This document shows, piece by piece, positions 1 to 64,000 of a DNA stretch of 64,000 bases (positions are counted from its first letter, which is position 1; every line of letters starts with the position of its first letter). The notes below the pieces were generated by a model, which worked only from the letters and a program-made list of their open reading frames with translations, made no database searches and was not told where the DNA came from. Source of the DNA: Streptomyces sp. NBC_00440 (GTDB taxonomy: Bacteria > Actinomycetota > Actinomycetes > Streptomycetales > Streptomycetaceae); assembly GCF_036014215.1 (NCBI RefSeq), contig NZ_CP107921.1:8338969-8402968 (forward strand). The letters are read 5' to 3'. The position numbers and the translations under genes were made by a program.

Positions 1-657
1 CAGGCGCCCGCCCGCAGAGCACTGGAGCGTGACGAGCACGCGGTGGAGCTGTGGAAGAAGGAGGTGTGGCCCCGGGCGAAAGGCTCGCGGCGGCCTCTGG
101 GGCCTGGATCGTCTTCGAGGACGAGGCCGGCTTCTCGATGACGCCGCCCCGTGCCCGTAGCTGGGGCCGGCGCGGGCATACCCCCGTCATCCGCGTGCGT
201 GGCAGGTCCCGCCGCCGGACCTCGGTTGCCGCGCTGTGTTGCTACAAGGCCGGCGAGAAGAGCCGTGTCATCCACCGGCCCCGCACGTACCTCCTGCTCA
301 AGGGCGCCCGCAAGAGCTTCTCCTGGCAGGACTATCGCGACCTCCTGGTGTGGGCACACATCCAGCTCGACGGACCGATCGTGGTGGTCTGGGACAATCT
401 CAACACCCATCTGGCCGCGGGGTGAAGCGGTACGAGGCCGAACACGACTGGCTCACCACCGTCCGGCTTCCGCCGTATGCACCGACCTGAATCCGGTCGA
501 GGCTGTCTGGTCACTCGTGCGCAGAGCAATGGCCAACACCGCTTTCGCCACCCCCGACGACCCCGACCGCAAGCTCCGCAGCGAGTTGCGCAGGATCCAA
601 CTCCGGCCCCGCCTCATCGCCACAAGACTGGCCATCAACCCACCGACCCCGCCTTGA
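1..657 (+). pseudogene. IS630-family transposase, frameshifted and 5'-truncated by the window edge
   Basis: DDE transposase remnant. Three reading frames must be joined. Bases 4-90 give a helical stretch with ERDEHAVELWKKEVW, bases 51-425 carry FEDEAGF and VVWDNLNTH (first and second catalytic Asp), bases about 420-490 continue RYEAEHDWL, and bases 488-657 carry DLNPVEAVW (catalytic Glu) and the C-terminus. At least three frame changes make it non-functional. The element ends within about 20 bases after 657, where it abuts the interrupted acetyltransferase gene on the other strand. IS630 elements insert at TA; I did not identify the inverted repeats with confidence. Confidence 0.85.
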
Positions 658-667
658 AAACCTCAGT

Positions 668-1119
668 AACTCGGCGCGTACCGAGGTCAGCAGCCAGCAG
701 CGGCCGCCCGGTGCGTCGGCCGTCACGGTGTCGAGGAGCGCGGCCCCGACGCTTCGGCCGCGTGCCGCGCCCAGTACGGCGAGTTCATCGACCTCCCGTG
801 CTCCGCACAGCCAGGCGGCGGTACGCTCAGCGCCCAGTGAGGCCGTCACCTGCGGATAGCAGTGGTCGGCCGGGAACGCGGCGGGCGTGGTCCAGGCCGT
901 CGCGAAGCCCAGCACGACGCCACCGTCCAACGCCAAGGCCGCTACGAACCCGGGGCGTATGACGTCAGCGGCCAGCCGTGCTGCGAATCGGCCCGCCGCC
1001 CCCTCGTCCTGCGACCAGGGCGTGGCGCCGAACGCCTCGGCGTACACCTGCCGCACGCCCTCCACGTGGCCCAGCAGTTCCGGGCCGGGCACGCGGCGGA
1101 CGGCGGTGGCGTCGCTCAT
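668..1119 (-). pseudogene. GNAT acetyltransferase (RimI-like), C-terminus lost to IS630 insertion
   Basis: The first 150 or so residues look like a GNAT N-acetyltransferase: VDELAVLGAARGRSVGAALL resembles the acetyl-CoA binding loop, followed by WLLTSVRAE, where a family member would continue with the Phe-Tyr-rich last strand. Homology stops at the IS630 edge near 668; beyond that the frame runs into transposon DNA to a chance stop at 511. The start (1119) overlaps the stop of tsaD by 4 bases, so the two were co-transcribed. A RimI-like acetyltransferase beside tsaD is a common bacterial pairing. The truncated protein is probably inactive. Confidence 0.75.
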
Positions 1120-2189
1120 GCCGCTCTCGCGGCAGTGCGGGAGACGGGGTGCAGGGCCGCGTACTCCAGCGGCGCGGACGGGTCGATCGAGACATCCAGC
1201 GGGCCCGGCTGGGCGCCCGCCCGGACCAGGAGGTCACCGACAGCAGCGATCATCGCGCCGTTGTCGGTGCACAGCTTCAGCGGCGGCACCCGAAGAGTGA
1301 TCCCGGCGGCCGAGCAGCGTTCCTCGGCCAGCGCCCGCACCCGTGAATTGGCGGCCACCCCGCCCACCACGACCAGCGTGCCCACCCCGTGCTCGCCGCA
1401 GGCCGCCACCGCCTTACGCGTCAGCACATCCGCCACGGCCTCCTGGAGGGAGGCCGCCCCGTCGGCGAGCGGCAACTCCTCGCCCCGCAGCCGGTACTGC
1501 TCCGCCCAACGGGCAGCGGAGGTCTTCAGCCCAGAGAAGGAGAAGTCGTAACGCGCATCCCGCGACCCGCTCAGCGGCCGGGGAAACGCCACCGCCCGCG
1601 GATCGCCCTCCCGCGCGGTGCGGTCGACAGCCGGCCCACCCGGATACGGCAGCCCGAACACCCGGGCCACCTTGTCGAAGCACTCCCCGGCCGCGTCGTC
1701 GATGGTGTCGCCCAGGTGGACGATCGGATCCCGCGCCAGGTCGCGCACAAGCAGCAGCGACGTGTGCCCGCCCGACACGATCAGCACCATGCACGGGTCG
1801 GGCAACGGCCCGTGCTCCAGGGTGTCGGCCGCCACATGACCCGCCAGGTGATGCACCCCGTGCAGCGGCACGCCCAGCGAGAAGGCCAGCGTCTTCGCCC
1901 CGGCCAGCCCGACCTGCAACGCACCCGAGAGACCCGGCCCCGTGGTGACCGCCACAGCACCGATGTCCGACATCCGCAGCCCGGCCCGCTCCAGCGCCTC
2001 CCTCACGACGGGAACGAACGAGTGGACGTGCGCCCGCGCGGCGATCTCCGGGACCACTCCACCGAAACGGGCGTGCTCGTCCATGCTCGACGCCACCGCA
2101 TGCCCCAGCAACTGCCCGTCACGCACAAGACCGGCGCCCGTCTCGTCGCACGAGGACTCGATCCCGAGCACCACCGCAGAACCCACCAC
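1116..2189 (-). CDS. tsaD: tRNA N6-adenosine threonylcarbamoyltransferase TsaD
   Basis: Transfers the threonylcarbamoyl group onto A37 of ANN-decoding tRNAs, working with TsaB and TsaE in the cytoplasm. The 357-residue length is normal. The N-terminus [14 protein letters not shown] and the metal-binding motif HHLAGHVAA are intact, as are [36 protein letters not shown] and the C-terminal [10 protein letters not shown] and CTDNGAMIA. The start is GTG with AGAGG upstream. A perfect match to the Nur box lies 26 bases before the start, so the gene may respond to nickel. Because a GNAT remnant follows it and no tsaB or tsaE is nearby, this may be a second, metal-controlled copy; that is inference. 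Confidence 0.95.
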
Positions 2190-2214
2190 AACCTCTTTCG
2201 CACATCAAGCGTAG

Positions 2215-2231
2215 TTGCAACCTATTTGCAA
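2215..2231. promoter_or_regulatory. Nur-type operator (nickel uptake regulator box)
   Basis: TTGCAA-CCTAT-TTGCAA, an exact match to the 6-5-6 pattern known for the Streptomyces nickel-responsive Fur-family regulator Nur. It lies just upstream of tsaD. The rest of the 243-base gap up to the substrate-binding protein gene (2433) shows no ORF. Confidence 0.7.
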
Positions 2232-2432
2232 TAAGGTACGCCGTCGCGCCATGCCGCGACGAGGGAAGTGGGAACCACGAAGGAGGCTCAGACGCCCTCT
2301 GGTTTTCCCCTCACTCCGGCAGATCTCGCACTGGAGAAGCCGTACCGACCGGGGCCGCGGCGACAGCGGGAGACGTCGACGCTCCCGCAAGCCACTGTTT
2401 TCAGCAGCGGATTCGGCCCCGCCGCCTGACCC

Positions 2433-3440
2433 TCAGGAGCCGTCAGTGCTTTGGCGCAGGTACGCGCCCAGCCGCTCGATCGCCGAGGGGTTGCGCGGGC
2501 TCTCGACCAGATCGGCGTAGTCCAGCGTGTAGATCCGCTTGTGCTTGATCGCGGACACGTTCCGCAGCGGCGGGTAGGAGAGCAGGAACTTCTTCTTCTG
2601 CTCCGCGCTCGTCGAGCCGTAGTCGTTGATGACGATGACGTCCGGATTCCGCTTCACGACCGTCTCCCAGCCGACTGTCGTCCACGAGTCCTTGAGGTCG
2701 TGCAGGAGGTTGACGCCCCCGGCCTCGCTGATGATCTGCTCGGGCGCGGCGTAGCGGCCGGAGGTGAACGGCTGGTCCTGGCCGCTGTCGTAGAGGAAGA
2801 CCGAGGGCCGGCCCGTGCCCTTGGGGGCCTTTGCGTGCACGGCGGCAACCGTGGCCTTGTACTGCTTGATCAGCTTCTGGGCGCGCTTCTCGACGCCGAA
2901 GATCCGGCCGAGGTTCTCCAGGTCCGTATAGAGCGCGTCGAGCGGCGGCATGATGCCGCGCGAGGTGCTTGTACGGGCGTTGCGGCAGGACTCGGTGAGC
3001 AGATACGTGTCGATGCCGTCCTTGTGCAGCTCGTCCGGTGTCAGGACGTTCTCGTTGAATCCGTAGTTCCAGCCGGCGAAGACGAGGTCGGCACGCGCGT
3101 TCAGGGCGATCTCCTTGGTGATGTGGTCCTTGGAGAGCCACTTCACCTTGTCGTACGCGTCCTTGTACGGCAGGCCGACGAGGGAGCCCTTGTCAGCGGG
3201 CATGACATAGCCCGCCATGCGGCCCTCCAGGCCGAGCGCGAACATGAGCTCCGTGATGCCGACATCGTTGGTCACCACCCGCTCGGGGCGCTTGTCGTAC
3301 GTGACCTGCTTGCCGCAGTTGGTGACGGTCACCGCCGGGGACTTCGCGGCCTTGGAGTCGGACGCGACCTTCGCGCCACAGCCGGTCAGCGTGAGAGCGG
3401 CGGCGAGGCCGAGGGAGGCGGAGGAGATGAGCTTGCGCAC
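2433..3440 (-). CDS. btuF: Cobalamin ABC transporter substrate-binding lipoprotein (BtuF-like)
   Basis: A 335-residue extracytoplasmic binding protein of the FecB/BtuF class. The signal peptide ends in a lipobox LTLTGC with the lipidated Cys at residue 21. The mature part starts with NCGKQVTYDKRPERVV, typical of periplasmic-binding fold type III proteins, and has a helical backbone in its centre. GTG start, with GGAAGG upstream. It is third in an operon behind permease and ATPase genes headed by a cobalamin riboswitch, which is the reason for assigning a corrinoid ligand. From the protein alone, a siderophore or other metal chelate could not be excluded. Confidence 0.85.
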   Translation of the reverse strand: MRKLISSASLGLAAALTLTGCGAKVASDSKAAKSPAVTVTNCGKQVTYDKRPERVVTNDVGITELMFALGLEGRMAGYVMPADKGSLVGLPYKDAYDKVKWLSKDHITKEIALNARADLVFAGWNYGFNENVLTPDELHKDGIDTYLLTESCRNARTSTSRGIMPPLDALYTDLENLGRIFGVEKRAQKLIKQYKATVAAVHAKAPKGTGRPSVFLYDSGQDQPFTSGRYAAPEQIISEAGGVNLLHDLKDSWTTVGWETVVKRNPDVIVINDYGSTSAEQKKKFLLSYPPLRNVSAIKHKRIYTLDYADLVESPRNPSAIERLGAYLRQSTDGS

Positions 3441-3461
3441 GGGGGCCTTCCGGAAGGGGTG

Positions 3462-4223
<762 letters not shown>

Positions 4224-4288
4224 AACTCCTCCTTCACATCAAGCATCGGAACGGGGACAGATACGGGTGCGCTGCGGGAGGCGCGGCC

Positions 4289-5368
4289 TCAACGGCCTGT
4301 CAGCGCATGGCCCCCGCGCCGCATGAGCAGCAGGAACGCGGGCACACCGAGGGCGGCCGTGACCACGCCGACGGGCAATTCCGTCGGTGCGAGCAGCACC
4401 CGCGACAGCACGTCGGCCCACACGAGCAGGACCGCCCCGGCGAGCGGCGCGACCGCAAGCACCCGCTGGTGCGACGCGCCGACGAGCATGCGTACGAGGT
4501 GTGGAACCATCAGCCCGACGAAACCGATCGCCCCGCTCACGGCGACCACCGTGCCCGTCACAGCCGCCGTCACGACGAACAGCTCACGCCGCAGCCGGTC
4601 GGGCGGCACACCCAGGGCCGCCGCCGTCTCGTCGCCCATCGAGAGCGCGTCGAGCGAGCCCGCCCGCAGCTTGAGCCACAGCCACCCCGCCAGGACCGTC
4701 CCTGCCGCCAGCGGAACTTTCGGCCAGGTCGCCCCGCCCAGGCTGCCGAGCAGCCACATCATCGCTGCACGAGCCGCCTCGCCCCGCTCGGCGCCGAAGA
4801 CCATGACGGTCGTGACGGCCTGGAAGCCGTAGGCGAGCGCGGTGCCGGTCAGGATCAGCCGCAGCGGGCTGAGCCCGAGCGGGGAGCGGGCCACCGCGTA
4901 GACGATGAGGGTCGCGGCGAGCGCCGACACGAAGGCGGAGAAGGAGAGCGCCCAGACGCCGAGACCGGCGAGCGCGCCGAACAGGATGACCGCGTTGGCG
5001 CCGACGGCGGCGCCGGAGGAGATACCGAGCACGAAGGGATCGGCAAGCGCGTTGCGCACCAGTGCCTGTACCGCGACGCCGACAGCGGCGAGCCCCGCGC
5101 CGACCACGGCGGCCAGCACGACGCGCGGGAAGCGGATCTCCCACACGATGGTGTAGGCCCCCGCATCGTCGGTGCCGAGTCTCCCGCCGCTGAGGCCGGC
5201 CCACATGAGCCGCAGTACCTGCCCCCAGCCCATTCCCGTCGCTCCGAGCCCGACCCCGCACGCGAGCGAGACGATCAACGCGAGTGCGAGTCCGATGACC
5301 AGTTGCGCAGTAGGTATTCGTCCCCTTGGGACAACCTCGGGGGCAGAGGGGGTGGTGGTGCGGGACAC
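4289..5368 (-). CDS. btuC: Cobalamin ABC transporter permease (BtuC-like)
   Basis: FecCD/BtuC-family permease with about nine or ten membrane helices; family hallmarks include PRVVLAAVVGAGLAAVGVAVQ, NALADPFVLGISSGAAVGA and GAIGFVGLMVPHLVRML. The open frame extends upstream to 5605, but that part lies inside the riboswitch. I chose GTG at 5368 (VSRTTTPSAPEVV). An ATG at 5380 is possible, but there the GGAGG touches the start codon. The protein would be 359 residues, normal for the family. Translation or transcription is expected to be shut off by B12 through the upstream riboswitch. Confidence 0.9.
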   Translation of the reverse strand: MSRTTTPSAPEVVPRGRIPTAQLVIGLALALIVSLACGVGLGATGMGWGQVLRLMWAGLSGGRLGTDDAGAYTIVWEIRFPRVVLAAVVGAGLAAVGVAVQALVRNALADPFVLGISSGAAVGANAVILFGALAGLGVWALSFSAFVSALAATLIVYAVARSPLGLSPLRLILTGTALAYGFQAVTTVMVFGAERGEAARAAMMWLLGSLGGATWPKVPLAAGTVLAGWLWLKLRAGSLDALSMGDETAAALGVPPDRLRRELFVVTAAVTGTVVAVSGAIGFVGLMVPHLVRMLVGASHQRVLAVAPLAGAVLLVWADVLSRVLLAPTELPVGVVTAALGVPAFLLLMRRGGHALTGR

Positions 5369-5473
5369 GGTGGCGCACATCCTCCGGGTCGGTGCCACCG
5401 GTGGAGAGCGCAGGGCACCAGAAAAGCCCGGGAGCTCTGGGGATCCTGCTCGCAGTCCGCGGCGAGCGGTTGA

Positions 5474-5599
5474 CGGGTTGCACACCTGCCGCGGGTGACC
5501 GGACTCGCGTGACCTGGCAGGCCACACACACCGTTGCGGGACAGCGCCGGACTCGCACCGGCTTCCCCCGCGGGAGGCAGGCGCAGCGTAGCAACCCGG
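5474..5599 (-). promoter_or_regulatory. Cobalamin (adenosylcobalamin) riboswitch
   Basis: On the minus strand the leader carries the B12-box core AGCCGGTGCGAGTCCGGC (about 5545-5563), followed by GCTGTCCCGCAACGGTG and later GAGTCCGG and GGCAGGTG. The outer stem is visible: CGGGTTGC at the 5' end (5592-5599) pairs with GCAACCCG at the 3' end (5474-5481), and CCTGCC pairs with GGCAGG just inside. These are the conserved landmarks of class-I cobalamin riboswitches. It sits about 105 bases before the permease start, so it should control btuC, btuD and btuF together in response to corrinoid levels. Confidence 0.92.
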
Positions 5600-5662
5600 A
5601 GACACCGGTCCACCAGGTGGATGGTGCCCGCTTGAGGGGCACGGCCGGCTCCCGTGTGCGGC

Positions 5663-5696
5663 GACTGGTCATGTGACGCGCATCACGTGGCCAGTC
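5663..5696. repeat. Long imperfect inverted repeat between divergent operons
   Basis: GACTGGTCATGTGA, six bases, then TCACGTGGCCAGTC: 14-base arms with two non-Watson-Crick positions. It lies between the riboswitch-controlled operon (leftward) and the copper operon (rightward), about 105 bases before the first copper gene. It could be a repressor operator for the copper operon or a transcription barrier; there is no T-run on either side. Confidence 0.55.
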
Positions 5697-5800
5697 GGGA
5701 ACGCGGGCGCGCCCGCATCCGACTACTGGCAAGACACCGTGCGCCCCATAGCCATGGCATGGCGCTGGGGGAGCGGTGGCCGGCACGATCGGGAGAAGCA

Positions 5801-6076
5801 GTGAGCCAAGTCCATGGAGGCGAGCAAGCCTCCGCGTCACCACCGTCCTCCGTGCACCGTTCGAGGCTCCGATGGCTCCCGCCACCTGCGCTCTTCGGTT
5901 TCGTTCTGTTGCTCGCGGCGATGTTCGGGCTTTCGTACGCCGTGGGTCAGGCGGTCGGTCCGGTCGCTCCCGGCATGCACGGGACGAGCAGCGGTGGCGG
6001 TTCCGGCGGGCACGGCGGCGGGCCGGACTCCGGTGACATGGGCGGGATGGACATGGGACACGGGAGCGGTGGCTGA
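5801..6076 (+). CDS. Small membrane protein with His/Met-rich tail, first gene of copper operon
   Basis: About 91 residues from the GTG at 5801 (GGGAGA upstream); a longer start at 5760 is possible. One membrane helix is formed by LFGFVLLLAAMFGLSYAVGQAV. The C-terminal tail is rich in Gly, His and Met (GMHGTSS, GGHGGG, DMGGMDMGHG), a pattern of surface copper binding. Its stop overlaps the ATG of copA (TGATG), so the two are translationally coupled. I know no named family; a role in handing copper to or from CopA is inferred from context. Confidence 0.7.
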   Translation: MSQVHGGEQASASPPSSVHRSRLRWLPPPALFGFVLLLAAMFGLSYAVGQAVGPVAPGMHGTSSGGGSGGHGGGPDSGDMGGMDMGHGSGG

Positions 6077-8364
6077 TGGGGACCGTACCTGTGCCGTCCT
6101 TGACGGTCACCGACATCGAGGTCGGCGGGATGACGTGTGCCGCGTGCGTGCGGCGCGTGGAGAAGAAGCTGGCCAAGCTCGACGGGGTCGCGGCGAGCGT
6201 GAACCTCGCGACAGGCAGAGCGCGGGTCAGTCATCCTGCCGACGTCAGCCCGCACGAGCTCGTCGCCGCCGTGGAGCAGGCGGGATACACGGCCCGCCTG
6301 CCCCGGTCCGACAAGGAGGGAGGGACGCGGGGAGACGACGAGGAATCGGCGGCGGACCGCGCCGAGCGCTCGCGGCTGGTCGTGGTCGCCCTGCTGTCGG
6401 TTCCTGTGATCGTGCTGTCGATGGTCCCGGCGCTGCAGTTCCGTAACTGGCAGTGGCTGTGCTTCATGCTGGCCGCGCCGGTCGCGGTGTGGGGCGCGTG
6501 GCCCTTCCACGAGCGGGCGCTGCGCGGGGTGCGACACGGCGCGGCGACGATGGATTCGCTGGTCTCGCTCGGCGTCCTGGCGTCGTTCTCCTGGTCGGTG
6601 TATGCGCTGCTCTTCGGCGGCGCGGGCCGGGTGGGGATGCGGATGCCGTTCACGCTGGTGCCATCCGCCGCCGACGGGGCCGCCCACCTATATCTGGAGG
6701 CGGCTGTCGGGGTCCCGTTGTTCGTGCTCGTCGGCCGGTTCCTGGAGGCGCGGGCACGACGGGGGACGGGAGCCGTGCTGCGGTCGCTGGCCCGCCTGGG
6801 GGTCAAGGACGTCGCAGTGCGTGAAGGCCGCAGCGAGCGGTTGGTGCCCATCGAGCAGCTCGCTGTCGGCGACACCTTTCTGGTACGTCCTGGCGAGCGC
6901 GTCGCCACCGACGGTGTCGTCGTGGAGGGCAACTCGGCTGTCGACCGGGCGCTGGTGACCGGTGAGAGCGAGCCGGTCGAGGCAGGCCCTGGGGACAGGG
7001 TGATCGGGGGCGCGGTGAATGCGGGCGGGATGCTGGTGGTCTGCGCCGCTGCCGTCGGCGCGGACACCCAACTGGCCCGTATCACGCGGATGGTGACCGA
7101 TGCGCAGGCGGGCAAGGCGCGGGCGCAGCGGCTCGCGGACTCGGTGGCCGGGGTGTTCGTGCCGGTGATCCTGGCGCTGGCGGTGACCACGCTGGGCTTC
7201 TGGCTCGGCGCGGAGGCCGAGGCGCAGGCTGCGGTCACCGCGTCTGTGGCGGTCCTGGTCGTGGCTTGCCCGTGCGCGCTGGGGCTTGCCACACCGACGG
7301 CGCTGATGGCCGCGACCGGGCGGGGCGCCCAACTCGGAGTACTGGTCACCGGGCCCCAGGCGTTGGAGGGCTTGCAGCACATCGACACCGTCGTGCTGGA
7401 CAAGACCGGCACGCTCACCTCGGGCCACATGAGTGTCGCCCGGGTCACCGTCGTCCCCGGCGGTCCGGCGGAGAGCGACGTGTTGCGCTTGGCCGCGTCG
7501 GTCGAGGACGGATCGGAGCATCCGCTCGGACGGGCGATCACCGTGTATGCCGTGCGCATGCTTGCTGATGAAGTGTTTTTGCCGGTAGGGGATTTCGTGG
7601 CTGTGCCCGGCTTCGGTGTACGCGGCGTGGTGGAGGGGCGGCTCGTGGAGGTGTCCGCCGTCGCCGAGGATCTGCCCAGCACGCTCGGCGATGCGTTGCT
7701 GGCTTCTGAGGAGGCGGCGCACAGCGCCGTGCAGGTTCGCGTCGACGGGGTGGTCGTGGCGCTGATCGCGGTGGGAGACGTGATCCGCCCGGGCAGTTAC
7801 CGGGCTGTGGACCGGCTGCGCCGGCTGGGAGTGCGCCCCGTGCTGGCCACCGGTGACCGGGAGGCTCCGGCCCGTGCGGTCGCGTCCCAGCTTGCCATCG
7901 ACACGGTCCACGCTGCCTGTTCGCCCGAGGACAAGGCTGCGCTGGTCGCCGTACTCAGGGCCGAGGGCCGCCGGGTCGCGGTCGTCGGTGACGGCGTCAA
8001 CGACGCGGGGGCCCTCGCGTCGGCCGATCTCGGCATCGCCATGGGCGCGGGAACGGATGTGGCGATCGGCGCCGCCGACGTGACGCTCGTACGCGGCGAC
8101 ATCGAGGCGCTGGCCGACGCTGTGCGCCTGTCCCGCACGACGCTCGCCACCATCCGGGCCAACCTGGTGTGGGCGTTCGGCTACAACGTCGTGACCGTGC
8201 CGCTGGCCATGGTCGGACTGCTCAATCCGATGCTGGCGGCTGCGGCCATGTCGGTCAGCTCGGTCCTCGTCGTCGTCAACAGCCTGCGGCTGCGGGCCTG
8301 GCAACCCGCGCCCACCGCTGCCCGTACGCACAAGCCCCGGCAACGGGCGGGAAGCAACTGGTGA
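6076..8364 (+). CDS. copA: Copper-translocating P1B-type ATPase
   Basis: A 762-residue pump expected to export Cu(I) from the cytoplasm. One N-terminal heavy-metal-associated domain has GMTCAAC (Cys 21 and 24). The membrane metal site is CPC (398-400), in VACPCALGLATPTALM. The phosphorylation motif DKTGTLT has its Asp near 442, the nucleotide-domain motif is SEHPLGRAI, and the hinge is GDGVNDAGALASADLGIAMG. All catalytic motifs are intact. The start overlaps the preceding small gene and the stop overlaps the following gene (GTGA), giving a tightly coupled three-gene operon. Confidence 0.96.
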   Translation: MGTVPVPSLTVTDIEVGGMTCAACVRRVEKKLAKLDGVAASVNLATGRARVSHPADVSPHELVAAVEQAGYTARLPRSDKEGGTRGDDEESAADRAERSRLVVVALLSVPVIVLSMVPALQFRNWQWLCFMLAAPVAVWGAWPFHERALRGVRHGAATMDSLVSLGVLASFSWSVYALLFGGAGRVGMRMPFTLVPSAADGAAHLYLEAAVGVPLFVLVGRFLEARARRGTGAVLRSLARLGVKDVAVREGRSERLVPIEQLAVGDTFLVRPGERVATDGVVVEGNSAVDRALVTGESEPVEAGPGDRVIGGAVNAGGMLVVCAAAVGADTQLARITRMVTDAQAGKARAQRLADSVAGVFVPVILALAVTTLGFWLGAEAEAQAAVTASVAVLVVACPCALGLATPTALMAATGRGAQLGVLVTGPQALEGLQHIDTVVLDKTGTLTSGHMSVARVTVVPGGPAESDVLRLAASVEDGSEHPLGRAITVYAVRMLADEVFLPVGDFVAVPGFGVRGVVEGRLVEVSAVAEDLPSTLGDALLASEEAAHSAVQVRVDGVVVALIAVGDVIRPGSYRAVDRLRRLGVRPVLATGDREAPARAVASQLAIDTVHAACSPEDKAALVAVLRAEGRRVAVVGDGVNDAGALASADLGIAMGAGTDVAIGAADVTLVRGDIEALADAVRLSRTTLATIRANLVWAFGYNVVTVPLAMVGLLNPMLAAAAMSVSSVLVVVNSLRLRAWQPAPTAARTHKPRQRAGSNW

Positions 8365-8888
8365 CCATGTCTGGATCGATCGCCGGGCCTGCACGGCCGG
8401 TGCGGCGGCTCAAACAGTCCGCGTTCGCCGCTGCGGCGCCGATGGTGGCGTGTGTGGTGGCCCTGGGTGGGCTCACCGCCTGGACTTCCCTCGGTCACGC
8501 CGGTACGCCGCCCGACGTGGCCGTCACCCGGGCCCGCGTCTTCCGGACGACGGGCGGGACTCCCGAGACCGCAGCCTTCTTCCGGATCGCCAACCAGGGC
8601 GGATCGGCTGATGAGTTGACCGAGGTGACCTCGCCGTCCGTGCCGGGCGGGATCAGGCTGAGCCGGCACCGGATGACGCCGGACAGTGCGGCCTACCGCG
8701 ACGCCGTGGACCGGCTCCAGGTGCCCGCCCGGGGCACGTTGGACATGACGCCGATGTCCAGCGATGTGACCGTGCCCGCGGGCCAGGGATGGCGTGCGGG
8801 CGACCGGATCTGGTTCGACCTGCATTTCGAGCACAGCGGTACGGTGCGGGTACAGGCGGAGGTCGTCCGGCCCGGGAGTGCGGACTGA
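8361..8888 (+). CDS. PCuAC-like copper chaperone, membrane-anchored
   Basis: About 175 residues from the GTG at 8361 (ATG at 8367 is the alternative). One N-terminal membrane or signal segment (AAAAPMVACVVALGGLTAW) is followed by a domain resembling the PCuAC/DUF461 periplasmic copper chaperones: ETAAFFRIANQGGSADELTEV, then HRM, a spacer, and LDMTPMSSDV. The classical H-M-X10-M-X21-H-X-M ligand set is only partly recognisable, so some ligands may be changed. It would act outside the membrane, delivering copper to acceptor proteins. It overlaps the copA stop by four bases. Confidence 0.75.
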   Translation: MTMSGSIAGPARPVRRLKQSAFAAAAPMVACVVALGGLTAWTSLGHAGTPPDVAVTRARVFRTTGGTPETAAFFRIANQGGSADELTEVTSPSVPGGIRLSRHRMTPDSAAYRDAVDRLQVPARGTLDMTPMSSDVTVPAGQGWRAGDRIWFDLHFEHSGTVRVQAEVVRPGSAD

Positions 8889-9257
8889 AATGACGGGCGG
8901 TACATGCGGGCAACCTCAGATTTCCGTGCGCCGTAATTCGAGTTGGTCGGCCGCGACGACCGCTCGGTTCCCGTGAGGGAGAAGGAGAATCCTCACGGGT
9001 GGTGGAAGTTGCCCGTGACTTCTGAAGTCGCAGTTCCTGTGCCAGCATCTCCACTGCGGGCGCGGTGGAATTCGCCTTCCCGAGCGCGCTCCGTACTCCT
9101 GTCGGCTGCAGCGATCGCCACACCCCGACCCGGTGCGGGGAGCAGCCGACGGGAATTTCCTTTCTCTCGGATATATCGGGAACCCGTACGCGGCGCAGCC
9201 CGACTACTGCTTCGGGGCGATCGAACGGCCCCTGCCGTCCGTATTCGAGGAGCGCGT
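8889..9257 (+). promoter_or_regulatory. 369-base leader before second ABC importer, with strong hairpin
   Basis: No gene is visible. A perfect hairpin, CCCGTGAGG with a 12-base loop and CCTCACGGG (8970-8999), could terminate the copper operon or act in a leader; no T-run follows. A second short stem is CCCC...GGGG near 9122-9145. I looked for cobalamin-riboswitch landmarks here and found none. Confidence 0.45.
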
Positions 9258-10298
9258 ATGCCCGTCACGAGACCAGTAGCCGCCGTCGCGGCCGTCATCG
9301 CCCTGAGCCTTGGTGTCGCGGCGTGCGGAGCGTCGGCGGATGACGGCGGATCCGGCAGCGGCGCGGGTGCCGCCGCGGCGCGCTCCGGCTACCCCGTGAA
9401 GATCGAGAACTGCGGCACGAGTCAGGTCTTCGACAAGGCGCCGAGCAGGGTCGTCGTCATGAACGGTGCCTCCGTCGCGGAGGTCTCGACCCTGCTCGCG
9501 CTGCGCCTCGGAGACAAGGTCGTCGCGAACCAGCAGTCGTACGGCATGTCCGAGTTCCCGGGCCGTGCCGAAGCGATCAAGAAGCTGCCGACCGGCGGCG
9601 TCAAGCAGAACGCGGCTTTCGACATTCCCCGGGAGTCGATGATCGGGCTGCGCCCCGACCTCGTCCTGTCGACGACGTCGTACGGGTTCGACGCCAAGAA
9701 CGGATTCGCCACCCGCGACGAGTTGAAGAACGTCGGCGCGCGCACCTACATATCGCCGCAGGGCTGCCACGACGAGAACTCGAAGCTCACCATCGAGGAC
9801 AGCTACCGTCTGCTGCGCGACATGGGCCGCATCTTCCATGTGTCCGACCGCGCGGAGAAAATCATCGCCGCGTCGCGCAAGCACATCGCCGACATCGCCT
9901 CGAAGGTGAAAGGAAAGAAGAAGCCGAAAGTCATGATGCTGTTCACGAACATGTCGATGGGCAGCAACGACTTCAGTTCCGTGGTGGCCAAGGGAATCTA
10001 CAACGACATTCTCGGAAAGGCCGGTGCCGTCAACGTCTTCGCCGATGCCTCGAAGACGTCCTTCGCCGACCTGAGCAAGGAGAAGGTGGCGGCCACCGAT
10101 GTCGACGCTCTCGTGGTCATCGCCTACCAGGACCCGAACGCCGCGGCCTACGCCGAGAAACTTTTCAAGGAGTTCCCCCAGTGGCCGGCCGCGAAGAACC
10201 ACACGTACGTGACGGTCTCCGACTCCATCTACCTGAGCCCCGACAACGACCTGGCCGTGGAGCGGATCGCGAAGAAGCTCCACCCGGACGCGTTCTGA
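9258..10298 (+). CDS. FecB-type ABC transporter substrate-binding lipoprotein
   Basis: A 346-residue lipoprotein. The signal peptide ends in LGVAAC with the lipidated Cys at residue 23, followed by a disordered Gly/Ser linker. The domain begins KIENCGTSQVFDKAPSRVVVM, which closely resembles the start of the BtuF-like protein at 2433-3440 (NCGKQVTYDKRPERVV), so the two importers are related. ATG start with GAGGAG upstream. The ligand is unknown: iron chelate, corrinoid or another metallophore. The position after copper genes hints at a metal complex, but copper itself is not shown. Confidence 0.85.
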   Translation: MPVTRPVAAVAAVIALSLGVAACGASADDGGSGSGAGAAAARSGYPVKIENCGTSQVFDKAPSRVVVMNGASVAEVSTLLALRLGDKVVANQQSYGMSEFPGRAEAIKKLPTGGVKQNAAFDIPRESMIGLRPDLVLSTTSYGFDAKNGFATRDELKNVGARTYISPQGCHDENSKLTIEDSYRLLRDMGRIFHVSDRAEKIIAASRKHIADIASKVKGKKKPKVMMLFTNMSMGSNDFSSVVAKGIYNDILGKAGAVNVFADASKTSFADLSKEKVAATDVDALVVIAYQDPNAAAYAEKLFKEFPQWPAAKNHTYVTVSDSIYLSPDNDLAVERIAKKLHPDAF

Positions 10299-11329
10299 CC
10301 CCACCGGGCCGCCGCCGCGCCGCCGTCGCACTCGGTGTCCTGCCGTTCCTGCTCGTCGTGGTCATGCTCGTCGCCGTCAGCACCGGCGCGGTGACCGTGC
10401 CGTTGGACGACGTGTGGCGGATCGTGCTGCACCACGTCTCGGGGATCGGGCGGGCGCCCGACGACATCGCGCTCGACCAGATCGTGTGGACGTTCCGCAC
10501 GCCGCGTGTGGTTCTCGCGGCCCTCGCCGGGGCGGGGCTCGCCCTGTCCGGAGCGGTGCTGCAGACCGTGGTCGCCAACCCCCTGGCCGATCCGATCGTG
10601 CTCGGCTTCTCCTACGGAGCCACGCTCGGAGCCGTCCTTGTCATCACCCTGGGCGGCGGAACAGCCCTGCTCGGCCTCGGTGTCCCAGCCGCAGCTTTCG
10701 TGGGATCGCTGATCGCCGGAGCGCTGGTGTTCTGGCTGGGACGCAGGCGGGGCCGGATGGCGCCCACCCGTCTCATCCTGGCCGGGGTGGCGGTCGGCTA
10801 CGTGTTCCTGTCGGCCACCAGCTACGTACAGCTCCAGGCCACGCCCAACGAGCTGCGCACGGTGATGTTCTGGATGCTCGGCAGCGTCGCCGGTGCCCAA
10901 TGGCATCAGCTGCCCGCCGTCACCGCGGTCGTCGTGGGCTGCACGGCTCTCCTGACCCTGTTCGGTCGTCGGCTGAACGTGCTGCTCGCCGGCGACGAGA
11001 CCGCCACCTCACTGGGCACCGACGTCAACCGGCTGCGGACGGTCCTGCTTCTGCTCTGCGCCCTGCTCACCGGCACGGTGATCGCGGTCGCGGGCAGCAT
11101 CGGGTTCGTCGGCTTGATGATCCCGCACCTGGTACGGCTCACCGTCGGCCCCGACCACCGCCGACTGCTGCCACTGTCCGCACTGCTCGGAGCGGTCTAT
11201 CTCGTCCTGGTCGACCTGCTGTCCCGCACGCTCGACCGCCCCAACGAACTCCCGCTCGGCATCCTCACCGCCCTGCTGGGCGCCCCCTTCTTCCTGTGGC
11301 TGTTGCGCCGCAACAAGGGTCTGGACTGA
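10181..11329 (+). CDS. FecCD-type ABC transporter permease, start codon uncertain
   Basis: Permease partner of the neighbouring binding protein; family motifs include TPRVVLAALAGAGLALSGAVLQ, NPLADPIVLGFSYGATLGA and GSIGFVGLMIPHLVRL. Homology starts around 10320. The only standard start in frame before it is GTG at 10181, which would overlap the previous gene by 118 bases and add about 38 residues unlike a permease. The natural junction would be a CTG at 10295 overlapping the TGA stop. Either start gives a full-length transporter core. It ends six bases before the ATPase gene. Confidence 0.88.
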   Translation: MAGREEPHVRDGLRLHLPEPRQRPGRGADREEAPPGRVLTPPGRRRAAVALGVLPFLLVVVMLVAVSTGAVTVPLDDVWRIVLHHVSGIGRAPDDIALDQIVWTFRTPRVVLAALAGAGLALSGAVLQTVVANPLADPIVLGFSYGATLGAVLVITLGGGTALLGLGVPAAAFVGSLIAGALVFWLGRRRGRMAPTRLILAGVAVGYVFLSATSYVQLQATPNELRTVMFWMLGSVAGAQWHQLPAVTAVVVGCTALLTLFGRRLNVLLAGDETATSLGTDVNRLRTVLLLLCALLTGTVIAVAGSIGFVGLMIPHLVRLTVGPDHRRLLPLSALLGAVYLVLVDLLSRTLDRPNELPLGILTALLGAPFFLWLLRRNKGLD

Positions 11330-11334
11330 ACACG

Positions 11335-12129
11335 ATGCGACTCACCGTCGACCAGCTCCACGTGACGCTGGACCACCACCCGATCCTCGACGGCGTGGAC
11401 ATCGAGGCCCATCCCGGCGACCTCGTGGGGCTGGTCGGGCCCAACGGCAGCGGCAAATCGACGCTGCTGCGCGCCGTCTACCGGTCCCTGCGGCCCGCCG
11501 GCGGCGCGGTCCGGGTCGGCGGCGACGACATCTGGGAGCTGAGCCCCCGCGCCGCCGCCATGCGGACCGCCGCCGTCCTCCAGGACGGGAGCGGTGAGGC
11601 CGGAGGACTCACGGTGACCGAGGCGATTGCCCTCGGGCGCGCCCCGCACCACGGTCTGCTCGGGCGTGACGGGCCAGGTGACCGGCAGGCCGTGGCGGAC
11701 GCCATCGACCTGTGCGCCGTACGGCACCTGGCTCACCGGGACTACGGATCGCTGTCCGGTGGTGAGCGTCAACGGGTCCTGCTGGCAAGGTCCTTGGCGC
11801 AGCAGCCCCGGCTGCTCGTACTGGACGAGCTGACCAACCACCTCGACATCCGCGCCCGGTTCGAGCTGCTGGAGCTGATCCGGTCCGCCGGTATCACGAC
11901 GCTCGCGGTGCTGCACGACCTCGATCTCGCGGCTCGCTTCTGCGACCACCTCGCCGTGCTCGACCAGGGGACCGTCAGGGCCGCAGGCCCCGTCCTCGAC
12001 GTCCTCACACCGACCGTTCTCGCCAAGGTCTTCGGTGTGGCCGCAGCGTCACGGCGAGACGCCGATGGCGTGGTCCGGCTGACCTACGCCGCGGACCCAC
12101 TGGCCACTGAAGAGCGGGCGGTGTACTGA
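11335..12129 (+). CDS. FecE-type ABC transporter ATP-binding protein
   Basis: A 264-residue ATPase of the second importer. Walker A is GPNGSGKST, the signature LSGGERQRV, and the switch His is in LHDLDLAARF. In Walker B (LLVLDELTNHLD) the residue after the catalytic Glu is Leu where Pro is usual (DEL instead of DEP); the BtuD-like copy at 3462-4223 has the standard DEP. ATG start five bases after the permease stop. It should drive import together with the two preceding gene products. Confidence 0.92.
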   Translation: MRLTVDQLHVTLDHHPILDGVDIEAHPGDLVGLVGPNGSGKSTLLRAVYRSLRPAGGAVRVGGDDIWELSPRAAAMRTAAVLQDGSGEAGGLTVTEAIALGRAPHHGLLGRDGPGDRQAVADAIDLCAVRHLAHRDYGSLSGGERQRVLLARSLAQQPRLLVLDELTNHLDIRARFELLELIRSAGITTLAVLHDLDLAARFCDHLAVLDQGTVRAAGPVLDVLTPTVLAKVFGVAAASRRDADGVVRLTYAADPLATEERAVY

Positions 12130-12370
12130 GGCAGGCGCGCGGACGGCGGGCACTCAGCCGCTCAGCCAGAGGTCGGCGCGGTCACCGTGCTGGCGAGGAT
12201 GCCGCTGTCGACGGAGGGACGGCTGCCGACGCTTCGATGAGTTCCTGTGTCCTGTGCATGGCTCCCCCCACGCGTGGGCAGGACAGGTCTGTCAGCTTTG
12301 AGCTATTGAACACTCTTTGAAGCAAGGTGAGTTGGGCCTCACTGCCTCTCCCGTCTGTGAGGAGCCCGTC

Positions 12371-12682
12371 ATGGCGACGCCTGATAGTCCGGGTTTCGAG
12401 ACCTGCCTCTGGGAGGCGCCGGCGAACGGGTCGCAGGCCCTTCTGCTGGGCTTGAGGGACAGGGTGTACGGGTGGTCGTTGCCCGTCTTCACCACGGTTC
12501 TGCTCGCGGGCGCGGACTGCTGGCTGGGATTCCAGTTCGGAGAGGCGGCCGGTGCCTGGGGTGGAGCCGGTGCGGGTGTGGTCATCAGCGTCGTGCTCCG
12601 TCTCTTTGTCTCGCGCGCGACGGCCGGTGGCGGTGGCGGACTCCACCGGCTCTCGTCGAGGTGGTGGCACGGGCGCCGCTGA
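12371..12682 (+). CDS. Small two-helix membrane protein, unknown function
   Basis: A 103-residue protein from the ATG at 12371, which has GAGGAG six bases upstream. Two hydrophobic stretches are visible, WSLPVFTTVLLAGADCWLGF and GGAGAGVVISVVLRLFV, followed by a basic, Trp/His-containing tail. I do not recognise a family. It stands alone between the ABC importer and the convergent copZ gene. The upstream region holds TTGAAC-ACTCT-TTGAAG (12306-12322), loosely like a Nur box but too diverged to call. Confidence 0.55.
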   Translation: MATPDSPGFETCLWEAPANGSQALLLGLRDRVYGWSLPVFTTVLLAGADCWLGFQFGEAAGAWGGAGAGVVISVVLRLFVSRATAGGGGGLHRLSSRWWHGRR

Positions 12683-12734
12683 GCGGATCCCGTGCCGCCC
12701 CGCCGGCGAAGCGGCCGGTCGGCCCGACCCGGTG

Positions 12735-12950
12735 TCAGGCATCGACGGTCTGGGCCACCTGGTATCCCGCTTCCTCGATCGCGGCCCGCAGCAGGGCGTC
12801 GTCCAGGCCGGAGCCCTCGACTCGGACCGTCTGCCTCTCCAGATGCTCATCCACGAGTGTGACGCCGCCGACGGCGGTGACCTGCTTCTTGATGGCGGCA
12901 GCGCAGTGCCCGCAGCTCATGCCGGTGACGCGGTAGTCGATTCGGTTCAT
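12735..12950 (-). CDS. copZ: CopZ-type copper chaperone (HMA domain)
   Basis: A 71-residue single-domain heavy-metal-associated protein that carries Cu(I) in the cytoplasm and passes it to CopA. The metal motif GMSCGHCAAAI holds both Cys ligands near the N-terminus, and the C-terminal AAIEEAGYQVA completes the beta-alpha-beta fold. ATG start at 12950 with CAGGAG upstream. It is on the strand opposite to copA, 4.4 kb away, in the same copper island. Confidence 0.92.
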   Translation of the reverse strand: MNRIDYRVTGMSCGHCAAAIKKQVTAVGGVTLVDEHLERQTVRVEGSGLDDALLRAAIEEAGYQVAQTVDA

Positions 12951-13123
12951 GGCACCACTCCTGAGGTGGGGGAGACGCGGGCATGCGTGTCCCGATACGT
13001 GCGGAGACGGCACGGTGTTCGGCCGGTCCGTGTCTCTCATGAGTCGGTCGGTGGCGCGTCAGGGTTCCCCTGTGTCGCAGCCGTCACTCTGACCGGTCGA
13101 GGGCGAGTTCCGGTCTCACGGGA

Positions 13124-13380
13124 GTGGAGGAGCAGCACTTCGTCGGGCTGCGCGACGTATTGGGGCACGCCGCGCAGGCTGGTGGTGAGGTGGAGGCCAC
13201 GCTGGTGCGGCTGTCGGCGCCTGGCGAGGTGACGTGCTTCTTCGGCACCAGGGTCGTCGCGCCGACAGCGTGGGAACCCACCTGGGGCGACCTTCTGATC
13301 GTTCCCGCCGGCGGCGATGGGCTGATGGGAGATCCCGAAGTCCTGCGGGACCTCGTGCGGGCACAGGCGGCGGGCGGAAC
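13124..13380 (+). pseudogene. Possible DJ-1/PfpI-domain remnant
   Basis: The 522-base gap between copZ and the next membrane protein holds this plus-strand frame: FVGLRDVLGHAAQAGGEVEA, then WGDLLIVPAGGDGLMGDPEV. This resembles the core of DJ-1/PfpI proteins (a xPDxLVVPGG motif followed by a short helix), but the beginning and the second half are missing. The frame then runs on into the next gene in the wrong phase. I treat it as a decayed fragment; a chance frame is possible. Confidence 0.35.
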
Positions 13381-13472
13381 GTCGGCACCGGTGCGGCCCT
13401 CGTACAGCGCATATGCCGCATCTCATGCATGCGGCCCCAGTGCTTCGCGGCGCCCACGGGCAGTGCCAAGAT

Positions 13473-14246
13473 GTGGCTGTGTCTGTCAGCCGGGTGTCTC
13501 GCGCGTCACGCGCCGCGGTGTTCGCCGCCGTGAGCGTCGTACTCGCTGCGCTGGGGCACGTGCTGATGTCCGGTACGCCGCTGCCGTGGCCGGTACTGGC
13601 CCTGGCGGCCGCCGGGACGGGACTTTCCGGCTGGGTCTTCGCGGCCAGGGAACGCGGGCGGCACACCGTGATCGCCCTGACGGTAGCGGTGCAGGCGTGC
13701 TTGCACGTCGCCTTCACGCTGGCGCAGTCGCTCGCGAGTCCGTCTCCCGCATCCGGCATGTCCTCGTCGGCCGGCCCCCAGCAGTGGGGCCGCCTGCTGC
13801 TGTGCGGCAATCCCACGCCCGAGGCGGCGGCACGTGCCTACGACCTGGTGGTGCAGAACGGCCTGACGCGCCAGATGCACCTGCCGCCTGCCCGGAGCGG
13901 CGACCCGATGTCACACGACATGGCGGGCATGCACTCCATGGCCGGCATGCATCACATGGGAGGAATGTCGGGAACTGCGTCGTGGGGCATGCTGGCCGCG
14001 CACCTGGCCGCCGCGCTTGTCTGCGGGATCTGGCTGGCGCTGGGGGAGCGGGCGACGTTCCGCGTCCTGCGGGCGGCCGCCGACCGGGCCTTCGTACCCT
14101 TGCGGTTGATCCTTGCCGTCTGGCCGGTCAGCGACGTCCCCCCGCCTGTCCGGCACGCCGTCCCCATCGTGCGGCGCCTGCAGTCGCGACTACTCGTCCA
14201 CACCCTTACGACCCGAGGTCCACCCGGAGCGCCTGCTGTCGCATGA
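13473..14246 (+). CDS. His/Met-rich integral membrane protein of copper island
   Basis: About 257 residues from a GTG at 13473 (GTG at 13479 is also possible; the ribosome site is weak). Several membrane helices are visible: AAVFAAVSVVLAALGHVLM, LALAAAGTGLSGWVF and LAAHLAAALVCGIWLALG. The central loop is packed with potential copper ligands: MSHDMAGMHSMAGMHHMGGM. This layout is known from actinobacterial membrane proteins associated with copper loci. A role in copper binding or transport at the membrane is inferred from composition and neighbours. Confidence 0.75.
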   Translation: MAVSVSRVSRASRAAVFAAVSVVLAALGHVLMSGTPLPWPVLALAAAGTGLSGWVFAARERGRHTVIALTVAVQACLHVAFTLAQSLASPSPASGMSSSAGPQQWGRLLLCGNPTPEAAARAYDLVVQNGLTRQMHLPPARSGDPMSHDMAGMHSMAGMHHMGGMSGTASWGMLAAHLAAALVCGIWLALGERATFRVLRAAADRAFVPLRLILAVWPVSDVPPPVRHAVPIVRRLQSRLLVHTLTTRGPPGAPAVA

Positions 14247-14423
14247 CAGCCGGTTCCACGTGCCCGGCAGCTGACCGCTGCCCGGACGTGCTCCCCGTGC
14301 ACGCGCCTGCGCTGCACGGCTTTCATCCCGATTTCCCGTGACGCGCCCGTGAGGCGTGCGGCGACCTGTGCCGACGGCCTGTCACGTGTGCGCGGAGCGG
14401 GATCCGAGAAGGGACCCCGGGCA

Positions 14424-15023
14424 ATGACTCCTGCCCTGCCCGCGGTGACCGACGAAACGGTCACCGCCATCGCTCTCGCCGCCGCGCGCGGAGACAGCGA
14501 CGCAGCAGAACGATTCGTGCGCGCACTTCAGCTGGACGTGCGCCGATTCGTGACGTACCTGGCCCAGGACGCGCAAGCAGCGGACGACCTGACCCAGGAC
14601 ACGTTCCTGCGTGCCCTGTCGAGCCTGCACCGATTCGAGGGCCGCTCGTCGGCCCGCACCTGGCTTCTGTCCATCGCGCGCCGTGTGGTGGCCGACAGTA
14701 TGCGACGTGCCGCGGTGCGGCCACGTATCGCCGACACCGCCGACTGGCAAGGCGCCGCCGAGCGTACGCAACCCAGGGGGCTGCCCGGCTTCGATGACGG
14801 CATCGCTGTCATGGAACTCATCGACGCGCTGCCACCGGACCGCCGCGACGCGTTCATGCTCACGCAACTCCTGGGCCTGTCCTATGCGGAGGTCGCGGTT
14901 CTGGCCGGTTGCCCGGTGGGCACAGTGCGCTCGCGCGTCTCAAGGGCGCGCGTGTTTCTGGTGCAGTGCTTGTCCGATGCCGCGTCGCTGCCTGACGAGG
15001 CGTCCGAACTCGTCGCGGCCTGA
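14424..15023 (+). CDS. ECF-family RNA polymerase sigma factor
   Basis: A 199-residue sigma factor with region 2 (DAQAADDLTQDTFLRALSSL, then FEGRSSARTWLLSIARRVV) and region 4 (LPPDRRDAFMLTQLLGLSYA, then GCPVGTVRSRVSRAR). ATG start at 14424 with a GAGAAGGGA upstream. No anti-sigma gene follows; instead two membrane-protein genes typical of copper loci lie downstream. It probably controls genes of this island, but the signal is unknown. Confidence 0.9.
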   Translation: MTPALPAVTDETVTAIALAAARGDSDAAERFVRALQLDVRRFVTYLAQDAQAADDLTQDTFLRALSSLHRFEGRSSARTWLLSIARRVVADSMRRAAVRPRIADTADWQGAAERTQPRGLPGFDDGIAVMELIDALPPDRRDAFMLTQLLGLSYAEVAVLAGCPVGTVRSRVSRARVFLVQCLSDAASLPDEASELVAA

Positions 15024-15232
15024 CCTCGCGTAGGCCGACGCCGACCCTTTCCTGTCGTGTCGCTGCTGTTGCGTACGGCAGATCCGGGCGGCGTCGGCCG
15101 TCTTCCCCCGCGCACCTCTTCGACGTGACCCCGGTCACGCCAAGACGGATGGAACTCGTCCGCCCGCGCGTCCGACCACTACACCGGACCGCCTGGAGCG
15201 GTGGACAACGTTCCGTTACAGAAAGGCCCGTT

Positions 15233-16723
15233 ATGGCGGAAAGCCACACAGCGCAAGCTGCGACGGACATATCCACAGCAGATCCCGGCCTGAACGTCCC
15301 AGAGGCCGGCCACGAGGAGAGCGTTCACGGACGGATCGCTGAAGCCGCTACGTCGTCGGGCGGCTCCAAGCCTCCCGTGTCGTGGAGCGGGTTGCGTCCC
15401 CTGCTGCTTCGCCTCCACTTCTACGCCGGCGTCGTCATCGGCCCATTCCTGCTCGTCGCGGCCATCACAGGGCTGATGTACACCGCGACACCGCAGATCG
15501 AGGCGGTCGTCTACCGCCACGAACTCAAGGTCACCCCGCACGGCGAGGCTGAACCGCTCTCCGCCCAGGTGGCGGCGGCACGCAAGGCGGTCCCCGAGGG
15601 CACGCTGTTCTCGGTGGCCCCGGCCACCGGCCGCACGGACAGCACCCGCGTGGTCTTCGACAAGCCCGGCCTGCCCGACAACTACACGCAGACCGCGTTC
15701 GTGAACCCTTACTCCAGTGAAGTGCTCGGCCAGGAGCGGACGTTCGCCGGGTGGTGGCTCCCGGTCCGAGCCTGGGTGGACGGCTTCCACCGGCACCTCA
15801 ACCTCGGCGAATTCGGCCGCAACTACAGCGAAATCGCCGCCAGCTGGCTGTGGGTGGAAGTCCTGGGCGGCCTCGCCCTGTGGCTCACGGCCCCGCGCTC
15901 ACGCCGGCGGCTGCGGCGCGTGCTCGTGCCCCAGGGCGGTGCGAAGGGGCGCCGACGCACCATGTCCTGGCATGCCACCGTCGGCGTCTGGGCCTCGATC
16001 GGTCTGCTGGGCCTGTCCGCGACCGGCATGACCTGGTCCGTGCATGCCGGGGCGAGCATCGGCAAGATCCAGTCGGCGCTGGCCGGACCGACCCCGGCGG
16101 TGTCCACAACCCTGCCCGGACGCGCCGCCGGGAAGGAGTCCGCATCGGTACCCGTGAAGGACGTGGGGATCGACGCGGTCGTGGCCTCCGCGCACGCGGC
16201 CGGACTGCGCGGCGTACTCGATGTGACACCGCCGACCAAGGATCAGACCACGTACGTGGTCAAGGAGAACACCCGCAGCTGGCCAGAACGCCACGACACC
16301 GTGGCCGTCGACCCCGCCACCGGTAAGGTCACCGACCGCGCGAACTGGGCCGACTACCCGCTCCTTGCCAAGATGACGAACTGGGGTATCGACGCCCACA
16401 TGGGCCTGCTGTTCGGACTCGCCAACCAGATCGCGCTCGCTCTGCTCGCCGTCGCCCTCATCGGCATGATCCTGCGGGGCTACCGCATGTGGTGGCTGCG
16501 CAGGCCGACCCGCACCGAAGGCTTCGTGCTCGGCCGGGCACCGGCACGAGGTGCCTGGCGTCGCCTGCCTGGCTGGTTCCTGGCTCCGGCCGTGCTACTG
16601 ACCGCCATGATCGGCTACTACGTCCCCCTCTTCGGCCTGCCCCTGCTGGCTTTTCTGGCTGTCGACCTGATCATCGGCGCGCGCCGCCGGCGCCGCACCG
16701 AGCGTACGGAGGTGGCCGCGTGA
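15233..16723 (+). CDS. PepSY-associated membrane protein
   Basis: A 496-residue PepSY-TM family protein. Four membrane segments are clear: FYAGVVIGPFLLVAAITGLM, WLWVEVLGGLALWLT, ATVGVWASIGLLGLSATGM and QIALALLAVALIGMILRGY. Extracytoplasmic loops carry PepSY-like sequence, and conserved His residues (LRLHFYAG, HRHLNLGE, WHATVG) sit at membrane edges. Family members occur with iron and copper uptake or reduction systems. ATG at 15233 with GAAAGG upstream; the stop overlaps the next start (GTGA). The function is inferred from the neighbourhood. Confidence 0.85.
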   Translation: MAESHTAQAATDISTADPGLNVPEAGHEESVHGRIAEAATSSGGSKPPVSWSGLRPLLLRLHFYAGVVIGPFLLVAAITGLMYTATPQIEAVVYRHELKVTPHGEAEPLSAQVAAARKAVPEGTLFSVAPATGRTDSTRVVFDKPGLPDNYTQTAFVNPYSSEVLGQERTFAGWWLPVRAWVDGFHRHLNLGEFGRNYSEIAASWLWVEVLGGLALWLTAPRSRRRLRRVLVPQGGAKGRRRTMSWHATVGVWASIGLLGLSATGMTWSVHAGASIGKIQSALAGPTPAVSTTLPGRAAGKESASVPVKDVGIDAVVASAHAAGLRGVLDVTPPTKDQTTYVVKENTRSWPERHDTVAVDPATGKVTDRANWADYPLLAKMTNWGIDAHMGLLFGLANQIALALLAVALIGMILRGYRMWWLRRPTRTEGFVLGRAPARGAWRRLPGWFLAPAVLLTAMIGYYVPLFGLPLLAFLAVDLIIGARRRRRTERTEVAA

Positions 16724-17376
16724 TCAACGCGACCGGACTGAGGTGGATCCTCACCGCACTCTTCACCTTTCCCGCCCTCTACGCGCTGTGGTCGACGGCA
16801 GCGCCGGGCCGTACGCCGGCCAACCGGGTGGAGCACACCCTCCACGCCGTCATGGGGTTCGCGATGACCGCGATGGCCTGGCCCTGGGGCATGGACCTCC
16901 CCGCCGGTCCACAGATCGTCGTCTTCTCCGCAGGAGGGGTGTGGTTCGCCGCCGCTGCTCTGGCCCGTGCCTCGCGGGCGAACACCCGCACCGCCGCACT
17001 GGTGGCCGCGCTGCCCCACATCGTGATGATGGGGGCCATGGCCTGGATGGCAACCGTGATGAACGGATCAGGGATGGCCGCCGGCGCGGGCGGTGCGGGC
17101 CACGACATGCCGGGAATGGACATGGCCGGCACCAACGCCACCAGCGCCATGACCCTGTCCCGGGCCGGCGACCAGTGGACGGCCTGCCTCCTCGCAGTCG
17201 CTCTCGTAATCCTCGGACTGCGCTGGCTGGCCCAGGCGTTCGACCACGGGCGCGTCGCCGTTACTCCTGCCACCCCCCGCGGCACCACCGCGCTCCTTCA
17301 CAGCGAAGCCTCCGAGCCCGCCTGCCACGCGGCGATGGCCGTCGGGATGGGGGTGATGCTCGTCCTGCTCGTGTGA
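16720..17376 (+). CDS. DUF5134-type membrane protein with Met/His loop
   Basis: A 218-residue membrane protein starting with GTG at 16720, overlapping the previous stop. About six hydrophobic segments are present (for example WILTALFTFPALYALW and WTACLLAVALVILGLRWLAQ). A loop GHDMPGMDMAGT offers Met and His ligands, as in other proteins of this island. The pattern matches the actinobacterial DUF5134 family, whose function is not established. Co-translation with the PepSY protein suggests a joint membrane role. Confidence 0.75.
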   Translation: MINATGLRWILTALFTFPALYALWSTAAPGRTPANRVEHTLHAVMGFAMTAMAWPWGMDLPAGPQIVVFSAGGVWFAAAALARASRANTRTAALVAALPHIVMMGAMAWMATVMNGSGMAAGAGGAGHDMPGMDMAGTNATSAMTLSRAGDQWTACLLAVALVILGLRWLAQAFDHGRVAVTPATPRGTTALLHSEASEPACHAAMAVGMGVMLVLLV

Positions 17377-17413
17377 CGACGGTGCGCGGGTCGCTGATTC
17401 CCCTTTTCCAGGA

Positions 17414-17449
17414 AGTCGTTCGGGGACCGCTTGAGGTTCCCGAACGACT
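17414..17449 (+). terminator. Stem-loop terminator after the PepSY/DUF5134 operon
   Basis: AGTCGTTCGGG pairs perfectly with CCCGAACGACT, with two further pairs at the loop, around a 10-base loop. It lies 37 bases after the stop at 17376. There is no T-run, as is usual in streptomycete terminators. Confidence 0.7.
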
Positions 17450-17593
17450 CCCGCCCACGGAAGCATGTGGGGCGCGACGCAGCGGTCATCGCTTCGGGCG
17501 TGCTCCCGCTCCATGGCCCGTGGCCGCGTTCGTCGAAACACCGCCGGGTATGACCGCAGCACGCCGTCACAACTGCGCAAAGGGAGCTGGGAC

Positions 17594-17809
17594 ATGAACG
17601 ATCTTACGGGCCTCCAAGAGGTGGCGACCTTCTGCGGAAACTGCAACTGCGGTTTCCCCCAGCTGTTCATCGACCCCCAGGCACCGGAGGAGCGCCGCAT
17701 CGTGATCACCGACGACTTCGGCCAGCGCGTTCAGATGAGCGCCGACCAGTTCTCCTCGCTCGTCGAGGAGGCGAAGGAAGGGAAACTGGACGCACTGATC
17801 ACGGCATGA
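17594..17809 (+). CDS. Small protein with CGNCNCG motif
   Basis: A 71-residue protein; ATG at 17594 with GGGAG upstream. The N-terminal half has TFCGNCNCGFPQLFIDP, three closely spaced Cys that could bind a metal. The C-terminal half (ITDDFGQRVQMSADQFSSLV) loosely resembles the end of DUF397 proteins. I do not know a functional name. It could be a small metal-binding protein or a peptide precursor; position next to a copper island favours the former. It lies 41 bases before the IS5 element. Confidence 0.65.
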   Translation: MNDLTGLQEVATFCGNCNCGFPQLFIDPQAPEERRIVITDDFGQRVQMSADQFSSLVEEAKEGKLDALITA

Positions 17810-17850
17810 CAGGGCGGGCACGGCACCCTGAATCGCGTCGCAGACGCTTA

Positions 17851-17871
17851 GGGCCTGTCCGGCGGATCATG
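17851..17871 (+). repeat. Left terminal inverted repeat of IS5 element
   Basis: 21 bases, matching the right end at 20 of 21 positions; preceded by TTA. Confidence 0.8.
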
Positions 17872-17956
17872 GCGTGGGCGAGGTTCCCCACCTTTGTCTC
17901 TGGAGCCAGTCCAACAGGCCGGCGACGTGATCCACCGGACGCCGTAGGGTGATCGT

Positions 17957-18562
17957 GTGGACGTATCTGAGGTGTTGGGGGAGCAGGATGCGCTGCGAGC
18001 CGAAGCGGAGGGCGTATATCGGGAGCTCCGGCTGGACAAGCTGCTGGCCGATGTCGGCACTCCGACCATCGTCGGGAGCGCGGCGCTGGGCCTGATGGTT
18101 CGTCGGGATCTGGATCTGGACGTGGTGTGCGAGCGTCTGGACGATGCTGCCGTGGCGGCCGTCGCCGCGGTCGGTGCTCGGCTCGCGACTCACCCACACG
18201 TCCGTCTTGTGACCTTCCGCAATGACTGCGGGGCGTGGAACCGGGAGCCGGACGCCTACCCCGACGGCCTGTACCTCGGTGTGGAGTGTGTATCGTCCGG
18301 GGCCGCCTGGAACCTCGACGTCTGGTTTCTCGACGAGCCCGAACGTCAGCCCTCGACCGCCCACCTGACTACCCTGCGCCCGCGTCTGACGGACGAGAGC
18401 CGCGCGGCCATTATCGAAATCAAGCGGACTTGGGCCGACCGTCCCGAGTACGGCACGACTGTCAAGAGCTTCGACGTCTACCGCGCGGTCCTCGATGACG
18501 GCGTCCGCGATTCCGCACGGTTTGAGACCTGGGTCGGGCAACGGAAGAAGCCGCAGCCCTGA
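17957..18562 (+). CDS. Nucleotidyltransferase-domain protein inside the IS5 element
   Basis: A 201-residue protein; GTG start at 17957. The core GSAALGLMVRRDLDLDVV fits the Gly-Ser...Asp-x-Asp pattern of Pol-beta-fold nucleotidyltransferases, and WNLDVWF may supply the third acidic residue. This group includes minimal nucleotidyltransferases, aminoglycoside-modifying enzymes and toxin-like proteins; the substrate cannot be told. It lies between the left repeat and the transposase, so it could be a passenger moved with the element. Confidence 0.7.
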   Translation: MDVSEVLGEQDALRAEAEGVYRELRLDKLLADVGTPTIVGSAALGLMVRRDLDLDVVCERLDDAAVAAVAAVGARLATHPHVRLVTFRNDCGAWNREPDAYPDGLYLGVECVSSGAAWNLDVWFLDEPERQPSTAHLTTLRPRLTDESRAAIIEIKRTWADRPEYGTTVKSFDVYRAVLDDGVRDSARFETWVGQRKKPQP

Positions 18563-18593
18563 GTACTACGCCGTGCAGGCTTCGAGCGGCGGA

Positions 18594-19481
18594 TCACGTG
18601 CGGAGCCAGAGCCGGACCGCGGCAACGGTGACAGTGCCGTGAAAGATGAAGGCGCGTTTGTCGAATCTCGTAGCCACGGCCCGGAAGTTCTTCAGTGTGT
18701 TGATCGTCCGCTCTACTTCGTTGCGGCGCTTGTAGATCGTCTTGTCGAAGCCGGTGGGTCGACCACCGTGGCTGCCGCGCCTTTTGCGGTGGGCCCGTTG
18801 GTCCTTCGGTTCGGGGATGGTGTGCTTGATCTGGCGTCTGCGCAGGTAGCGGCGGTTGCGTCGGGAGCTGTACGCCTTATCGCCGCCGAGATGGTCCGGC
18901 CGGGTCCTGGGGTGCCCGCCACCGCGGCGGCCGACGCGGATGCCTTCCATGACCGGGATGAACTGCGGGGCATCGCCCCACTGGCCTGGTGTGATCAGCA
19001 GGGACAGCGGGCGGCGACTGCCCTCCCCAGCGAGGTGGATCTTGCAGGTCAGTCCGCCCCGGGAGCGTCCGAGTCCCTCGTCGGGGCGGTGCTGCCGGGG
19101 CGTGCTTCTTTTTCCCGGCACACGCGGAGGTCTCTTCCGCGCTCCGGCAGAGTGCTGGTGGGCCCTGCAGGACGTCGAGTCCACGCTCACCATCGACCAG
19201 TCGATGCGACCTTCAGCATCAGCGTCGGCCAGGACAGCTGCGAAGATCTTGTCCCACGTGCCGTCCGGCGACCAGCGTCTGTGCCGCTCGTACGCGGTCT
19301 TCCACGGGCCGAAACGCGCAGGTAGATCCCTCCGAGGCACTCCCGTGCGCTGCCGGAAGAGGATCCCGTTAATCACCCTTCGGTGGCTCGCCCAACGACC
19401 TCCACGCTGACCGGACTTCGGCAGATGCGGTTTCAGCCGTGTCCACTCGTCGTTCGTCAGATCTCCCCGCCCCATGTCCAT
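18594..19481 (-). CDS. IS5-family transposase
   Basis: A 295-residue DDE transposase, apparently complete. The N-terminal DUF4096-like part ([21 protein letters not shown]) is followed by the catalytic core: first Asp in [12 protein letters not shown], second in [11 protein letters not shown], Glu in [20 protein letters not shown]. No stop codons interrupt it, so it may be active. It reads leftward and starts about 50 bases inside the right terminal repeat. Confidence 0.92.
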
Positions 19482-19508
19482 GCCAACGAATCGAGAGCGA
19501 AGTGGTCA

Positions 19509-19529
19509 CATGATCCGCCGGACAGGCTC
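19509..19529 (-). repeat. Right terminal inverted repeat of IS5 element
   Basis: Inverse of the left end with a single mismatch; followed by TAG and then the truncated CoA-transferase gene. Confidence 0.8.
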
Positions 19530-19530
19530 T

Positions 19531-19731
19531 AGCGGAGAGCAGCACGCCCAGGCCGTGGTCGTCGACGCCGCAGTTGTTCGAGACGACCTTCAACCCGTGT
19601 GCGCCCTGGGCATGGAGAGCGTCGATGAGGGTGCCGGGGATGCCGGAGAGGCCGAATCCGCCGACGGCGAGGGAGGCGCCGTCGGGGATGTCGGCGACCG
19701 CCTCTGCGGCGCTGCCGATGACTTTGTCCAC
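19531..19731 (-). pseudogene. scoA: 3-oxoacid CoA-transferase subunit A, truncated at IS5 element
   Basis: The first 67 or so residues are a clear CoA-transferase alpha subunit ([53 protein letters not shown]). The sequence then enters the IS5 right end and the remaining two thirds, plus the beta-subunit gene, are absent. DNA on the other side of the element (before 17850) does not continue it, so a deletion or rearrangement accompanied the insertion. GTG start; last gene of the aromatic catabolic operon. The normal enzyme activates a 3-oxoacid with CoA at the end of a ring-degradation route. Confidence 0.85.
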
Positions 19732-19801
19732 GGTGGTAGGCGGTCCTTTCAGGGGAGCGGGTGGGGTGATCAGGGCAGGACGGATTCGCCATCCGCGCGC
19801 C

Positions 19802-20557
19802 TTACAATCCGGCTTCCGTGCGCAGGGCGTCGGAGATCGACTTGGCGCCGCCGTGGGCGGTGTAGCCGCCGTCGACCGGGATCTCGGCCCCGGTGATGAA
19901 GGAGGCGTCGTCCGACAGCAGGAACGTGACGAGCGGGGTGATCTCGTCGACGGTGCCGGTGCGGCCGAGCGGGGTCTCGCGAAGGTTGCTCTCGCGGAAG
20001 GCGGGGGCGGCCGACGCGGTCATCTCGGTCTCGATGAAGCCGGGGTGGATGGTGTTGACGCGGATGCCGCGTGGCCCGAGTTCGAGTGCCGCGGTCTTGG
20101 ACAGGCCGCGCAGGGCCCATTTGCTGGCCGTGTACGCGACCGGGTAGTGGGCGGTGAGGGCGGCGGAGGAGCCGACGTTGACGATCGAGGCGCCTGGTGG
20201 CATCAGCGGGGTGAGGTGCTGGATGCCCAGCAGCGGGCCGGTGACGTTGACAGCGTGGACGCGGGCGAAGTCGTCGGCGCGTATTTCGTCCAGGCGGGCC
20301 CGCCAGGTGACGCCCGCGTTGTTGACCAGGCCGTGAATCTGCCCGTATGACTCCCGCAGTTCCGAGGCCAGTTGGGCCCACTGCGTTTCGCCGGTGACGT
20401 CGAGCGGGCGGATGCCTGGGGCCTTGGTGACGTCGGTGGCGATGACGCGCGCGCCGTCGCGGGTGAGCGCCTCGACCTCGGCGGCGCCCTGCCCGCGGGC
20501 CGCGCCGGTGACGACCACGACCTTGCCGAGAAGCCGCTTGGTGTGCAGGTCGCTCAC
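19802..20557 (-). CDS. SDR-family oxidoreductase
   Basis: A 251-residue short-chain dehydrogenase. The cofactor-binding motif is TGAARGQG, the NNAG motif is VNNAGVTW, and the active site is Ser (VGSSAAL) with YTASK; the C-terminus closes with [12 protein letters not shown]. The Asp after the second strand (VIATDVT) favours NAD. GTG start overlaps the previous stop (GTGA). In this operon it probably oxidises or reduces a hydroxy/keto intermediate of aromatic breakdown; the substrate is unknown. Confidence 0.9.
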
Positions 20558-21525
20558 GGACGTTCCCGGGCGCGGCGTCGACCGGCGGGCAGGGCGATGG
20601 GGGCGGCGCCGGTGACCACGGTGTTGGCGACCGTACCGAGGCCCTCGACGGTGAGCGTGACGGTGTCGCCGGGCCGGAGAGGCGGTGGGGTCTGTTCGCC
20701 CCGCAGGCCCCACAGCTCGGCGAGGCAGCCGCCGTTGCCGCAGGTGCCGGAGCCGAGGACGTCGCCGGGTACGACGCGGGTGCCGCGGGAGGCGTAGGCG
20801 GTCATCTCCTCGAAGGTCCAGCTCATGTTGGAGAGCAGGTCCGTGCCGATCACCTGGCCGTTGACCTCGGCGGTCAGCGCGAGGCGCAGGAAGCCGTCGG
20901 CGGCGCGGTACGGTTCCAGTTCGTCGGGCGTGACGAGGTAGGGGCCGAGTGTGGTGGCGGTGTCCTTGCCCTTGCAGGGGCCGAGGCCGACCTTCATTTC
21001 GGCGGACTGGAGGTCGCGGGCGGACCAGTCGTTGAAGACGGTGTAGCCGATGATGTGGTCGCGGGCCTGTTCCGGGGTGAGGTCGTGGCCCTCGCGGCCG
21101 ATGACGGCGGCGACTTCGAGTTCGTAGTCGAGGGCGGCCGAGCCGGGCGGCATCGGGATGTCGTCTTGCGGGCCGAACACGGCGTGCGGGTTGGTGAAGT
21201 AGAAGGTGGGTGCCGCGTACCACTGCTCGGGCACGCCGGCGACGCCGTCGACGGCCTTGCGTACGCCTTCGACGTGTTCCTCGAAGGTGACGAAGTCCCG
21301 TACGGAGGAAGGCTGGAGCGGGGGCAGCACCCGTACCTGGGAGACGTGCGGTCCCGGCGGTACGTCGAGCGCGGCTGCGCCCGCGTCGAGGAGGGCGGGC
21401 AGACCGCCGCCGGAGCGCAACAGATCGGTGAGTGACGCGATGCCGGGCAGTGGGTAGAGGGTGCCGTCCGCCTCGACGACGGCGACACGGGTGCGGTGCT
21501 GGTGAGCGTAGGTGGCGAATCGCAT
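20554..21525 (-). CDS. Fumarylacetoacetate hydrolase family protein
   Basis: A 323-residue FAH-fold enzyme. The metal site is visible in YELEVAAVIG (Glu pair) with DWSARDLQ further on, and the C-terminal PGDVLGSGTCGNGGCL is typical. ATG at 21525 with AGGAG five bases upstream; an upstream start adds five residues. Such enzymes hydrolyse a carbon-carbon bond in acylpyruvates or act as hydratase/decarboxylase after ring cleavage. It follows the ring-cleavage dioxygenase gene, which fits that step. Confidence 0.88.
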   Translation of the reverse strand: MRFATYAHQHRTRVAVVEADGTLYPLPGIASLTDLLRSGGGLPALLDAGAAALDVPPGPHVSQVRVLPPLQPSSVRDFVTFEEHVEGVRKAVDGVAGVPEQWYAAPTFYFTNPHAVFGPQDDIPMPPGSAALDYELEVAAVIGREGHDLTPEQARDHIIGYTVFNDWSARDLQSAEMKVGLGPCKGKDTATTLGPYLVTPDELEPYRAADGFLRLALTAEVNGQVIGTDLLSNMSWTFEEMTAYASRGTRVVPGDVLGSGTCGNGGCLAELWGLRGEQTPPPLRPGDTVTLTVEGLGTVANTVVTGAAPIALPAGRRRARERP

Positions 21526-21611
21526 GGAGGCTCCTGGCACGAACAGGGGCCGGGGGCGCGGGGTGAGTCAGGGCATGGACAGGGCCGCCGCGCCCCCGGA
21601 GCTTGGGGTGG

Positions 21612-22550
21612 TCAGACCGGCGGGGCGACGAACACGCCGCGGTCGGGGTCGTTGAAGGACTCCTTGGCGACGATCTCGTTCATCGCGTTCGCCGTGCCCC
21701 ACTGGTCGGTGACCTCGGGCTGGGAGAAGTCGTAGACGTGCGGGTGCCAGGTGTCCTCGTCGAGGTTCTCCAGCTCGGTGGTGTACTCGACGGTGTTGCC
21801 GTGCGGGTCGAGGAAGTACGTGAAGGTGTTGTCGCCCGCCATGTGCCGGCCCGGGCCCCAGATCTTCTTGAACCCGGCCCGCATCACCCGGCCGGAGCCG
21901 CGCATGTACTCGTCGATGCCGCGCATCTCGAAGGAGACATGGTGCAGGGCGGTGTGCGGACCCTGCGCGATGGCCATCGAGTGGTGCTGGTTGGAGATCC
22001 GCATGAAGTGCATGACCTCACCCATGTGCGGCGAGGACAGAGTGTCGGACAGGGCGAAGCCGAGGTGACGCTCGTACCACTCACGGGTCCGGTTCAGGTC
22101 GGGGGAGTTGAGGACGACGTGCGAGAGCTTGACCGGGATGGCCTCCTTCTCCTCGATCCTGCGGTGCTGTCGGACCTCGACGTCGGCGGAGACCTCGATG
22201 GTGCGGCCGTCGACGTCGAAGAAGCGGAAGCCGTAGCCGCCGCCAGGGGTGTCGACCTCGCCCGGATGTGATATCAACTGCACGTCTCCGGCGAGGAGTT
22301 GCCCGGCGAGGGTGTCCACGTCGGCCGTCGATGCCGCTCCGTACGAGACGAGGTCGAGGCGCTTCTCGCCGGCCTTGCGCAGCCGTAGGACGTACTGCTC
22401 GGGGGAGCCCTCGGCGGCCAGGAAGGAGATCCCGGAGTCCTCGGCGACCTTGGTCAGGCCCCAGACGCCGGCGTAGAAGTCGAGCTGCTTGTCGTAATCC
22501 GGCACCGCCAGGTCGACGTGCCGCAGGTGGGTGAGCAGACGTCCGCTCAT
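21612..22550 (-). CDS. Extradiol ring-cleavage dioxygenase (VOC superfamily)
   Basis: A 312-residue type-I extradiol dioxygenase with two VOC domains. The N-terminal half starts LTHLRHVDLAVPDYDKQLDF; the catalytic half starts KLSHVVLNSPDLNRTREW. Likely iron ligands are the His in LSHVVLN, the His in LHHVSFEMRG, and the Glu in GNTVEYTTELE. It would open a catechol-type ring next to the hydroxyls with O2 and Fe(II). It lies four bases after the amidohydrolase stop. Confidence 0.88.
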   Translation of the reverse strand: MSGRLLTHLRHVDLAVPDYDKQLDFYAGVWGLTKVAEDSGISFLAAEGSPEQYVLRLRKAGEKRLDLVSYGAASTADVDTLAGQLLAGDVQLISHPGEVDTPGGGYGFRFFDVDGRTIEVSADVEVRQHRRIEEKEAIPVKLSHVVLNSPDLNRTREWYERHLGFALSDTLSSPHMGEVMHFMRISNQHHSMAIAQGPHTALHHVSFEMRGIDEYMRGSGRVMRAGFKKIWGPGRHMAGDNTFTYFLDPHGNTVEYTTELENLDEDTWHPHVYDFSQPEVTDQWGTANAMNEIVAKESFNDPDRGVFVAPPV

Positions 22551-22554
22551 GGGG

Positions 22555-23565
22555 TCAGTCCTTCCGGAGATGGAGGAGGGCGGCCGCGTTGCCGCCGCGG
22601 ACGGCGTGGAATGCGGCGTCGGGCAGACGTGCGGCGCGCAGCGCGCTGAGCGGGTCCTCGGTGCCCATGTCGAAGGGGAAGTCGGAGCCGAGCAGCACCC
22701 GATCGGCGCCCGCGGCACGCACCAACTCCCTCAGTACGTACGGGTCGTGTACCAGGGAATCGAAGTAGAGACGCTTGAGGTAGCTGCTGGGCAGGTGGGC
22801 GCAGCCGGAACCGGCGTCGGTGCGGGTCGTCCAGGCGTGGTCGGCGCGGCCGATGTGGGTGGGGAGGTAGCCGCCGCCGTGCGCCGCGATGACCTTCAGG
22901 CCGGGGTGACGGTCCAGGGCGCCGGAGAAGATGAGGTGGGAGAGGGCGACGGCGTTCTCGGTGGGCTGGCCGACGGAGTTGGACAGGTACCACTGGTCGA
23001 GGCGCTCGTCGAGGGTGCAGCCGAAGGGGTGCAGGAAGACGATCGCGCCGGTCTCCTCGGCGCGTGACCAGAAGGGTTCGTAGGCAGGGTCGGACAGTTC
23101 GCACCCCGGGGCGTGGCTGGAGATCTCCACCCCGGACAGGCCCTGCGCCAAGGCGTGTTCGAGCGCGCGCACTGCCTCTTCGGGATGCTGCAGCGGTACG
23201 AGACCGAGGCCGTGTAGCCGATCCGGTGCGGCCGAACAGTGCGCCGCGGTTGCCTCGTTGGCGAGCCGGTACACCTTCTCGGCCGTCTCCTCGTCGGCCC
23301 AGTAGTGGTAGTGCGAGGGGGACGGACTGACCAGTTGGACGTCCACACCCTGGGCATCCATCGCCGCGAGGCGGACGGCCGGATCGGTGAGACGGGCGAT
23401 GCGTTCGCCGATCATCGGGCCATTGACCTGAAGGGCGGCCGGTCCGTTGCGCCGCGCGTCCAGGGCCTTTGCCTCGGCGAGCCCGGGCAGGCCGTCCACC
23501 AGTGCCTCTATCTCGGGCAGCAGGACGTGGGCGTGCACGTCGACCGTGGGCGGTGTCGTCGTCAC
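22555..23565 (-). CDS. Amidohydrolase-family decarboxylase (ACMSD-like)
   Basis: A 336-residue metal-dependent enzyme of amidohydrolase family 2. The N-terminal VDVHAHVLLPE supplies the first metal His pair, LHPFG and VIAAHGGGYLP further His, and LLGSDFPFDMG the active-site Asp. This group includes aminocarboxymuconate-semialdehyde and resorcylate decarboxylases. Placed between a flavin hydroxylase and an extradiol dioxygenase, it may remove a carboxyl group to give the catechol. GTG start overlaps the monooxygenase stop by four bases. Confidence 0.85.
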   Translation of the reverse strand: MTTTPPTVDVHAHVLLPEIEALVDGLPGLAEAKALDARRNGPAALQVNGPMIGERIARLTDPAVRLAAMDAQGVDVQLVSPSPSHYHYWADEETAEKVYRLANEATAAHCSAAPDRLHGLGLVPLQHPEEAVRALEHALAQGLSGVEISSHAPGCELSDPAYEPFWSRAEETGAIVFLHPFGCTLDERLDQWYLSNSVGQPTENAVALSHLIFSGALDRHPGLKVIAAHGGGYLPTHIGRADHAWTTRTDAGSGCAHLPSSYLKRLYFDSLVHDPYVLRELVRAAGADRVLLGSDFPFDMGTEDPLSALRAARLPDAAFHAVRGGNAAALLHLRKD

Positions 23566-24695
23566 GGCAGCTCCCGCAGCATGGTCATGGTGCGGCCCAT
23601 CAGGCCGGGCACGTCGGCGTCACGGACCCCGTCGAGCTGCCACTGGCCCAGCTGCACGGACGCGTCCACGACGGGCCGTACGCGGGCGATCCGCCGCTCG
23701 TAGTACGCCTGGAACAGCACGTCGTCCCAGGCGTCGTCTCCGGTCAGCAACTGTGCGAGGACCCAGGCGTCCTCCAGGGACAGGGCCGCGCCCTGGGCGA
23801 GGGTGGGCGGACAGCAGTGGGCGGCGTCGCCGACGAGGACGACGCGGCCGCGGTGCCAGGACCCCTCGACCAGCATCCGGTCGAACCAGGTGTAGTTGAC
23901 CTGCGTCGGGTCGGTGATCTGCGCGGTGATCTCGGGCCAGTGGCCGCCGTAATTCCGTGCCAGAGACCGCATCTCGTCGGCGTACGTGGTCGGCGGGATG
24001 GAGGCGCGGTCTCGGTTGGCCTCGACGACGTACGCGTAGAGCGTGCTCTCGCTGGTGGGGCAGTAGCCAGCGATGTAGGCGGGGCCGCCGTAGGCGAGGT
24101 CGGTACGGGTCATGCCTGCCGGGCGGGGCGCCGCGACGCGCCAGATGGCCATGCCGGTGGGTTCGGGCCGGTCCGTGATGCCGATCGCGGCGCGGGTGGT
24201 GGAGCCCATTCCGTCGGCGGCGATGACCAGGTCGTAGCGGGATGCGGTGTCGTCGCTGAAGCCGACGGTGACGCCGTCGTCGGCGGACTGGTCCAGCGAC
24301 GTCGCCCGGAGGCCGAGGCGGACGGTGGCGCCACTGGCGCGGACCGCGTCGATCAGGATGTTCTGCAACTGGGGGCGCTGCATGCCGACGGTGGCGGGCA
24401 GGTCGTCACCCCCGGTACGCAGGTCTTCCGCGACGTGCAGGACGGTGCCGTCGGGGGCGGTGATGCCGACCGCGCCGAAGCCGTAGCCGGACTTCTCCAC
24501 CTGGTCCCACACGCCGAGTTCGCGCAGCACGCGCAGGGCGTTGCCCTGGAGGGTGATGCCGGAGCCCGCGGTGGCGTTCCAGTCGTCCTTGGCCTCGATC
24601 AGGTCGACGGCGATCCCGGCGCGGCGCAGCAGGATCGTCGCGGCGTTTCCGGCCGCGCCACCGCCGATGACGAGGACCGTGCGGGGTGTGCTCAT
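23562..24695 (-). CDS. FAD-dependent aromatic monooxygenase
   Basis: A 377-residue class-A flavoprotein hydroxylase. The FAD dinucleotide motif is VIGGGAAGNAATILLRRAG, the second motif is DLVIAADGMGSTTR, and the third is GRVVLVGDAAHCCPPTLAQG. It should add one hydroxyl to an aromatic acid using NAD(P)H and O2. ATG at 24695. It begins the run of four-base-overlapping genes that continues to the dioxygenase, 46 bases after the cyclase gene. Confidence 0.92.
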   Translation of the reverse strand: MSTPRTVLVIGGGAAGNAATILLRRAGIAVDLIEAKDDWNATAGSGITLQGNALRVLRELGVWDQVEKSGYGFGAVGITAPDGTVLHVAEDLRTGGDDLPATVGMQRPQLQNILIDAVRASGATVRLGLRATSLDQSADDGVTVGFSDDTASRYDLVIAADGMGSTTRAAIGITDRPEPTGMAIWRVAAPRPAGMTRTDLAYGGPAYIAGYCPTSESTLYAYVVEANRDRASIPPTTYADEMRSLARNYGGHWPEITAQITDPTQVNYTWFDRMLVEGSWHRGRVVLVGDAAHCCPPTLAQGAALSLEDAWVLAQLLTGDDAWDDVLFQAYYERRIARVRPVVDASVQLGQWQLDGVRDADVPGLMGRTMTMLRELP

Positions 24696-24741
24696 GGGGG
24701 AACTCCTTCGTTCCGCTGGTGACTTGCGGGCTGAGGGCGTG

Positions 24742-25707
24742 CTACTTGACGGCGACCGGGTTGACCGGGGAGCCGACCGCGCCGGTGATCGGCAGCGGGG
24801 CGGCGGTCAGCCAGAAGTCGTACGCACCGTCGTGTGCGCAGTCGTCGGCGAGCGCGTCCAGGTCCCACATCTCGCCGATGAGCAGGCCCATGTTGGGGAT
24901 GGCGACCTGATGCAGCGGTTGGAAGGCGTGGTCGAACTCGTTGGGCCGGGCCTCGAAGCCCCAGGTGTCAGTGGCGATCGCGGCGATCTCGGTGCGGTGC
25001 AGCCAGTCGGCTGTGGTGAACGAGAGGCCGGGTGCCGGGCCGCCGGCGTACTCGCCCCAGCCCTCGCGCCGGGCGCGGGCGAGGCGCCCGGTGCGCACCA
25101 GCACGATGTCGCCGCGGCCGACGGTCACGCCGTGCGCCTTCGCGGTCGTGCTCAAATGCTCCTCGGTGATCGCGAAACCGTCCGGCAATTCGCCGTCCTC
25201 GCCGATCACTTGGCCCACGTCGAGAAGGATGCCGCGCCCGGCGACGCAGGGGGCCATGTGCTCGATGCCGGTGACCAGGTCGCCGTCGGAGGTGACGACC
25301 TGTTCCGCCGGGCGGCCGTTCCACGCCTTGCCGTGGTCGAAGATGTGGCCGAGCCCGTCCCACTGTGTGGAGCACTGCAGGGGCATGGCGATCACGTCGT
25401 CGGCGCCGCCGATCCCGTGCGGGAAGCCCTGGTTGCCGAGGGCGGCGTCGGTGCCGGTGTCGAGCATTGTGTGGACGGGGTTGGTCCGGCGCCGCCAGCC
25501 CTTCTGCGGGCCGTCCATGTCGAAGCGCTGTGCGAGGGAGAAGCTGACGCCTCGCCGTACCAGCGCGGCGCCCTCGCGGCGCTTGGCCTCGTCGAGGAAG
25601 TTGAGCGTGCCGATCCGGTCGTCCTCGCCCCAACGCCCCCAGTTCGAGTACGCCTTGGCTGACTCGGCGATCGCGCCCTCCGGGTCGGCCCGGTCCAGAG
25701 CCGTCAC
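24742..25707 (-). CDS. Cyclase-family protein (kynurenine formamidase-like hydrolase)
   Basis: A 321-residue member of the putative cyclase/KynB family, metal-dependent hydrolases. The start is GTG at 25707 (VTALDRADPEGAIAES), overlapping the preceding stop. Family landmarks are SLAQRFDMDGPQ, the metal motif TQWDGLGHIFDHGKAW (His-x3-Asp/His pattern) and GDIVLVRTGRL. It may hydrolyse a lactone, amide or formyl group on an aromatic intermediate. The substrate is not deducible. Confidence 0.85.
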   Translation of the reverse strand: MTALDRADPEGAIAESAKAYSNWGRWGEDDRIGTLNFLDEAKRREGAALVRRGVSFSLAQRFDMDGPQKGWRRRTNPVHTMLDTGTDAALGNQGFPHGIGGADDVIAMPLQCSTQWDGLGHIFDHGKAWNGRPAEQVVTSDGDLVTGIEHMAPCVAGRGILLDVGQVIGEDGELPDGFAITEEHLSTTAKAHGVTVGRGDIVLVRTGRLARARREGWGEYAGGPAPGLSFTTADWLHRTEIAAIATDTWGFEARPNEFDHAFQPLHQVAIPNMGLLIGEMWDLDALADDCAHDGAYDFWLTAAPLPITGAVGSPVNPVAVK

Positions 25708-26705
25708 GCCGCCACCTCCGCCGCACATCGGGTGCGCTGCGCGCCGAGACCGGTGATGGAGCCGTCCATCACGTCTCCGTCGCGCAGCAGGCGGCCCCAG
25801 TGCATGCCGTTCCCGGCCGGTGAACCCGTCAGCACCAGGTCTCCGGGGAGGAGCTGAGCGGCCTGCGAGGCGTAGGAGACCATCCGCGCCACATTGAAGA
25901 TCATGTCCTTGGTGGACTCGTCCTGCATGGTCTCGCCGTTCAGCTTCAGCACCAGCCGCAGGTCGTCGGGGCTGGCGATCGACTCGGCGGGCACGATCCA
26001 CGGGCCGAGCGGGGTGAACCCCGGCGCGTTCTTGCTGCGCAGCCAGTCGGTGCCGATCTGCGGCATGTCCCGGCGGAAGACGGTCGCACGGTCGGTGAGA
26101 TCGTTGGCGATCGTGTACCCGGCGACGTACTCCAGCGCCTCGTCGACGGAGATCCGGTACGCCGGGCGGCCGATCACGGCCGTCAACTCCAGCTCCCAGT
26201 CCGGCTTTTCGGCCCACGCGGGCAGCACGACATCGTCGTAGGGCCCGGTGATGGCGCTCGGCAGGCCGATGAAGACGTACGGCAGGTCTTCCTTCGCCCG
26301 CCGGTCCATGATCTCCGCGGCCTCCGCGCGCCGCTCGTCCTCCGGGCGGTCGTCACCGGGCGTGCGGTGCGCCACGTGCAGATCGATGACGTGCCGGCGG
26401 TAGTTGGCGCCGGACTGGAAGACCTGCCGCGGCTCGACTGGGGCGTGCACCCGGAACTGCGCCAGCGGCCTGCGCACCACGGAGCCGTCATCGGCCAGGG
26501 CGCGCAGCCGCGGCAGTACCGCAGCCCAGTCCTCTAGGAGCCGACGTACCGTCAGCCGGGCGTTGTCCAGGCCGGCGCGCAGGTCCAGCACGTGCTCCTC
26601 GGGCGTGACCAGCGCGGGGAACGCGGGACCGTCCGGGGCCGAGAGCGTCGCGAGGGCGAAGGGGCCGGCGAAGGGTGCGGAAGCGGGAGCGGGTTTCACG
26701 GACAT
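25704..26705 (-). CDS. Fumarylacetoacetate hydrolase family protein, second copy
   Basis: A 333-residue FAH-fold enzyme, only distantly like the copy at 20554-21525. Key pieces are FQSGANYRRHV, the metal-site segment DWELELTAVIG, ANDLTDRATVFRR, and the C-terminal PGDLVLTGSPAGNG. ATG at 26705 with GGAGG upstream. It is the first gene of the catabolic operon and is divergent from the LysR regulator, which most likely controls it. Confidence 0.88.
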   Translation of the reverse strand: MSVKPAPASAPFAGPFALATLSAPDGPAFPALVTPEEHVLDLRAGLDNARLTVRRLLEDWAAVLPRLRALADDGSVVRRPLAQFRVHAPVEPRQVFQSGANYRRHVIDLHVAHRTPGDDRPEDERRAEAAEIMDRRAKEDLPYVFIGLPSAITGPYDDVVLPAWAEKPDWELELTAVIGRPAYRISVDEALEYVAGYTIANDLTDRATVFRRDMPQIGTDWLRSKNAPGFTPLGPWIVPAESIASPDDLRLVLKLNGETMQDESTKDMIFNVARMVSYASQAAQLLPGDLVLTGSPAGNGMHWGRLLRDGDVMDGSITGLGAQRTRCAAEVAA

Positions 26706-26769
26706 GTCCTCCTGATTGCGGTGGGACTAATCTGGACCCGCCACCAATGATCAGGGAAATAGATTGCAT

Positions 26770-26784
26770 GGATGGAAGCCATCC
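26770..26784. promoter_or_regulatory. Candidate LysR operator in divergent promoter
   Basis: GGATGG-AAG-CCATCC, a perfect six-base inverted repeat that sits in a T-N11-A frame, in the 136-base gap between the LysR gene and the catabolic operon. Confidence 0.55.
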
Positions 26785-26841
26785 GTTAGGCAGATTTCTC
26801 CTGGTCAGCGCCGACTGACGCCGTACAGCAAGGGAAAGAAC

Positions 26842-27750
26842 GTGAATCTGGCCCGCTTGGACCTCAACCTCGTCGTGGCCCTGCGCGCGCTACTGGAGGA
26901 GCGCAACGTCACCCGTGCCGGACAGCGCGTCGGACTAAGCCAGCCCGCCATGAGCGCCGCCCTGTCCCGGCTGCGCCGCCACTTTGACGACGACCTGCTC
27001 TCCCGCGTCGGCGGCCACTACGAACTCACCGCCCTCGGACAGGTCCTCCTCGACCGCACCTCCACCGCCTACGACGTCCTCGAACGGCTCTTCTCCAGCC
27101 AGGCCGACTTCGACCCGGCCAAGGAAAGCCGTGAGTTCAAGCTGGTGGCCTCCGACTACGCAGTCGCCGTCTTCGGCGCCGAACTCGCCCGCGCCGTCCA
27201 CGAGGAGGCCCCCGGAATCCGGCTGCGCTTCGCGCAGACCCCGCCCACCGTGGTCGACGACACCGCCACCCTGCTCAGCACCGTCGACGGACTGCTCATG
27301 CCGCACGGCGTCATCAGCGACTTCCCCGCCACCGACCTCTACCACGACCGATGGGTCTTCGTGGTCGCCGACGACCACCCATCCGTCACCGACCAGCTCA
27401 CCCGGCAGGACCTCGAGGAACTGCCGTGGGTCACCTACCAGCGCACGTACGACGCACCGGCCGTGCGCCAGCTCGGAATGCTCGGCGTGGAGCCACGCGT
27501 GGAGGTCTCCGTCGATAGCTTCCAGCTGCTACCGCAGCTGGTGGGCGGCACCCGGCGCATCGCCATGGTCCAGGCCCGGCTCGCCCGACTGCTCGCGCCG
27601 ATCGCCCCCGTGCGGATCGTGGAACCTCCCTACGAGGCGGTCCCCTTGCGGGAGGCCCTGTGGTGGCATCCGGTGCACACGCACGATGCGGCTCATATCT
27701 GGCTGCGCGAGACCGCCGCGCGCGTCGGGGGCAGACTGCCCGCGCGATGA
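26842..27750 (+). CDS. LysR-family transcriptional regulator (NodD-like)
   Basis: A 302-residue regulator; GTG at 26842 with AGGGAAAG upstream. The winged-helix N-terminus reads LDLNLVVALRALLEERNVTR and LSQPAMSAALSRLRRHFDDD, followed by the effector-binding domain (FKLVASDYAVAVFG). It is read away from the aromatic catabolic operon and most likely activates it when an aromatic substrate is present. Confidence 0.92.
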   Translation: MNLARLDLNLVVALRALLEERNVTRAGQRVGLSQPAMSAALSRLRRHFDDDLLSRVGGHYELTALGQVLLDRTSTAYDVLERLFSSQADFDPAKESREFKLVASDYAVAVFGAELARAVHEEAPGIRLRFAQTPPTVVDDTATLLSTVDGLLMPHGVISDFPATDLYHDRWVFVVADDHPSVTDQLTRQDLEELPWVTYQRTYDAPAVRQLGMLGVEPRVEVSVDSFQLLPQLVGGTRRIAMVQARLARLLAPIAPVRIVEPPYEAVPLREALWWHPVHTHDAAHIWLRETAARVGGRLPAR

Positions 27751-28392
27751 AGCCACCGCACCACGAGTCGGTCCTTTCCCGTGCGCGCGCATCCTGGAGG
27801 CGTTCAGCCAGGACGAGCCGACGCTGACCGTCTCCGAGATCGCTCGCCGCACCGGTCTGCACGTGGCCACGACCTCCCGCCTGGTGGGGGAGCTGGTGGC
27901 GCACGGGTTCCTGAGCCGGGACGACGACCGTCGCGTGCGCATCAGGATCCGGCTGTGGGAACTCGTCGTACGGGCTTCGCCGACACTGTCCCTGCGCGAC
28001 GCCGCGATGCCGTTCATGGAGGGCGTACACGACGTGGTGGGCCACCATGTGCAACTCGCCGTCCTCGACGGCGAGGAGGCGCTGTTCCTCGAGCGGCTCT
28101 CCGCCCCGAACGCGCTGATCAACTACACCCGTATCGCCGGACGGCTTCCGCTGCACGCCTCCTCCAGCGGCCTGGTCCTGCTGGCCCACGGCCCGGCCGC
28201 GCTGAAGGACCGAGTCCTCGCGGGGGAGATGACCGCCTACACGGTGGCCACTCCGGCCGCCCCCGCGCGGCTGCGCGCGCTCCTTGCCGAGGTGCGCCGT
28301 CAGGGATTCGCGTACCGCCCCGGGTACGTGCGCGACGACGCACTCGGGATCGCCGCGCCGGTGCGCGAGGCCGACAAGGTGGTCCGGAAGGC
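27747..28392 (+). pseudogene. IclR-family regulator, frameshifted and 3'-truncated
   Basis: Starts with ATG at 27747 (MKPPHHESVLSRAR). An extra GC within the GCGCGCGC run at 27783-27790 then throws the frame; the sense frame resumes as RILEAFSQDEPTLTVSEIAR with a normal IclR winged helix and effector domain (FMEGVHDVVGHHVQLAVLDG, LPLHASSSGLVLLAHG). The end, which should continue after APVREADKVV, is replaced by an integrase-like fragment. It overlaps the LysR stop by four bases. Confidence 0.8.
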
Positions 28393-28482
28393 CGGTACCA
28401 AAAGCACAGCAAGACCTACCCGACCAAAGCACTCGCGGATGCCCGACGTGCCGACCTGTTGACCACACCTCGAGACGGCGCA
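28385..28482 (+). pseudogene. Integrase N-terminal fragment (arm-binding domain remnant)
   Basis: In the frame different from the IclR remnant the sequence reads RYQKHSKTYPTKALADARRA followed by DLLTTPRDGA. This is the typical N-terminal pattern of actinobacterial tyrosine integrases of the pSAM2 type (KxHSKTFxTKxLAD). Only about 32 residues remain. It marks the breakpoint that cut the IclR gene. Confidence 0.55.
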
Positions 28483-28576
28483 GTTCGGGCGGGTACTACT
28501 CCTGGTGTGTCGCCGGCAACGGCGCACAGGAGGGTCTCTGTCTAGGTTGCGGCAACGGAAACCAGCGGCATAAGCG

Positions 28577-29497
28577 TCACAGATCCAGGACGAGTCTTGG
28601 GCTTCGTGCCCGCGAAACACAGATCATTACCGTGTCGTCCGCAACACGCTCCTGCGGGGAGAGCACGCTGTCTCGGTGGTCGGCTTGCCCGGCCACCAGC
28701 CCCGTTTCGCAGGTGCCACAGGTGCCCTCGGTGCAGGAGTAGAGCGGGTCCAGCCCCGCCGCTTGAAGGGTATGCAGGATCGACTGGTCGGCCGGTACGT
28801 TCAGCACCCTCCCGGATTGGGCCAGTTCGATCTCGAAGACCGAGTCCAGTGCGCGTTCCGCGGCTGTCGGTGTAAAGCGTTCCAGGCGTAGCTGCTCCGC
28901 TGGAACGAGCGCCTCGACCGCTGTGAGCAGGGATGCAGGTCCGCACGCGTAGACGAGCTCGCCGCCCCCGAGGCCGGCCAGGTGGTCACCCAGATCCAGC
29001 GAGCCCTCAACGAGCCGCATCCGCTCGTCCGGGAAGCAGCGTGCGAGTTCTTCCCTGAAGGCCATGGAGCTCCGGGACCGTCCGCCGTACAGCAGTGTCC
29101 ACGGCGCGCTGTCGTCGACCGCCGCGAGCATCGGCAGGATCGGGGTGATCCCGATCCCGCCGGCAACGAACCGGTATCCGGTGGCCGGCTCCAGGGGAAA
29201 GTGGTTGCGCGGCCCGCGTGCCTGGACGTGGCACCCCTCCCGCAGTTCGGCGTGGACGTGCGCTGAGCCTCCGCGTCCTGCGGGCTTCAGCAGGACCGCG
29301 ATGCGGTACGTCACGGCGTCGCCGCCACACAACGAGTACTGGCGTTGCAGCCCATCGCCCAGCAGGAGATCGAGGTGGGCGCCCGGCGCCCACGGCGGCA
29401 GCGGGTGACCGTCGGTACGACGCAATGACAGCGAGACCACATCCGTCGCTTCCTTGACGCGCTCAGTGACGATGAGATCGAGCAGGTCATGAGTCAC
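28577..29497 (-). CDS. PDR/VanB-family oxidoreductase (oxygenase reductase component)
   Basis: About 306 residues from GTG at 29497, chosen for its GGAGGG site; an ATG at 29545 would overlap the small upstream gene by 59 bases. It has the order FMN/NAD domain then ferredoxin: RQYSLCG for flavin, VAGGIGITPILPM for NAD(P), VYACGPASLL, and a plant-type 2Fe-2S site C-x4-C-x2-C in YSCTEGTCGTCETGL with a later Cys. It passes electrons from NAD(P)H to the Rieske oxygenase encoded upstream in the operon. Confidence 0.9.
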   Translation of the reverse strand: MTHDLLDLIVTERVKEATDVVSLSLRRTDGHPLPPWAPGAHLDLLLGDGLQRQYSLCGGDAVTYRIAVLLKPAGRGGSAHVHAELREGCHVQARGPRNHFPLEPATGYRFVAGGIGITPILPMLAAVDDSAPWTLLYGGRSRSSMAFREELARCFPDERMRLVEGSLDLGDHLAGLGGGELVYACGPASLLTAVEALVPAEQLRLERFTPTAAERALDSVFEIELAQSGRVLNVPADQSILHTLQAAGLDPLYSCTEGTCGTCETGLVAGQADHRDSVLSPQERVADDTVMICVSRARSPRLVLDL

Positions 29498-29666
29498 GGG
29501 GAGGGCCCTCCGACGGACGGGGTGTGCGGTGGTCGGGGTGGTCATGCAGCCACTCCCAGAGTTCTTCGGGGTCCTGGCTGCTGAAGGTCGCGGCGCAGTG
29601 GCAGGTACCGAGAAGCTCGTCGGTGCCAGGAAGCCAGTGCACCCTCAGTACGGTGTCAGCGGTCAT
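29487..29666 (-). CDS. 59-residue protein between oxygenase and reductase genes
   Basis: ATG at 29666 overlaps the oxygenase stop (ATGA) and its stop overlaps the reductase start by 11 bases, so all three are translationally coupled. The protein (VHWLPGTDELLGTCHCAATF, then DPEELWEWLHDHPDH) has a Cys-His-Cys triplet that could bind a metal. I do not recognise a named family. Its tight packing suggests an accessory or regulatory subunit of the Rieske system. Confidence 0.7.
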   Translation of the reverse strand: MTADTVLRVHWLPGTDELLGTCHCAATFSSQDPEELWEWLHDHPDHRTPRPSEGPPRDS

Positions 29667-30688
29667 CGTGCGGAGAGCTTGGCCAGGATGCGGCGGGCAG
29701 CGAGGGCACCGGTGTCGATGTTGATGCTGAGTTCCTGGTAGCCGGCGGGCTCGGTGTCCAGGCACCGCTGCAGCAGGTTGAGGGCATCGACATCCTGCAT
29801 CACCACGGTGTGGTTGAAGTCCCCCAAGAACGTGGTGACCTCCTCCTCCTGGACCGCGAAGTTCCGCGAGACGGCCCAGAAGTCGTAGACCTTGCCCGGC
29901 GCAGAAGGCGTGATCGCATAGGTGATCTCGGTACGGAAGACGGGCTCCGCCTGCCCGGTGGGGCTGATCCGGCTGTGCAGCAGGTACAGGCAGGGCGCGT
30001 GGTACTCGATGTCCTGCAGCCGCTGGATCCGCCCCTTGATCCCGGTCGAGCGGGCGTAGAAGGGAGGGCATTCGGCATCGAGCATATGGCGGGAAACGCG
30101 GACCGCATTTCGCTCCACGTCGACGTCCGTGGTGATCGGCGTCTCCGCGACCTCGGGGGTGCCGATGTATCCGCCGTGCAGGTAGGTCTCGTGGGAAAGG
30201 TCCATGAGGTTGTCGACGAGCAGACCGTAGTGCGCGTCGATCGGCTCCATGCCGCTGATCGTCGTCCAGTCGTCGGCGGTGAGGTGCGGCGCGCGTGGGA
30301 TCGCAGCCGGATCGGCCTTCTCGGGGTCGCCGATCCATACCCAGATGAACGAGTCGACCTCCGCCACCGGGTAGGACGTCACTCGCGCGGTACGGGGGAT
30401 GCGCTGCTGGCCGGGGACGGAAACGCAGGTGCCGGCCGTGTCGTAGGTGAAGCCGTGGTACCCGCACACCACGCGGTCGCCGTCCAGGTGGCTCTCGGAA
30501 AGCGGGAAGCGGCGGTGAACGCAGCGGTCGGCAAGCGCGACAGCTCGTCCGTCCTCGGTTCGGTAGAGGGCGAGCGGCTCACCGAGGAGGGTGCGGCCGA
30601 GCAGTTCCCGTCCGACTTCGGTAGACCACGCGGCCACGTACCACTGGTCACGAGCGAAGTCGGAAGGGTTGGTGGAAAGGCCGGTCAT
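29663..30688 (-). CDS. Rieske 2Fe-2S aromatic oxygenase/demethylase (VanA-like)
   Basis: A 341-residue oxygenase alpha subunit. The Rieske cluster motif C-x-H...C-x2-H is in DRCVHRRFPLSES and VVCGYHGF. The catalytic mononuclear iron site is DNLMDLSHETYLH. It resembles vanillate demethylase and phthalate-type oxygenases, removing a methyl group or hydroxylating an aromatic acid with electrons from the neighbouring VanB-like reductase. ATG at 30688. It probably feeds the ring-cleavage operon at 19.8-26.7 kb. Confidence 0.92.
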   Translation of the reverse strand: MTGLSTNPSDFARDQWYVAAWSTEVGRELLGRTLLGEPLALYRTEDGRAVALADRCVHRRFPLSESHLDGDRVVCGYHGFTYDTAGTCVSVPGQQRIPRTARVTSYPVAEVDSFIWVWIGDPEKADPAAIPRAPHLTADDWTTISGMEPIDAHYGLLVDNLMDLSHETYLHGGYIGTPEVAETPITTDVDVERNAVRVSRHMLDAECPPFYARSTGIKGRIQRLQDIEYHAPCLYLLHSRISPTGQAEPVFRTEITYAITPSAPGKVYDFWAVSRNFAVQEEEVTTFLGDFNHTVVMQDVDALNLLQRCLDTEPAGYQELSINIDTGALAARRILAKLSAR

Positions 30689-30809
30689 GGCAGGGGTCCC
30701 TCCCTGAGATGTGTGATGCGGCGCTGGTGCGCTGCCACTGCACGACAGGGTGCTGGTCAGTCATTCGGCGCACAACGCGACTTTTGTCAGGCGGAACCAT
30801 TGGCGGAAC

Positions 30810-31607
30810 TCAACCAGAGCCGTTGCCTGGTCGTATTTCGGGCCGCCATCCCAATGCCCGGGAGATGCCCCGCCCAGCCAGCCGCACGGCCGGGACGAGA
30901 GCCGGCGTCTGCGCACCTTCCCAAGGGACCACAATCGAGACGGCTGCCACGACGTCACCGCGTAGTCCGCGCACCGGTGCAGCGACAGAGAGGGCATCCC
31001 CGGTGATCTGGCGGTCGCTCACCGCGACACCAGAGCGCCGTACTTCGGCAAGGGTGCGCTGCAGCCGCGCTGGGTCGGTGAGGGTAAAGGGAGTGAATGC
31101 GGACAGCTCGCTGGCGCAATAACGGTCCTGGATTTCATGCGGCCCGTGCGCAAGCAGTACCAGTCCGACGCCGGTGGCATGCAACGGCCAGCGGGCGCCT
31201 ATCTGGGAACGGACACCGATGGCTGAGCGGCCGGAGAGCCGTTCGATGTAGACAACGTCCTGCCCGTCGCGCACGGCCAGATGCACATTCTCGTGGGTGG
31301 CCTCGTACAGGTCCTCCAAGAAGGGCAGCGCCGCCTGCCGTAGTGCCACCCCGCGCGGGGCCAAGGCAGCGACCTCCCACAACCGAAAGCCGATCTGGTA
31401 CAGCCCCGTCTCGTCCCGCTCCAGAGCCCCCCACGAAGTGAGCGTGGCAACGAGGCGGTGTGCGGTGGGCAGCGTCAGGTCAGCGCGCCGGGCGATGTCG
31501 GTGAGTGCGAGCGTCGGGTGTGCCTGCTCGAACGCCGACAAGACAGCGAGCAGGCGATCGGCGGCAGACCGCGGTTCTGGTACCACGGGTTCAAAGGGCG
31601 TCGCCAT
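30810..31607 (-). CDS. IclR-family transcriptional regulator
   Basis: A 265-residue regulator from ATG at 31607 (AGGAGA upstream). The winged helix reads LLAVLSAFEQAHPTLALTDI and LTLPTAHRLVATL; the effector domain contains LPFLEDLYEATHENVHLAVR and WPLHATGVGLVLLAHGP. It lies 121 bases before the oxygenase gene on the same strand and probably regulates it. Its architecture matches the decayed IclR gene at 27.75 kb. Confidence 0.92.
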   Translation of the reverse strand: MATPFEPVVPEPRSAADRLLAVLSAFEQAHPTLALTDIARRADLTLPTAHRLVATLTSWGALERDETGLYQIGFRLWEVAALAPRGVALRQAALPFLEDLYEATHENVHLAVRDGQDVVYIERLSGRSAIGVRSQIGARWPLHATGVGLVLLAHGPHEIQDRYCASELSAFTPFTLTDPARLQRTLAEVRRSGVAVSDRQITGDALSVAAPVRGLRGDVVAAVSIVVPWEGAQTPALVPAVRLAGRGISRALGWRPEIRPGNGSG

Positions 31608-31621
31608 CGCTCGTTCTCCTT

Positions 31622-31980
31622 CGATATCAGGTGTGTGAGAACCGTTGGCAGCACCAGATCGTCCCGGCTCAGGACGGGATCGGCTACAAGATCCTGCCCG
31701 CCCGCACACTGCGGGCCACGGACAAGTACGCGGTCGAGCATGCTTTTCGGCTCGCTGAAGACGATGCTGCTCGAACACCTGCTGGGGTTCACCGGCACGG
31801 ATGTCGTCGCTCAGGGAGAGGATCCCGAAGCCGACGCGGTGCTGACCATCGGGCACATGAAACACGTCATCGCGACCCGGATCGTGAAGAACTGGCGGAA
31901 GCACCCAGCTGAGCGAGTACGCGCAAAGCTGTGGTGCCCCGGGGCACCACAGCTCGACGGACTACCTGTTCGCCGCGGCG
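31622..31980 (+). other. Unassigned coding-like remnant
   Basis: The 413-base gap upstream of the IclR gene holds plus-strand frames that look protein-like but do not form one ORF: WQHQIVPAQDGIGYKILPAR and then, after a frame change near 31745, LGFTGTDVVAQGEDPEADAV and VLTIGHMKHVIATRIVKNW. There is no start or ribosome site. It is most likely a decayed gene of unknown family. Confidence 0.3.
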
Positions 31981-32020
31981 TTGCGCCGAAGGCGGTGAGT
32001 GGTCTCGTTTCGTGTGCTGG

Positions 32021-33406
32021 TCACTTCTGTCGTTCCTTGAGCTCTTCGAGGATGCGGGGGTGCAGGGCGTCCATCCGCCAGAAGCACATGACCAGGAGCT
32101 GGAGCAGCAGCAGGGCGATCGGCGCTCCGTAGTAGAGCCAGCGCAGGCCGTTCACGGTGGCTGCGGCCACGTGGTCGGGGTCGAAGGCTGTCCAGGCGAG
32201 GGCGCCGGCGACGAGGGCGCTGCCCAGTGCGGTGCCGAGTTTGGTGGCGAGGGACTGGGCGGCGTTCAGCAGTCCGGTGGCCCGGTTGCCGAACTTCCAC
32301 TCGTGGTAGTCGACCGAGTCTGCGACGAGGGTGAAGCTGGAAGTGAGGCTGAGGCTGATGACCAGGCAGGCGCACGTGTACACGATGATCAGCAGCGGGA
32401 GGACCGACTCGGTGAAGGGCATGACGAGATACAGCAGGGCGCCGACGGCCAGAGCGAGGACGTTGCCGCGCCGCTTGCCGAAACGGGCGAAGTAGCGGGG
32501 GGCTGCCAGTGAGCCGACGAGCAGGGAGCCGGAGATCAGCGGGAGCAGGATGGAGATGGTCCAGGGTTCCTTGAGGACGTACAGGGAGAAGTAGACGGTG
32601 ACGGTGGTGAGCAGTCCCAGTCGGGTGAAGTTGACCACCATGAACAGGGCGGCGAGGACCCAGGGGCCGTTGTGCAGGCCCTGCCTGACCGTGGTCCAGG
32701 CGCCGGTGAAGGTCTTGCCGGCCGCTTCCGTCGCGGGCAGGTCGCCGTAGTGCTCAGTGGTGGCGCGGAAGGTGAGCAGGAAGAAGACGGCACTTCCGGT
32801 GCCGAGAAGGATGGCGGTGAGGAGGTAGCCGCGTTCCTCGCTGCCGCCGCCGAACGCGGTGACCAGGTGCGGGGTGGCCACGGCGACGAAGATGGTGCCG
32901 ATCGACATGCCGACGGCGCGGGCGGTGCCCAGTTGCATGCGCTCGTGGCTGTCGCGGGTCATGAGCGGCATGAGGGAGCCGTAGGGGATGTTGACGACCG
33001 AGTACACGACGCCCATCAGCAGGAACGTGACGGCCGCGTAGACGACCTTGCCCGTGTGGGAGACGTCGGGTGAGACGAAGGCCAGTACGGAGAGCACGCC
33101 GAAGGGGACCGCGCCGTAGAGCAGGTAGGGGCGGGCGCGCCCGTGGCGGCTGCGGGTGCGGTCGACGGCCGCCCCGACCACGGGGTCGGCGACCGCGTCC
33201 AGGACGCGGGCGAGAAGCATGAGAGTGCCGGCGACGGCCGCCGATATGGCGGCGACGTTCGTATAGAAGTACAGCAGGAAGCTGCCGGTGAAGTTCCACG
33301 ACAGGTTGGAAGCGAGGTCGCCGAGGCCGAAGCCCAGCTTCTCCTTGCGGGACAACGGTCGCGGACCAGCCTGTACGGGCGCAGCCGCAAGCATCGGGTC
33401 TGTCAT
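32021..33406 (-). CDS. GPH-family sugar:cation symporter
   Basis: A 461-residue, 12-helix transporter of the glycoside-pentoside-hexuronide:cation type. The N-terminus KLGFGLGDLASNLSWNFTGS and the loop DRTRSRHGRARPYLLYGAVP are family hallmarks. Start ATG at 33406; a GTG two codons earlier is possible. It is divergent from the flavin oxidoreductase and beta-glucosidase genes, so it probably brings in the glycoside that the glucosidase cleaves. Confidence 0.9.
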   Translation of the reverse strand: MTDPMLAAAPVQAGPRPLSRKEKLGFGLGDLASNLSWNFTGSFLLYFYTNVAAISAAVAGTLMLLARVLDAVADPVVGAAVDRTRSRHGRARPYLLYGAVPFGVLSVLAFVSPDVSHTGKVVYAAVTFLLMGVVYSVVNIPYGSLMPLMTRDSHERMQLGTARAVGMSIGTIFVAVATPHLVTAFGGGSEERGYLLTAILLGTGSAVFFLLTFRATTEHYGDLPATEAAGKTFTGAWTTVRQGLHNGPWVLAALFMVVNFTRLGLLTTVTVYFSLYVLKEPWTISILLPLISGSLLVGSLAAPRYFARFGKRRGNVLALAVGALLYLVMPFTESVLPLLIIVYTCACLVISLSLTSSFTLVADSVDYHEWKFGNRATGLLNAAQSLATKLGTALGSALVAGALAWTAFDPDHVAAATVNGLRWLYYGAPIALLLLQLLVMCFWRMDALHPRILEELKERQK

Positions 33407-33571
33407 GTGCACGCACGCTCACTTCGTTGTGAAGACAGAAACGGGTACGAGAGTGGCGGGCGCGGGCCTGCTGCGGCTCGGCGGACCCCACCGTGTCCGA
33501 CCTGCGGCGCACTGGGCGTCCCGGTGAGGTCGATGGCCGAAAACGTGTCACGCCGACAGCCCAACGTCAAT

Positions 33572-33643
33572 ACAGAATTCTGTTTTTGTTTCCTCGGTTC
33601 CCGGTCTTGACCGGGGGCTATGGCCGACCTAGATTCAGAATCT
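33572..33643. promoter_or_regulatory. Two palindromic operator candidates in a divergent promoter
   Basis: ACAGAATTCTGT (33572-33583) and AGATTC-A-GAATCT (33631-33643) are perfect palindromes sharing a CAGAAT core, placed between the symporter and the flavin oxidoreductase. They may be sites for the TetR regulator at 38017-38700. The second lies inside the longest possible reading frame of the oxidoreductase, which argues for the later start. Confidence 0.5.
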
Positions 33644-33673
33644 CGATTCCGTTTATTCGATCTGGGGCTGCTC

Positions 33674-34777
33674 GTGCACTTCTCCGTGTTCCTCGTCGGC
33701 CGTTCCACCGGTCCCGACGACGACTCCTACGTCATCCAGACCCTGGCCGACCACGCGCTGGAGGCCGACCGGCTCGGCTTCGACGCCGTCTTCCTGCCCG
33801 ACCACCACTTCACCGGCTACGCGCCGATGGCATCGGATCCATTCCTGTTCGCGGCCTACCTGGCCGGCCGGACACAGAACGTGCACTACGGCTTCTCGGT
33901 GACCACGCTGCCGCTGCACCACCCGGTCCGCTTCGCCGAGCGGGTGAACCTCCTCGACCACCTCACCGGCGGGAAGCTGCTGGTCGGCATCGGCTCGGGC
34001 ACCACCCCCGAGGAGACCATCGGCTTCGGCGTGAACTTCCAGGACTCCAAAAACCTCATGGACGCCCAGGCCGAACTGGTCCAGCGGCTGTGGGCGAAGA
34101 AGGTCGAGGACGAGCCCATCGAGTTCGAGCACGGCCCCTACAAGGGCGCCGTGGTCCAGCGAATCGTGCCCGCCCCCTACAGCGACCGTCACCGCCTGAT
34201 GAGCGTGGCGATGCGCGAAACCAGCACCGCACGCGCCGCGAAGTACGGCTGGCCCGCCTTCATCCCCGCCTTCGTCCCGCCGATCCCAGCGAGCGGGGAG
34301 CCGTCGACCGCCTTCCAGAAATACCTCGACGCCTACCGGGCGGCCATGGCCGGCTCCGGACAGCCGCAGAACGTCATCGACGACTCCATGTCCTGGACCA
34401 CCCACTCCTACCAGTGCGTGCACGTCGCACCCACCGACGAGCAGGCCCGGGAGGAACTGGACATCATCCTCGGCGCCTACCAGGAAGCCATCGAGCGCGA
34501 GCACGCCTTCAACAAGCGGGCCGAAGCCATCAGCGGCGTCGACCTGCCCGACCCGCCGAACGCACTGTCCGAGGACTGGATCCGCACCTGGTGCCTGTAC
34601 GGCAGCCCGGAGACGGTCGCCGAACAGCTGCGCCACTACGAGCAGCTGGGTGTCGGCAACATCCTCATGGGCTTCACCAACGGCCCCCTCACCCCCGAGC
34701 GCTACGCCCTCACCCAGTCCTCGCTGCGCCTGTTCGCCGACGAGGTCATGCCCCGCTTCCGCTCCACCGACCAGTAA
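33674..34777 (+). CDS. LLM-class flavin-dependent oxidoreductase
   Basis: About 367 residues of the bacterial luciferase-like family. I prefer GTG at 33674 because VHFSVFLVGRS is the first beta strand and an operator-like palindrome lies just upstream; an ATG at 33620 with GGGGG upstream would add 18 residues. Conserved parts are ADHALEADRLGFDAVFLPDH, HPVRFAERVNLLDHLTGGKL and the C-terminal GSPETVAEQLRHY. It uses reduced FMN and O2, probably supplied by the next gene product. Substrate unknown. Confidence 0.88.
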   Translation: MHFSVFLVGRSTGPDDDSYVIQTLADHALEADRLGFDAVFLPDHHFTGYAPMASDPFLFAAYLAGRTQNVHYGFSVTTLPLHHPVRFAERVNLLDHLTGGKLLVGIGSGTTPEETIGFGVNFQDSKNLMDAQAELVQRLWAKKVEDEPIEFEHGPYKGAVVQRIVPAPYSDRHRLMSVAMRETSTARAAKYGWPAFIPAFVPPIPASGEPSTAFQKYLDAYRAAMAGSGQPQNVIDDSMSWTTHSYQCVHVAPTDEQAREELDIILGAYQEAIEREHAFNKRAEAISGVDLPDPPNALSEDWIRTWCLYGSPETVAEQLRHYEQLGVGNILMGFTNGPLTPERYALTQSSLRLFADEVMPRFRSTDQ

Positions 34778-34791
34778 GGCAGCTCCACACC

Positions 34792-35382
34792 ATGAGTCAC
34801 CTCATCGTCGGTATCGGCGGCACCACCCGCCCCGGCTCCAGCAGCGAACTGGCCGTGCGCACCGCCCTCGCCGCCACCGAGCGGCGCGGCGCCCGCACCG
34901 TGCACTTCGGGGGCGACTTCCTCGCCGCACTCCCTCACTACGCCCCGGAGCGCCCCGAACGCACTGAGGAGCAGAAGCGCCTGGTCGAGGCCGTGCGGCA
35001 GGCCGACGGGCTGGTCATCGGCTCGCCCGGCTACCACGGCGGCATCTCCGGACTGGTCAAGAACGCCGTCGACCTGCTGGAGGACCTGCGCGACGACGAC
35101 CGCGTCTACTTCGACGGCCGCGCCGTCGGCCTGGTCGTCACCGCGGCCGGCTGGCAGGCGTGCGGGACCACGCTGAGCGCCCTGCGTAACGTTGTCCACG
35201 CCATGCGGGGCTGGCCGACACCGCTGGGCGTCACCCTCAATTCAGCACGAACCAGGCTTTTCGAGGCCGACGGCACCTGCGCGGACTCCGCCGCCGCCGA
35301 CCAGCTGGCGATGCTCGGCGGCCAGGTGCACGACTTCGCGCTGCGGCACGCCGCGGCCCCGGCCGCCGTGCGCGCCGCCTGA
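34792..35382 (+). CDS. NADPH-dependent FMN reductase
   Basis: A 196-residue flavodoxin-like reductase (SsuE/ArsH type). FMN-binding signatures are GGTTRPGSSSELAV and SPGYHGGISGLVKNAVD. It lies 14 bases after the oxidoreductase gene and should supply FMNH2 to it, forming a two-component monooxygenase. Confidence 0.9.
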   Translation: MSHLIVGIGGTTRPGSSSELAVRTALAATERRGARTVHFGGDFLAALPHYAPERPERTEEQKRLVEAVRQADGLVIGSPGYHGGISGLVKNAVDLLEDLRDDDRVYFDGRAVGLVVTAAGWQACGTTLSALRNVVHAMRGWPTPLGVTLNSARTRLFEADGTCADSAAADQLAMLGGQVHDFALRHAAAPAAVRAA

Positions 35383-35491
35383 AACCGGCAGCCGCGTCAT
35401 CCGGCGTGCCCACCCACCCCCGCGATGGCGCAGGCACGCCGGCCGCCCTCCACTCCGCACGACAGCTCACCGACGAAGGCCCTGTGACCCC

Positions 35492-37975
35492 GTGAACGAC
35501 CCGGACAACCTCGACCTGCTGGCCCGCCTCACCGCCGGCGCCGACATGCATACCACGCACCGAAACCCCGAGCACCATGTGCGCGCTCTGCGCCTGGTCG
35601 ACGGCCCCATGGGCGTCACCGGCGGCCTCCTCGACGAGCGGGACATCTCGCTGTTGGCGCCCTGCGGCACCGCGCTGGCCGCCACCTTCAACCGCACCAC
35701 CGTGGAGGCGGTCGGGGAACTGCTCGGGGAACAGGCCGCCGCGCGCGACGTCGACGTCCTGCTCGGCCCCAACCTGAACCTGAGCCGCAGCCCGGCGGGC
35801 GGCCGCAACTTCGAGCACTTCGGTGAGGACCCCTACCTCGCCGGCGTCCTCGGGGCCGCCTGGATCACCGGTGTGCAGAGCAAGGGTGTCGCGGCCTGCG
35901 CCAAGCACCTGGTGTGCAACGACACCGAGACAGGCCGCCACGGCTACGACGTCCAGATCGACGAACAGACCCTCCACGAAGTCTATTTGGCGCCCTTCGC
36001 CGCCGCCGCGCGCGCCGGCGTATGGGCCATGATGGCCGCCTACAACAAGGTCAACGGCCAGCACTGCGCCGAACACCCCGAGCTGCTTACCCGCGTCCTG
36101 CGCGAGCAGTGGAACTGGGACGGCGTGGTGATGTCCGACTGGTTCGGCACCCACTCCACCACCGCCTCCCTCACCGCGGGCCTCGACCTGGAGATGCCAG
36201 GGCCCGCCCGCCATCTCGGTCCCGCCGCCGCCGGGGCCGTGCGGGCCGGCGACGTCGCCGCGTCCACGGTCGAGCGGGCCGCCGAACGCTTGGCCCTGCT
36301 GTCCCGGCGCACCGCCGGACGCACCGCTCCCACCCGGCCGGCCGCCGAGACCCGGCGGGTGCTGCACGAGGCGGCGGCAGACTCCTTCGTCCTGCTGAAG
36401 AACGACCGCACACTCCTGCCCCTCGCCGCTGACACGACCGTCGCGGTTCTCGGCCCCCACGCCGACCAACCCGCCTACCAAGGGGGCACCTTCGCCCGCA
36501 TCGCCCTCGGCCCCGAGGTCCGCACACCCCTGGCGGCACTGCGCCAGGCACTCGGCCCCCGGGTCACGGCCCACGAGCCCGGCGCACCGTCCGAGTCCCG
36601 CGTGCCCTCCCTGCTGCCCCTCGGCCCCCGGGCCACCGGTTCACCCGGCGCACCCGGTTTCACCGTCACCTACCACCACGTCAACACCGACGGCGCGGTG
36701 TCCGAGCCTCTGGCCACCGACACCCGGGCCACCGGGATCCTGGTGTGGTTCACCGAACTGCCCGGCATCGGCGCCCTGGCCGACCTGCCACCCGGGTCCA
36801 ACGGGCTCGTACGGGCTTCGTGCCTGCTCACACCCGAAACCGACGGCACCTACGACTTCCACTTCGCCGGCACCGGCGACGTACGCCTGCTGATCGACGG
36901 TCGGGAGACCGGACGAGGGGGTTCCCGGGCACTTGCCGCCGACGTGATGGGAGCACTGCTGCACGGAGACGTCACCCGGGCCCCCGTCGAGCTGACAGCC
37001 GGCCGGCAGGTCCGCATCGACTTCGAGATGAGCTTCACCGGCGGCGGCCGCGCCCAGGGCATGCAATTCGGCGGACATGCCGCCGTGCCGACCGATCTGG
37101 CCGAGCGCGCGGTGCACGCCGCACGAGAGGCGGACGCCGCGATCGTATTCGCCGGAGTCTCCCAGGACAGTTCACTGGAGAGCCAGGACCGTGACTCCCT
37201 CGCCCTGCCCGCCGCCCAGACCAAACTGATCGAGCAGGTCTGCGCGGCCAACCCGCGCACCGTCGTGGTGGTCAACGCCCCCTTCGCCGCGGACATGCCG
37301 TGGGCCGACCGGGCAGCGGCCGTCCTGCTGACCTGGTTCCCCGGCCAGGAGTACGGACCCGCCCTGGCCGACGTCCTGACCGGGGCACTGGTACCCGGCG
37401 GACGACTCCCGGTCACGCTGGCCCGCGCGGACACCGACCACGCCGTGACAGCGACCGCCCCGTCCGACGACGGCCGCCTCACCTACACCGAAGGCGTCCT
37501 GACCGGCTACCGGCACTTCGACGCCCTGCACACAACACCCCGCTTCTGCTTCGGCCACGGCCTCGGATACGGCGACATCCGCTGGCGCGCCGCGCACCTG
37601 CACACCGACCCCACCAGCCGGCACCTCGCCCTGGCCGGAGTCACGCTCAACAACGCGGCAGGGCGGGTCGGCAAGGAAGTGATCCAGGTGTACGCCGCCC
37701 CGCTCACGGACACCAATACCGCGGAACCCGGCCGCCCCGAACAACACCTGGTGGGCTTCGCCGCCGTCCACGTCCCCCCCGGGCCGGCGGAGCTGCGGGT
37801 CGACATCCCCCTGAACGTGCAGGACTTCAGCATGTGGGACACCCGGGCAGGCAGCTGGCAGCCGCGGGCAGGCCGGTGGGAGATCCGCCTGGCCCGCTCC
37901 AGCCGGGACATCTTCCAGCGCTTCCGTGTCTACATCGACCGGGACGGCAATTTGCTCACGGGCCCGATCGGTTGA
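35492..37975 (+). CDS. Beta-glucosidase, glycoside hydrolase family 3 with PA14 insert
   Basis: An 827-residue enzyme from GTG at 35492. The (beta/alpha)8 domain includes GPNLNLSRSPAGGRNFEHFG, KHLVCNDTETGRHG and the nucleophile Asp in GVVMSDWFG. The second domain begins SFVLLKNDRTLLPL. A PA14 domain is inserted around residues 420-530 (LLTPETDGTYDFHFAGTGDV), and a fibronectin-III-like domain closes the protein. No signal peptide is seen, so it likely acts in the cytoplasm on glycosides imported by the GPH symporter. Confidence 0.92.
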   Translation: MNDPDNLDLLARLTAGADMHTTHRNPEHHVRALRLVDGPMGVTGGLLDERDISLLAPCGTALAATFNRTTVEAVGELLGEQAAARDVDVLLGPNLNLSRSPAGGRNFEHFGEDPYLAGVLGAAWITGVQSKGVAACAKHLVCNDTETGRHGYDVQIDEQTLHEVYLAPFAAAARAGVWAMMAAYNKVNGQHCAEHPELLTRVLREQWNWDGVVMSDWFGTHSTTASLTAGLDLEMPGPARHLGPAAAGAVRAGDVAASTVERAAERLALLSRRTAGRTAPTRPAAETRRVLHEAAADSFVLLKNDRTLLPLAADTTVAVLGPHADQPAYQGGTFARIALGPEVRTPLAALRQALGPRVTAHEPGAPSESRVPSLLPLGPRATGSPGAPGFTVTYHHVNTDGAVSEPLATDTRATGILVWFTELPGIGALADLPPGSNGLVRASCLLTPETDGTYDFHFAGTGDVRLLIDGRETGRGGSRALAADVMGALLHGDVTRAPVELTAGRQVRIDFEMSFTGGGRAQGMQFGGHAAVPTDLAERAVHAAREADAAIVFAGVSQDSSLESQDRDSLALPAAQTKLIEQVCAANPRTVVVVNAPFAADMPWADRAAAVLLTWFPGQEYGPALADVLTGALVPGGRLPVTLARADTDHAVTATAPSDDGRLTYTEGVLTGYRHFDALHTTPRFCFGHGLGYGDIRWRAAHLHTDPTSRHLALAGVTLNNAAGRVGKEVIQVYAAPLTDTNTAEPGRPEQHLVGFAAVHVPPGPAELRVDIPLNVQDFSMWDTRAGSWQPRAGRWEIRLARSSRDIFQRFRVYIDRDGNLLTGPIG

Positions 37976-37982
37976 AACCCGC

Positions 37983-38010
37983 GGCGCCGGACGCAAGGGC
38001 GTCTGGCGCC
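37983..38010. terminator. Bidirectional stem-loop between convergent genes
   Basis: A 12-pair stem, GGCGCCGGACGC against GCGTCTGGCGCC with one G-T pair and an AAGG loop. It lies eight bases after the glucosidase stop and just beyond the stop of the convergent TetR gene, so it can end both transcripts. Confidence 0.8.
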
Positions 38011-38016
38011 GAGATC

Positions 38017-38700
38017 TCAGGACCCCGACGACCTGTCGAAGCACAAGAACGACAACGTCATCGCACCGAGGTCCTCGACGAGCGCGGACAGGCCACCGTC
38101 GCCGCCCGCCGCCTCCGCAGCCTCCGCCGCAACGTCCAGAGCCATGGCACGAGCGAGCGTCGCGTACACAGTGACGAAGCAGGACCCGACCGCCCGCTCC
38201 GGATCCGAGTGGCGGATCTCGTCCCGGCGCGCCAGAAGCAGGGCTGTGAAGCGGTCCCGCAGATCGAAGTAGCCCACCTTCCCGACCCTGGCCACCGTCT
38301 CGTCCACCGCGCCCAACTGCATAAAGGCGCCCAGTACCTTCCCGCGCCGTTCCAGCAGACGGGCGAACCCCTCGATCAGTTCGGGCAGCAGATCCGGGAG
38401 CGGCTTCCCCTCCCACCGGTCAGCGCGCAACAGCTCCTGCTGCTCGGTGGAAAACTGCTCCTGGAACCGCTCCTGCGCCGCGCGGAGGACATCGTCCTTG
38501 CCGTCGACCCGGGTGTAGATGGCCCCCACCGAAACCTTGGAACGTCGGCTCACCTCAGTGAGCGAGAAACCCTGGTAGCCCTGCTCGGCGAGCAGCTCCA
38601 GGGCGGTGTCCAGCACCAGCTCGAAGGATCGCTGACTGCGCTCCTGCTTAGGAGCTCGAATGCCGGACGGCTTCGCGGGGCGCTTCTGGGAGGTGGGCAC
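38017..38700 (-). CDS. TetR-family transcriptional regulator
   Basis: A 227-residue regulator with GTG start. The helix-turn-helix reads LELLAEQGYQGFSLTEVSRR and SKVSVGAIYTRVDGKDDVL. The basic N-terminal arm (SQKRPAKPSGIRAPKQERSQ) is usual. It faces the sugar module and is the natural candidate to bind the palindromes at 33.57-33.64 kb. Confidence 0.9.
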   Translation of the reverse strand: MPTSQKRPAKPSGIRAPKQERSQRSFELVLDTALELLAEQGYQGFSLTEVSRRSKVSVGAIYTRVDGKDDVLRAAQERFQEQFSTEQQELLRADRWEGKPLPDLLPELIEGFARLLERRGKVLGAFMQLGAVDETVARVGKVGYFDLRDRFTALLLARRDEIRHSDPERAVGSCFVTVYATLARAMALDVAAEAAEAAGGDGGLSALVEDLGAMTLSFLCFDRSSGS

Positions 38701-38946
38701 CCGCTCAGTCTAGGGAACCGCTCGCCGAAGGAGAGCGGCGCCCGACCCCGGCCGACGTACAGGCGACGCTCTCCACCGCCTCGGTCGACTTTCGTCGACA
38801 GACCTTGAACCAGCTTCTCGTCGCCGATTCCTAGCGCGCCTGTACCACGCCAGGAGCGCGGCCGCACTCCAGGGCCGGGGAACGGGCGGTCCAGGCAGCC
38901 CGAAAGCCCTGGCGGTAAGCAGCCCCAGGCCCTTGGAAAGAGTCGC

Positions 38947-40089
38947 TCACCCGAGCCCGGTACTCCGGCCGCCCCGGAAGCGCTGGGCGGGCCGCAGGCG
39001 TGGGGGCATCAGGCCCTGTTCGGCCTCCGCGGCGATCACGCTGTCGCGGCCAGCGGCCAGGAAGGCGATGCCCTGCCACAGGAAGGGGGTGGTCCCCCGG
39101 CCGCGCCCACCCAAGTCGCGCTGCCACAGCCGCTTTCCCGTGGCCAGGTCCACCGCGCACAGGTACCGCCGGTCGCGTCCCGTGACCAGCCAGCCCGTCG
39201 GGCCGCTGATCGCGAACGCGGAACCGCCGTCGGCGTCCGCAAGCCGCCAGCGCTGCTGGCCGTCGGACGCGTTCAGCGCGTAGACGCCCACGCGCTCGAC
39301 GCTCACGTACACCGTGTCGCCCCGCACGGCGGGTGCCTCCAGGACCGGGCCACCCGTACGGCATCCCCACAGGTCGCGCCCGCCCCTGTTGAACGCGGAG
39401 AGCACCGCGCCGGAGCCGGCGTACACCACCCGGTTCGCGACGCTCGGCGGACAGGAGGACCCGAACTCCTGCCGGCCGCCGCCGGCGTCACGCCACAGCA
39501 GTTCTCCCGAGCGGGCATCGTAGGCGGACAGCTCGCCCTCGCCCCCGTTGTGGAAGATCCGGCCACCGGACAGAGCGATCGTGTTTGCCCCGTAGTCGCT
39601 CTTCGGGGTCTGCCACAGGTCCTGCCCGCTCGCGGCGTCCACCGCCACCAGATCCCCTTTGCCCCGGATGAACTTGAACGGGTAGCCGACGTCCGACAGG
39701 TAGACCACACCCCCCTGCGCGAGAACGTTCTTGCAGTACCGGGAGCCCTCGCGGTGCCAGCGGACCCGGCCGCTGACCGCGTCGAGCGCCGACAGCCCGT
39801 GGTTCCAGTCGGTGACGAAGACCTGGCCGTCCATGACCGCCGGTGCGTTGCACACACCCCCGGGAGCGGCGAAGCGCCAGCGGCACGCGCCAGTCAGGGC
39901 GTCCAGGGCGAAGCAGGGGCCCCGCGAGGCATTGACGTACACCGTGCCGTCGCAGACGACCGGCGAGCAGTCGAACTCTCCGCCCCGGTACCGGAAGCGC
40001 CAGGGCCGGAACCCGTCCGGGACCGCACCCTGCGGATACACACCGGCTCGGTCGGGCCCGCCCAGTTCGTTCACGGCCGTCGGTGCCAT
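38947..40089 (-). CDS. PQQ-like beta-propeller repeat protein
   Basis: A 380-residue protein from ATG at 40089 (GAGGGG upstream). It is built from about seven or eight propeller blades with the tryptophan-docking pattern, such as ALDALTGACRWRFAAPGG, ALDAVSGRVRWHREG, AVDAASGQDLWQTP and AVDLATGKRLWQRDLGG. There is no signal peptide or kinase domain, so it is probably a cytoplasmic scaffold or binding protein. No PQQ-dependent enzyme residues are obvious. Confidence 0.85.
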   Translation of the reverse strand: MAPTAVNELGGPDRAGVYPQGAVPDGFRPWRFRYRGGEFDCSPVVCDGTVYVNASRGPCFALDALTGACRWRFAAPGGVCNAPAVMDGQVFVTDWNHGLSALDAVSGRVRWHREGSRYCKNVLAQGGVVYLSDVGYPFKFIRGKGDLVAVDAASGQDLWQTPKSDYGANTIALSGGRIFHNGGEGELSAYDARSGELLWRDAGGGRQEFGSSCPPSVANRVVYAGSGAVLSAFNRGGRDLWGCRTGGPVLEAPAVRGDTVYVSVERVGVYALNASDGQQRWRLADADGGSAFAISGPTGWLVTGRDRRYLCAVDLATGKRLWQRDLGGRGRGTTPFLWQGIAFLAAGRDSVIAAEAEQGLMPPRLRPAQRFRGGRSTGLG

Positions 40090-40210
40090 GCCCCGCCCCT
40101 CACGTCGGACAGCGGAGCGCCGGCCGCCCCGCACGCGCGCCGATCCTAGACCGGGCAGCCCGCCGCTCCCACACCTTCAACTCCACTACCCCTGCAGCCC
40201 GCTTGGGGCT

Positions 40211-40740
40211 CGCCCTTGTCAAGCGAGGCACTTTCACGTTCCGCTCAAGCCGGTCGAGAAGCTGTTCGAGGAGGCCCCGGCGCGGCCGATGACGGACGCC
40301 GAGTGCCTGCGCCGCCACACTGGCAGTCCGGCACCGCTCAGCTGCTGCCCCGCTTGATCGCCCGCCGTACCCGCGGCCCGCTGTTCCTCACCGACCGCAA
40401 GGCCCCGGCCGGAACGCCGACACTGGACGTGTGCCCGGAGACCGGCCGGGCCACGGCTCTCCTACCGTCGGGCTGAGGAGATCTTCGAGGAGAACACCCG
40501 GCTGCTGGCGAACCCGCTCGCCTCACCCGAGGACAGAGGACCTGAACGGCTGGACACTTCACCGGCTCCGCCACAGCGCCCTGACGCACGACGCCGAGGA
40601 CGGCACCTCCACCCCGATGCTGCTGGCCCGCTCCCGACACGCATCCGTCCGCTCCCTGGAGCGATACGCCCGCCCGGGCGTCGACGCCGTGGCCCGGCAC
40701 GTCGCCGGACGCGATCCCGCCCGCCCGCCGCAGGTGAGCC
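40211..40740 (+). pseudogene. Tyrosine recombinase (integrase), multiply frameshifted
   Basis: The catalytic region survives in pieces in different frames: LLPRLIARRTRGPLFLTDRK (from about 40330), RLSYRRAEEIFEENTRLLAN (about 40460), and LHRLRHSALTHDAEDGTSTP followed by LLARSRHASVRSLERYARPG (to about 40740). These contain the Arg...His-x2-Arg...Tyr set of tyrosine recombinases. Frame changes near 40455 and 40530 and the missing N-terminus make it non-functional. Confidence 0.75.
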
Positions 40741-40799
40741 CTCACGAACCGAGTTCGGGGCTACTTGCTGCTTGGTGTTCGAAGCAGGACTACTGGCCA

Positions 40800-42345
40800 T
40801 CACGACGAGAGGGTCGCGGGCTGTGGGTCGGCAGATGATTCCGTCGTGCGCGTCGTCTTACCTGCGCCCCTCAGCCATGTGAACGAGAAGAGGGCGGCAC
40901 CGGCCATGACGACGGCCGCGCCGACAGCCGCGAGGCTCATCCCGTGAGTGAACGCGTCACGCGCGGCCGCCAGTACGGCATCTTCGGTCCCGCCCGGAAG
41001 CTGGGCCGCGGGGGCCGTCGCGCCGCCCAGCGTTTCGCGGACGGCTTCGGCCTGCGGTACTCCCGAGGGCAGTGCTCCGGCCATATCCCGGGTGTACACC
41101 GCTGCCCCGATGGATCCGAGGATCGCCATGCCCAGCGCTCCGCCGAGTTCCTGGCCTGACTCCAGCACGGCCGCGGCTGATCCCGCGCGCTCCGGCGGGG
41201 CCGCGCCGAGGGTGAGTTCGTTGGCGAGGGTCATGGCGGCGACCAGGCCGCCCGCGTACAGGGAGACGCCGGCGAGGGTGAACCAGAGTGCCGAGTCGGT
41301 GCGTACCTGGGTGAGCCAGAGGAATCCGCAGCCAGCGAGGAGGAAGCCGCCGCCCATGACGTATGCGCGGTCCATGCGCTGTGCGAGCGCAGCTCCGGCC
41401 GGCGCCATGACGGCCACTCCGGCGGCCGGTACCAGGCTCCACAGTGCGGCGTTGAACGGGCTCAGCCCGAGGACGGACTGCAGATACTGGGTGAGGAAGA
41501 CAGCCATCCCGACCGTGGCGAACATCGCAAGGAGATTGGCGAACACCGGGCCGCGGAAGGTGCGCCGGCCGAGCAGGCCGAGGTCGATCATCGGATGCGC
41601 GAGGTGCTTCTGCCGGAGTACGAAGACGAAGCCGAGGACGAGCCCTACGCTGATGGCGAGGGCGGGCAGGGGCTTGTACCCGTGCCGGGCCCATTCCTTG
41701 ATGCCGTAGATGACCAGGAGCACAGCGCCGAGGGACAGCACCGAGCTCAGCAGGTCGAAGCGCTCGCGCTTCGCTGACTTGAACTCCGGCACGAGGAACG
41801 GCACCAGCACCATCGCGGGCAGGTTGATCAGGAAGACCGCGCCCCACCAGAAGTGCTCCAGAAGCAGACCGCTGACCACGGGGCCCCAGTGAAATGCCCG
41901 TCGTCATGACGGCGGGCCACAGGGTCACCGCCTTGCCGCGCTGCTTCTCGTCGTGGAAGAGGTTGCGGATCAGGGCGAGGGTCGAGGGCATCAAGGCGGC
42001 GCCGCCGAGACCCAGCAGCGCGCGTACGGCGATGAGCAGTTCGGCGGTGTGCGCGTACGCGGCGGCGACCGAGGCCGCTCCGAAGAGCACCGCTCCCGCG
42101 AGCACCAGCGTGCGCCGGCCGATCCGGTCGCCGAGCGCCCCCATCGGGATGAGGAGCCCGGCGAGGACGAAGCCGTACATGTCGAGGATCCACAGCGTCG
42201 CGCTGGGCTCCAGGTCCTGACTGACGTAGGGGATGGCGAAGTACAGGACCGAGACGTCCATCGAGACGAGGAGCAGGGGCAGCATCAGGACGCCCAGGGC
42301 GGTCCATTCCTTGCGCCCCGCGCGGGGGCCGGGTGTGTTCTCCAT
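40800..42345 (-). pseudogene. MFS drug exporter (DHA2/EmrB type), one-base frameshift
   Basis: The first part (ATG at 42345) reads ALGVLMLPLLLVSMDVSVLY to TLWPAVMTTGISLG, then the frame breaks in the GGGGCCCC run at 41880-41887; the second part resumes as VVSGLLLEHFWWGAVFLINL and continues through about 14 helices. Deleting one base restores a 514-residue exporter. It is either a recent mutation or a sequence error. It is divergent from a GntR-TetR regulator that likely controls it. Members export dyes, antiseptics or antibiotics by proton antiport. Confidence 0.85.
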
Positions 42346-42390
42346 GAACGGCAGGGAACCGGGAGCATGGCGTACGCCGCAAACAGATAC

Positions 42391-42456
42391 CTAGTGCACC
42401 CCGCCAACTATCGGCTTTGAGCAGTATCAATGCCGTGTGAGTGCACTAGTACAGTG
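42391..42456. promoter_or_regulatory. Operator repeats between exporter and its regulator
   Basis: CTAGTGCAC (42391-42399) and its exact inverse GTGCACTAG (42441-42449) face each other across the intergenic region, and GCACT-AGTAC-AGTGC (42442-42456) forms a second inverted repeat overlapping the second site. These are plausible sites for the GntR-TetR fusion regulator. Confidence 0.65.
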
Positions 42457-42461
42457 CGGTC

Positions 42462-43370
42462 ATGACTGTGGAACCGCCCTACCTCCGCATCGCTGGCGAC
42501 ATCCGTCGGCTCATTGCCTCGGGTGAGCTTGAGCCCGGTGCCCGTATCCCTTCCACCCGGCGCATCACCCAGGAGTGGGGCGTCGCCATGGCGACCGCGA
42601 CGAAGGCGCTCGCCACCCTGAGCCAGGAGGGGCTGGTGCGGGCCGTGCCCGGCGTCGGCACCGTGGTCGCCGAGTCAGGACGAGAACGGCCCCCGGCTCC
42701 GCACCACGGACTCACCCGGGATCGCATCATCCGCACCGCGATCGCCCTCGTCGACGCCGAAGGGCTCGCCGCGCTCTCCATGCGCCGAGTCGCAACCAAG
42801 TTCAGGGTTTCCACCATGGCGCTCTACCGCCACGTCCCGAGCAAGGGCGAGCTCGTACGGCTGATGTCGGAGACGGTGTTCAACGGAGAACCGCCGGGGT
42901 CGCGACCGGCCGGCTGGCGCGCACAACTGGAACGGGAGGCCCGCTGGCTGTGGGGCCTGTACCGGCGCCATCCTTGGCTGGCACGAGCCATGGCCGCCCT
43001 CACCCGGCCGATGGCCTCACCCCACGGGATGCGGTACACCGAGCGGGTCCTCAGCGCCCTGACCGGACTGGGGCTGACACCGACCCAGATCCTCCACGTC
43101 CACCTCGCGCTCCTCGGGTACGCCCAGGGGGTCGCGGCGGCCGTCGAGCTGGAGTCGCAAGCACGGCAGGACACCGGCATGACTCCGGAGGAGTGGATGG
43201 CCTCCAACGAACCGCGGATGGAGACGATCCAGACCGCCGGGTCCTATCCGATCCTGTCCACTCTCTTCGACCAGGAGGATCCCGGCCTCGAACTCGACGC
43301 TCTCTTCGAGTTCGGGCTCGCACGGATGCTGGACGGAGTCGAGTCGCTCATCGGGCAATCCGGAGGCTAG
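42462..43370 (+). CDS. GntR-TetR fusion transcriptional regulator
   Basis: A 302-residue protein with two DNA-binding domains: an N-terminal GntR winged helix (DIRRLIASGELEPGARIPST, TATKALATLSQEGLV) and a TetR helix-turn-helix (TAIALVDAEGLAALSMRRVA, FRVSTMALYRHVPSKGELVR) followed by a TetR C-terminal ligand domain. The ATG lies only a few bases after the TAGTAC that could be its -10 box, so the mRNA may be leaderless. It probably represses the divergent MFS exporter. Confidence 0.9.
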   Translation: MTVEPPYLRIAGDIRRLIASGELEPGARIPSTRRITQEWGVAMATATKALATLSQEGLVRAVPGVGTVVAESGRERPPAPHHGLTRDRIIRTAIALVDAEGLAALSMRRVATKFRVSTMALYRHVPSKGELVRLMSETVFNGEPPGSRPAGWRAQLEREARWLWGLYRRHPWLARAMAALTRPMASPHGMRYTERVLSALTGLGLTPTQILHVHLALLGYAQGVAAAVELESQARQDTGMTPEEWMASNEPRMETIQTAGSYPILSTLFDQEDPGLELDALFEFGLARMLDGVESLIGQSGG

Positions 43371-43490
43371 GTGTTCTGTCCACGGAGGTTGGGTGCGGTG
43401 ACAGTGATCACCGTCTGGGGATCTTGAACGAGTGAGGGCCTTCCGGGTTCGGTGTGGATTGCGACGTCTACACCAGCCCGAAAGGCCCTC

Positions 43491-44444
43491 ATGCCTCACC
43501 GTAATGCACCTCTGACCGAGACCGGACGCCTGCGGCTGGCCCGCTGTGTGGTTGATGACGGATGGCCTCTGCGCCGGGCAGCGGAGCGGTTCCAGGTATC
43601 ACCGACCACAGCCCAGCGGTGGGCCGGGCGCTATCGCCGGCTCGGCGAAGCGGGGATGAGCGACCGTTCCAGCCGCCCCCACCACAGCCCTCGACGCACG
43701 CCGACCCGGACCGAACGCCGGATCATCAAAGTCCGCCTCGCGAGGCGGTGGGGACCGGCCCGCATCGCACACCTGCTGGGCCTGGTGCCATCCACCGTGC
43801 ACCGGGTGCTGGTTCGCTTTGGCTTGGCCCGGCTCAGCCATCTCGATCGGGTCACCGGCCGTGTCATACGCCGCTACGAACGCGACCGGCCCGGCGAACT
43901 CGTGCACGTGGACATCAAGAAGCTTGGCAACATTCCCGACGGGGGCGGTCACAAGGCCCTGGGCCGCCAGGCAGGCCGCAAGACCCGCTCCGGGGCCGGT
44001 TACAGCTATATCCATACCGCCGTCGACGACCACTCCCGTCTGGCTTACAGCGAGATCCACACGGACGAGAAGAAAGAGACCGCCACCGCGTTCTGGCAGC
44101 GGGCCCAGACCTTCTTCACCCACTGCGGGATCACCGTCGAACGGGTCCTGACCGACAACGGGGCGTGCTACAAGTCCTACCTCTGGCGCGAGACCCTGGC
44201 AAAGGCCGGGATCACCCACAAGCGCACCCGGCCCTACCGACCGCAGACCAACGGCAAGGTCGAACGACTCAACCGCACCCTGCTCGACGAGTGGGCCTAC
44301 GCAAAGCCCTACCGCTCAGAGCAGGAACGACGTGACGCATTCCCCCGCTGGCTGCACTCCTACAATCACCACCGCGGACACACCGCGCTTAAGGGCCAAC
44401 CACCCGCCAGCCGCGTCCCCAACCTCACGGGTGAATACAGCTAG
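43491..44444 (+). CDS. IS481-family transposase
   Basis: A 317-residue transposase, apparently intact. The N-terminal helix-turn-helix (GWPLRRAAERFQVSPTTAQR) is followed by the integrase core: Asp in LVHVDIKKLG, Asp in RVLTDNGACYKS, Glu in TNGKVERLNRTLLDEWAY. The C-terminus ends YNHHRGHTALKGQPPASRV. Exact ends of the element were not resolved; its inverted repeats should lie near 43.37 and 44.46 kb. Confidence 0.92.
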   Translation: MPHRNAPLTETGRLRLARCVVDDGWPLRRAAERFQVSPTTAQRWAGRYRRLGEAGMSDRSSRPHHSPRRTPTRTERRIIKVRLARRWGPARIAHLLGLVPSTVHRVLVRFGLARLSHLDRVTGRVIRRYERDRPGELVHVDIKKLGNIPDGGGHKALGRQAGRKTRSGAGYSYIHTAVDDHSRLAYSEIHTDEKKETATAFWQRAQTFFTHCGITVERVLTDNGACYKSYLWRETLAKAGITHKRTRPYRPQTNGKVERLNRTLLDEWAYAKPYRSEQERRDAFPRWLHSYNHHRGHTALKGQPPASRVPNLTGEYS

Positions 44445-44499
44445 GGCTACTGGGCTCGCACCTGGAGTTCGTCACGTCCGGGCCTTGGCTGGTACGGCC

Positions 44500-44827
44500 T
44501 CAGGGATGCGCGGCTTGGGCGAAGTGCAGGACGACGGCTTTGGCTCCGGCCGCGACTTCGTCCGACAGGTCACCGCTGCGCGGGTCGGTGGGATGGTTCT
44601 TCACCCAGATCATGGAGAACTTGATGATCTGGTCGATGTCGCTGGGACGCAGCAGGATCGCGTCGCCGGCGTGGAGCGGTTCGGGCTGGCGGTGCTGCCA
44701 CAGCCGGTAGAAGCGGGCCCTCGGCGTCGTTGAATCCCAGGTGCCGGTCGCCGTGGGGGTTGATCAGGTGGATGGTGAAGGGCAGATCGTTCGGGCCCGG
44801 CTGCCAGGGCTGTTCCTGCTGGCTCAA
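44500..44827 (-). pseudogene. Hypothetical protein gene with single-base frameshift, TTG start
   Basis: TTG at 44827 has GGAGG five bases upstream (SQQEQPWQPGPNDLPFTIHL, then GDRHLGFNDAEG). One extra base at 44714-44720 breaks the frame; in the next frame the protein resumes as FYRLWQHRQPEPLHAGDAIL and ends VVLHFAQAAHP at a TGA at 44500. The joined protein would be about 108 residues. I do not know its function. Confidence 0.6.
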
Positions 44828-44943
44828 CGTGTCCTCCGTCGGTACTCGGTGACCACAACGATGCCGAGTCTCTCAGCGGCTGGCGGGGGCGGTCCGGGCT
44901 TCCGGCCACTTCGTTCCGCTGGGGCCTGTGGGTACGCAACGGG

Positions 44944-45131
44944 TCAGCGGCGCCCGATCGTGCCGCGGACGAGGACGAGGGAGTCACGCAGAACGCGGCG
45001 GCGTTGCAGGCGACGATCAGGGTGAGGAACAGCCAGTAGGTGAAGCCATGGCCGTCGGAAGCGGCGGCGAGGGACCCGTAGGTGAGGCCGACGAGGATGC
45101 CGGTGGTGGCGAACCCGGCAGCCCAGCTCAA
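44944..45131 (-). pseudogene. Possible small membrane-protein remnant
   Basis: The minus frame reads FATTGILVGLTYGSLAAASD then FTYWLFLTLIVACNAAAF, two convincing membrane helices, but only a TTG start is available without a clear ribosome site, and the natural end (RDSLVLVRGTIGRR) lies in another frame. Probably a decayed gene. Confidence 0.3.
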
Positions 45132-45172
45132 TGCGCTTGCGGCTCAGACCGCGACACCGATTCGCCGAGCTG

Positions 45173-45370
45173 ATGACCACAGCACCGCTCCCGTTCGAAC
45201 CCGAGCAGGAGTTCGTCACCCCGCCGCTCTACACGCTGAACTTGAGCGCCGCCCAGCGCTGCGTGCTCGACTGGATAGAGCGCCAGGGCGGCCTCTTCGC
45301 GTACATCACCATCCCGGTCGAAGACGCCGCGACCGTTATCGCGGGTGCGAAATGGGCGTCAGGCATGTGA
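45173..45370 (+). CDS. Small hypothetical protein, possibly truncated
   Basis: 65 residues (EPEQEFVTPPLYTLNLSAAQ, RCVLDWIERQGGLFAYITIP, VEDAATVIAGAKWASGM). The central LSAAQRCVLDWIERQGG looks like the first helices of a plasmid- or phage-type winged-helix regulator. The ribosome site is weak and the stop falls inside the first copy of the repeated motif at 45359, so the 3' end may be lost. Confidence 0.4.
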   Translation: MTTAPLPFEPEQEFVTPPLYTLNLSAAQRCVLDWIERQGGLFAYITIPVEDAATVIAGAKWASGM

Positions 45371-45379
45371 GGCAAGTAG
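45359..45379 (+). repeat. Operator-like repeat, copy A
   Basis: TCAGGCATGTGAGGCAAGTAG, a tandem pair of GGCANGT units ten bases apart. Shares the pattern TCAGGCANGTNNGGCANGT with copies at 45418 and 47702. Confidence 0.55.
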
Positions 45380-45417
45380 CTTCCGCGGCCCGTGCCTGAC
45401 AGGTATCTCCGGGTCGT

Positions 45418-45437
45418 TCAGGCAAGTACGGCATGTT
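45418..45437 (+). repeat. Operator-like repeat, copy B
   Basis: TCAGGCAAGTACGGCATGTT, 59 bases after copy A and on the same strand, upstream of the coiled-coil protein gene at 45597. Confidence 0.55.
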
Positions 45438-45596
45438 CGTGATGTACGTGCCGACCCTCAATCTTGGTTCGACCGAACCGAAGTCGTGTGCCGCTCGTTC
45501 TGCTGGCAGCGGGACAAGCGCCTCGACCTCGCAGTGGCTGCTGCCGTGCCCCGCCCCCCCCGCAGACACAGACGCCCGATCGACGATGGAGACCTC

Positions 45597-45791
45597 ATGG
45601 CGGATTTCCAGGATGACCCCGTACGTGAGGCGCGCGCCCGGTACGAAGAAGCCGACGAACAGTTCAGGCACGCCCAACAGGAACACCGCCGGGCCCAGGA
45701 GGCTCTCGGCGCAGCGGAAAGCGAACACGTACGGACCGTAGAGGCCCTGTTCTCGTATAGCTGCTGCCAGGTGGCGAGTAGCTCTCTGTAA
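45597..45791 (+). CDS. Small coiled-coil protein
   Basis: 64 residues from ATG at 45597 (GGAG upstream). The sequence DPVREARARYEEADEQFRHA and QQEHRRAQEALGAAESEHVR is a charged heptad-rich helix. The last residues (FSYSCCQVASSSL) look unrelated. The 14-base string GGCCCTGTTCTCGT occurs at this end (about 45745) and again near 45921, where it is followed directly by TGA, so the original gene end may have been displaced by an insertion. The 362 bases after it hold no other gene. Function unknown. Confidence 0.45.
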   Translation: MADFQDDPVREARARYEEADEQFRHAQQEHRRAQEALGAAESEHVRTVEALFSYSCCQVASSSL

Positions 45792-46153
45792 TCACCCCTG
45801 ACCTGCGGCGACACTATGGAGCCAGTCGCCCGATCGTTAGGCCAGGGAGGCACTTTGGGGCCCTTCAGCGCGCTGACCTGCGACTTCCTCGAGTTCGGGA
45901 TTCGTGAACTCACGTACCGGGCCCTGTTCTCGTGAAGGTGCCGCCCGGGGCATGATGAGTTCGCGCGAACTGAAGGGGCTTTGGGACGAACTCATTGGTC
46001 TTCAGCCTTGTCCGGCGGCTCTGGCCCTTGGGTTCACGGGAACCGACGGCCGGTCTTGCTCTGCGGTGTGTCCGGGATCTCCCGGCAGCGGGATGCCTCG
46101 GCACAGCGGATGCGGGCGACGATCAGCTCGCTCATCGGGGAGAATCGGCCGCC

Positions 46154-46828
46154 ATGTGGAAGAACAGAGCCATGATGCTCACCCTGCTGATGTCAAATGT
46201 CGTGCTGCTGACGCTCCTGGTCGCTACCTACATGACGTCCGAGGGTGATGTTGCGATAGGCAAGGCCGCCCCCCGAGACGCGACTGTCAACCTTCCTGAA
46301 CTCAAGGATGGGGCAATCCTGGCCGCGAATCAGTGGCCGGACGCGTGCTCGTTCGTGGACCAGGAGGAGATCAAGGCGATCCTCCCTGGCGCCAAGGACA
46401 TCAAACAGGAGAGCCGTCCGATCAACGCCTTGTCGATCAAGGAATTTGCTGCGGACTCCTCGTGGAAGGAGAGTGACAGGTCCGAGTCCGGCCAGTGCCT
46501 CTACAGCATGCGCCTTCCGGGCGAGACCTACGCCGCTACCCTGTTCTGGTTCCGGATCGAGGCCGTGGCCGACCCCAAGTTGATTGTCAGCTACGTCGAT
46601 CGTGCCGCGCTGGGAATCAATACCAACCAGGGTGCGGGGGGTGCGGATCGCTGTGCCATCACCGGGCTCCAAGAGGGCAGTTGGAACTGTCGCAAAGGCC
46701 CGCTGCTGTTCACCGTAGGCGGGCAGACCACCGTGACTTTCAAGGGCACGCCGGCCCCAGCACCTTTCGTCTGGCGGGACGATGTGCTCCCTGAGTTCGT
46801 CCGGACCATCGCCGCGAAGATCAAATAG
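46154..46828 (+). CDS. Membrane-anchored extracytoplasmic protein, unknown function
   Basis: 224 residues from ATG at 46154 with GGGGAGA upstream. One N-terminal membrane segment (MMLTLLMSNVVLLTLLVATY) is followed by an exported domain with four Cys (DACSFVD, GQCLYSM, DRCAITG, WNCRKG) likely forming two disulphides. The pattern loosely resembles DUF3558-type lipoproteins, but there is no lipobox. It stands alone in decayed accessory DNA; the 278 bases after it hold no convincing gene. Confidence 0.65.
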   Translation: MWKNRAMMLTLLMSNVVLLTLLVATYMTSEGDVAIGKAAPRDATVNLPELKDGAILAANQWPDACSFVDQEEIKAILPGAKDIKQESRPINALSIKEFAADSSWKESDRSESGQCLYSMRLPGETYAATLFWFRIEAVADPKLIVSYVDRAALGINTNQGAGGADRCAITGLQEGSWNCRKGPLLFTVGGQTTVTFKGTPAPAPFVWRDDVLPEFVRTIAAKIK

Positions 46829-47106
46829 CTTCCCCAGGAGCGGCAGAAACTACGTTCATCTGCGCGGGCCCGGAGTCGCCGAGCACAAGACCAGTCACCT
46901 CTGTGCGGCGATTGGTCGGCCCACGGACGAGGTCGACGGCTGCCGGTCCCGCCCGGCCATCGCCCCGCGCAGGAAGCGTCATCGCCGCCGGGCCGGGTCG
47001 CGGGCGGCCTGCCGGCGCCTGATGCTTGCGAGGGCCTCTTGCGACTGCCAGTGCCGCCGGCCCGAGCCTCCTCGCCTTCGCTCAGACCGCAGGCCGGTCG
47101 GGCGAC

Positions 47107-47247
47107 ATGAGAAAGCTTCAAGAATCCAGAAGTTCCGTCACCGGACGGAAGAGCGCCCAACGGAGGAAGAAGCCCCTGGCCACAGGGGCAAGCTCTCAGC
47201 AGACCTCAGAGGAACGTGCGGGATGTCGCACAAGAAGCGGTGAATGA
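47107..47247 (+). CDS. Possible small basic protein
   Basis: 46 residues (MRKLQESRSSVTGRKSAQRR, KKPLATGASSQQTSEERAGC, RTRSGE). Its stop overlaps the GTG of the next frame by eight bases, which suggests coupling. Strongly basic and lacking structure signals; low certainty. Confidence 0.3.
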   Translation: MRKLQESRSSVTGRKSAQRRKKPLATGASSQQTSEERAGCRTRSGE

Positions 47248-47500
47248 GACCAAGGCCGCGATCGCCGTCCTCCAAGCACAGAAGGCACAGGCCGAAGACG
47301 CCACTGACAGCGCTGCTCGACACGTGGCAGTCATCGGACGCATTCGCTTGGCGCTGCCCGCGCTGCACAAACTGTGGGAGCGGTATCCCGATCTGCCGCC
47401 GGCGGAGAAGTTCGCCTCAGCCGGCATGACCCTGACCGATGTCGGTCTGCTTGACGGCGACCTGGAGATTCTGGCCTCCGTCCCCCGCAGTACGACATGA
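47240..47500 (+). CDS. Possible small helical protein
   Basis: 86 residues from GTG at 47240: NETKAAIAVLQAQKAQAEDA, LALPALHKLWERYPDLPPAE and LTDVGLLDGDLEIL. The composition is protein-like with an N-terminal coiled coil. Weak ribosome site; could be part of a larger decayed gene. Confidence 0.4.
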   Translation: MNETKAAIAVLQAQKAQAEDATDSAARHVAVIGRIRLALPALHKLWERYPDLPPAEKFASAGMTLTDVGLLDGDLEILASVPRSTT

Positions 47501-47660
47501 GCTCGCGTTCATCTATCGACCGTTGAGGAGCGGCAGGTCCCTGCCGTCGCCTCGGTGGACCGCCTCACCGCAGAGGCTGGCCGGGCCGTCCTCGCGGAGA
47601 ACTACGCGGCCTACGTCGCCGAGTACGGCGAGGACGCGTAGGGGTACTGCTCGCCGAACA

Positions 47661-47702
47661 GGCGTCCAGGAAGTGGTTCAGTCGAACCACTTCCTGGACG
47701 CT
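47661..47702. terminator. Very strong stem-loop
   Basis: GCGTCCAGGAAGTGGTTC pairs perfectly over 18 bases with GAACCACTTCCTGGACGC around an AGTC loop. Probably a terminator, or a relic of a plasmid or phage control site; copy C of the repeated motif overlaps its right edge. Confidence 0.75.
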
Positions 47703-47721
47703 ACCTGCCTAACTTGCCTGA
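47702..47721 (-). repeat. Operator-like repeat, copy C
   Basis: On the minus strand TCAGGCAAGTTAGGCAGGTA, matching copies A and B at 45.36 and 45.42 kb. Confidence 0.55.
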
Positions 47722-47926
47722 CGGTGAGTCGTGCCACCTGACCTGCGTGAAGTGCCTGCGAACCCTAGATAACCACGGGGGGGGGTGTGTACGCGGTTCC
47801 CCTGTCCGCCCGCATCTGGTGGCACCCCTTCTGGAACACCCAAACACCCAACCGCCCGCCAGGCAGGCAGACCGGACCGAGCTGCGCCCGTCAGGCCCGC
47901 GGTGACCGTCGCGCAGCGAGGGCGGC

Positions 47927-48130
47927 ATGAGTGCCGGCGCCCCGACCGATCGGCAGGTCCAGATTCTGCGGGGTGATCAGAAACTGGATCGCGGATCACG
48001 GCGAAGGGCCCTCGATCCGCCAGATCGGAGAACGGGTCGGCCTGTCCAGCAGCAGCTCGGTCGCCTGGAGGACCGTGACCTGATCAGCCGCACCGGGCGC
48101 CGTTGGCGCTCCTGTCAGCTCGGCACCTGA
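47927..48130 (+). pseudogene. LexA-type winged-helix DNA-binding protein, frameshifted
   Basis: The ATG frame starts TDRQVQILR and ends LGRLEDRDLISRTGRRWRSC. The middle lies in another frame: VIRNWIADHGEGPSIRQIGE then RVGLSSSSSVA. Joined, this is the N-terminal DNA-binding domain of LexA (about 65 to 70 residues, no protease domain), a type common on actinobacterial plasmids and prophages. Frame changes fall near the GGGG at 47970-47973 and at about 48050-48065. Confidence 0.7.
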
Positions 48131-48150
48131 CGGGCGCCCTCCCACCCTGG

Positions 48151-50070
48151 TTACGGGGTGTCGTACACCTGCAGCATCGGGATCTCGCGGATTGTGTGCT
48201 GGGCACTCGGTGGCCGCAGCGTCTGGGTGCTGATGATCTGTGTGCCGCTGGCGTGGGCGGCTTCGGCCAGCTCTGTGAGCGCCTGGTGCACCACGCTAGC
48301 GGCGATGCCTTGTTGGTAGGGGTTGTCGAGTAGGAGCAGGCCGGGGAAGGCACATTCCTCGTCAAGGTCCGCTTCGAGGAAGAGGGTGGCGTAGCTGTAG
48401 GCCAGGAAGAAGAGAACCTTTGCCTCTGCGCCCAGCCCTTGATCCCATGGCTTTGAGCCGACATAGAAGGTGAGGTCGGTGTCCCTGATGGAGACTTGTC
48501 CGGCCACCCATAGCGTGTCCCTGTAGCGGGCGAGAAAGCCGTTCATGCGATCGGCGAAGATGGAGCAGCGATCCATGGGACTCAGCCCGGACGCCGTTGA
48601 GTTTGCCTGTTCCTTCTCGATCCGTTCAACCAGCTGCTGCGCGGAAAGCACGCTGCGATGCGCATCGGTACGCCGTTGGAAGATCTCTTCCATCGCGGGG
48701 AAGGCCGTCAGCTTGTGTTCCAGCTGCGCGATCTGCGCGGCGAGACCTTCCAGCGTGGCCATGAAGGGGGCGAGTTCCGCCGCGCGACGCTGGTTGAGTT
48801 CTTGGGCTAGTTGAGCTTGCTGCACGTGCAAGTGCTGCTGATGGGTTCGCGCGGAATCCAGGTCGTCCTGGGAGCGCGCGATGACGTCATCTAGATCGGC
48901 CAGCTCTGACTTCAGGGACCTGATCTCCACCTGTGCTCTGCGTTGACGCTTGTCGTCGTCCACGGGCTGGAAGCAGAGGTAGCAGGCATCCTCGTCGTGG
49001 TCGCGGTGCGGGTCGACGTTCTGCTCGCACGCTGGGCACAGCCGGACCGGGAGAGTGTCGAACACCTCGATGGAGGTCGCCAGGCGCTCCATGCGGCTTA
49101 CCTCCGCGGTGACCGTTCGAGCTGAGCGCTGGTGCTCTTCAAGGAGATGCCCAAGATTGGCCATCTCCTCGGTTGCTTGACGGAGGCGGGTGGTGACGTT
49201 GCTGTACGTGTCCGTCAGAGAGGGGTCGTACCCGGCAGGGGAGCCGGCCACAGGGGTCCCGGCGGTGAGGCCCTGAATCTCGTCCGTCAGGAGTCGGCGG
49301 CGCTCGTACACGGCATCGAGTTCGCGGCGGAGTTCTCTCCGGGCGCCGGCAACCTCTTCGGTGGAGCGGACGAGGGGGAGGCCCAGGTTCTGGGATATCG
49401 CTGTGACGGCCTGGAGCGTGCTTTCGCGGACCTCTCGGTCGACGGCCTCGGCTTCGTTCAGGCGCCGCTTTGCCCGGGCGAGATCGAAGTCCCTGTTCGC
49501 TTGAGCAGTCCGTGACCGGGCGAAGCCCAAGAGCTGACTAACGACGGCTCGCCGCATGAACTCCTGCTCCTTGTCGGCGAAGCTGGTCCAGGAGTCCTCG
49601 TTCCGATAGAAGTGCCGCAGGGGGTTGCGGAAAGACAGAGGGGTCTGCTCGGTGGCTGAGGTCGGGTGGAGGCCCTTGGGGATGAGCAGGTTGGGCCAGC
49701 CCAGTTCGTTCAGGATCCAGTCTGAGAAGTCGGCGGCTGCGATCTCGCCGCCGTTGATGCCGATCTTGCCCATTCGCCCATGAGTGAAGTACCTCGTGAG
49801 TTTGTACGGCCGACCATCGACCCGACGATCCGTACTGACCTCGACGTGCTCACTCGCGACGGCGCCCTTGAGGGCATCGGCGGGGCTTCCCCGGTCGCCC
49901 AGGCAGTAATCGATCACTTTGAGGGTCGTGGTCTTCGAGCTGTTCCGGACACCGGTGAGGATGTTGAGTTTGCCCGACTCGAAGACGTACTCGTCCAGCT
50001 CGCCGCTGTGATGGACCAAGGAGACCTTCTCGATCCGCAGGCCGCGCTCGGATGTACGGGGCTCACTCAT
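48151..50070 (-). CDS. ABC-3C system SMC-like ATPase (DUF3732-type)
   Basis: A 639-residue ATPase of the ABC-three-component defence class. Walker A is GVRNSSKTT (residues 40-48). A long coiled coil follows, with two CxxC pairs at its tip (LCPACEQN and CYLCFQP, about residues 330-360), like a zinc hook. The C-terminal ATPase half has GLGAEAKVLFFLAYS as signature and LLLLDNPYQQG as Walker B, with Asn-Pro in place of the usual Glu-Pro. It likely senses a DNA or nucleoprotein trigger. ATG overlaps the stop of the middle-component gene. Confidence 0.85.
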   Translation of the reverse strand: MSEPRTSERGLRIEKVSLVHHSGELDEYVFESGKLNILTGVRNSSKTTTLKVIDYCLGDRGSPADALKGAVASEHVEVSTDRRVDGRPYKLTRYFTHGRMGKIGINGGEIAAADFSDWILNELGWPNLLIPKGLHPTSATEQTPLSFRNPLRHFYRNEDSWTSFADKEQEFMRRAVVSQLLGFARSRTAQANRDFDLARAKRRLNEAEAVDREVRESTLQAVTAISQNLGLPLVRSTEEVAGARRELRRELDAVYERRRLLTDEIQGLTAGTPVAGSPAGYDPSLTDTYSNVTTRLRQATEEMANLGHLLEEHQRSARTVTAEVSRMERLATSIEVFDTLPVRLCPACEQNVDPHRDHDEDACYLCFQPVDDDKRQRRAQVEIRSLKSELADLDDVIARSQDDLDSARTHQQHLHVQQAQLAQELNQRRAAELAPFMATLEGLAAQIAQLEHKLTAFPAMEEIFQRRTDAHRSVLSAQQLVERIEKEQANSTASGLSPMDRCSIFADRMNGFLARYRDTLWVAGQVSIRDTDLTFYVGSKPWDQGLGAEAKVLFFLAYSYATLFLEADLDEECAFPGLLLLDNPYQQGIAASVVHQALTELAEAAHASGTQIISTQTLRPPSAQHTIREIPMLQVYDTP

Positions 50071-50648
50071 GGTCGGATCTCCTGATGGAACGTCGCGTTG
50101 CCGACCTCGTCCGGGAACAGGTCGTAGATGAGTTCTTTCAGATCGGTGCCCGACATCGTCGCCAAGTTGCCCTGCATGGCTTCACAGCGGCCCACCAAGG
50201 GCTCGAATTCATCCATTGCCGCGAAGCGTGCTGCTGCGGCCTTGCCGGCCGCAGTGAGCTTCACGCGCTCGGGGGTGTAGGACACGGTGATGGAGACCAG
50301 ACCGCGCGCGGAGAGGAAGGAAAGGAACTGGCGGTACCGGTGGTCCCAAGGACCGTATCGGTAGCGCACCATCGGCGCCTCGATCTCGGCAGCGTCCGAG
50401 GCGACGTACCTGCCTTGCCGGTCATTCATCCCTGGCAAGGCGGCGTGGGCTCGCTCAAGGAACCCCGGGTAGCGCAGAAAGAAGTCCAGCTTCGCGAACT
50501 TCGTCCGCCCCGCGATGTACGGACCAGGGCTCTCTCCGCACAGGTGGATGAGGAGCAGCAGCCGGGAGGCGTGGAAGTCGACCGAGTCATCGGGATCCCA
50601 GGCCCTGTGAGCGGGCGGCACGGCCTGCCTGCCGATCTTATGAGGCAT
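50067..50648 (-). CDS. ABC-3C system middle component
   Basis: About 193 residues from ATG at 50648, which overlaps the nuclease gene end by 11 bases; its own stop overlaps the ATPase start by four. Sequence such as RLLLLIHLCGESPGPYIAGR, FAKLDFFLRYPGFLERAH and YRQFLSFLSARGLVSITVS suggests a winged-helix-like linker protein. In ABC-3C systems a small middle component couples the ATPase to the effector. It also contains a possible upstream start at 50684, which I consider less likely. Confidence 0.8.
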   Translation of the reverse strand: MPHKIGRQAVPPAHRAWDPDDSVDFHASRLLLLIHLCGESPGPYIAGRTKFAKLDFFLRYPGFLERAHAALPGMNDRQGRYVASDAAEIEAPMVRYRYGPWDHRYRQFLSFLSARGLVSITVSYTPERVKLTAAGKAAAARFAAMDEFEPLVGRCEAMQGNLATMSGTDLKELIYDLFPDEVGNATFHQEIRP

Positions 50649-51738
50649 CTTCGTACCTGTTCTGGCAGCGCGCAGTGATGTCACTCAGTACCGCCACGGC
50701 CTGGCTGAAGTCCACTTCTCCGGACTGCACCTCCGGGAGCTGGACGACCGCCTCCAGGATGGCCGCGTATGCCAGGGGACCAGTAGCGATGGAGCCGCCA
50801 CGCCTTCGAGCCGAGGTCAGCTGACAGATGGCGTAGACCTTGTCTGCGAAGGCAGCAAGGCGTTGACGGCCAAGCCCTACGGTGCTGCGCTGGGCCTGGC
50901 GGAAGGCGAGCATCGACTCATGCTGGCGCTCAGCCTCGGCCTCAAGTACGCCAGCAGGACGAAGCTTCTGTTGGAGGGTCATCAGGCGCTCGGTGGAGCC
51001 GTCACTGCGCAAGCCGGTGACCTTGCGGATACAGCCGTCCAGGATGGCTCGGAAGTCCTCAGCGGAGTGGCTTCGTGGGCGTAGCTCGGCTGCGCTTCGC
51101 GCGATGTACTGGGCCAGCCCGCTCAGCACCTCGTCGACCTCAGTCACCAAGGGCTCCTGCCCGAGGTAGTCCTTGATCAACGGGACCAAGCGCCGGTGAG
51201 CCTCGCTCTCGACGTGCTCCGTGGTGCGGGCTGTGATGAGGACATCCAGGCGATCGACGCACCATCCGACGTCCCGGCCGTCTCGCAAGCTCAGCCCCGC
51301 GAGCTTCCCGACCACCTTGGTGTGGGTCTCGCTGCTCACCGGCTCACGCTTGTCACCGCGCTCGCAGGCGAAGGGGTATAGGTCCGCGAAGGGTGTCTCG
51401 TTCACGATGAGGGTGAACCGCGTGCCCTCGGGTAGCGGTTTTCCCATGAACAGCTTGCCGAGGTAGCTCGACTCCGCTGTTCTGTTCGCTTCCTTCTTGG
51501 ACATGTCGGGACGGCAGACGTCGGCGATGCTGTGGCGCTTTCCCGGACCTTCTACCGTCTTCACCTGACGGTAGAAAGGCACGTCTCCGCGAAGGCAGAG
51601 GATGTCCTCCAAATCCTCCCAGGAGACTTCCGTCCAGTGGCCATCCAGCATGTCGAGACAGTCCAGAAGGGTGACCGCGTCCTGGTAGAGGAAGCCGCGC
51701 CGACTCCGGCGCCCCCCATCAGCAGGTGCAAGCGTCAC
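50638..51738 (-). CDS. ABC-3C effector: DUF4297/Cap4-type dsDNA nuclease
   Basis: A 366-residue protein beginning RRSRRGFLYQDAVTLLDCLD. The N-terminal domain matches the DUF4297/Cap4 nuclease pattern: Glu/Asp cluster in WTEVSWEDLEDI and the catalytic FYRQVKT (Gln-x-Lys of the PD-(D/E)xK fold). The rest is helical and probably contacts the partners. GTG start with AGGAG upstream; first gene of the operon. It is expected to cut DNA when the ATPase is triggered. Confidence 0.85.
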   Translation of the reverse strand: MTLAPADGGRRSRRGFLYQDAVTLLDCLDMLDGHWTEVSWEDLEDILCLRGDVPFYRQVKTVEGPGKRHSIADVCRPDMSKKEANRTAESSYLGKLFMGKPLPEGTRFTLIVNETPFADLYPFACERGDKREPVSSETHTKVVGKLAGLSLRDGRDVGWCVDRLDVLITARTTEHVESEAHRRLVPLIKDYLGQEPLVTEVDEVLSGLAQYIARSAAELRPRSHSAEDFRAILDGCIRKVTGLRSDGSTERLMTLQQKLRPAGVLEAEAERQHESMLAFRQAQRSTVGLGRQRLAAFADKVYAICQLTSARRRGGSIATGPLAYAAILEAVVQLPEVQSGEVDFSQAVAVLSDITARCQNRYEDAS

Positions 51739-52053
51739 CGGCGCTCCTGCTGCGTCGCCGACCGGCCATAACCGCAGAAGCGATGCAAGTTCCTATTCGC
51801 ACGGTGCCCCCCACTACGTATGGAGAGTGCAGTAGATCACCCAGCGAATACGGATCGCAACGATCCGTTCGGGTAGATCCGTACGGTGCGAAGTGCCCAG
51901 CGCGGCGCACCATCACACATATCCGACAACTGCGCTTGGTCTCGCAGGCCGCCAAGGCTGCGCCGTGCCCGGAGCCACGAGACTCTTGGGTCACGACGTT
52001 CCGGAGCCTCCACTTCGCTGATCTCCCAACTCAACGACGGGCGACGTGGCGTG
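51739..52053. promoter_or_regulatory. Promoter region of the ABC-3C operon
   Basis: No gene. Contains CGGATCG-CAA-CGATCCG (51851-51867), a perfect seven-base inverted repeat, with GATCCG-like half sites repeated shortly after (TAGATCCGTACGG). It may be an operator. Lower GC than its surroundings. Confidence 0.45.
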
Positions 52054-52395
52054 TCACGCCCAGTCCACGCCCAGCGCCGTGAGGGCGGAGAGCTGATCGG
52101 CGGTGAGCTTGTCGCGCCTCGATTTGGTGTTCGATACCCATACGCCCAGCTTCACGGTCACCGGCACCGTCTCGCCGTCCACCGTGATCGGCTCACCGTG
52201 CCGCCGCGGCACTGGCCGGTCCGCGCCTTCCCGCTCCACCCACTGCGTCAGGGCAGCCAGGCCTCGTTGGAGCGCCTGCTCCGCTTTGCCCGGGCCCCCT
52301 TCGCCGCACCGACCGCCGTCGGGGCGGGAGACGGGGCCACAGGGGCGTTGATGCCCAGCGCGGACAGCCGCTCTCGCTGCTGTGACGGAGTAGTG
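52054..52395 (-). pseudogene. Duplicate of helicase C-terminal region, frameshifted
   Basis: From 52395 the frame reads QQRERLSALGINAPVAPSPA and then, after one extra base in the C-run at 52295-52299, GPGKAEQALQRGLAALTQWV, GVWVSNTKSRRDKLTADQLS and ALGVDWA. This is a close copy of the last 110 residues of the helicase at 60197 (AQQAFQRGLAALTQWVEREG, GVWVSNTRARRDKLTPEQLD). No start codon or helicase core is present. It marks the far end of the transposition module. Confidence 0.85.
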
Positions 52396-52640
52396 ATCTT
52401 CAGGGGGTTGGGCTGTTCTGGTCTGGTGTTCCGTCTTTTGGGGTGGGATTCGGGACGGCTGAAGCGGTTGGGTTCGGGCGTGATGGGCCGGGGCTGGTGA
52501 GTGTGTTCGGTTTGGTTGTTCGGGCTCTTGGCCTGTGGTCCGGTAGTTGTGTGGGATTGATCTTGGTTTTCTTGTAGGTGTGGTGGCACGCCCGTAGGTG
52601 GCCGTACCAATGCGCCGGGGTGGATGGGGACTTGTGCTGG
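52396..52640. other. Non-coding, T-biased spacer after the transposition genes
   Basis: No convincing ORF. The plus strand is unusually rich in GGTT and TTCGG; GTTCGGGC occurs at 52472-52479 and 52518-52525 in similar surroundings (GGTTNNGTTCGGG). Such repeats could be transposase binding sites near an element end, but the match is weak. Confidence 0.35.
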
Positions 52641-53596
52641 TCAGTGGCGTGTGTGGGTGAGGAAGGCCCGGAGGGGATCGTTCGCGTTGCTGGCCAGGCG
52701 GGGCAGTCCGAGTCGGTGGGCGATGAGGTTGAGGGCCTTGCCGGTGTCGCGGTGTGGCCGGTTCGGGAGGGCGGCGAGTGCGCGGGCGAGGGTGACGGTT
52801 TCCGGGTAGGTCACCAGGTCGCGGGTCAGCAGGGCGGGGGAGGCGTTGCCTGTGGTGGTCAGGTGGGGGTTGGCCTTGCAGAGCCGGGTCAGGCGGGTGT
52901 GCCAGCGGTGGGTGAGGTGTTGCTGGTGGTCGTACCAGCGGGTGGTGATGGCGCGTGCTGCGGTCCAGGCGGTGGCAGCTCGGGGGTGTCGTAGCAGGCG
53001 CTGGTGGGGGCGCGATGTGCGGCGGCGAGTTCGGGCACGCCCTGGATACGGACGCTGGTGGCGAGTCGTGGGTCGGGGGCGGCTTGGTGGTGGCGTGGGC
53101 ACACCAGCCGGTGCGGCGGCCGATGAACCCAGGCGGTGTCGGTGGTGCCGTGGCTGCGGTGGCGGGTGCACAGGGCGCAGGCGCGGACGGGCTGCTGCTC
53201 GGCATCGAGCCGCTTCCAGCGCGCGGCGGCAGCGATGTGGTGGGCGTCGTCGGTGGGTACGAGGCGGGGCAGGGCGCGCGTCAGGTGGGGGAGTGGCGTG
53301 CGGGTCAGGACGGCGAGGTGCTGGGTCGCGGTGTGGTTGAGGTGGAGTTCGGCTGCGGGTGGCGTGCCGTGGCGATGGAGGGTGATGTTGGCGCCGTCGA
53401 GGAGCTGGGGCAAGGTCAGCTGGTAGGTGTCGGCGAGGCGTTGGGTGTAGGAGGCGGTTGCTTCGCCGGGCAGTGGCCGTACACGGGAGACGCCCGGTGC
53501 GGCTGACGGGATCCGCAGCCATGTCCCTGCGGCGACGATGCGCTGTGCAGCAGCGGCCCCTGCCGCGGCGCGGGTTGTGACGTCTGTCCGGCTCAC
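52641..53596 (-). pseudogene. tniQ: TniQ-family transposition adaptor, broken by homopolymer frameshift
   Basis: TniQ proteins choose the insertion target by linking TnsC to a target-recognition partner. The N-terminal part (GTG at 53596) reads PLPGEATASYTQRLADTYQL and has a zinc motif C-x2-C...C-x2-H (CALCTRH, LVCPRHH). The frame breaks at the G-run 52982-52986 and resumes as RAATAWTAARAITTRWYDHQ to the stop at 52641. One added base would restore about 318 residues. Start overlaps the tnsC stop (GTGA). It could be a real mutation or a sequencing error. Confidence 0.8.
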
Positions 53597-54699
53597 GACG
53601 TGCTGGTGTTCCGGCTTCGCGGCCGGGTGCGGGGTTGGTGGTGCTGTTCGGCGAGGTGGTCGAGGCGGATGGCGTCGAGGGTGGTTTTGGTGATGCGTTC
53701 GGTGCCGTCGATGAGGGCGGTGATGGCTGCTTGGCGGATGAGGCGGGCGAGGCTGCCGATGCGGCCGGCGGTGCGCTCGTGCAGGTACGGGGCCAGCCGG
53801 GGGAGGGTTCCGGGCCGGTGATGGCGCAGATCCAGTGCGGTTTCCATGGCGGTGATGAGGTCGCGGAAGGGTTCTTCGTCGCCGAGGCGGGCGGGGAAGG
53901 GGTCGCAGTCGATGAGGGAGGCGCGTCCGGCGAGCTGGGCGCCGCGTACGCCGGTGAACAGGGGCGTGGTGGTGACGTCGATGCCGGCATAGACGAAGGT
54001 GGCGCCGATGCGTTCAGTGAGATCTTTGATCAGGTCGGCGCTCTGGGCGCCGGTGGTGGTGCGGGGGTTGAGCCGGTGGATCTCGTCGATCATCACCAGC
54101 TGGACTTTGGCGGCGGTGTAGGTGTGGCAGACAGCGTTCGTGATCTGGGTCTGGGACATGCCTGTGGTGACGGGGATGCCGAGGTAGCGGGCGAATTCGA
54201 TGGCGAGGGTCTTGGCGCTGGCGGCGGGCGGGACCAGGACGTAGGCGACGGGGGCTTGTCCGGCTGCTGCCGTGGCGCCGTGGCGGCGGATGTGGGCGAG
54301 GTGGCAGGCGCGGCCGACCTGGAGCAGGGCGGTGGTTTTCCCGGCGCCGGCGGGACCGGTGACGATGAGGGAGGGCCGGGCAGTGACGGTCTGGTGGCGG
54401 CCGAGGATCATCAGGGTGCGCACGTTCTTGGCGAGGGCGTCGATGGCGGGGGTGCGCACGGTGACGAACCGCGAGTGGTAGGCCAGGCGTTCCTCGAGGC
54501 TGCGGTGCGGTGTGCCGGGTGGGGGAGGAGCTGCCACGGGTGTGGTGGCGAAGGCCTGGAAGCCGTCCCAGGTGGTCACCGCCTGTGGCTGCGGATCAGG
54601 GGCGCCGCCGGCACTTGCCGCGGTGCCGGGATTCCGGTGCGCTGTCGACGGGCATGGGCCGGCCGGTGCACCGCTCGTGCTCGACGAGGCGTTCACCAC
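53593..54699 (-). CDS. tnsC: TnsC/TniB-type AAA+ ATPase
   Basis: About 368 residues. Walker A is GPAGAGKTT, Walker B is LVMIDEIHRLN; sensor and arginine-finger regions follow (FVYAGIDVTTT, RTAGRIGSLARLIRQ). It forms the ATP-dependent filament that links target recognition by TniQ to the TnsB transposase. Start GTG at 54699 or 54696 overlaps the tnsB stop. The first 50 residues are low complexity. Confidence 0.92.
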   Translation of the reverse strand: MVNASSSTSGAPAGPCPSTAHRNPGTAASAGGAPDPQPQAVTTWDGFQAFATTPVAAPPPPGTPHRSLEERLAYHSRFVTVRTPAIDALAKNVRTLMILGRHQTVTARPSLIVTGPAGAGKTTALLQVGRACHLAHIRRHGATAAAGQAPVAYVLVPPAASAKTLAIEFARYLGIPVTTGMSQTQITNAVCHTYTAAKVQLVMIDEIHRLNPRTTTGAQSADLIKDLTERIGATFVYAGIDVTTTPLFTGVRGAQLAGRASLIDCDPFPARLGDEEPFRDLITAMETALDLRHHRPGTLPRLAPYLHERTAGRIGSLARLIRQAAITALIDGTERITKTTLDAIRLDHLAEQHHQPRTRPRSRNTSTS

Positions 54700-56852
54700 T
54701 GCTCGGCTTCCGCTTCGGCGTCCCACAGCCCGTACCCGCCTGCCTCGGGCGGCAGCACGCTCGCGCCCTCCGGCTCGCTAACGTCGGTCTCGTCGGCCGC
54801 GGTATCGACACTGATGAGGTCGTCCAGGCTCTCGCTCCAGTCCGGTGCCGGGGCCGGTGCGGTCTCTGCGTCGAGTGGGCGCCGTTGGCCTGGAAGATCG
54901 GGCAACTGTGCTGCCGTACCGGCGCGGGAGGCTCTCCGACGGCGGGTTTTCTGCTCGGTCTCGGCGGGGTGGCGGGTGCGGCGCAGGAGCTGGTCGAGGG
55001 CGTCGGCGAGGTCGGCCTCATGCTGCTCCCGGTCCCCGCGTTGTTCGACCTCGGCCTGGACGTGGCGCCAGATGGCGTCGTTGAAGGGCTGGTGGACGTG
55101 GTCGCGGTGGATCCAGGGGATTTCGTGGAGGTGTCCGTCGGTGAGGCGGACGAAGATCTGGCGGGCGTCGTGGGGGTTGTGGTGGACCTCCCACTTGCCG
55201 TCCTTGCTGGTGATGGGGGAGCGCTCGCTGCGGTGGGGGTCGAGGATGTCGTGGTTGTAGGTGCGGTAGTCGAGGCGGATGCCGCGTTCGGTGATGGGCT
55301 GCCAGCGCACGGGCAGCAGTTCGAGGTAGTCGGCCCCGGTCAGCGGCACAGGCACGTAGCCGCTGATGGTGATCAGTGCGGCCCACATTTGGTTCGGGGT
55401 GAGGGCGGTTTTGGGCAGGACGGGGTGGCGCAGTCCGTCGTGGGGACGGTTCTGCCAGCCGCAGGTGATCCACTCGTCGAGGAAGTCCTGCAGCTGCCCA
55501 ATCGTCCAGCGGGCCTCGGCCGCGGTCTTGGAGCCGCGGCGCTGGGGGTTGGATCCGGTGTGGCCGGCGACGTGCTGGCAGAACAGGTCGTTGATCGAGC
55601 CGAAGGTCCGCTCCACCACGGCCTTGGCCTGCGGCCGTCTCGGTGGAGCGGGCTGCACGTTTACCCCGAGCGTCTCGCAGGCGGCGACGAAGCCCTGCGA
55701 GAGGTAGATCTTGCCGCGGTCGACGACAATCGTCTCGGGCACGATCACCGGCCGCGCGGCCGCGCCCTCCAGGCGCTTGTCCAGCGACAGCATCCGCTCA
55801 AAGGGCACTTCGGCCCGCGACAGGTGAAGCGAGGTGGGCCAGGTCGGCCGAGCAGGGTGGGGAACAGCCATTTCCGCCAGGAGGAGGGCGGCGTCGACGG
55901 CTTTGGTGCTGTGCGGGCGCAGGATGGCGGCCAGGATGGAGCGGGTGGCGACGTCGACGGCGATCGTCAGCTCCGGCCGGCCCAGGCTGCCGCCCTCGAG
56001 GACGGCCATGATGTCCAGACGGGTGGTGTCGATCTGCACCTGCTCCCCGGGCCGCAGCACCACCGGCGCTGCCGACGAGGCGCGGGCGGGTGCGGTGGCG
56101 GTACGCGCGGGCCGACCCGGACGATCGGCCGGGTCGGCCAGCACACTCACCAGCCGGTAGAACGACGACCGCGACGGCATCTCCACCACCCCGCGCCCGT
56201 GCGTATCCTCCAGGATCTGCCCGACCAGTACCTGCAGTCCCTTCACCGTTCCCTTCGACCGGCCCCGCTGGCGCCGCAGCGCCTCCAGCACAGCAGCCAC
56301 GACCCGCTCGTCGGCATACCCCGTCGGATGACGCCCACGGGCCGGCACCGCACGCTTGTCGACCAGCCCCCACAAACCCTGCTTGCGGTAGGCGTGCCGC
56401 ATCCGCTGCACCGTCGTAGGCGTCACCCGGGCGAAGCCGAGCGCTGCCAGTTCCTTCGCCTTGGCCGCGTCCCGCTGCGCCAGCGTCCACCGCTCGGGGT
56501 CGTACTCCGGCCGCATCGTCTGGGCGTCACGGCTGCCCGGGGCATGCGGCAGCCCGGTCTCCACTTCCCGGATATGGGGCAGCCAGGCCAGCGCCCGCTG
56601 CTGGGCCGCCACCGGAACGGTCTCGAACAGTCCCCACTGCGGCACCGCGTCCGGCGCCCGCGCGCCCACTACTTCGAAGCCCGGGTCGGCGAACAACCGC
56701 CCCAGCAGCAGGCTCGTTTCGGTGCCGTCCTCCTGCAGCAGGTAGACCTGCTGGCCCTGCAAGGCGGCGACCTGCCAGGTCTGTCCCCGGTAGGCGACGT
56801 GCGCGCCGACCTCCACCACCGGCCGCGGGCTCCTACCGAGTGTGCTGCCCAC
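54693..56852 (-). CDS. tnsB: TnsB-type DDE transposase (Mu/TniA family)
   Basis: A 719-residue transposase from GTG at 56852 with AAGGAAGGGG upstream; an ATG at 56963 would overlap the TnsA-like gene further. N-terminal helix-turn-helix domains (FARVTPTTVQRMRHAYRKQG) precede the catalytic core: Asp in VQIDTTRLDIM, Asp in ETIVVDRGKIYLS, Glu in QAKAVVERTFGSIND. A Mu-type C-terminal beta barrel and an acidic tail (about 70 residues, DETDVSEPEG) follow, the tail probably binding TnsC. All three acidic residues are present, so it may be active. Confidence 0.93.
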   Translation of the reverse strand: MGSTLGRSPRPVVEVGAHVAYRGQTWQVAALQGQQVYLLQEDGTETSLLLGRLFADPGFEVVGARAPDAVPQWGLFETVPVAAQQRALAWLPHIREVETGLPHAPGSRDAQTMRPEYDPERWTLAQRDAAKAKELAALGFARVTPTTVQRMRHAYRKQGLWGLVDKRAVPARGRHPTGYADERVVAAVLEALRRQRGRSKGTVKGLQVLVGQILEDTHGRGVVEMPSRSSFYRLVSVLADPADRPGRPARTATAPARASSAAPVVLRPGEQVQIDTTRLDIMAVLEGGSLGRPELTIAVDVATRSILAAILRPHSTKAVDAALLLAEMAVPHPARPTWPTSLHLSRAEVPFERMLSLDKRLEGAAARPVIVPETIVVDRGKIYLSQGFVAACETLGVNVQPAPPRRPQAKAVVERTFGSINDLFCQHVAGHTGSNPQRRGSKTAAEARWTIGQLQDFLDEWITCGWQNRPHDGLRHPVLPKTALTPNQMWAALITISGYVPVPLTGADYLELLPVRWQPITERGIRLDYRTYNHDILDPHRSERSPITSKDGKWEVHHNPHDARQIFVRLTDGHLHEIPWIHRDHVHQPFNDAIWRHVQAEVEQRGDREQHEADLADALDQLLRRTRHPAETEQKTRRRRASRAGTAAQLPDLPGQRRPLDAETAPAPAPDWSESLDDLISVDTAADETDVSEPEGASVLPPEAGGYGLWDAEAEAEQW

Positions 56853-57783
56853 TGCGCTCGCCCCTTCCTTGGCTGCCGCCGGCGCCCAGCTGCTTTTCGA
56901 CGCCCCCACCAATGCGTTCTGCGTCAGAGCAGACCAGCGCCTCCTCGTGCAGCGGCTCATCAAGAGGCGTCGTCAGATGCCCGCACCACAGCGCGTGATA
57001 GACAGCCGGCAGCACTTGCAGCGGATCGCCTACTGCGGCTGCGCCGCCGGCCAGCGGCCGGGGCCCGGCGAACGCTTCGGCCAGCGTGGCCCGCAGCCCG
57101 GGCGGGCCCTGATTACGTGGGTGGCGGTAGCCGGCCAGCCACCGCAAGTTCGCCGCCACCACCGCTGGAGGTGGCTCAAGGCGCCGGTAAGCCCAGCCCA
57201 CGCGGGCACACGCCGCCTCCAGGACCATCCGCGCCCGCTGCGCCCTGTCTGCCCCGGTGGTCGGGCTGGAGGGGCAGTCGGCGAGCAGGCCGGTGCCTTC
57301 GGTGTACCGGGCGAACAACTGAGGCACCCACGAGCGCACCCGCCCGTCGGGATCCCGCCACAGCAGCCGTACCGGACGTGCGGACAGGCCGGTCACGTCC
57401 GGATTCCGGTCCAGGACCATCAGCTGGGTGCGCATTGCTGCCGAACCGTGTACGACGTGCCGTCCGGTGGTCGCCGACCACCACCAGCCCGGCCCCCACC
57501 GGCGGCCCGGAACGACCGGAAACGCGGATACCGGCGCGAGGTCCTCGAACCGCACCGATGCCGTCGCCTGATCCCACGGCAACTGCGTCAACTGCCCGGC
57601 GGCCGTGACGAACGCGGCCTCGATTCCCGCACCGCCGCCCCCTGCGGTAGCCTGCTGCACCCGCCTGCCGTGCTCGTGCCCCTCCACACTCAACAGCCAA
57701 GTGCATGGGTGGCTGCTGAACGCCGTGATCTGGATCCGCCACCCGAACGGGTGAACGGCGGCCGCGACGCCGAGCTCCTGCAC
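56833..57783 (-). CDS. TnsA-like protein, catalytic residues apparently replaced
   Basis: A 316-residue protein in the position and with the layout of a TnsA-like transposase endonuclease subunit: MVLDRNPDVTGLSARPVRLL, then WVPQLFARYTEGTGLLADC, then a helical tail YHALWCGHLTTPLDEPLHEE. TnsA proteins of this type usually read PDFFA with the catalytic Asp and an acidic/Lys motif on the next strand; here it is PQLFA and LLADCPS, and the usual preceding Glu is not evident. It may be a non-cutting structural subunit. GTG start six bases after the TniQ-HA stop; its end overlaps tnsB by 20 bases. Confidence 0.75.
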   Translation of the reverse strand: MQELGVAAAVHPFGWRIQITAFSSHPCTWLLSVEGHEHGRRVQQATAGGGGAGIEAAFVTAAGQLTQLPWDQATASVRFEDLAPVSAFPVVPGRRWGPGWWWSATTGRHVVHGSAAMRTQLMVLDRNPDVTGLSARPVRLLWRDPDGRVRSWVPQLFARYTEGTGLLADCPSSPTTGADRAQRARMVLEAACARVGWAYRRLEPPPAVVAANLRWLAGYRHPRNQGPPGLRATLAEAFAGPRPLAGGAAAVGDPLQVLPAVYHALWCGHLTTPLDEPLHEEALVCSDAERIGGGVEKQLGAGGSQGRGERSGQHTR

Positions 57784-57789
57784 CCGTGG

Positions 57790-60180
57790 TCAGACCAGGG
57801 AGGTTCTCAGTTCCTGCAGGAGCCGCTGTTGGCCGGGCAACAAGGCGTGGCGTTGAGCGAGTTGCTCGCTGAACCAGGAGCGCAGCTTGGGCGGTGGTTC
57901 GAGGCCGGCGATGAGCAGGAGACGCAGATGGTGGTAGTCGCGCTGCCAGGCGAACGCCCACGGAGGGAACCACCACGGATCCAGAGCAGCGAGGGCCTGC
58001 ATGCCCGGCCACGGAGCCGGTGTGCGGCGCGCGTGGGCTCCGGCCTCTCCGCGTTTGCTGGTGAGCCACCTTCCCAGCGGGAACCCGTTGTGCTGAACGG
58101 GGTGCGGCAGCGCCAGGTGGCCGTGAACGCCGACGTAGTCCCGGGCATGGGCCAAGCCCACGGCGAAGTCGATCCGGGCGCCGGTGGGGTGGTACCACGC
58201 GGTCTGCCTCGCTTGTGCGGCCTCGGCGGTGACGCCCATCTCCCGCAGTAGATCTTGCTGGCGGGGGTGGAGCTCTTCGAACAGGGCGCACTGCGCGTAC
58301 AGCCATGATCTGGCAGACGCCCCCACCCCGGCGAAGCCATCCCCCGGCACCAGCAGCTGATTGCTGCCGCACTGCTTGCGGGCGTGGTGGTAGGCGCGTT
58401 GCCATGCCATGGGCCACGGCGGGTTCCACCACGGGTCGATGGCGGACAGTGCACGGCTCCGGTCGGTTTCCTTCTCCGCCATACGGGCCCGGCTGCGTTG
58501 GCTCATCAGCCACTGCCCAAGAGGAAAACCGTCCTGCCGCGTGCTCTTGGACGTGGCGAGGTGGCCGTGGACGGCGGCAAAGGCTCGGGCGTAGTCCAGG
58601 CCGGCCGCGAAGGCCTGAGCAAGGCTGTTACGGCGAGGGCGTGCTGAGCGGGCGTGCGCGGGCCGGATTCCGAGATCTGCGAGCAGGCGTTGCTGGCCCA
58701 CGTGGAGGTCGTCGTACCGGGAACACTGCTCATGGAGCCACTCGCCCAAGGCGAGGCTGGTGCCGGGGAATCCTGCCGTGGCGTCAACGAGGCCATGCTT
58801 TTGAACGTGTACCAGGGCGCGGTGGTACGTCCGTCGCCAGGAGATGGGCCAGGGACCATTCCACCAGGGATCGATGCGATGCAACGCCTGCGCCCGCTCG
58901 ATGGGGAGCGCTGCTACTCCGGTTCTCTGATTGGCCAGCCACGGCCCCAGAGCAAAACCCTCGTGACGGCCGTACTTGGGAACAGCGAGATGCCCGTGAC
59001 GCGCCGCGTAGGAACGGGCGTGTGCCAAGCCGACCTGATACGCCTGCTCTGCACGGGACTGCCTTCCTCCTACCGGAGCACTGCCGACGTGCTGGAGGCG
59101 CAACTCCCGCAGCTGCGCCGCAAGCCCACGAGGCCGGTGCGCGACCGGAACCGCCCACACCTCTTCCTCGGACACTGCTCCGCGCTCCCGCCGCACACAC
59201 GCCCGCACCCAGGCGAACAAGGCTCCTGCACTGGAGGAGGCAAGCTGTTCCACCAGCCACGGGCGGCCCAGACGGCGAGCCAGCTCGGTCAGCAGACGGG
59301 GAACCTCGGCCAACGTGTGCGGCATCTGACCGTGCGTGTCCTCTAATACGCGTTGTCGCCACAACCGGTCACATAGAACCGTCGTGACCGCGACAGCCTC
59401 GGGATACGTCACCACGTCCCGGGCGAGCACCGCCACCTCACCCTCGGGGAGATCGGCACAGACACGACCAAGACGCGCCGGCCAGATCACTTCGTCCCGC
59501 CGGCCCGCGTCCCACCAGGAGGCAACGACCGCCTGGGCCACGGCAAAAGCGCTCTCGCACGAGCCCCTACGGCGCAGCATCGGCAGAAGGCGCTCGTGCG
59601 CACGTATCACCTCCGGTAGCCCGGAGAGGCTCACCTGGCCTTCGACCAGCGTGGCTCTGTCCAGCGCCAGTGAGTCGAGGGACCAGCACTGGTGCCTGAT
59701 GCAGATCCTTGAACGCAGGTCGCAGTACAGACGGACAGACCAGGGAGCGCCTGTCCGGGCCGCCGTACACAGACGGCATCCCAGCATGACGGCAGGAACT
59801 GTGCTGCCGGAGGCGAAGCGCACGTTCGGCTGGTCACCGTTCGCCTTCGCGTCAGCGCCCCCATCCCAGGAAGGCAGCGCGCGGGACAGATGCGACTCCG
59901 GCACCTGGCAGAAGGAAGCCAGCCGGCGCCGCACCGCGGACGCCAGGAACAACTCGCCGACGAGACAGCCCTCTCCCCAGACACCACGCACGCCAGGGCC
60001 CGCCATCGCAGACAACAGGCCCGTCACAGTGACGTTGTAGCGAGAGGCCAGCCGATTCACGAATGACATCGTCGTTTCACCTGCCACCGGGGCCAGCCGG
60101 ACGACACCGGACACAGGCCACGAGGAAAACGAATCCGTCACTTGACACTCCACAGCTTCACCGGCGTGCGCGACCGGCAT
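57790..60180 (-). CDS. TniQ protein fused to three helicase-associated (HA) repeats
   Basis: A 796-residue fusion. Residues 1 to about 350 are TniQ: LAPVAGETTMSFVNRLASRY, the zinc motif CRLCTAA...ICIRHQC and ARDVVTYPEAVAVTTVLCDR. After a linker come three long repeats of about 125 residues starting near residues 395, 530 and 665, each with GLxxARxYxxxHGHLAxP, GxWLxxQR and IDPWWNxPWPxxWxRxYHxA. These are HA-type DNA-binding domains of the kind that end the neighbouring helicase. ATG with GGGAG upstream, 16 bases after the helicase stop. It is probably the target-site reader. Confidence 0.85.
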   Translation of the reverse strand: MPVAHAGEAVECQVTDSFSSWPVSGVVRLAPVAGETTMSFVNRLASRYNVTVTGLLSAMAGPGVRGVWGEGCLVGELFLASAVRRRLASFCQVPESHLSRALPSWDGGADAKANGDQPNVRFASGSTVPAVMLGCRLCTAARTGAPWSVRLYCDLRSRICIRHQCWSLDSLALDRATLVEGQVSLSGLPEVIRAHERLLPMLRRRGSCESAFAVAQAVVASWWDAGRRDEVIWPARLGRVCADLPEGEVAVLARDVVTYPEAVAVTTVLCDRLWRQRVLEDTHGQMPHTLAEVPRLLTELARRLGRPWLVEQLASSSAGALFAWVRACVRRERGAVSEEEVWAVPVAHRPRGLAAQLRELRLQHVGSAPVGGRQSRAEQAYQVGLAHARSYAARHGHLAVPKYGRHEGFALGPWLANQRTGVAALPIERAQALHRIDPWWNGPWPISWRRTYHRALVHVQKHGLVDATAGFPGTSLALGEWLHEQCSRYDDLHVGQQRLLADLGIRPAHARSARPRRNSLAQAFAAGLDYARAFAAVHGHLATSKSTRQDGFPLGQWLMSQRSRARMAEKETDRSRALSAIDPWWNPPWPMAWQRAYHHARKQCGSNQLLVPGDGFAGVGASARSWLYAQCALFEELHPRQQDLLREMGVTAEAAQARQTAWYHPTGARIDFAVGLAHARDYVGVHGHLALPHPVQHNGFPLGRWLTSKRGEAGAHARRTPAPWPGMQALAALDPWWFPPWAFAWQRDYHHLRLLLIAGLEPPPKLRSWFSEQLAQRHALLPGQQRLLQELRTSLV

Positions 60181-60196
60181 AGGGCTCCCACTGCCT

Positions 60197-62872
60197 CTAC
60201 GCCGCCCATTCCATGCCGAGCCCCCGTAGCGCGTCCAGCTGCTCCGGGGTGAGCTTGTCGCGCCTCGCGCGGGTGTTCGATACCCACACGCCTAGCTTGA
60301 CGACCACCGGCTCCGTCTCGCCGTCAACCGCGATCTCCTCAGCGTGGCTGCGGGGTACCGGCCGGTGGGCACCCTCCCGCTCTACCCACTGGGTGAGGGC
60401 TGCCAGTCCACGCTGGAACGCCTGCTGCGCTTTGCCCGGCCCCTTCGCCGCAGGCGTTGCCGCCGGGGCAGGAGACGGGGTCTCAGTGGGCTGCACCCCC
60501 AGCGTTGTCAGCCGTTCCTGCTGTTCGGCGGAGAACTGTGTCCAGGTGCTCGCTTCTCTTTGCCGCATGAGCCATCGTCCGATGTCGTCGCCCTCGAAGA
60601 GCACGCCGGGTTGGATGTCGGGCAGGTGGCCGTCGGCGTCGGCGAGGTCGGAGAGGACGCGGTAGTGCCGCTGCCAGTCGAGCGGCCAGGGGCAGTTCCA
60701 GTCCGGGTCGATCGCCGCCAGCTGCGCGGCACGCACCGCCGCTCGCTCCGGGTCCTTGCCCAGGCCGTTCTTCTGCCCCTTCCGCCGGAGGTTCGCCAGG
60801 TGCTGCCCGATGGGCACCATCGCCTCGCCCTCGCCCCAGACGGCGTCCTGCCGGGGTGCGAGGTGTCCGGTGGCTCGCCGGTAGGACCGGAACGCGGCGA
60901 GTTTGTTCTCCCACGCTTCGTCGCCGGGTTCCCACACCATCCCGGCGTCGTCGAGGAGCTCCTTGCGGTGGGGGTCGAGTTCGCCTGTGCGCTGGGCGCG
61001 GCGTTGCTGGTGCACCCACCGGCCCAGGGGGTAGTCCTTCGTCACGCCGACTGCGGTCTCGGTGTCGTACGGCACGGCGTACAGGCCGGTGATCTCGTTC
61101 TCGGTACGCCAGCGGATGAGGGCTTGGTAGCCCTCCAGCCAGACGAGGGATTCGGGCCGGATGACGCGGCAGCGGGTCAGAGCAGCGATGTTGGCGGCGT
61201 CCCGGGGAGAAGCAAAGTTGACCACGACCGAGGTGACCCGGTCGACCTCCTGCTGCGCCTCGTCGCTCGCCTCTTGCCCGTCTCCGTTCTGCGCCCCGGT
61301 CGCGGGGGTGGGGCGGACGTGGATGCGCCGCCGCTCGGCGCCGCGGGTCAGGGCGTGGGAGGCGAGCTGGTCGACCATGCGTTCCGAGTGCGAGCGCAGG
61401 GCTTGGAGGATGTCGACCAGGGGTTGGTAGCTGGCCGAGGCGATCATGTCCTTCGGGTCCTCCTCGGGCTGGAGGAAGACAGGGATGATGATCCGGGCGG
61501 TCTTGGTCGTGCCGTCCGGGTTGGGGCGCAGGGCGCGTCCGATGTTCTGAACGACGTCGACCTGGGAGCTGCGCGAGCCGACGATGCACACGGCCTCGAC
61601 CCCGCGCAGTCCGGTGATATCGACCCCGACCCCGAGCGCCCGTACCGAGGAGAGGAACGCCCGGTGTACGCGTCGGTTCTGGGCGTTGATGCCGTTGGCG
61701 AACCGGTGGATCACCGCACGCCGGTGCGCGATGGGATGGTCCCCGCACAGCCAGTCCGCCCATACCCGGTCCGGAGGCACGTGACGGGCCTCCTCCAGCT
61801 CGTACAGCTCAGCATCGATCGACGACGCGGGCAGTTCCTCCGCCCCGGCCAGCGCCGCCGCGGAGGCCTCGGCGGTATACAGTTCGGCGGCCGTGCGCGG
61901 CATCTGCTCGGCGAACGCGGCCGCCTCCTCCACCCGCTGGTGGAACACCATGGTGGTGTGCAGATTCTGCTGCGCCGCGTGCTCCAGCAGCGCCGCTTGG
62001 AGCAGGGCCATGCGCCGGCCACGCAGGGTGTCCCCGGACAGGCCCAGGACCGGGTCCGGGTCGCGGATCTCCAGCACGTCGATCTCGAACCCCGCAAGGA
62101 TCGAGCGTTCCACTGCCTCCGCCAGACCGAGATCAAAAATCCGGGTGCCGTAGGTGCTGGAGTCATCCTCCATCGACGCGATCACCACCTCCCGGCCGTC
62201 CCGCCCGCGCTGCGGCCGGGGCGCGGCGAGGATCCGCGGGGTGGCGGTCAGGTAGAGCCGGAAGTCGACAGGGATCCGACTGTTGTCGTGGATCGCCGCC
62301 CACGGCCGCCCCATGTCTCCGGCCGTCATGTGCCCCTCGTCCAGAATGGCCAGGTCAAACGGAGCCATCCGCTGCCCGTACAGCCGCTCCCCGCCGGCCA
62401 GAGCCGATTCCAACGGCCCAGGGACAGTCCGGCGACCAGTGACGTCGGCGGGGTCCTCGCGGTCCACGAGGGAGGCGTAGGTGGCGAACACGACCACCGG
62501 CCCGGTCCCGGCCCACAGGGCGAGCTGGATCGGGTTGGTGGTGGTGCGCACTCCGAGCTGCTCCAGGACCTCGTCCTTGTCCACCGAGCAGACTGCGACC
62601 ATCGGCGCCCGGTGCCCGACCCGCCGCCAGGACTGGGCACTCTGCACGATCAGGTCCAGCGTGGGCACCATCACCAGAATCCGCCCGCCCGGGAAGTACT
62701 CCAGAGCGCATGCAGCGGTGGTGATCGTCTTGCCGGACCCGGTCGCAGACACCCCCATCGCACGCGCCCCTTCCGGAGGAACAGGCGATCTTGCAGGAAA
62801 TCCAACCCAGTTACGAAAACTCAACTTCTGGTCGACCTGGTGTTCCTTGAGCGGAACCAAAAGCATTTTCAA
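60197..62872 (-). CDS. SF2 DEAD/DEAH-like helicase with HA domains
   Basis: An 891-residue helicase. Motif I is SATGSGKTITTAA, motif II is LAILDEGHMTAGD, motif III is LTATPR, motif VI is QNIGRALRPNPDG. The C-terminal third carries HA domains: YPLGRWVHQQRRAQRTGELD, KLAAFRSYRRATGHLAPRQD, IDPDWNCPWPLDWQRHYRVL, and a last module GVWVSNTRARRDKLTPEQLD. Helicase genes of this sort (ttrA type) are known near Streptomyces chromosome ends. Operon position before TniQ-HA suggests a part in target selection. Confidence 0.9.
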   Translation of the reverse strand: MKMLLVPLKEHQVDQKLSFRNWVGFPARSPVPPEGARAMGVSATGSGKTITTAACALEYFPGGRILVMVPTLDLIVQSAQSWRRVGHRAPMVAVCSVDKDEVLEQLGVRTTTNPIQLALWAGTGPVVVFATYASLVDREDPADVTGRRTVPGPLESALAGGERLYGQRMAPFDLAILDEGHMTAGDMGRPWAAIHDNSRIPVDFRLYLTATPRILAAPRPQRGRDGREVVIASMEDDSSTYGTRIFDLGLAEAVERSILAGFEIDVLEIRDPDPVLGLSGDTLRGRRMALLQAALLEHAAQQNLHTTMVFHQRVEEAAAFAEQMPRTAAELYTAEASAAALAGAEELPASSIDAELYELEEARHVPPDRVWADWLCGDHPIAHRRAVIHRFANGINAQNRRVHRAFLSSVRALGVGVDITGLRGVEAVCIVGSRSSQVDVVQNIGRALRPNPDGTTKTARIIIPVFLQPEEDPKDMIASASYQPLVDILQALRSHSERMVDQLASHALTRGAERRRIHVRPTPATGAQNGDGQEASDEAQQEVDRVTSVVVNFASPRDAANIAALTRCRVIRPESLVWLEGYQALIRWRTENEITGLYAVPYDTETAVGVTKDYPLGRWVHQQRRAQRTGELDPHRKELLDDAGMVWEPGDEAWENKLAAFRSYRRATGHLAPRQDAVWGEGEAMVPIGQHLANLRRKGQKNGLGKDPERAAVRAAQLAAIDPDWNCPWPLDWQRHYRVLSDLADADGHLPDIQPGVLFEGDDIGRWLMRQREASTWTQFSAEQQERLTTLGVQPTETPSPAPAATPAAKGPGKAQQAFQRGLAALTQWVEREGAHRPVPRSHAEEIAVDGETEPVVVKLGVWVSNTRARRDKLTPEQLDALRGLGMEWAA

Positions 62873-62902
62873 GCCCTCCCTAATACTTGTCCCTGATGTC
62901 TT

Positions 62903-63592
62903 TCAGAGGGCCGCGTGCGGAGTGCAGGCCGCGCCCGAGTCATTCCAGATCGACGCATCCGCCTTGTGCCAGCCGCCGGGCTTTCCGTCTTTGAAGGGAG
63001 GCTTGTCGTCCGGGTCGTAGTGGCCGGCATTGAGTGTGCAGACGACGTAGTCCCCGTCGCTGTTCACGGTTCGCGCGGTGCACAGAGCGCCGGCCTCGCC
63101 CAGCGCCGCCAGCACCCGGCGCCACTGCGTGGTGTTCGGATGCGTGCGCGGCAGCACAGTCCCCCGGACGAACCTCTCCAGCCGAACAAGGTCCGACCGC
63201 TCACGCCGCCTCACGCCCGCCAGATGCACGGCCAGCTCAGCGGCCCCGGCCGACCTGCCGGCACGCCGGGACCAGTCACGGTCCGCGATGCCCACCAGGG
63301 CCTCGCTCACGGCCGTTACGCCTTCGTCCCAGCCGTTCTCGAAGACCGGGCCCCGGCAGGCCGGCGCCATGCCGTCCAACTCGACCACCTCGCCGGCGGC
63401 CCCGGCGACCGCTCCGGCCTCCAGGGAGGCCAGCAGGTCGTCCGCCTCAGCCGCGGGCACGCCCTGCGCCTCCAGGAGCGCGAACAGCTTCAACCGGGCG
63501 TTGGTGCCCGCCGTCTGATACTGGCTCACCCTGCGCACAGAATCGCTGCTCAGCGCGGGGCCCGTTCCGATAGATTCGCTGTGACCAGTCAT
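62903..63592 (-). CDS. Unrecognised protein at head of the transposition operon
   Basis: 229 residues from ATG at 63592 with GAGAGGAA upstream. Mostly helical (ARLKLFALLEAQGVPAAEAD) with a Cys/His-containing C-terminal part (LCTARTVNSDGDYVVCTLNA, GHYDPDDKPPFKDGKPGGWH). I recognise no family. It lies 30 bases before the helicase gene in the same direction and could be a regulator or a part of the targeting machinery. Confidence 0.7.
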   Translation of the reverse strand: MTGHSESIGTGPALSSDSVRRVSQYQTAGTNARLKLFALLEAQGVPAAEADDLLASLEAGAVAGAAGEVVELDGMAPACRGPVFENGWDEGVTAVSEALVGIADRDWSRRAGRSAGAAELAVHLAGVRRRERSDLVRLERFVRGTVLPRTHPNTTQWRRVLAALGEAGALCTARTVNSDGDYVVCTLNAGHYDPDDKPPFKDGKPGGWHKADASIWNDSGAACTPHAAL

Positions 63593-63669
63593 CGACGGGC
63601 CGTTCCTCTCGAATATTAAGGGGTCTCTGGGCGACTGTTGGGTGTCCTATATTTTCGCCAACGGTACAT

Positions 63670-63690
63670 GCTGCATCAATTTGATGCAGC
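63670..63690. promoter_or_regulatory. 21-base palindromic operator candidate
   Basis: GCTGCATCA-ATT-TGATGCAGC, a perfect nine-base inverted repeat about 80 bases upstream of the operon start at 63592. Typical spacing for repressor binding over a promoter. The flanking DNA is AT-rich. Confidence 0.6.
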
Positions 63691-63742
63691 GATACACTAG
63701 AACCCACACGAACGAGCGACCCCTCCTCCTTGCAGCCAGCCC

Positions 63743-63993
63743 GGCCCGCGTCAGCGGGCCTTGAGGCCCTGGAGGCGAAGCCGGAGGGGCCGTTGGGCGG
63801 GGGAGCGCAGCGGACCCGCTTGGCCAGGTTGGAGCGCAGCGGAAACCTGGCCGCGGGCGCAGCCAAGGAGGCTCGGGAGCGCAGCGGACGGGCCGTCAAC
63901 CATCCCGCGCAGCGGGATGGTTGCACAGTGGCGCAGCCACTCGTTGGCGCTCACGCGGAGCGTGAGCGCAACACCAGGCGCAGCCCGGGTGTT
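63743..63993. repeat. Telomere-like array of hairpins with GNA loops
   Basis: Consecutive palindromes fill the window end: GGCCCGC/GCGGGCC (63743-63760, GTCA loop); GGC-GAA-GCC (63774-63782); GGCCAGGTT/AACCTGGCC (63822-63852); a 12-pair stem 63897-63923 with GCA loop; AGTGGC-GCA-GCCACT (63927-63941); GCGCTCACGC-GGA-GCGTGAGCGC (63947-63969); AACACC...GGTGTT enclosing GGC-GCA-GCC (63970-63993). GGAGCGCAGCGGA appears three times. Tandem palindromes with GCA or GGA triloops are a hallmark of Streptomyces telomeres. No gene is visible after 63592. Confidence 0.7.
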
Positions 63994-64000
63994 CGCTTGC

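Follow-up and report, generated by a model that had tools for sequence, protein, structure and literature searches.

A Tn7-like telomeric element of Streptomyces with one recognised transposon end, a TnsA-like protein lacking its active-site residues and ttrA as a probable target

Introduction

Hsieh et al. (Science 2025) reportedly described telomeric transposons, in which Tn7-like machinery occupies the replicon ends of linear bacterial genomes. These elements are said to possess one transposon end, with the telomere serving as the other boundary, and to include Streptomyces among their hosts. The publication of telomeric transposons in 2025 is cited in a part of PMC12669027, while the main text of the survey PMC10293859 contains no word beginning with "telomer". 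Tn7-like elements typically carry TGT/ACA-type terminal 8 bp, and among the TniQ domain organisations a figure legend from 2024 names HA (both in portions of PMC11406308). An earlier note on the locus described here, which knew of no described pathway combining an HA helicase with a TniQ-HA fusion, is therefore outdated with respect to TniQ with HA, in print since 2024 (part of PMC11406308), and to telomeric transposons, in print since 2025 (part of PMC12669027). At most Streptomyces replicon ends lies a gene for the putative helicase TtrA, which is transcribed inward and is needed for the conjugation of SLP2 (passages of PMC8743542).

Here, we analyzed the right tip of the chromosome of Streptomyces sp. 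NBC_00440. The locus is probably a Tn7-like telomeric transposon with a single TnsB-type end, predicted to copy the whole chromosome tip replicatively into a resident ttrA gene.

Results

The window, by which we mean the entire stretch of 64,000 nucleotides that was analyzed, corresponds to C1:8338969-8402968 of a two-contig genome, and its last base is the last base of the chromosome C1 (8,402,968 bp). The features at this tip are as follows, from the interior outward:

52054..52380, minus strand: 3′ remnant of the resident ttrA hit by the insertion, that is, the target (comparison with other ttrA genes)
52381..52640, minus strand: inner transposon end, with conserved blocks that are probable TnsB sites (aligned ends)
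52641..53596, minus strand: second tniQ with a frameshift (N-terminal part read in 52889-53596, C-terminal part in a frame ending at 52641; PF06527 match there)
53593..54726, minus strand: tnsC, TniB/AAA+ ATPase (Pfam TniB, E 3e-14)
54693..56963, minus strand: tnsB, DDE transposase (D312, D415, E451 in ORF numbering; the true start is probably further in)
56833..57783, minus strand: tnsA-like gene, active site lost (NCBIfam NF033179 and alignment)
57790..60180, minus strand: tniQ-HA, a TniQ domain (residues 27-165) plus HA repeats, probable target selector (Pfam)
60197..62872, minus strand: ttrA-like SF2 helicase gene with four HA repeats, transcribed inward (Pfam; telomere position)
62903..63592, minus strand: ORF of 229 aa, function unknown, between the telomere and ttrA (ORF of the same length elsewhere before ttrA)
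63593..64000, no strand: telomere-proximal terminal region, the outer boundary of the element (contig end and matching sequence at other ends)

Both a TnsB-type DDE transposase and a TnsC-type AAA+ ATPase are present, as in Tn7-like elements, together with a TniQ-domain protein. The best PDB sequence match of TnsB is TnsB of Tn6677 (E 4e-12), and its DDE residues are complete in 23 of 24 relatives, the remaining one being cut off; TnsC matches VchTnsC and ShTnsC by sequence. The locus is a Tn7-like module as proposed earlier, with a TnsA family member, TnsB, TnsC and TniQ, and its seven packed genes all lie on the minus strand as described. That description had missed the telomere and terminal-repeat setting, the single transposon end, ttrA as the target and the inactivated TnsA.

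The left end of C1 and both ends of the plasmid C2 begin with the same terminal sequence as the window tip, reaching about 18 bases further out, and NZ_CP108136 begins with a similar one. The tns block is part of the terminal inverted repeat and occurs on three of the four replicon ends of the genome, in the order, from the tip inward, of telomere, ttrA, tniQ-HA, tnsA, tnsB, tnsC, frameshifted second tniQ and TGT/ACA-type end. The left and right chromosome ends have about 11.95 kb in common, counted from the tip, while the left chromosome end and the right plasmid end share 15.24 kb from the tip, which extends past the inner end. The left plasmid end shares only the first 3.8 kb with the others, comprising the telomere plus ttrA; its close match to the window (L018:1-3829) breaks off within ttrA, at about 3.36 kb, and the 3′ end of the gene is abruptly different. 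No TnsA, TnsB, TnsC or TniQ was detected in the first 36 kb of this end by tblastn with the window proteins, and the matches of TniQ-HA in this region are to HA repeats. At 11.97-12.96 kb, the same end carries a second HA-repeat fragment, which is diverged.

Several other features of the window were recorded. Adjoining the telomeric element, three minus-strand genes at 48151-51738 encode a Cap4-type nuclease (PF14130; among PADLOC models nearest to HamA and next nearest to LmuA), an LmuC-like protein and an LmuB-like protein. This Lamassu-like defence system also occurs near the NZ_CP108539 end and, by annotation, near the NZ_CP108136 end. A cobalamin riboswitch is located at 5493-5568 on the minus strand (40.9 bits); it was the one match, unrelated to CRISPR, of an Rfam scan, and Pfam covered nine genes. 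A plus-strand ORF at 43452-44444, recognised by eye, resembles a complete IS481-type transposase.

The helicase contains four PF03457 (HA) stretches (E 9e-45) plus ResIII/DEAD, and TniQ-HA combines PF06527 (E 3e-6) with three HA stretches (E 2e-41), all in Pfam, which confirms the earlier observation of HA domains in both proteins. Lying on the minus strand at the right end, the helicase gene is close to a replicon end and transcribed inward, as is typical of the telomere helicase TtrA. In PLSDB, ttrA matches are found in 378 records compared with 109 for TnsB (68 of them from Streptomyces; E <= 1e-50), and ttrA occurs without tns genes at the left plasmid end and in NZ_CP108539. Because the gene is widespread and present without tns genes, the helicase is, judged by its distribution, a resident telomere gene first and not a tns partner, and its earlier casting as a tns-specific targeting component is not supported. 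The helicase gene immediately precedes TniQ-HA in seven loci (window, CP108136, L101, L102, L103, CP120999 and G146), whereas another seven carry TniQ-HA without a full ttrA adjoining (G058, G066, G085, G090, G099, CP107794 and CP045177), and the two genes are therefore not always adjacent. The model put forward in the earlier note, that the HA helicase joins TniQ-HA in a single complex for targeting, would account for their adjacency, for the HA repeats common to both and for the seven loci with ttrA directly before TniQ-HA; set against the wide, tns-free occurrence of ttrA and the seven loci without it, the model is very doubtful. The "unknown protein" counted as part of the module does exist as the 229-aa ORF, but this ORF also stands before ttrA at the tns-free ends of C2 left and NZ_CP108539. 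It gave no Pfam, NCBIfam or PADLOC match at the limits used.

The tnsA-like gene belongs to the TnsA_like_Actin family (NF033179; 281.9 bits against a cut-off of 110), but the PD-(D/E)xK active site of a Tn7-like TnsA is absent, with G113, Q155 and P171 occupying the positions where intact relatives carry E, D and K/R. Among interior relatives, E, PD and K/R are all retained in 17 of 20, and one residue is missing in the other three (relatives G107, G468 and G479). We surveyed 80 TnsA_like_Actin genes, hand-picked on long contigs among the 150 matches listed, with contig ends standing in for replicon ends. Among the matches listed, all three residues are lost in 28 of the 31 genes located within 50 kb of a contig end and intact in 3, while beyond 50 kb they are intact in 46 of 49, mixed in one and lost in two (at 65 and 102 kb). 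Restricting these listed matches to non-identical proteins, the lost form accounts for 19 of 21 within 50 kb of a contig end versus 2 of 47 beyond; all 19 are transcribed inward, and the two near-end exceptions are intact. In a tree of 92 rows, obtained by a short search with the active-site columns kept in, the lost form makes up one side of a single branch (SH-aLRT 100). As read from this tree, the residues were lost once in evolution and the lost form has long been conserved since, so that a Fisher test on the end-proximity counts overstates its weight. The predicted TnsA structure is of low confidence (pLDDT 60.7); its best Foldseek matches are the TnsA structures 1t0f/1f1z at E 2e-3, with no match at 0.001, a result that supports the fold only. 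In a Tn7-like system, a TnsA active-site mutant makes cointegrates instead of simple insertions (in a part of PMC8188705). Since the TnsA residues are lost and the TnsB DDE triad is intact, replicative one-ended copying is predicted for the present element, not cut-and-paste. Two further arrangements were observed around tnsA in relatives. The close relative NZ_CP109158 (L270:7180-9444) has tnsB and tnsC with no annotated tnsA before tnsB, tnsA annotation being likewise absent before tnsB in its sister record NZ_CP109355, and the telomeric NZ_CP045177 (L268:4012-7783) has genes for a DarT-like ADP-ribosyltransferase, an ADP-ribosylglycohydrolase and an exonuclease between tniQ-HA and tnsA.

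The terminal 23 bp of the inner end occupy 52381-52403, and the last 8 bp, read towards the interior, are CCGTCACA. This octamer is invariant in 15 of 15 ends aligned over about 260 bp, two of which are from this genome. A scan for the 23-bp motif with at most six mismatches yielded 16 matches in 15 of the 54 sources, all with a constant orientation relative to the genes; the sole match in the opposite orientation has six mismatches and lies inside L102, away from the tip. On the telomere side, no inverted partner end (23 bp, at most six mismatches, a scan blind to any end differing at more than six of the 23 bases) was found in the seven sources reaching ttrA, namely the window, chromosome left, plasmid right, CP108136, L101, L102 and L103. 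Only one end was found, so no target duplication is readable. With one specific end and the telomere as the other boundary, the element matches the definition of a telomeric transposon. The locus could instead be a conventional two-ended Tn7-like element, moving by cut-and-paste or replicatively, whose outer end has diverged past recognition; many Tn7-like elements pair overlapping with spaced TnsB sites, and their ends can differ (portion of PMC11406308). This alternative is decidedly improbable: the seven sources gave no inverted match, approximately 20 bp separate the ttrA stop from the tniQ-HA start, the 3′ part of the outer ttrA can be aligned to other ttrA genes throughout, and there is no resident tip outside the element. 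A two-ended insertion accompanied by restoration of the ttrA 3′ end was also considered as a candidate and rejected, since the outer ttrA, which can be aligned to its counterparts, contains no end sequence and no inverted end was found. A loose pattern scan for the end matched in 391 of 392 genomes and is hence uninformative; among its matches is a near-end variant, CCATCACA, in G096. In L101:12099-15013, two copies of the inner end lie 2.9 kb apart, as if one element had inserted into the ttrA of an older one.

The sequences beyond the inner end indicate where such elements insert. Eighteen flanks were read; L119, L270 and L271 represent one site, leaving 16 distinct sites, and L100, which ends at a contig edge, was not counted. 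Nine of the 16 are in ttrA: alignment identifies six (chromosome left, chromosome right, CP108136, L102, L103 and CP106794), and the other three (L101 twice and L105) were assigned from a short HA-like peptide of 10-14 residues at the C terminus. The other seven are not recognisably ttrA with the window ttrA as query (L082, L099, L106, L119/L270/L271, L127, CP045177 and L121), and the insertion in L121 is in an older tnsC. Eight of the nine ttrA sites are located 15-29 nt upstream of [LA]G[MVIL] codons closing HA repeat 1, 3 or 4, while the ninth (CP106794) is further upstream, in HA repeat 2. Uniform positions over the HA part of ttrA would place 4.8% of sites in this register, a figure to be read with the register having been chosen after the sites were seen and with some sites possibly sharing descent. 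In NZ_CP108136, whose cassette is 90% identical, and in S. uncialis L102, this end is located at the ttrA codon that is also hit in the present genome; the four sites at codon ~783 may represent as few as two events. The plasmid end NZ_CP108539 has the same flank (98.5%) with an intact ttrA and no tns match in 23.3 kb. The ttrA remnant is only 73.8% identical to the ttrA of NZ_CP108539, against 98.5% for the flank beyond, and the allele actually hit is therefore not represented by this record.

Along 11,620 bp, the two chromosomal copies differ in 7 alignment columns, none of them more than 148 bp from the tip, and are identical across the last 11,472 bp up to the inner end. Beyond it, 82 of 332 columns differ, starting with a 2-bp gap directly at the end, and the ttrA alleles are 25% apart. 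Judging from this alignment, recombination would have had to switch exactly at the inner end. Alternatively, ttrA copies and terminal repeats could have served as substrates for homologous recombination or break-induced replication that spread the tips, with the tns genes as passengers. Consistent with such spreading are the 15.24 kb common to chromosome left and plasmid right, the divergence of the left plasmid end inside ttrA, and the ttrA 3′ ends that differ between alleles while the flanks beyond are near-identical. As the account of these elements it is improbable, given that the chromosomal copies part exactly at a TnsB-type end with a 2-bp shift, that 16 distinct flanks adjoin this one end, and that the end blocks and the DDE residues are conserved. 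Since the shared 15.24 kb extend beyond the inner end, recombination also moves these tips.

Which protein would select ttrA was considered from the two TniQ genes. The AlphaFold2 model of TniQ-HA (pLDDT 86.7) has a mostly helical HA part and a TniQ part whose alignment with TniQ of CAST complexes is weak; Foldseek returned no match at E <= 0.001 and, in a second look, none outstanding for the HA part. TniQ-HA is more variable than the core, being 40-44% identical in L100, L101, L103 and L121, where TnsB is 86-91% identical. In the four copies whose TniQ-HA reaches 92% identity or more, including two from this genome, the insertion lies at one and the same ttrA codon. The second tniQ is split over the same two frames in the chromosome-left copy and is a single open gene in NZ_CP108136. 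A second TniQ is thus present as had been noted, but the ORF at 52641-53990 to which it had been assigned was rejected, as it is in the wrong frame and has no Pfam match. A sequencing error could account for the frameshift, or the ribosome could read through it. Because TniQ-HA is the only intact TniQ here, it is likelier than TniQ2 to be the target selector, in agreement with its earlier designation as the targeting arm. A variant of the preferred account, in which the second, TnsD-like TniQ picks ttrA, is somewhat unlikely. It finds support in L101 and L103, where TniQ-HA is different (44% and 40%) and TniQ2 more similar (72% and 80%), and which are also inserted in ttrA, though at other HA repeats; against it, TniQ2 is frameshifted in both chromosomal copies, and elements with TniQ-HA at least 92% identical use one site even where TniQ2 is 75% identical (L102). 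In a sister clade, which has an HA-less TniQ beside tnsA, the element has a separate end, in most cases 140-400 bp past tnsC, and only 2 of 18 have ttrA within 2.5 kb of tnsC. ttrA targeting is therefore not general.

Discussion

Our analysis, which is based on sequence comparison, makes it probable that this Tn7-like telomeric transposon copies the whole chromosome tip replicatively into a resident ttrA through one TnsB-type end. In the mechanism we propose, TniQ-HA likely reads the HA-repeat part of the resident ttrA and brings in TnsC. At the inner end, TnsB would nick the 3′ strand, which it would transfer to ttrA. An inactive TnsA would leave the 5′ strand uncleaved, so that the donor would keep its copy. 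The freed 3′ end of the target would prime synthesis through the element to the telomere. The target would thereby gain a new tip with a complete ttrA and lose its old one, the element's own ttrA making good the gene destroyed by insertion. A broader reading, which we regard as conceivable but less than an even prospect, is that a whole lineage of Tn7 relatives has turned into a tip-copying machine, in which a single early inactivation of TnsA fixed a copy-only mode, TnsB links one 3′ end to the HA-repeat DNA of the telomeric ttrA picked by TniQ-HA, and replication to the end gives the target replicon a complete new telomere arm.

If the proposed copying is correct, it would be a counterpart in bacteria of telomere capture by break-induced replication and of the telomeric transposons of eukaryotes, and it could help explain terminal-repeat swaps between the Streptomyces chromosome and plasmids. 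Exchange of Streptomyces ends is usually ascribed to recombination; a one-ended transposase that targets the telomere helicase gene offers a specific and testable alternative, and the insertion register in the HA repeats points to a defined target for TniQ-HA. Neither the TnsA loss nor ttrA as a target was found in the literature searched, which was covered mostly at title level; both the loss and the insertion register in ttrA are possibly new, or else already contained in Hsieh et al. 2025.

Compared with Streptomyces TtrA as described in passages of PMC8743542, the present helicase gene is likewise located near an end and transcribed inward, but here the element both brings a ttrA with it and has ttrA as its insertion target. 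Tn5053-like and type V-K elements, which have no TnsA and are replicative (part of PMC8188705), share the expected lack of 5′-strand cleavage; the element described here differs in keeping TnsA as a conserved protein without the active-site residues. With prototypic Tn7 (TnsABCD), the element has in common the set of TnsA, TnsB, TnsC and TniQ/TnsD, the TGT/ACA terminal 8 bp and insertion tied to a defined gene. In contrast to Tn7, which has two ends, one end was found here, the TnsA active site is lost and TniQ carries HA repeats. Moreover, the target is ttrA and not glmS, and the target gene is cut, with a new copy arriving together with the element.
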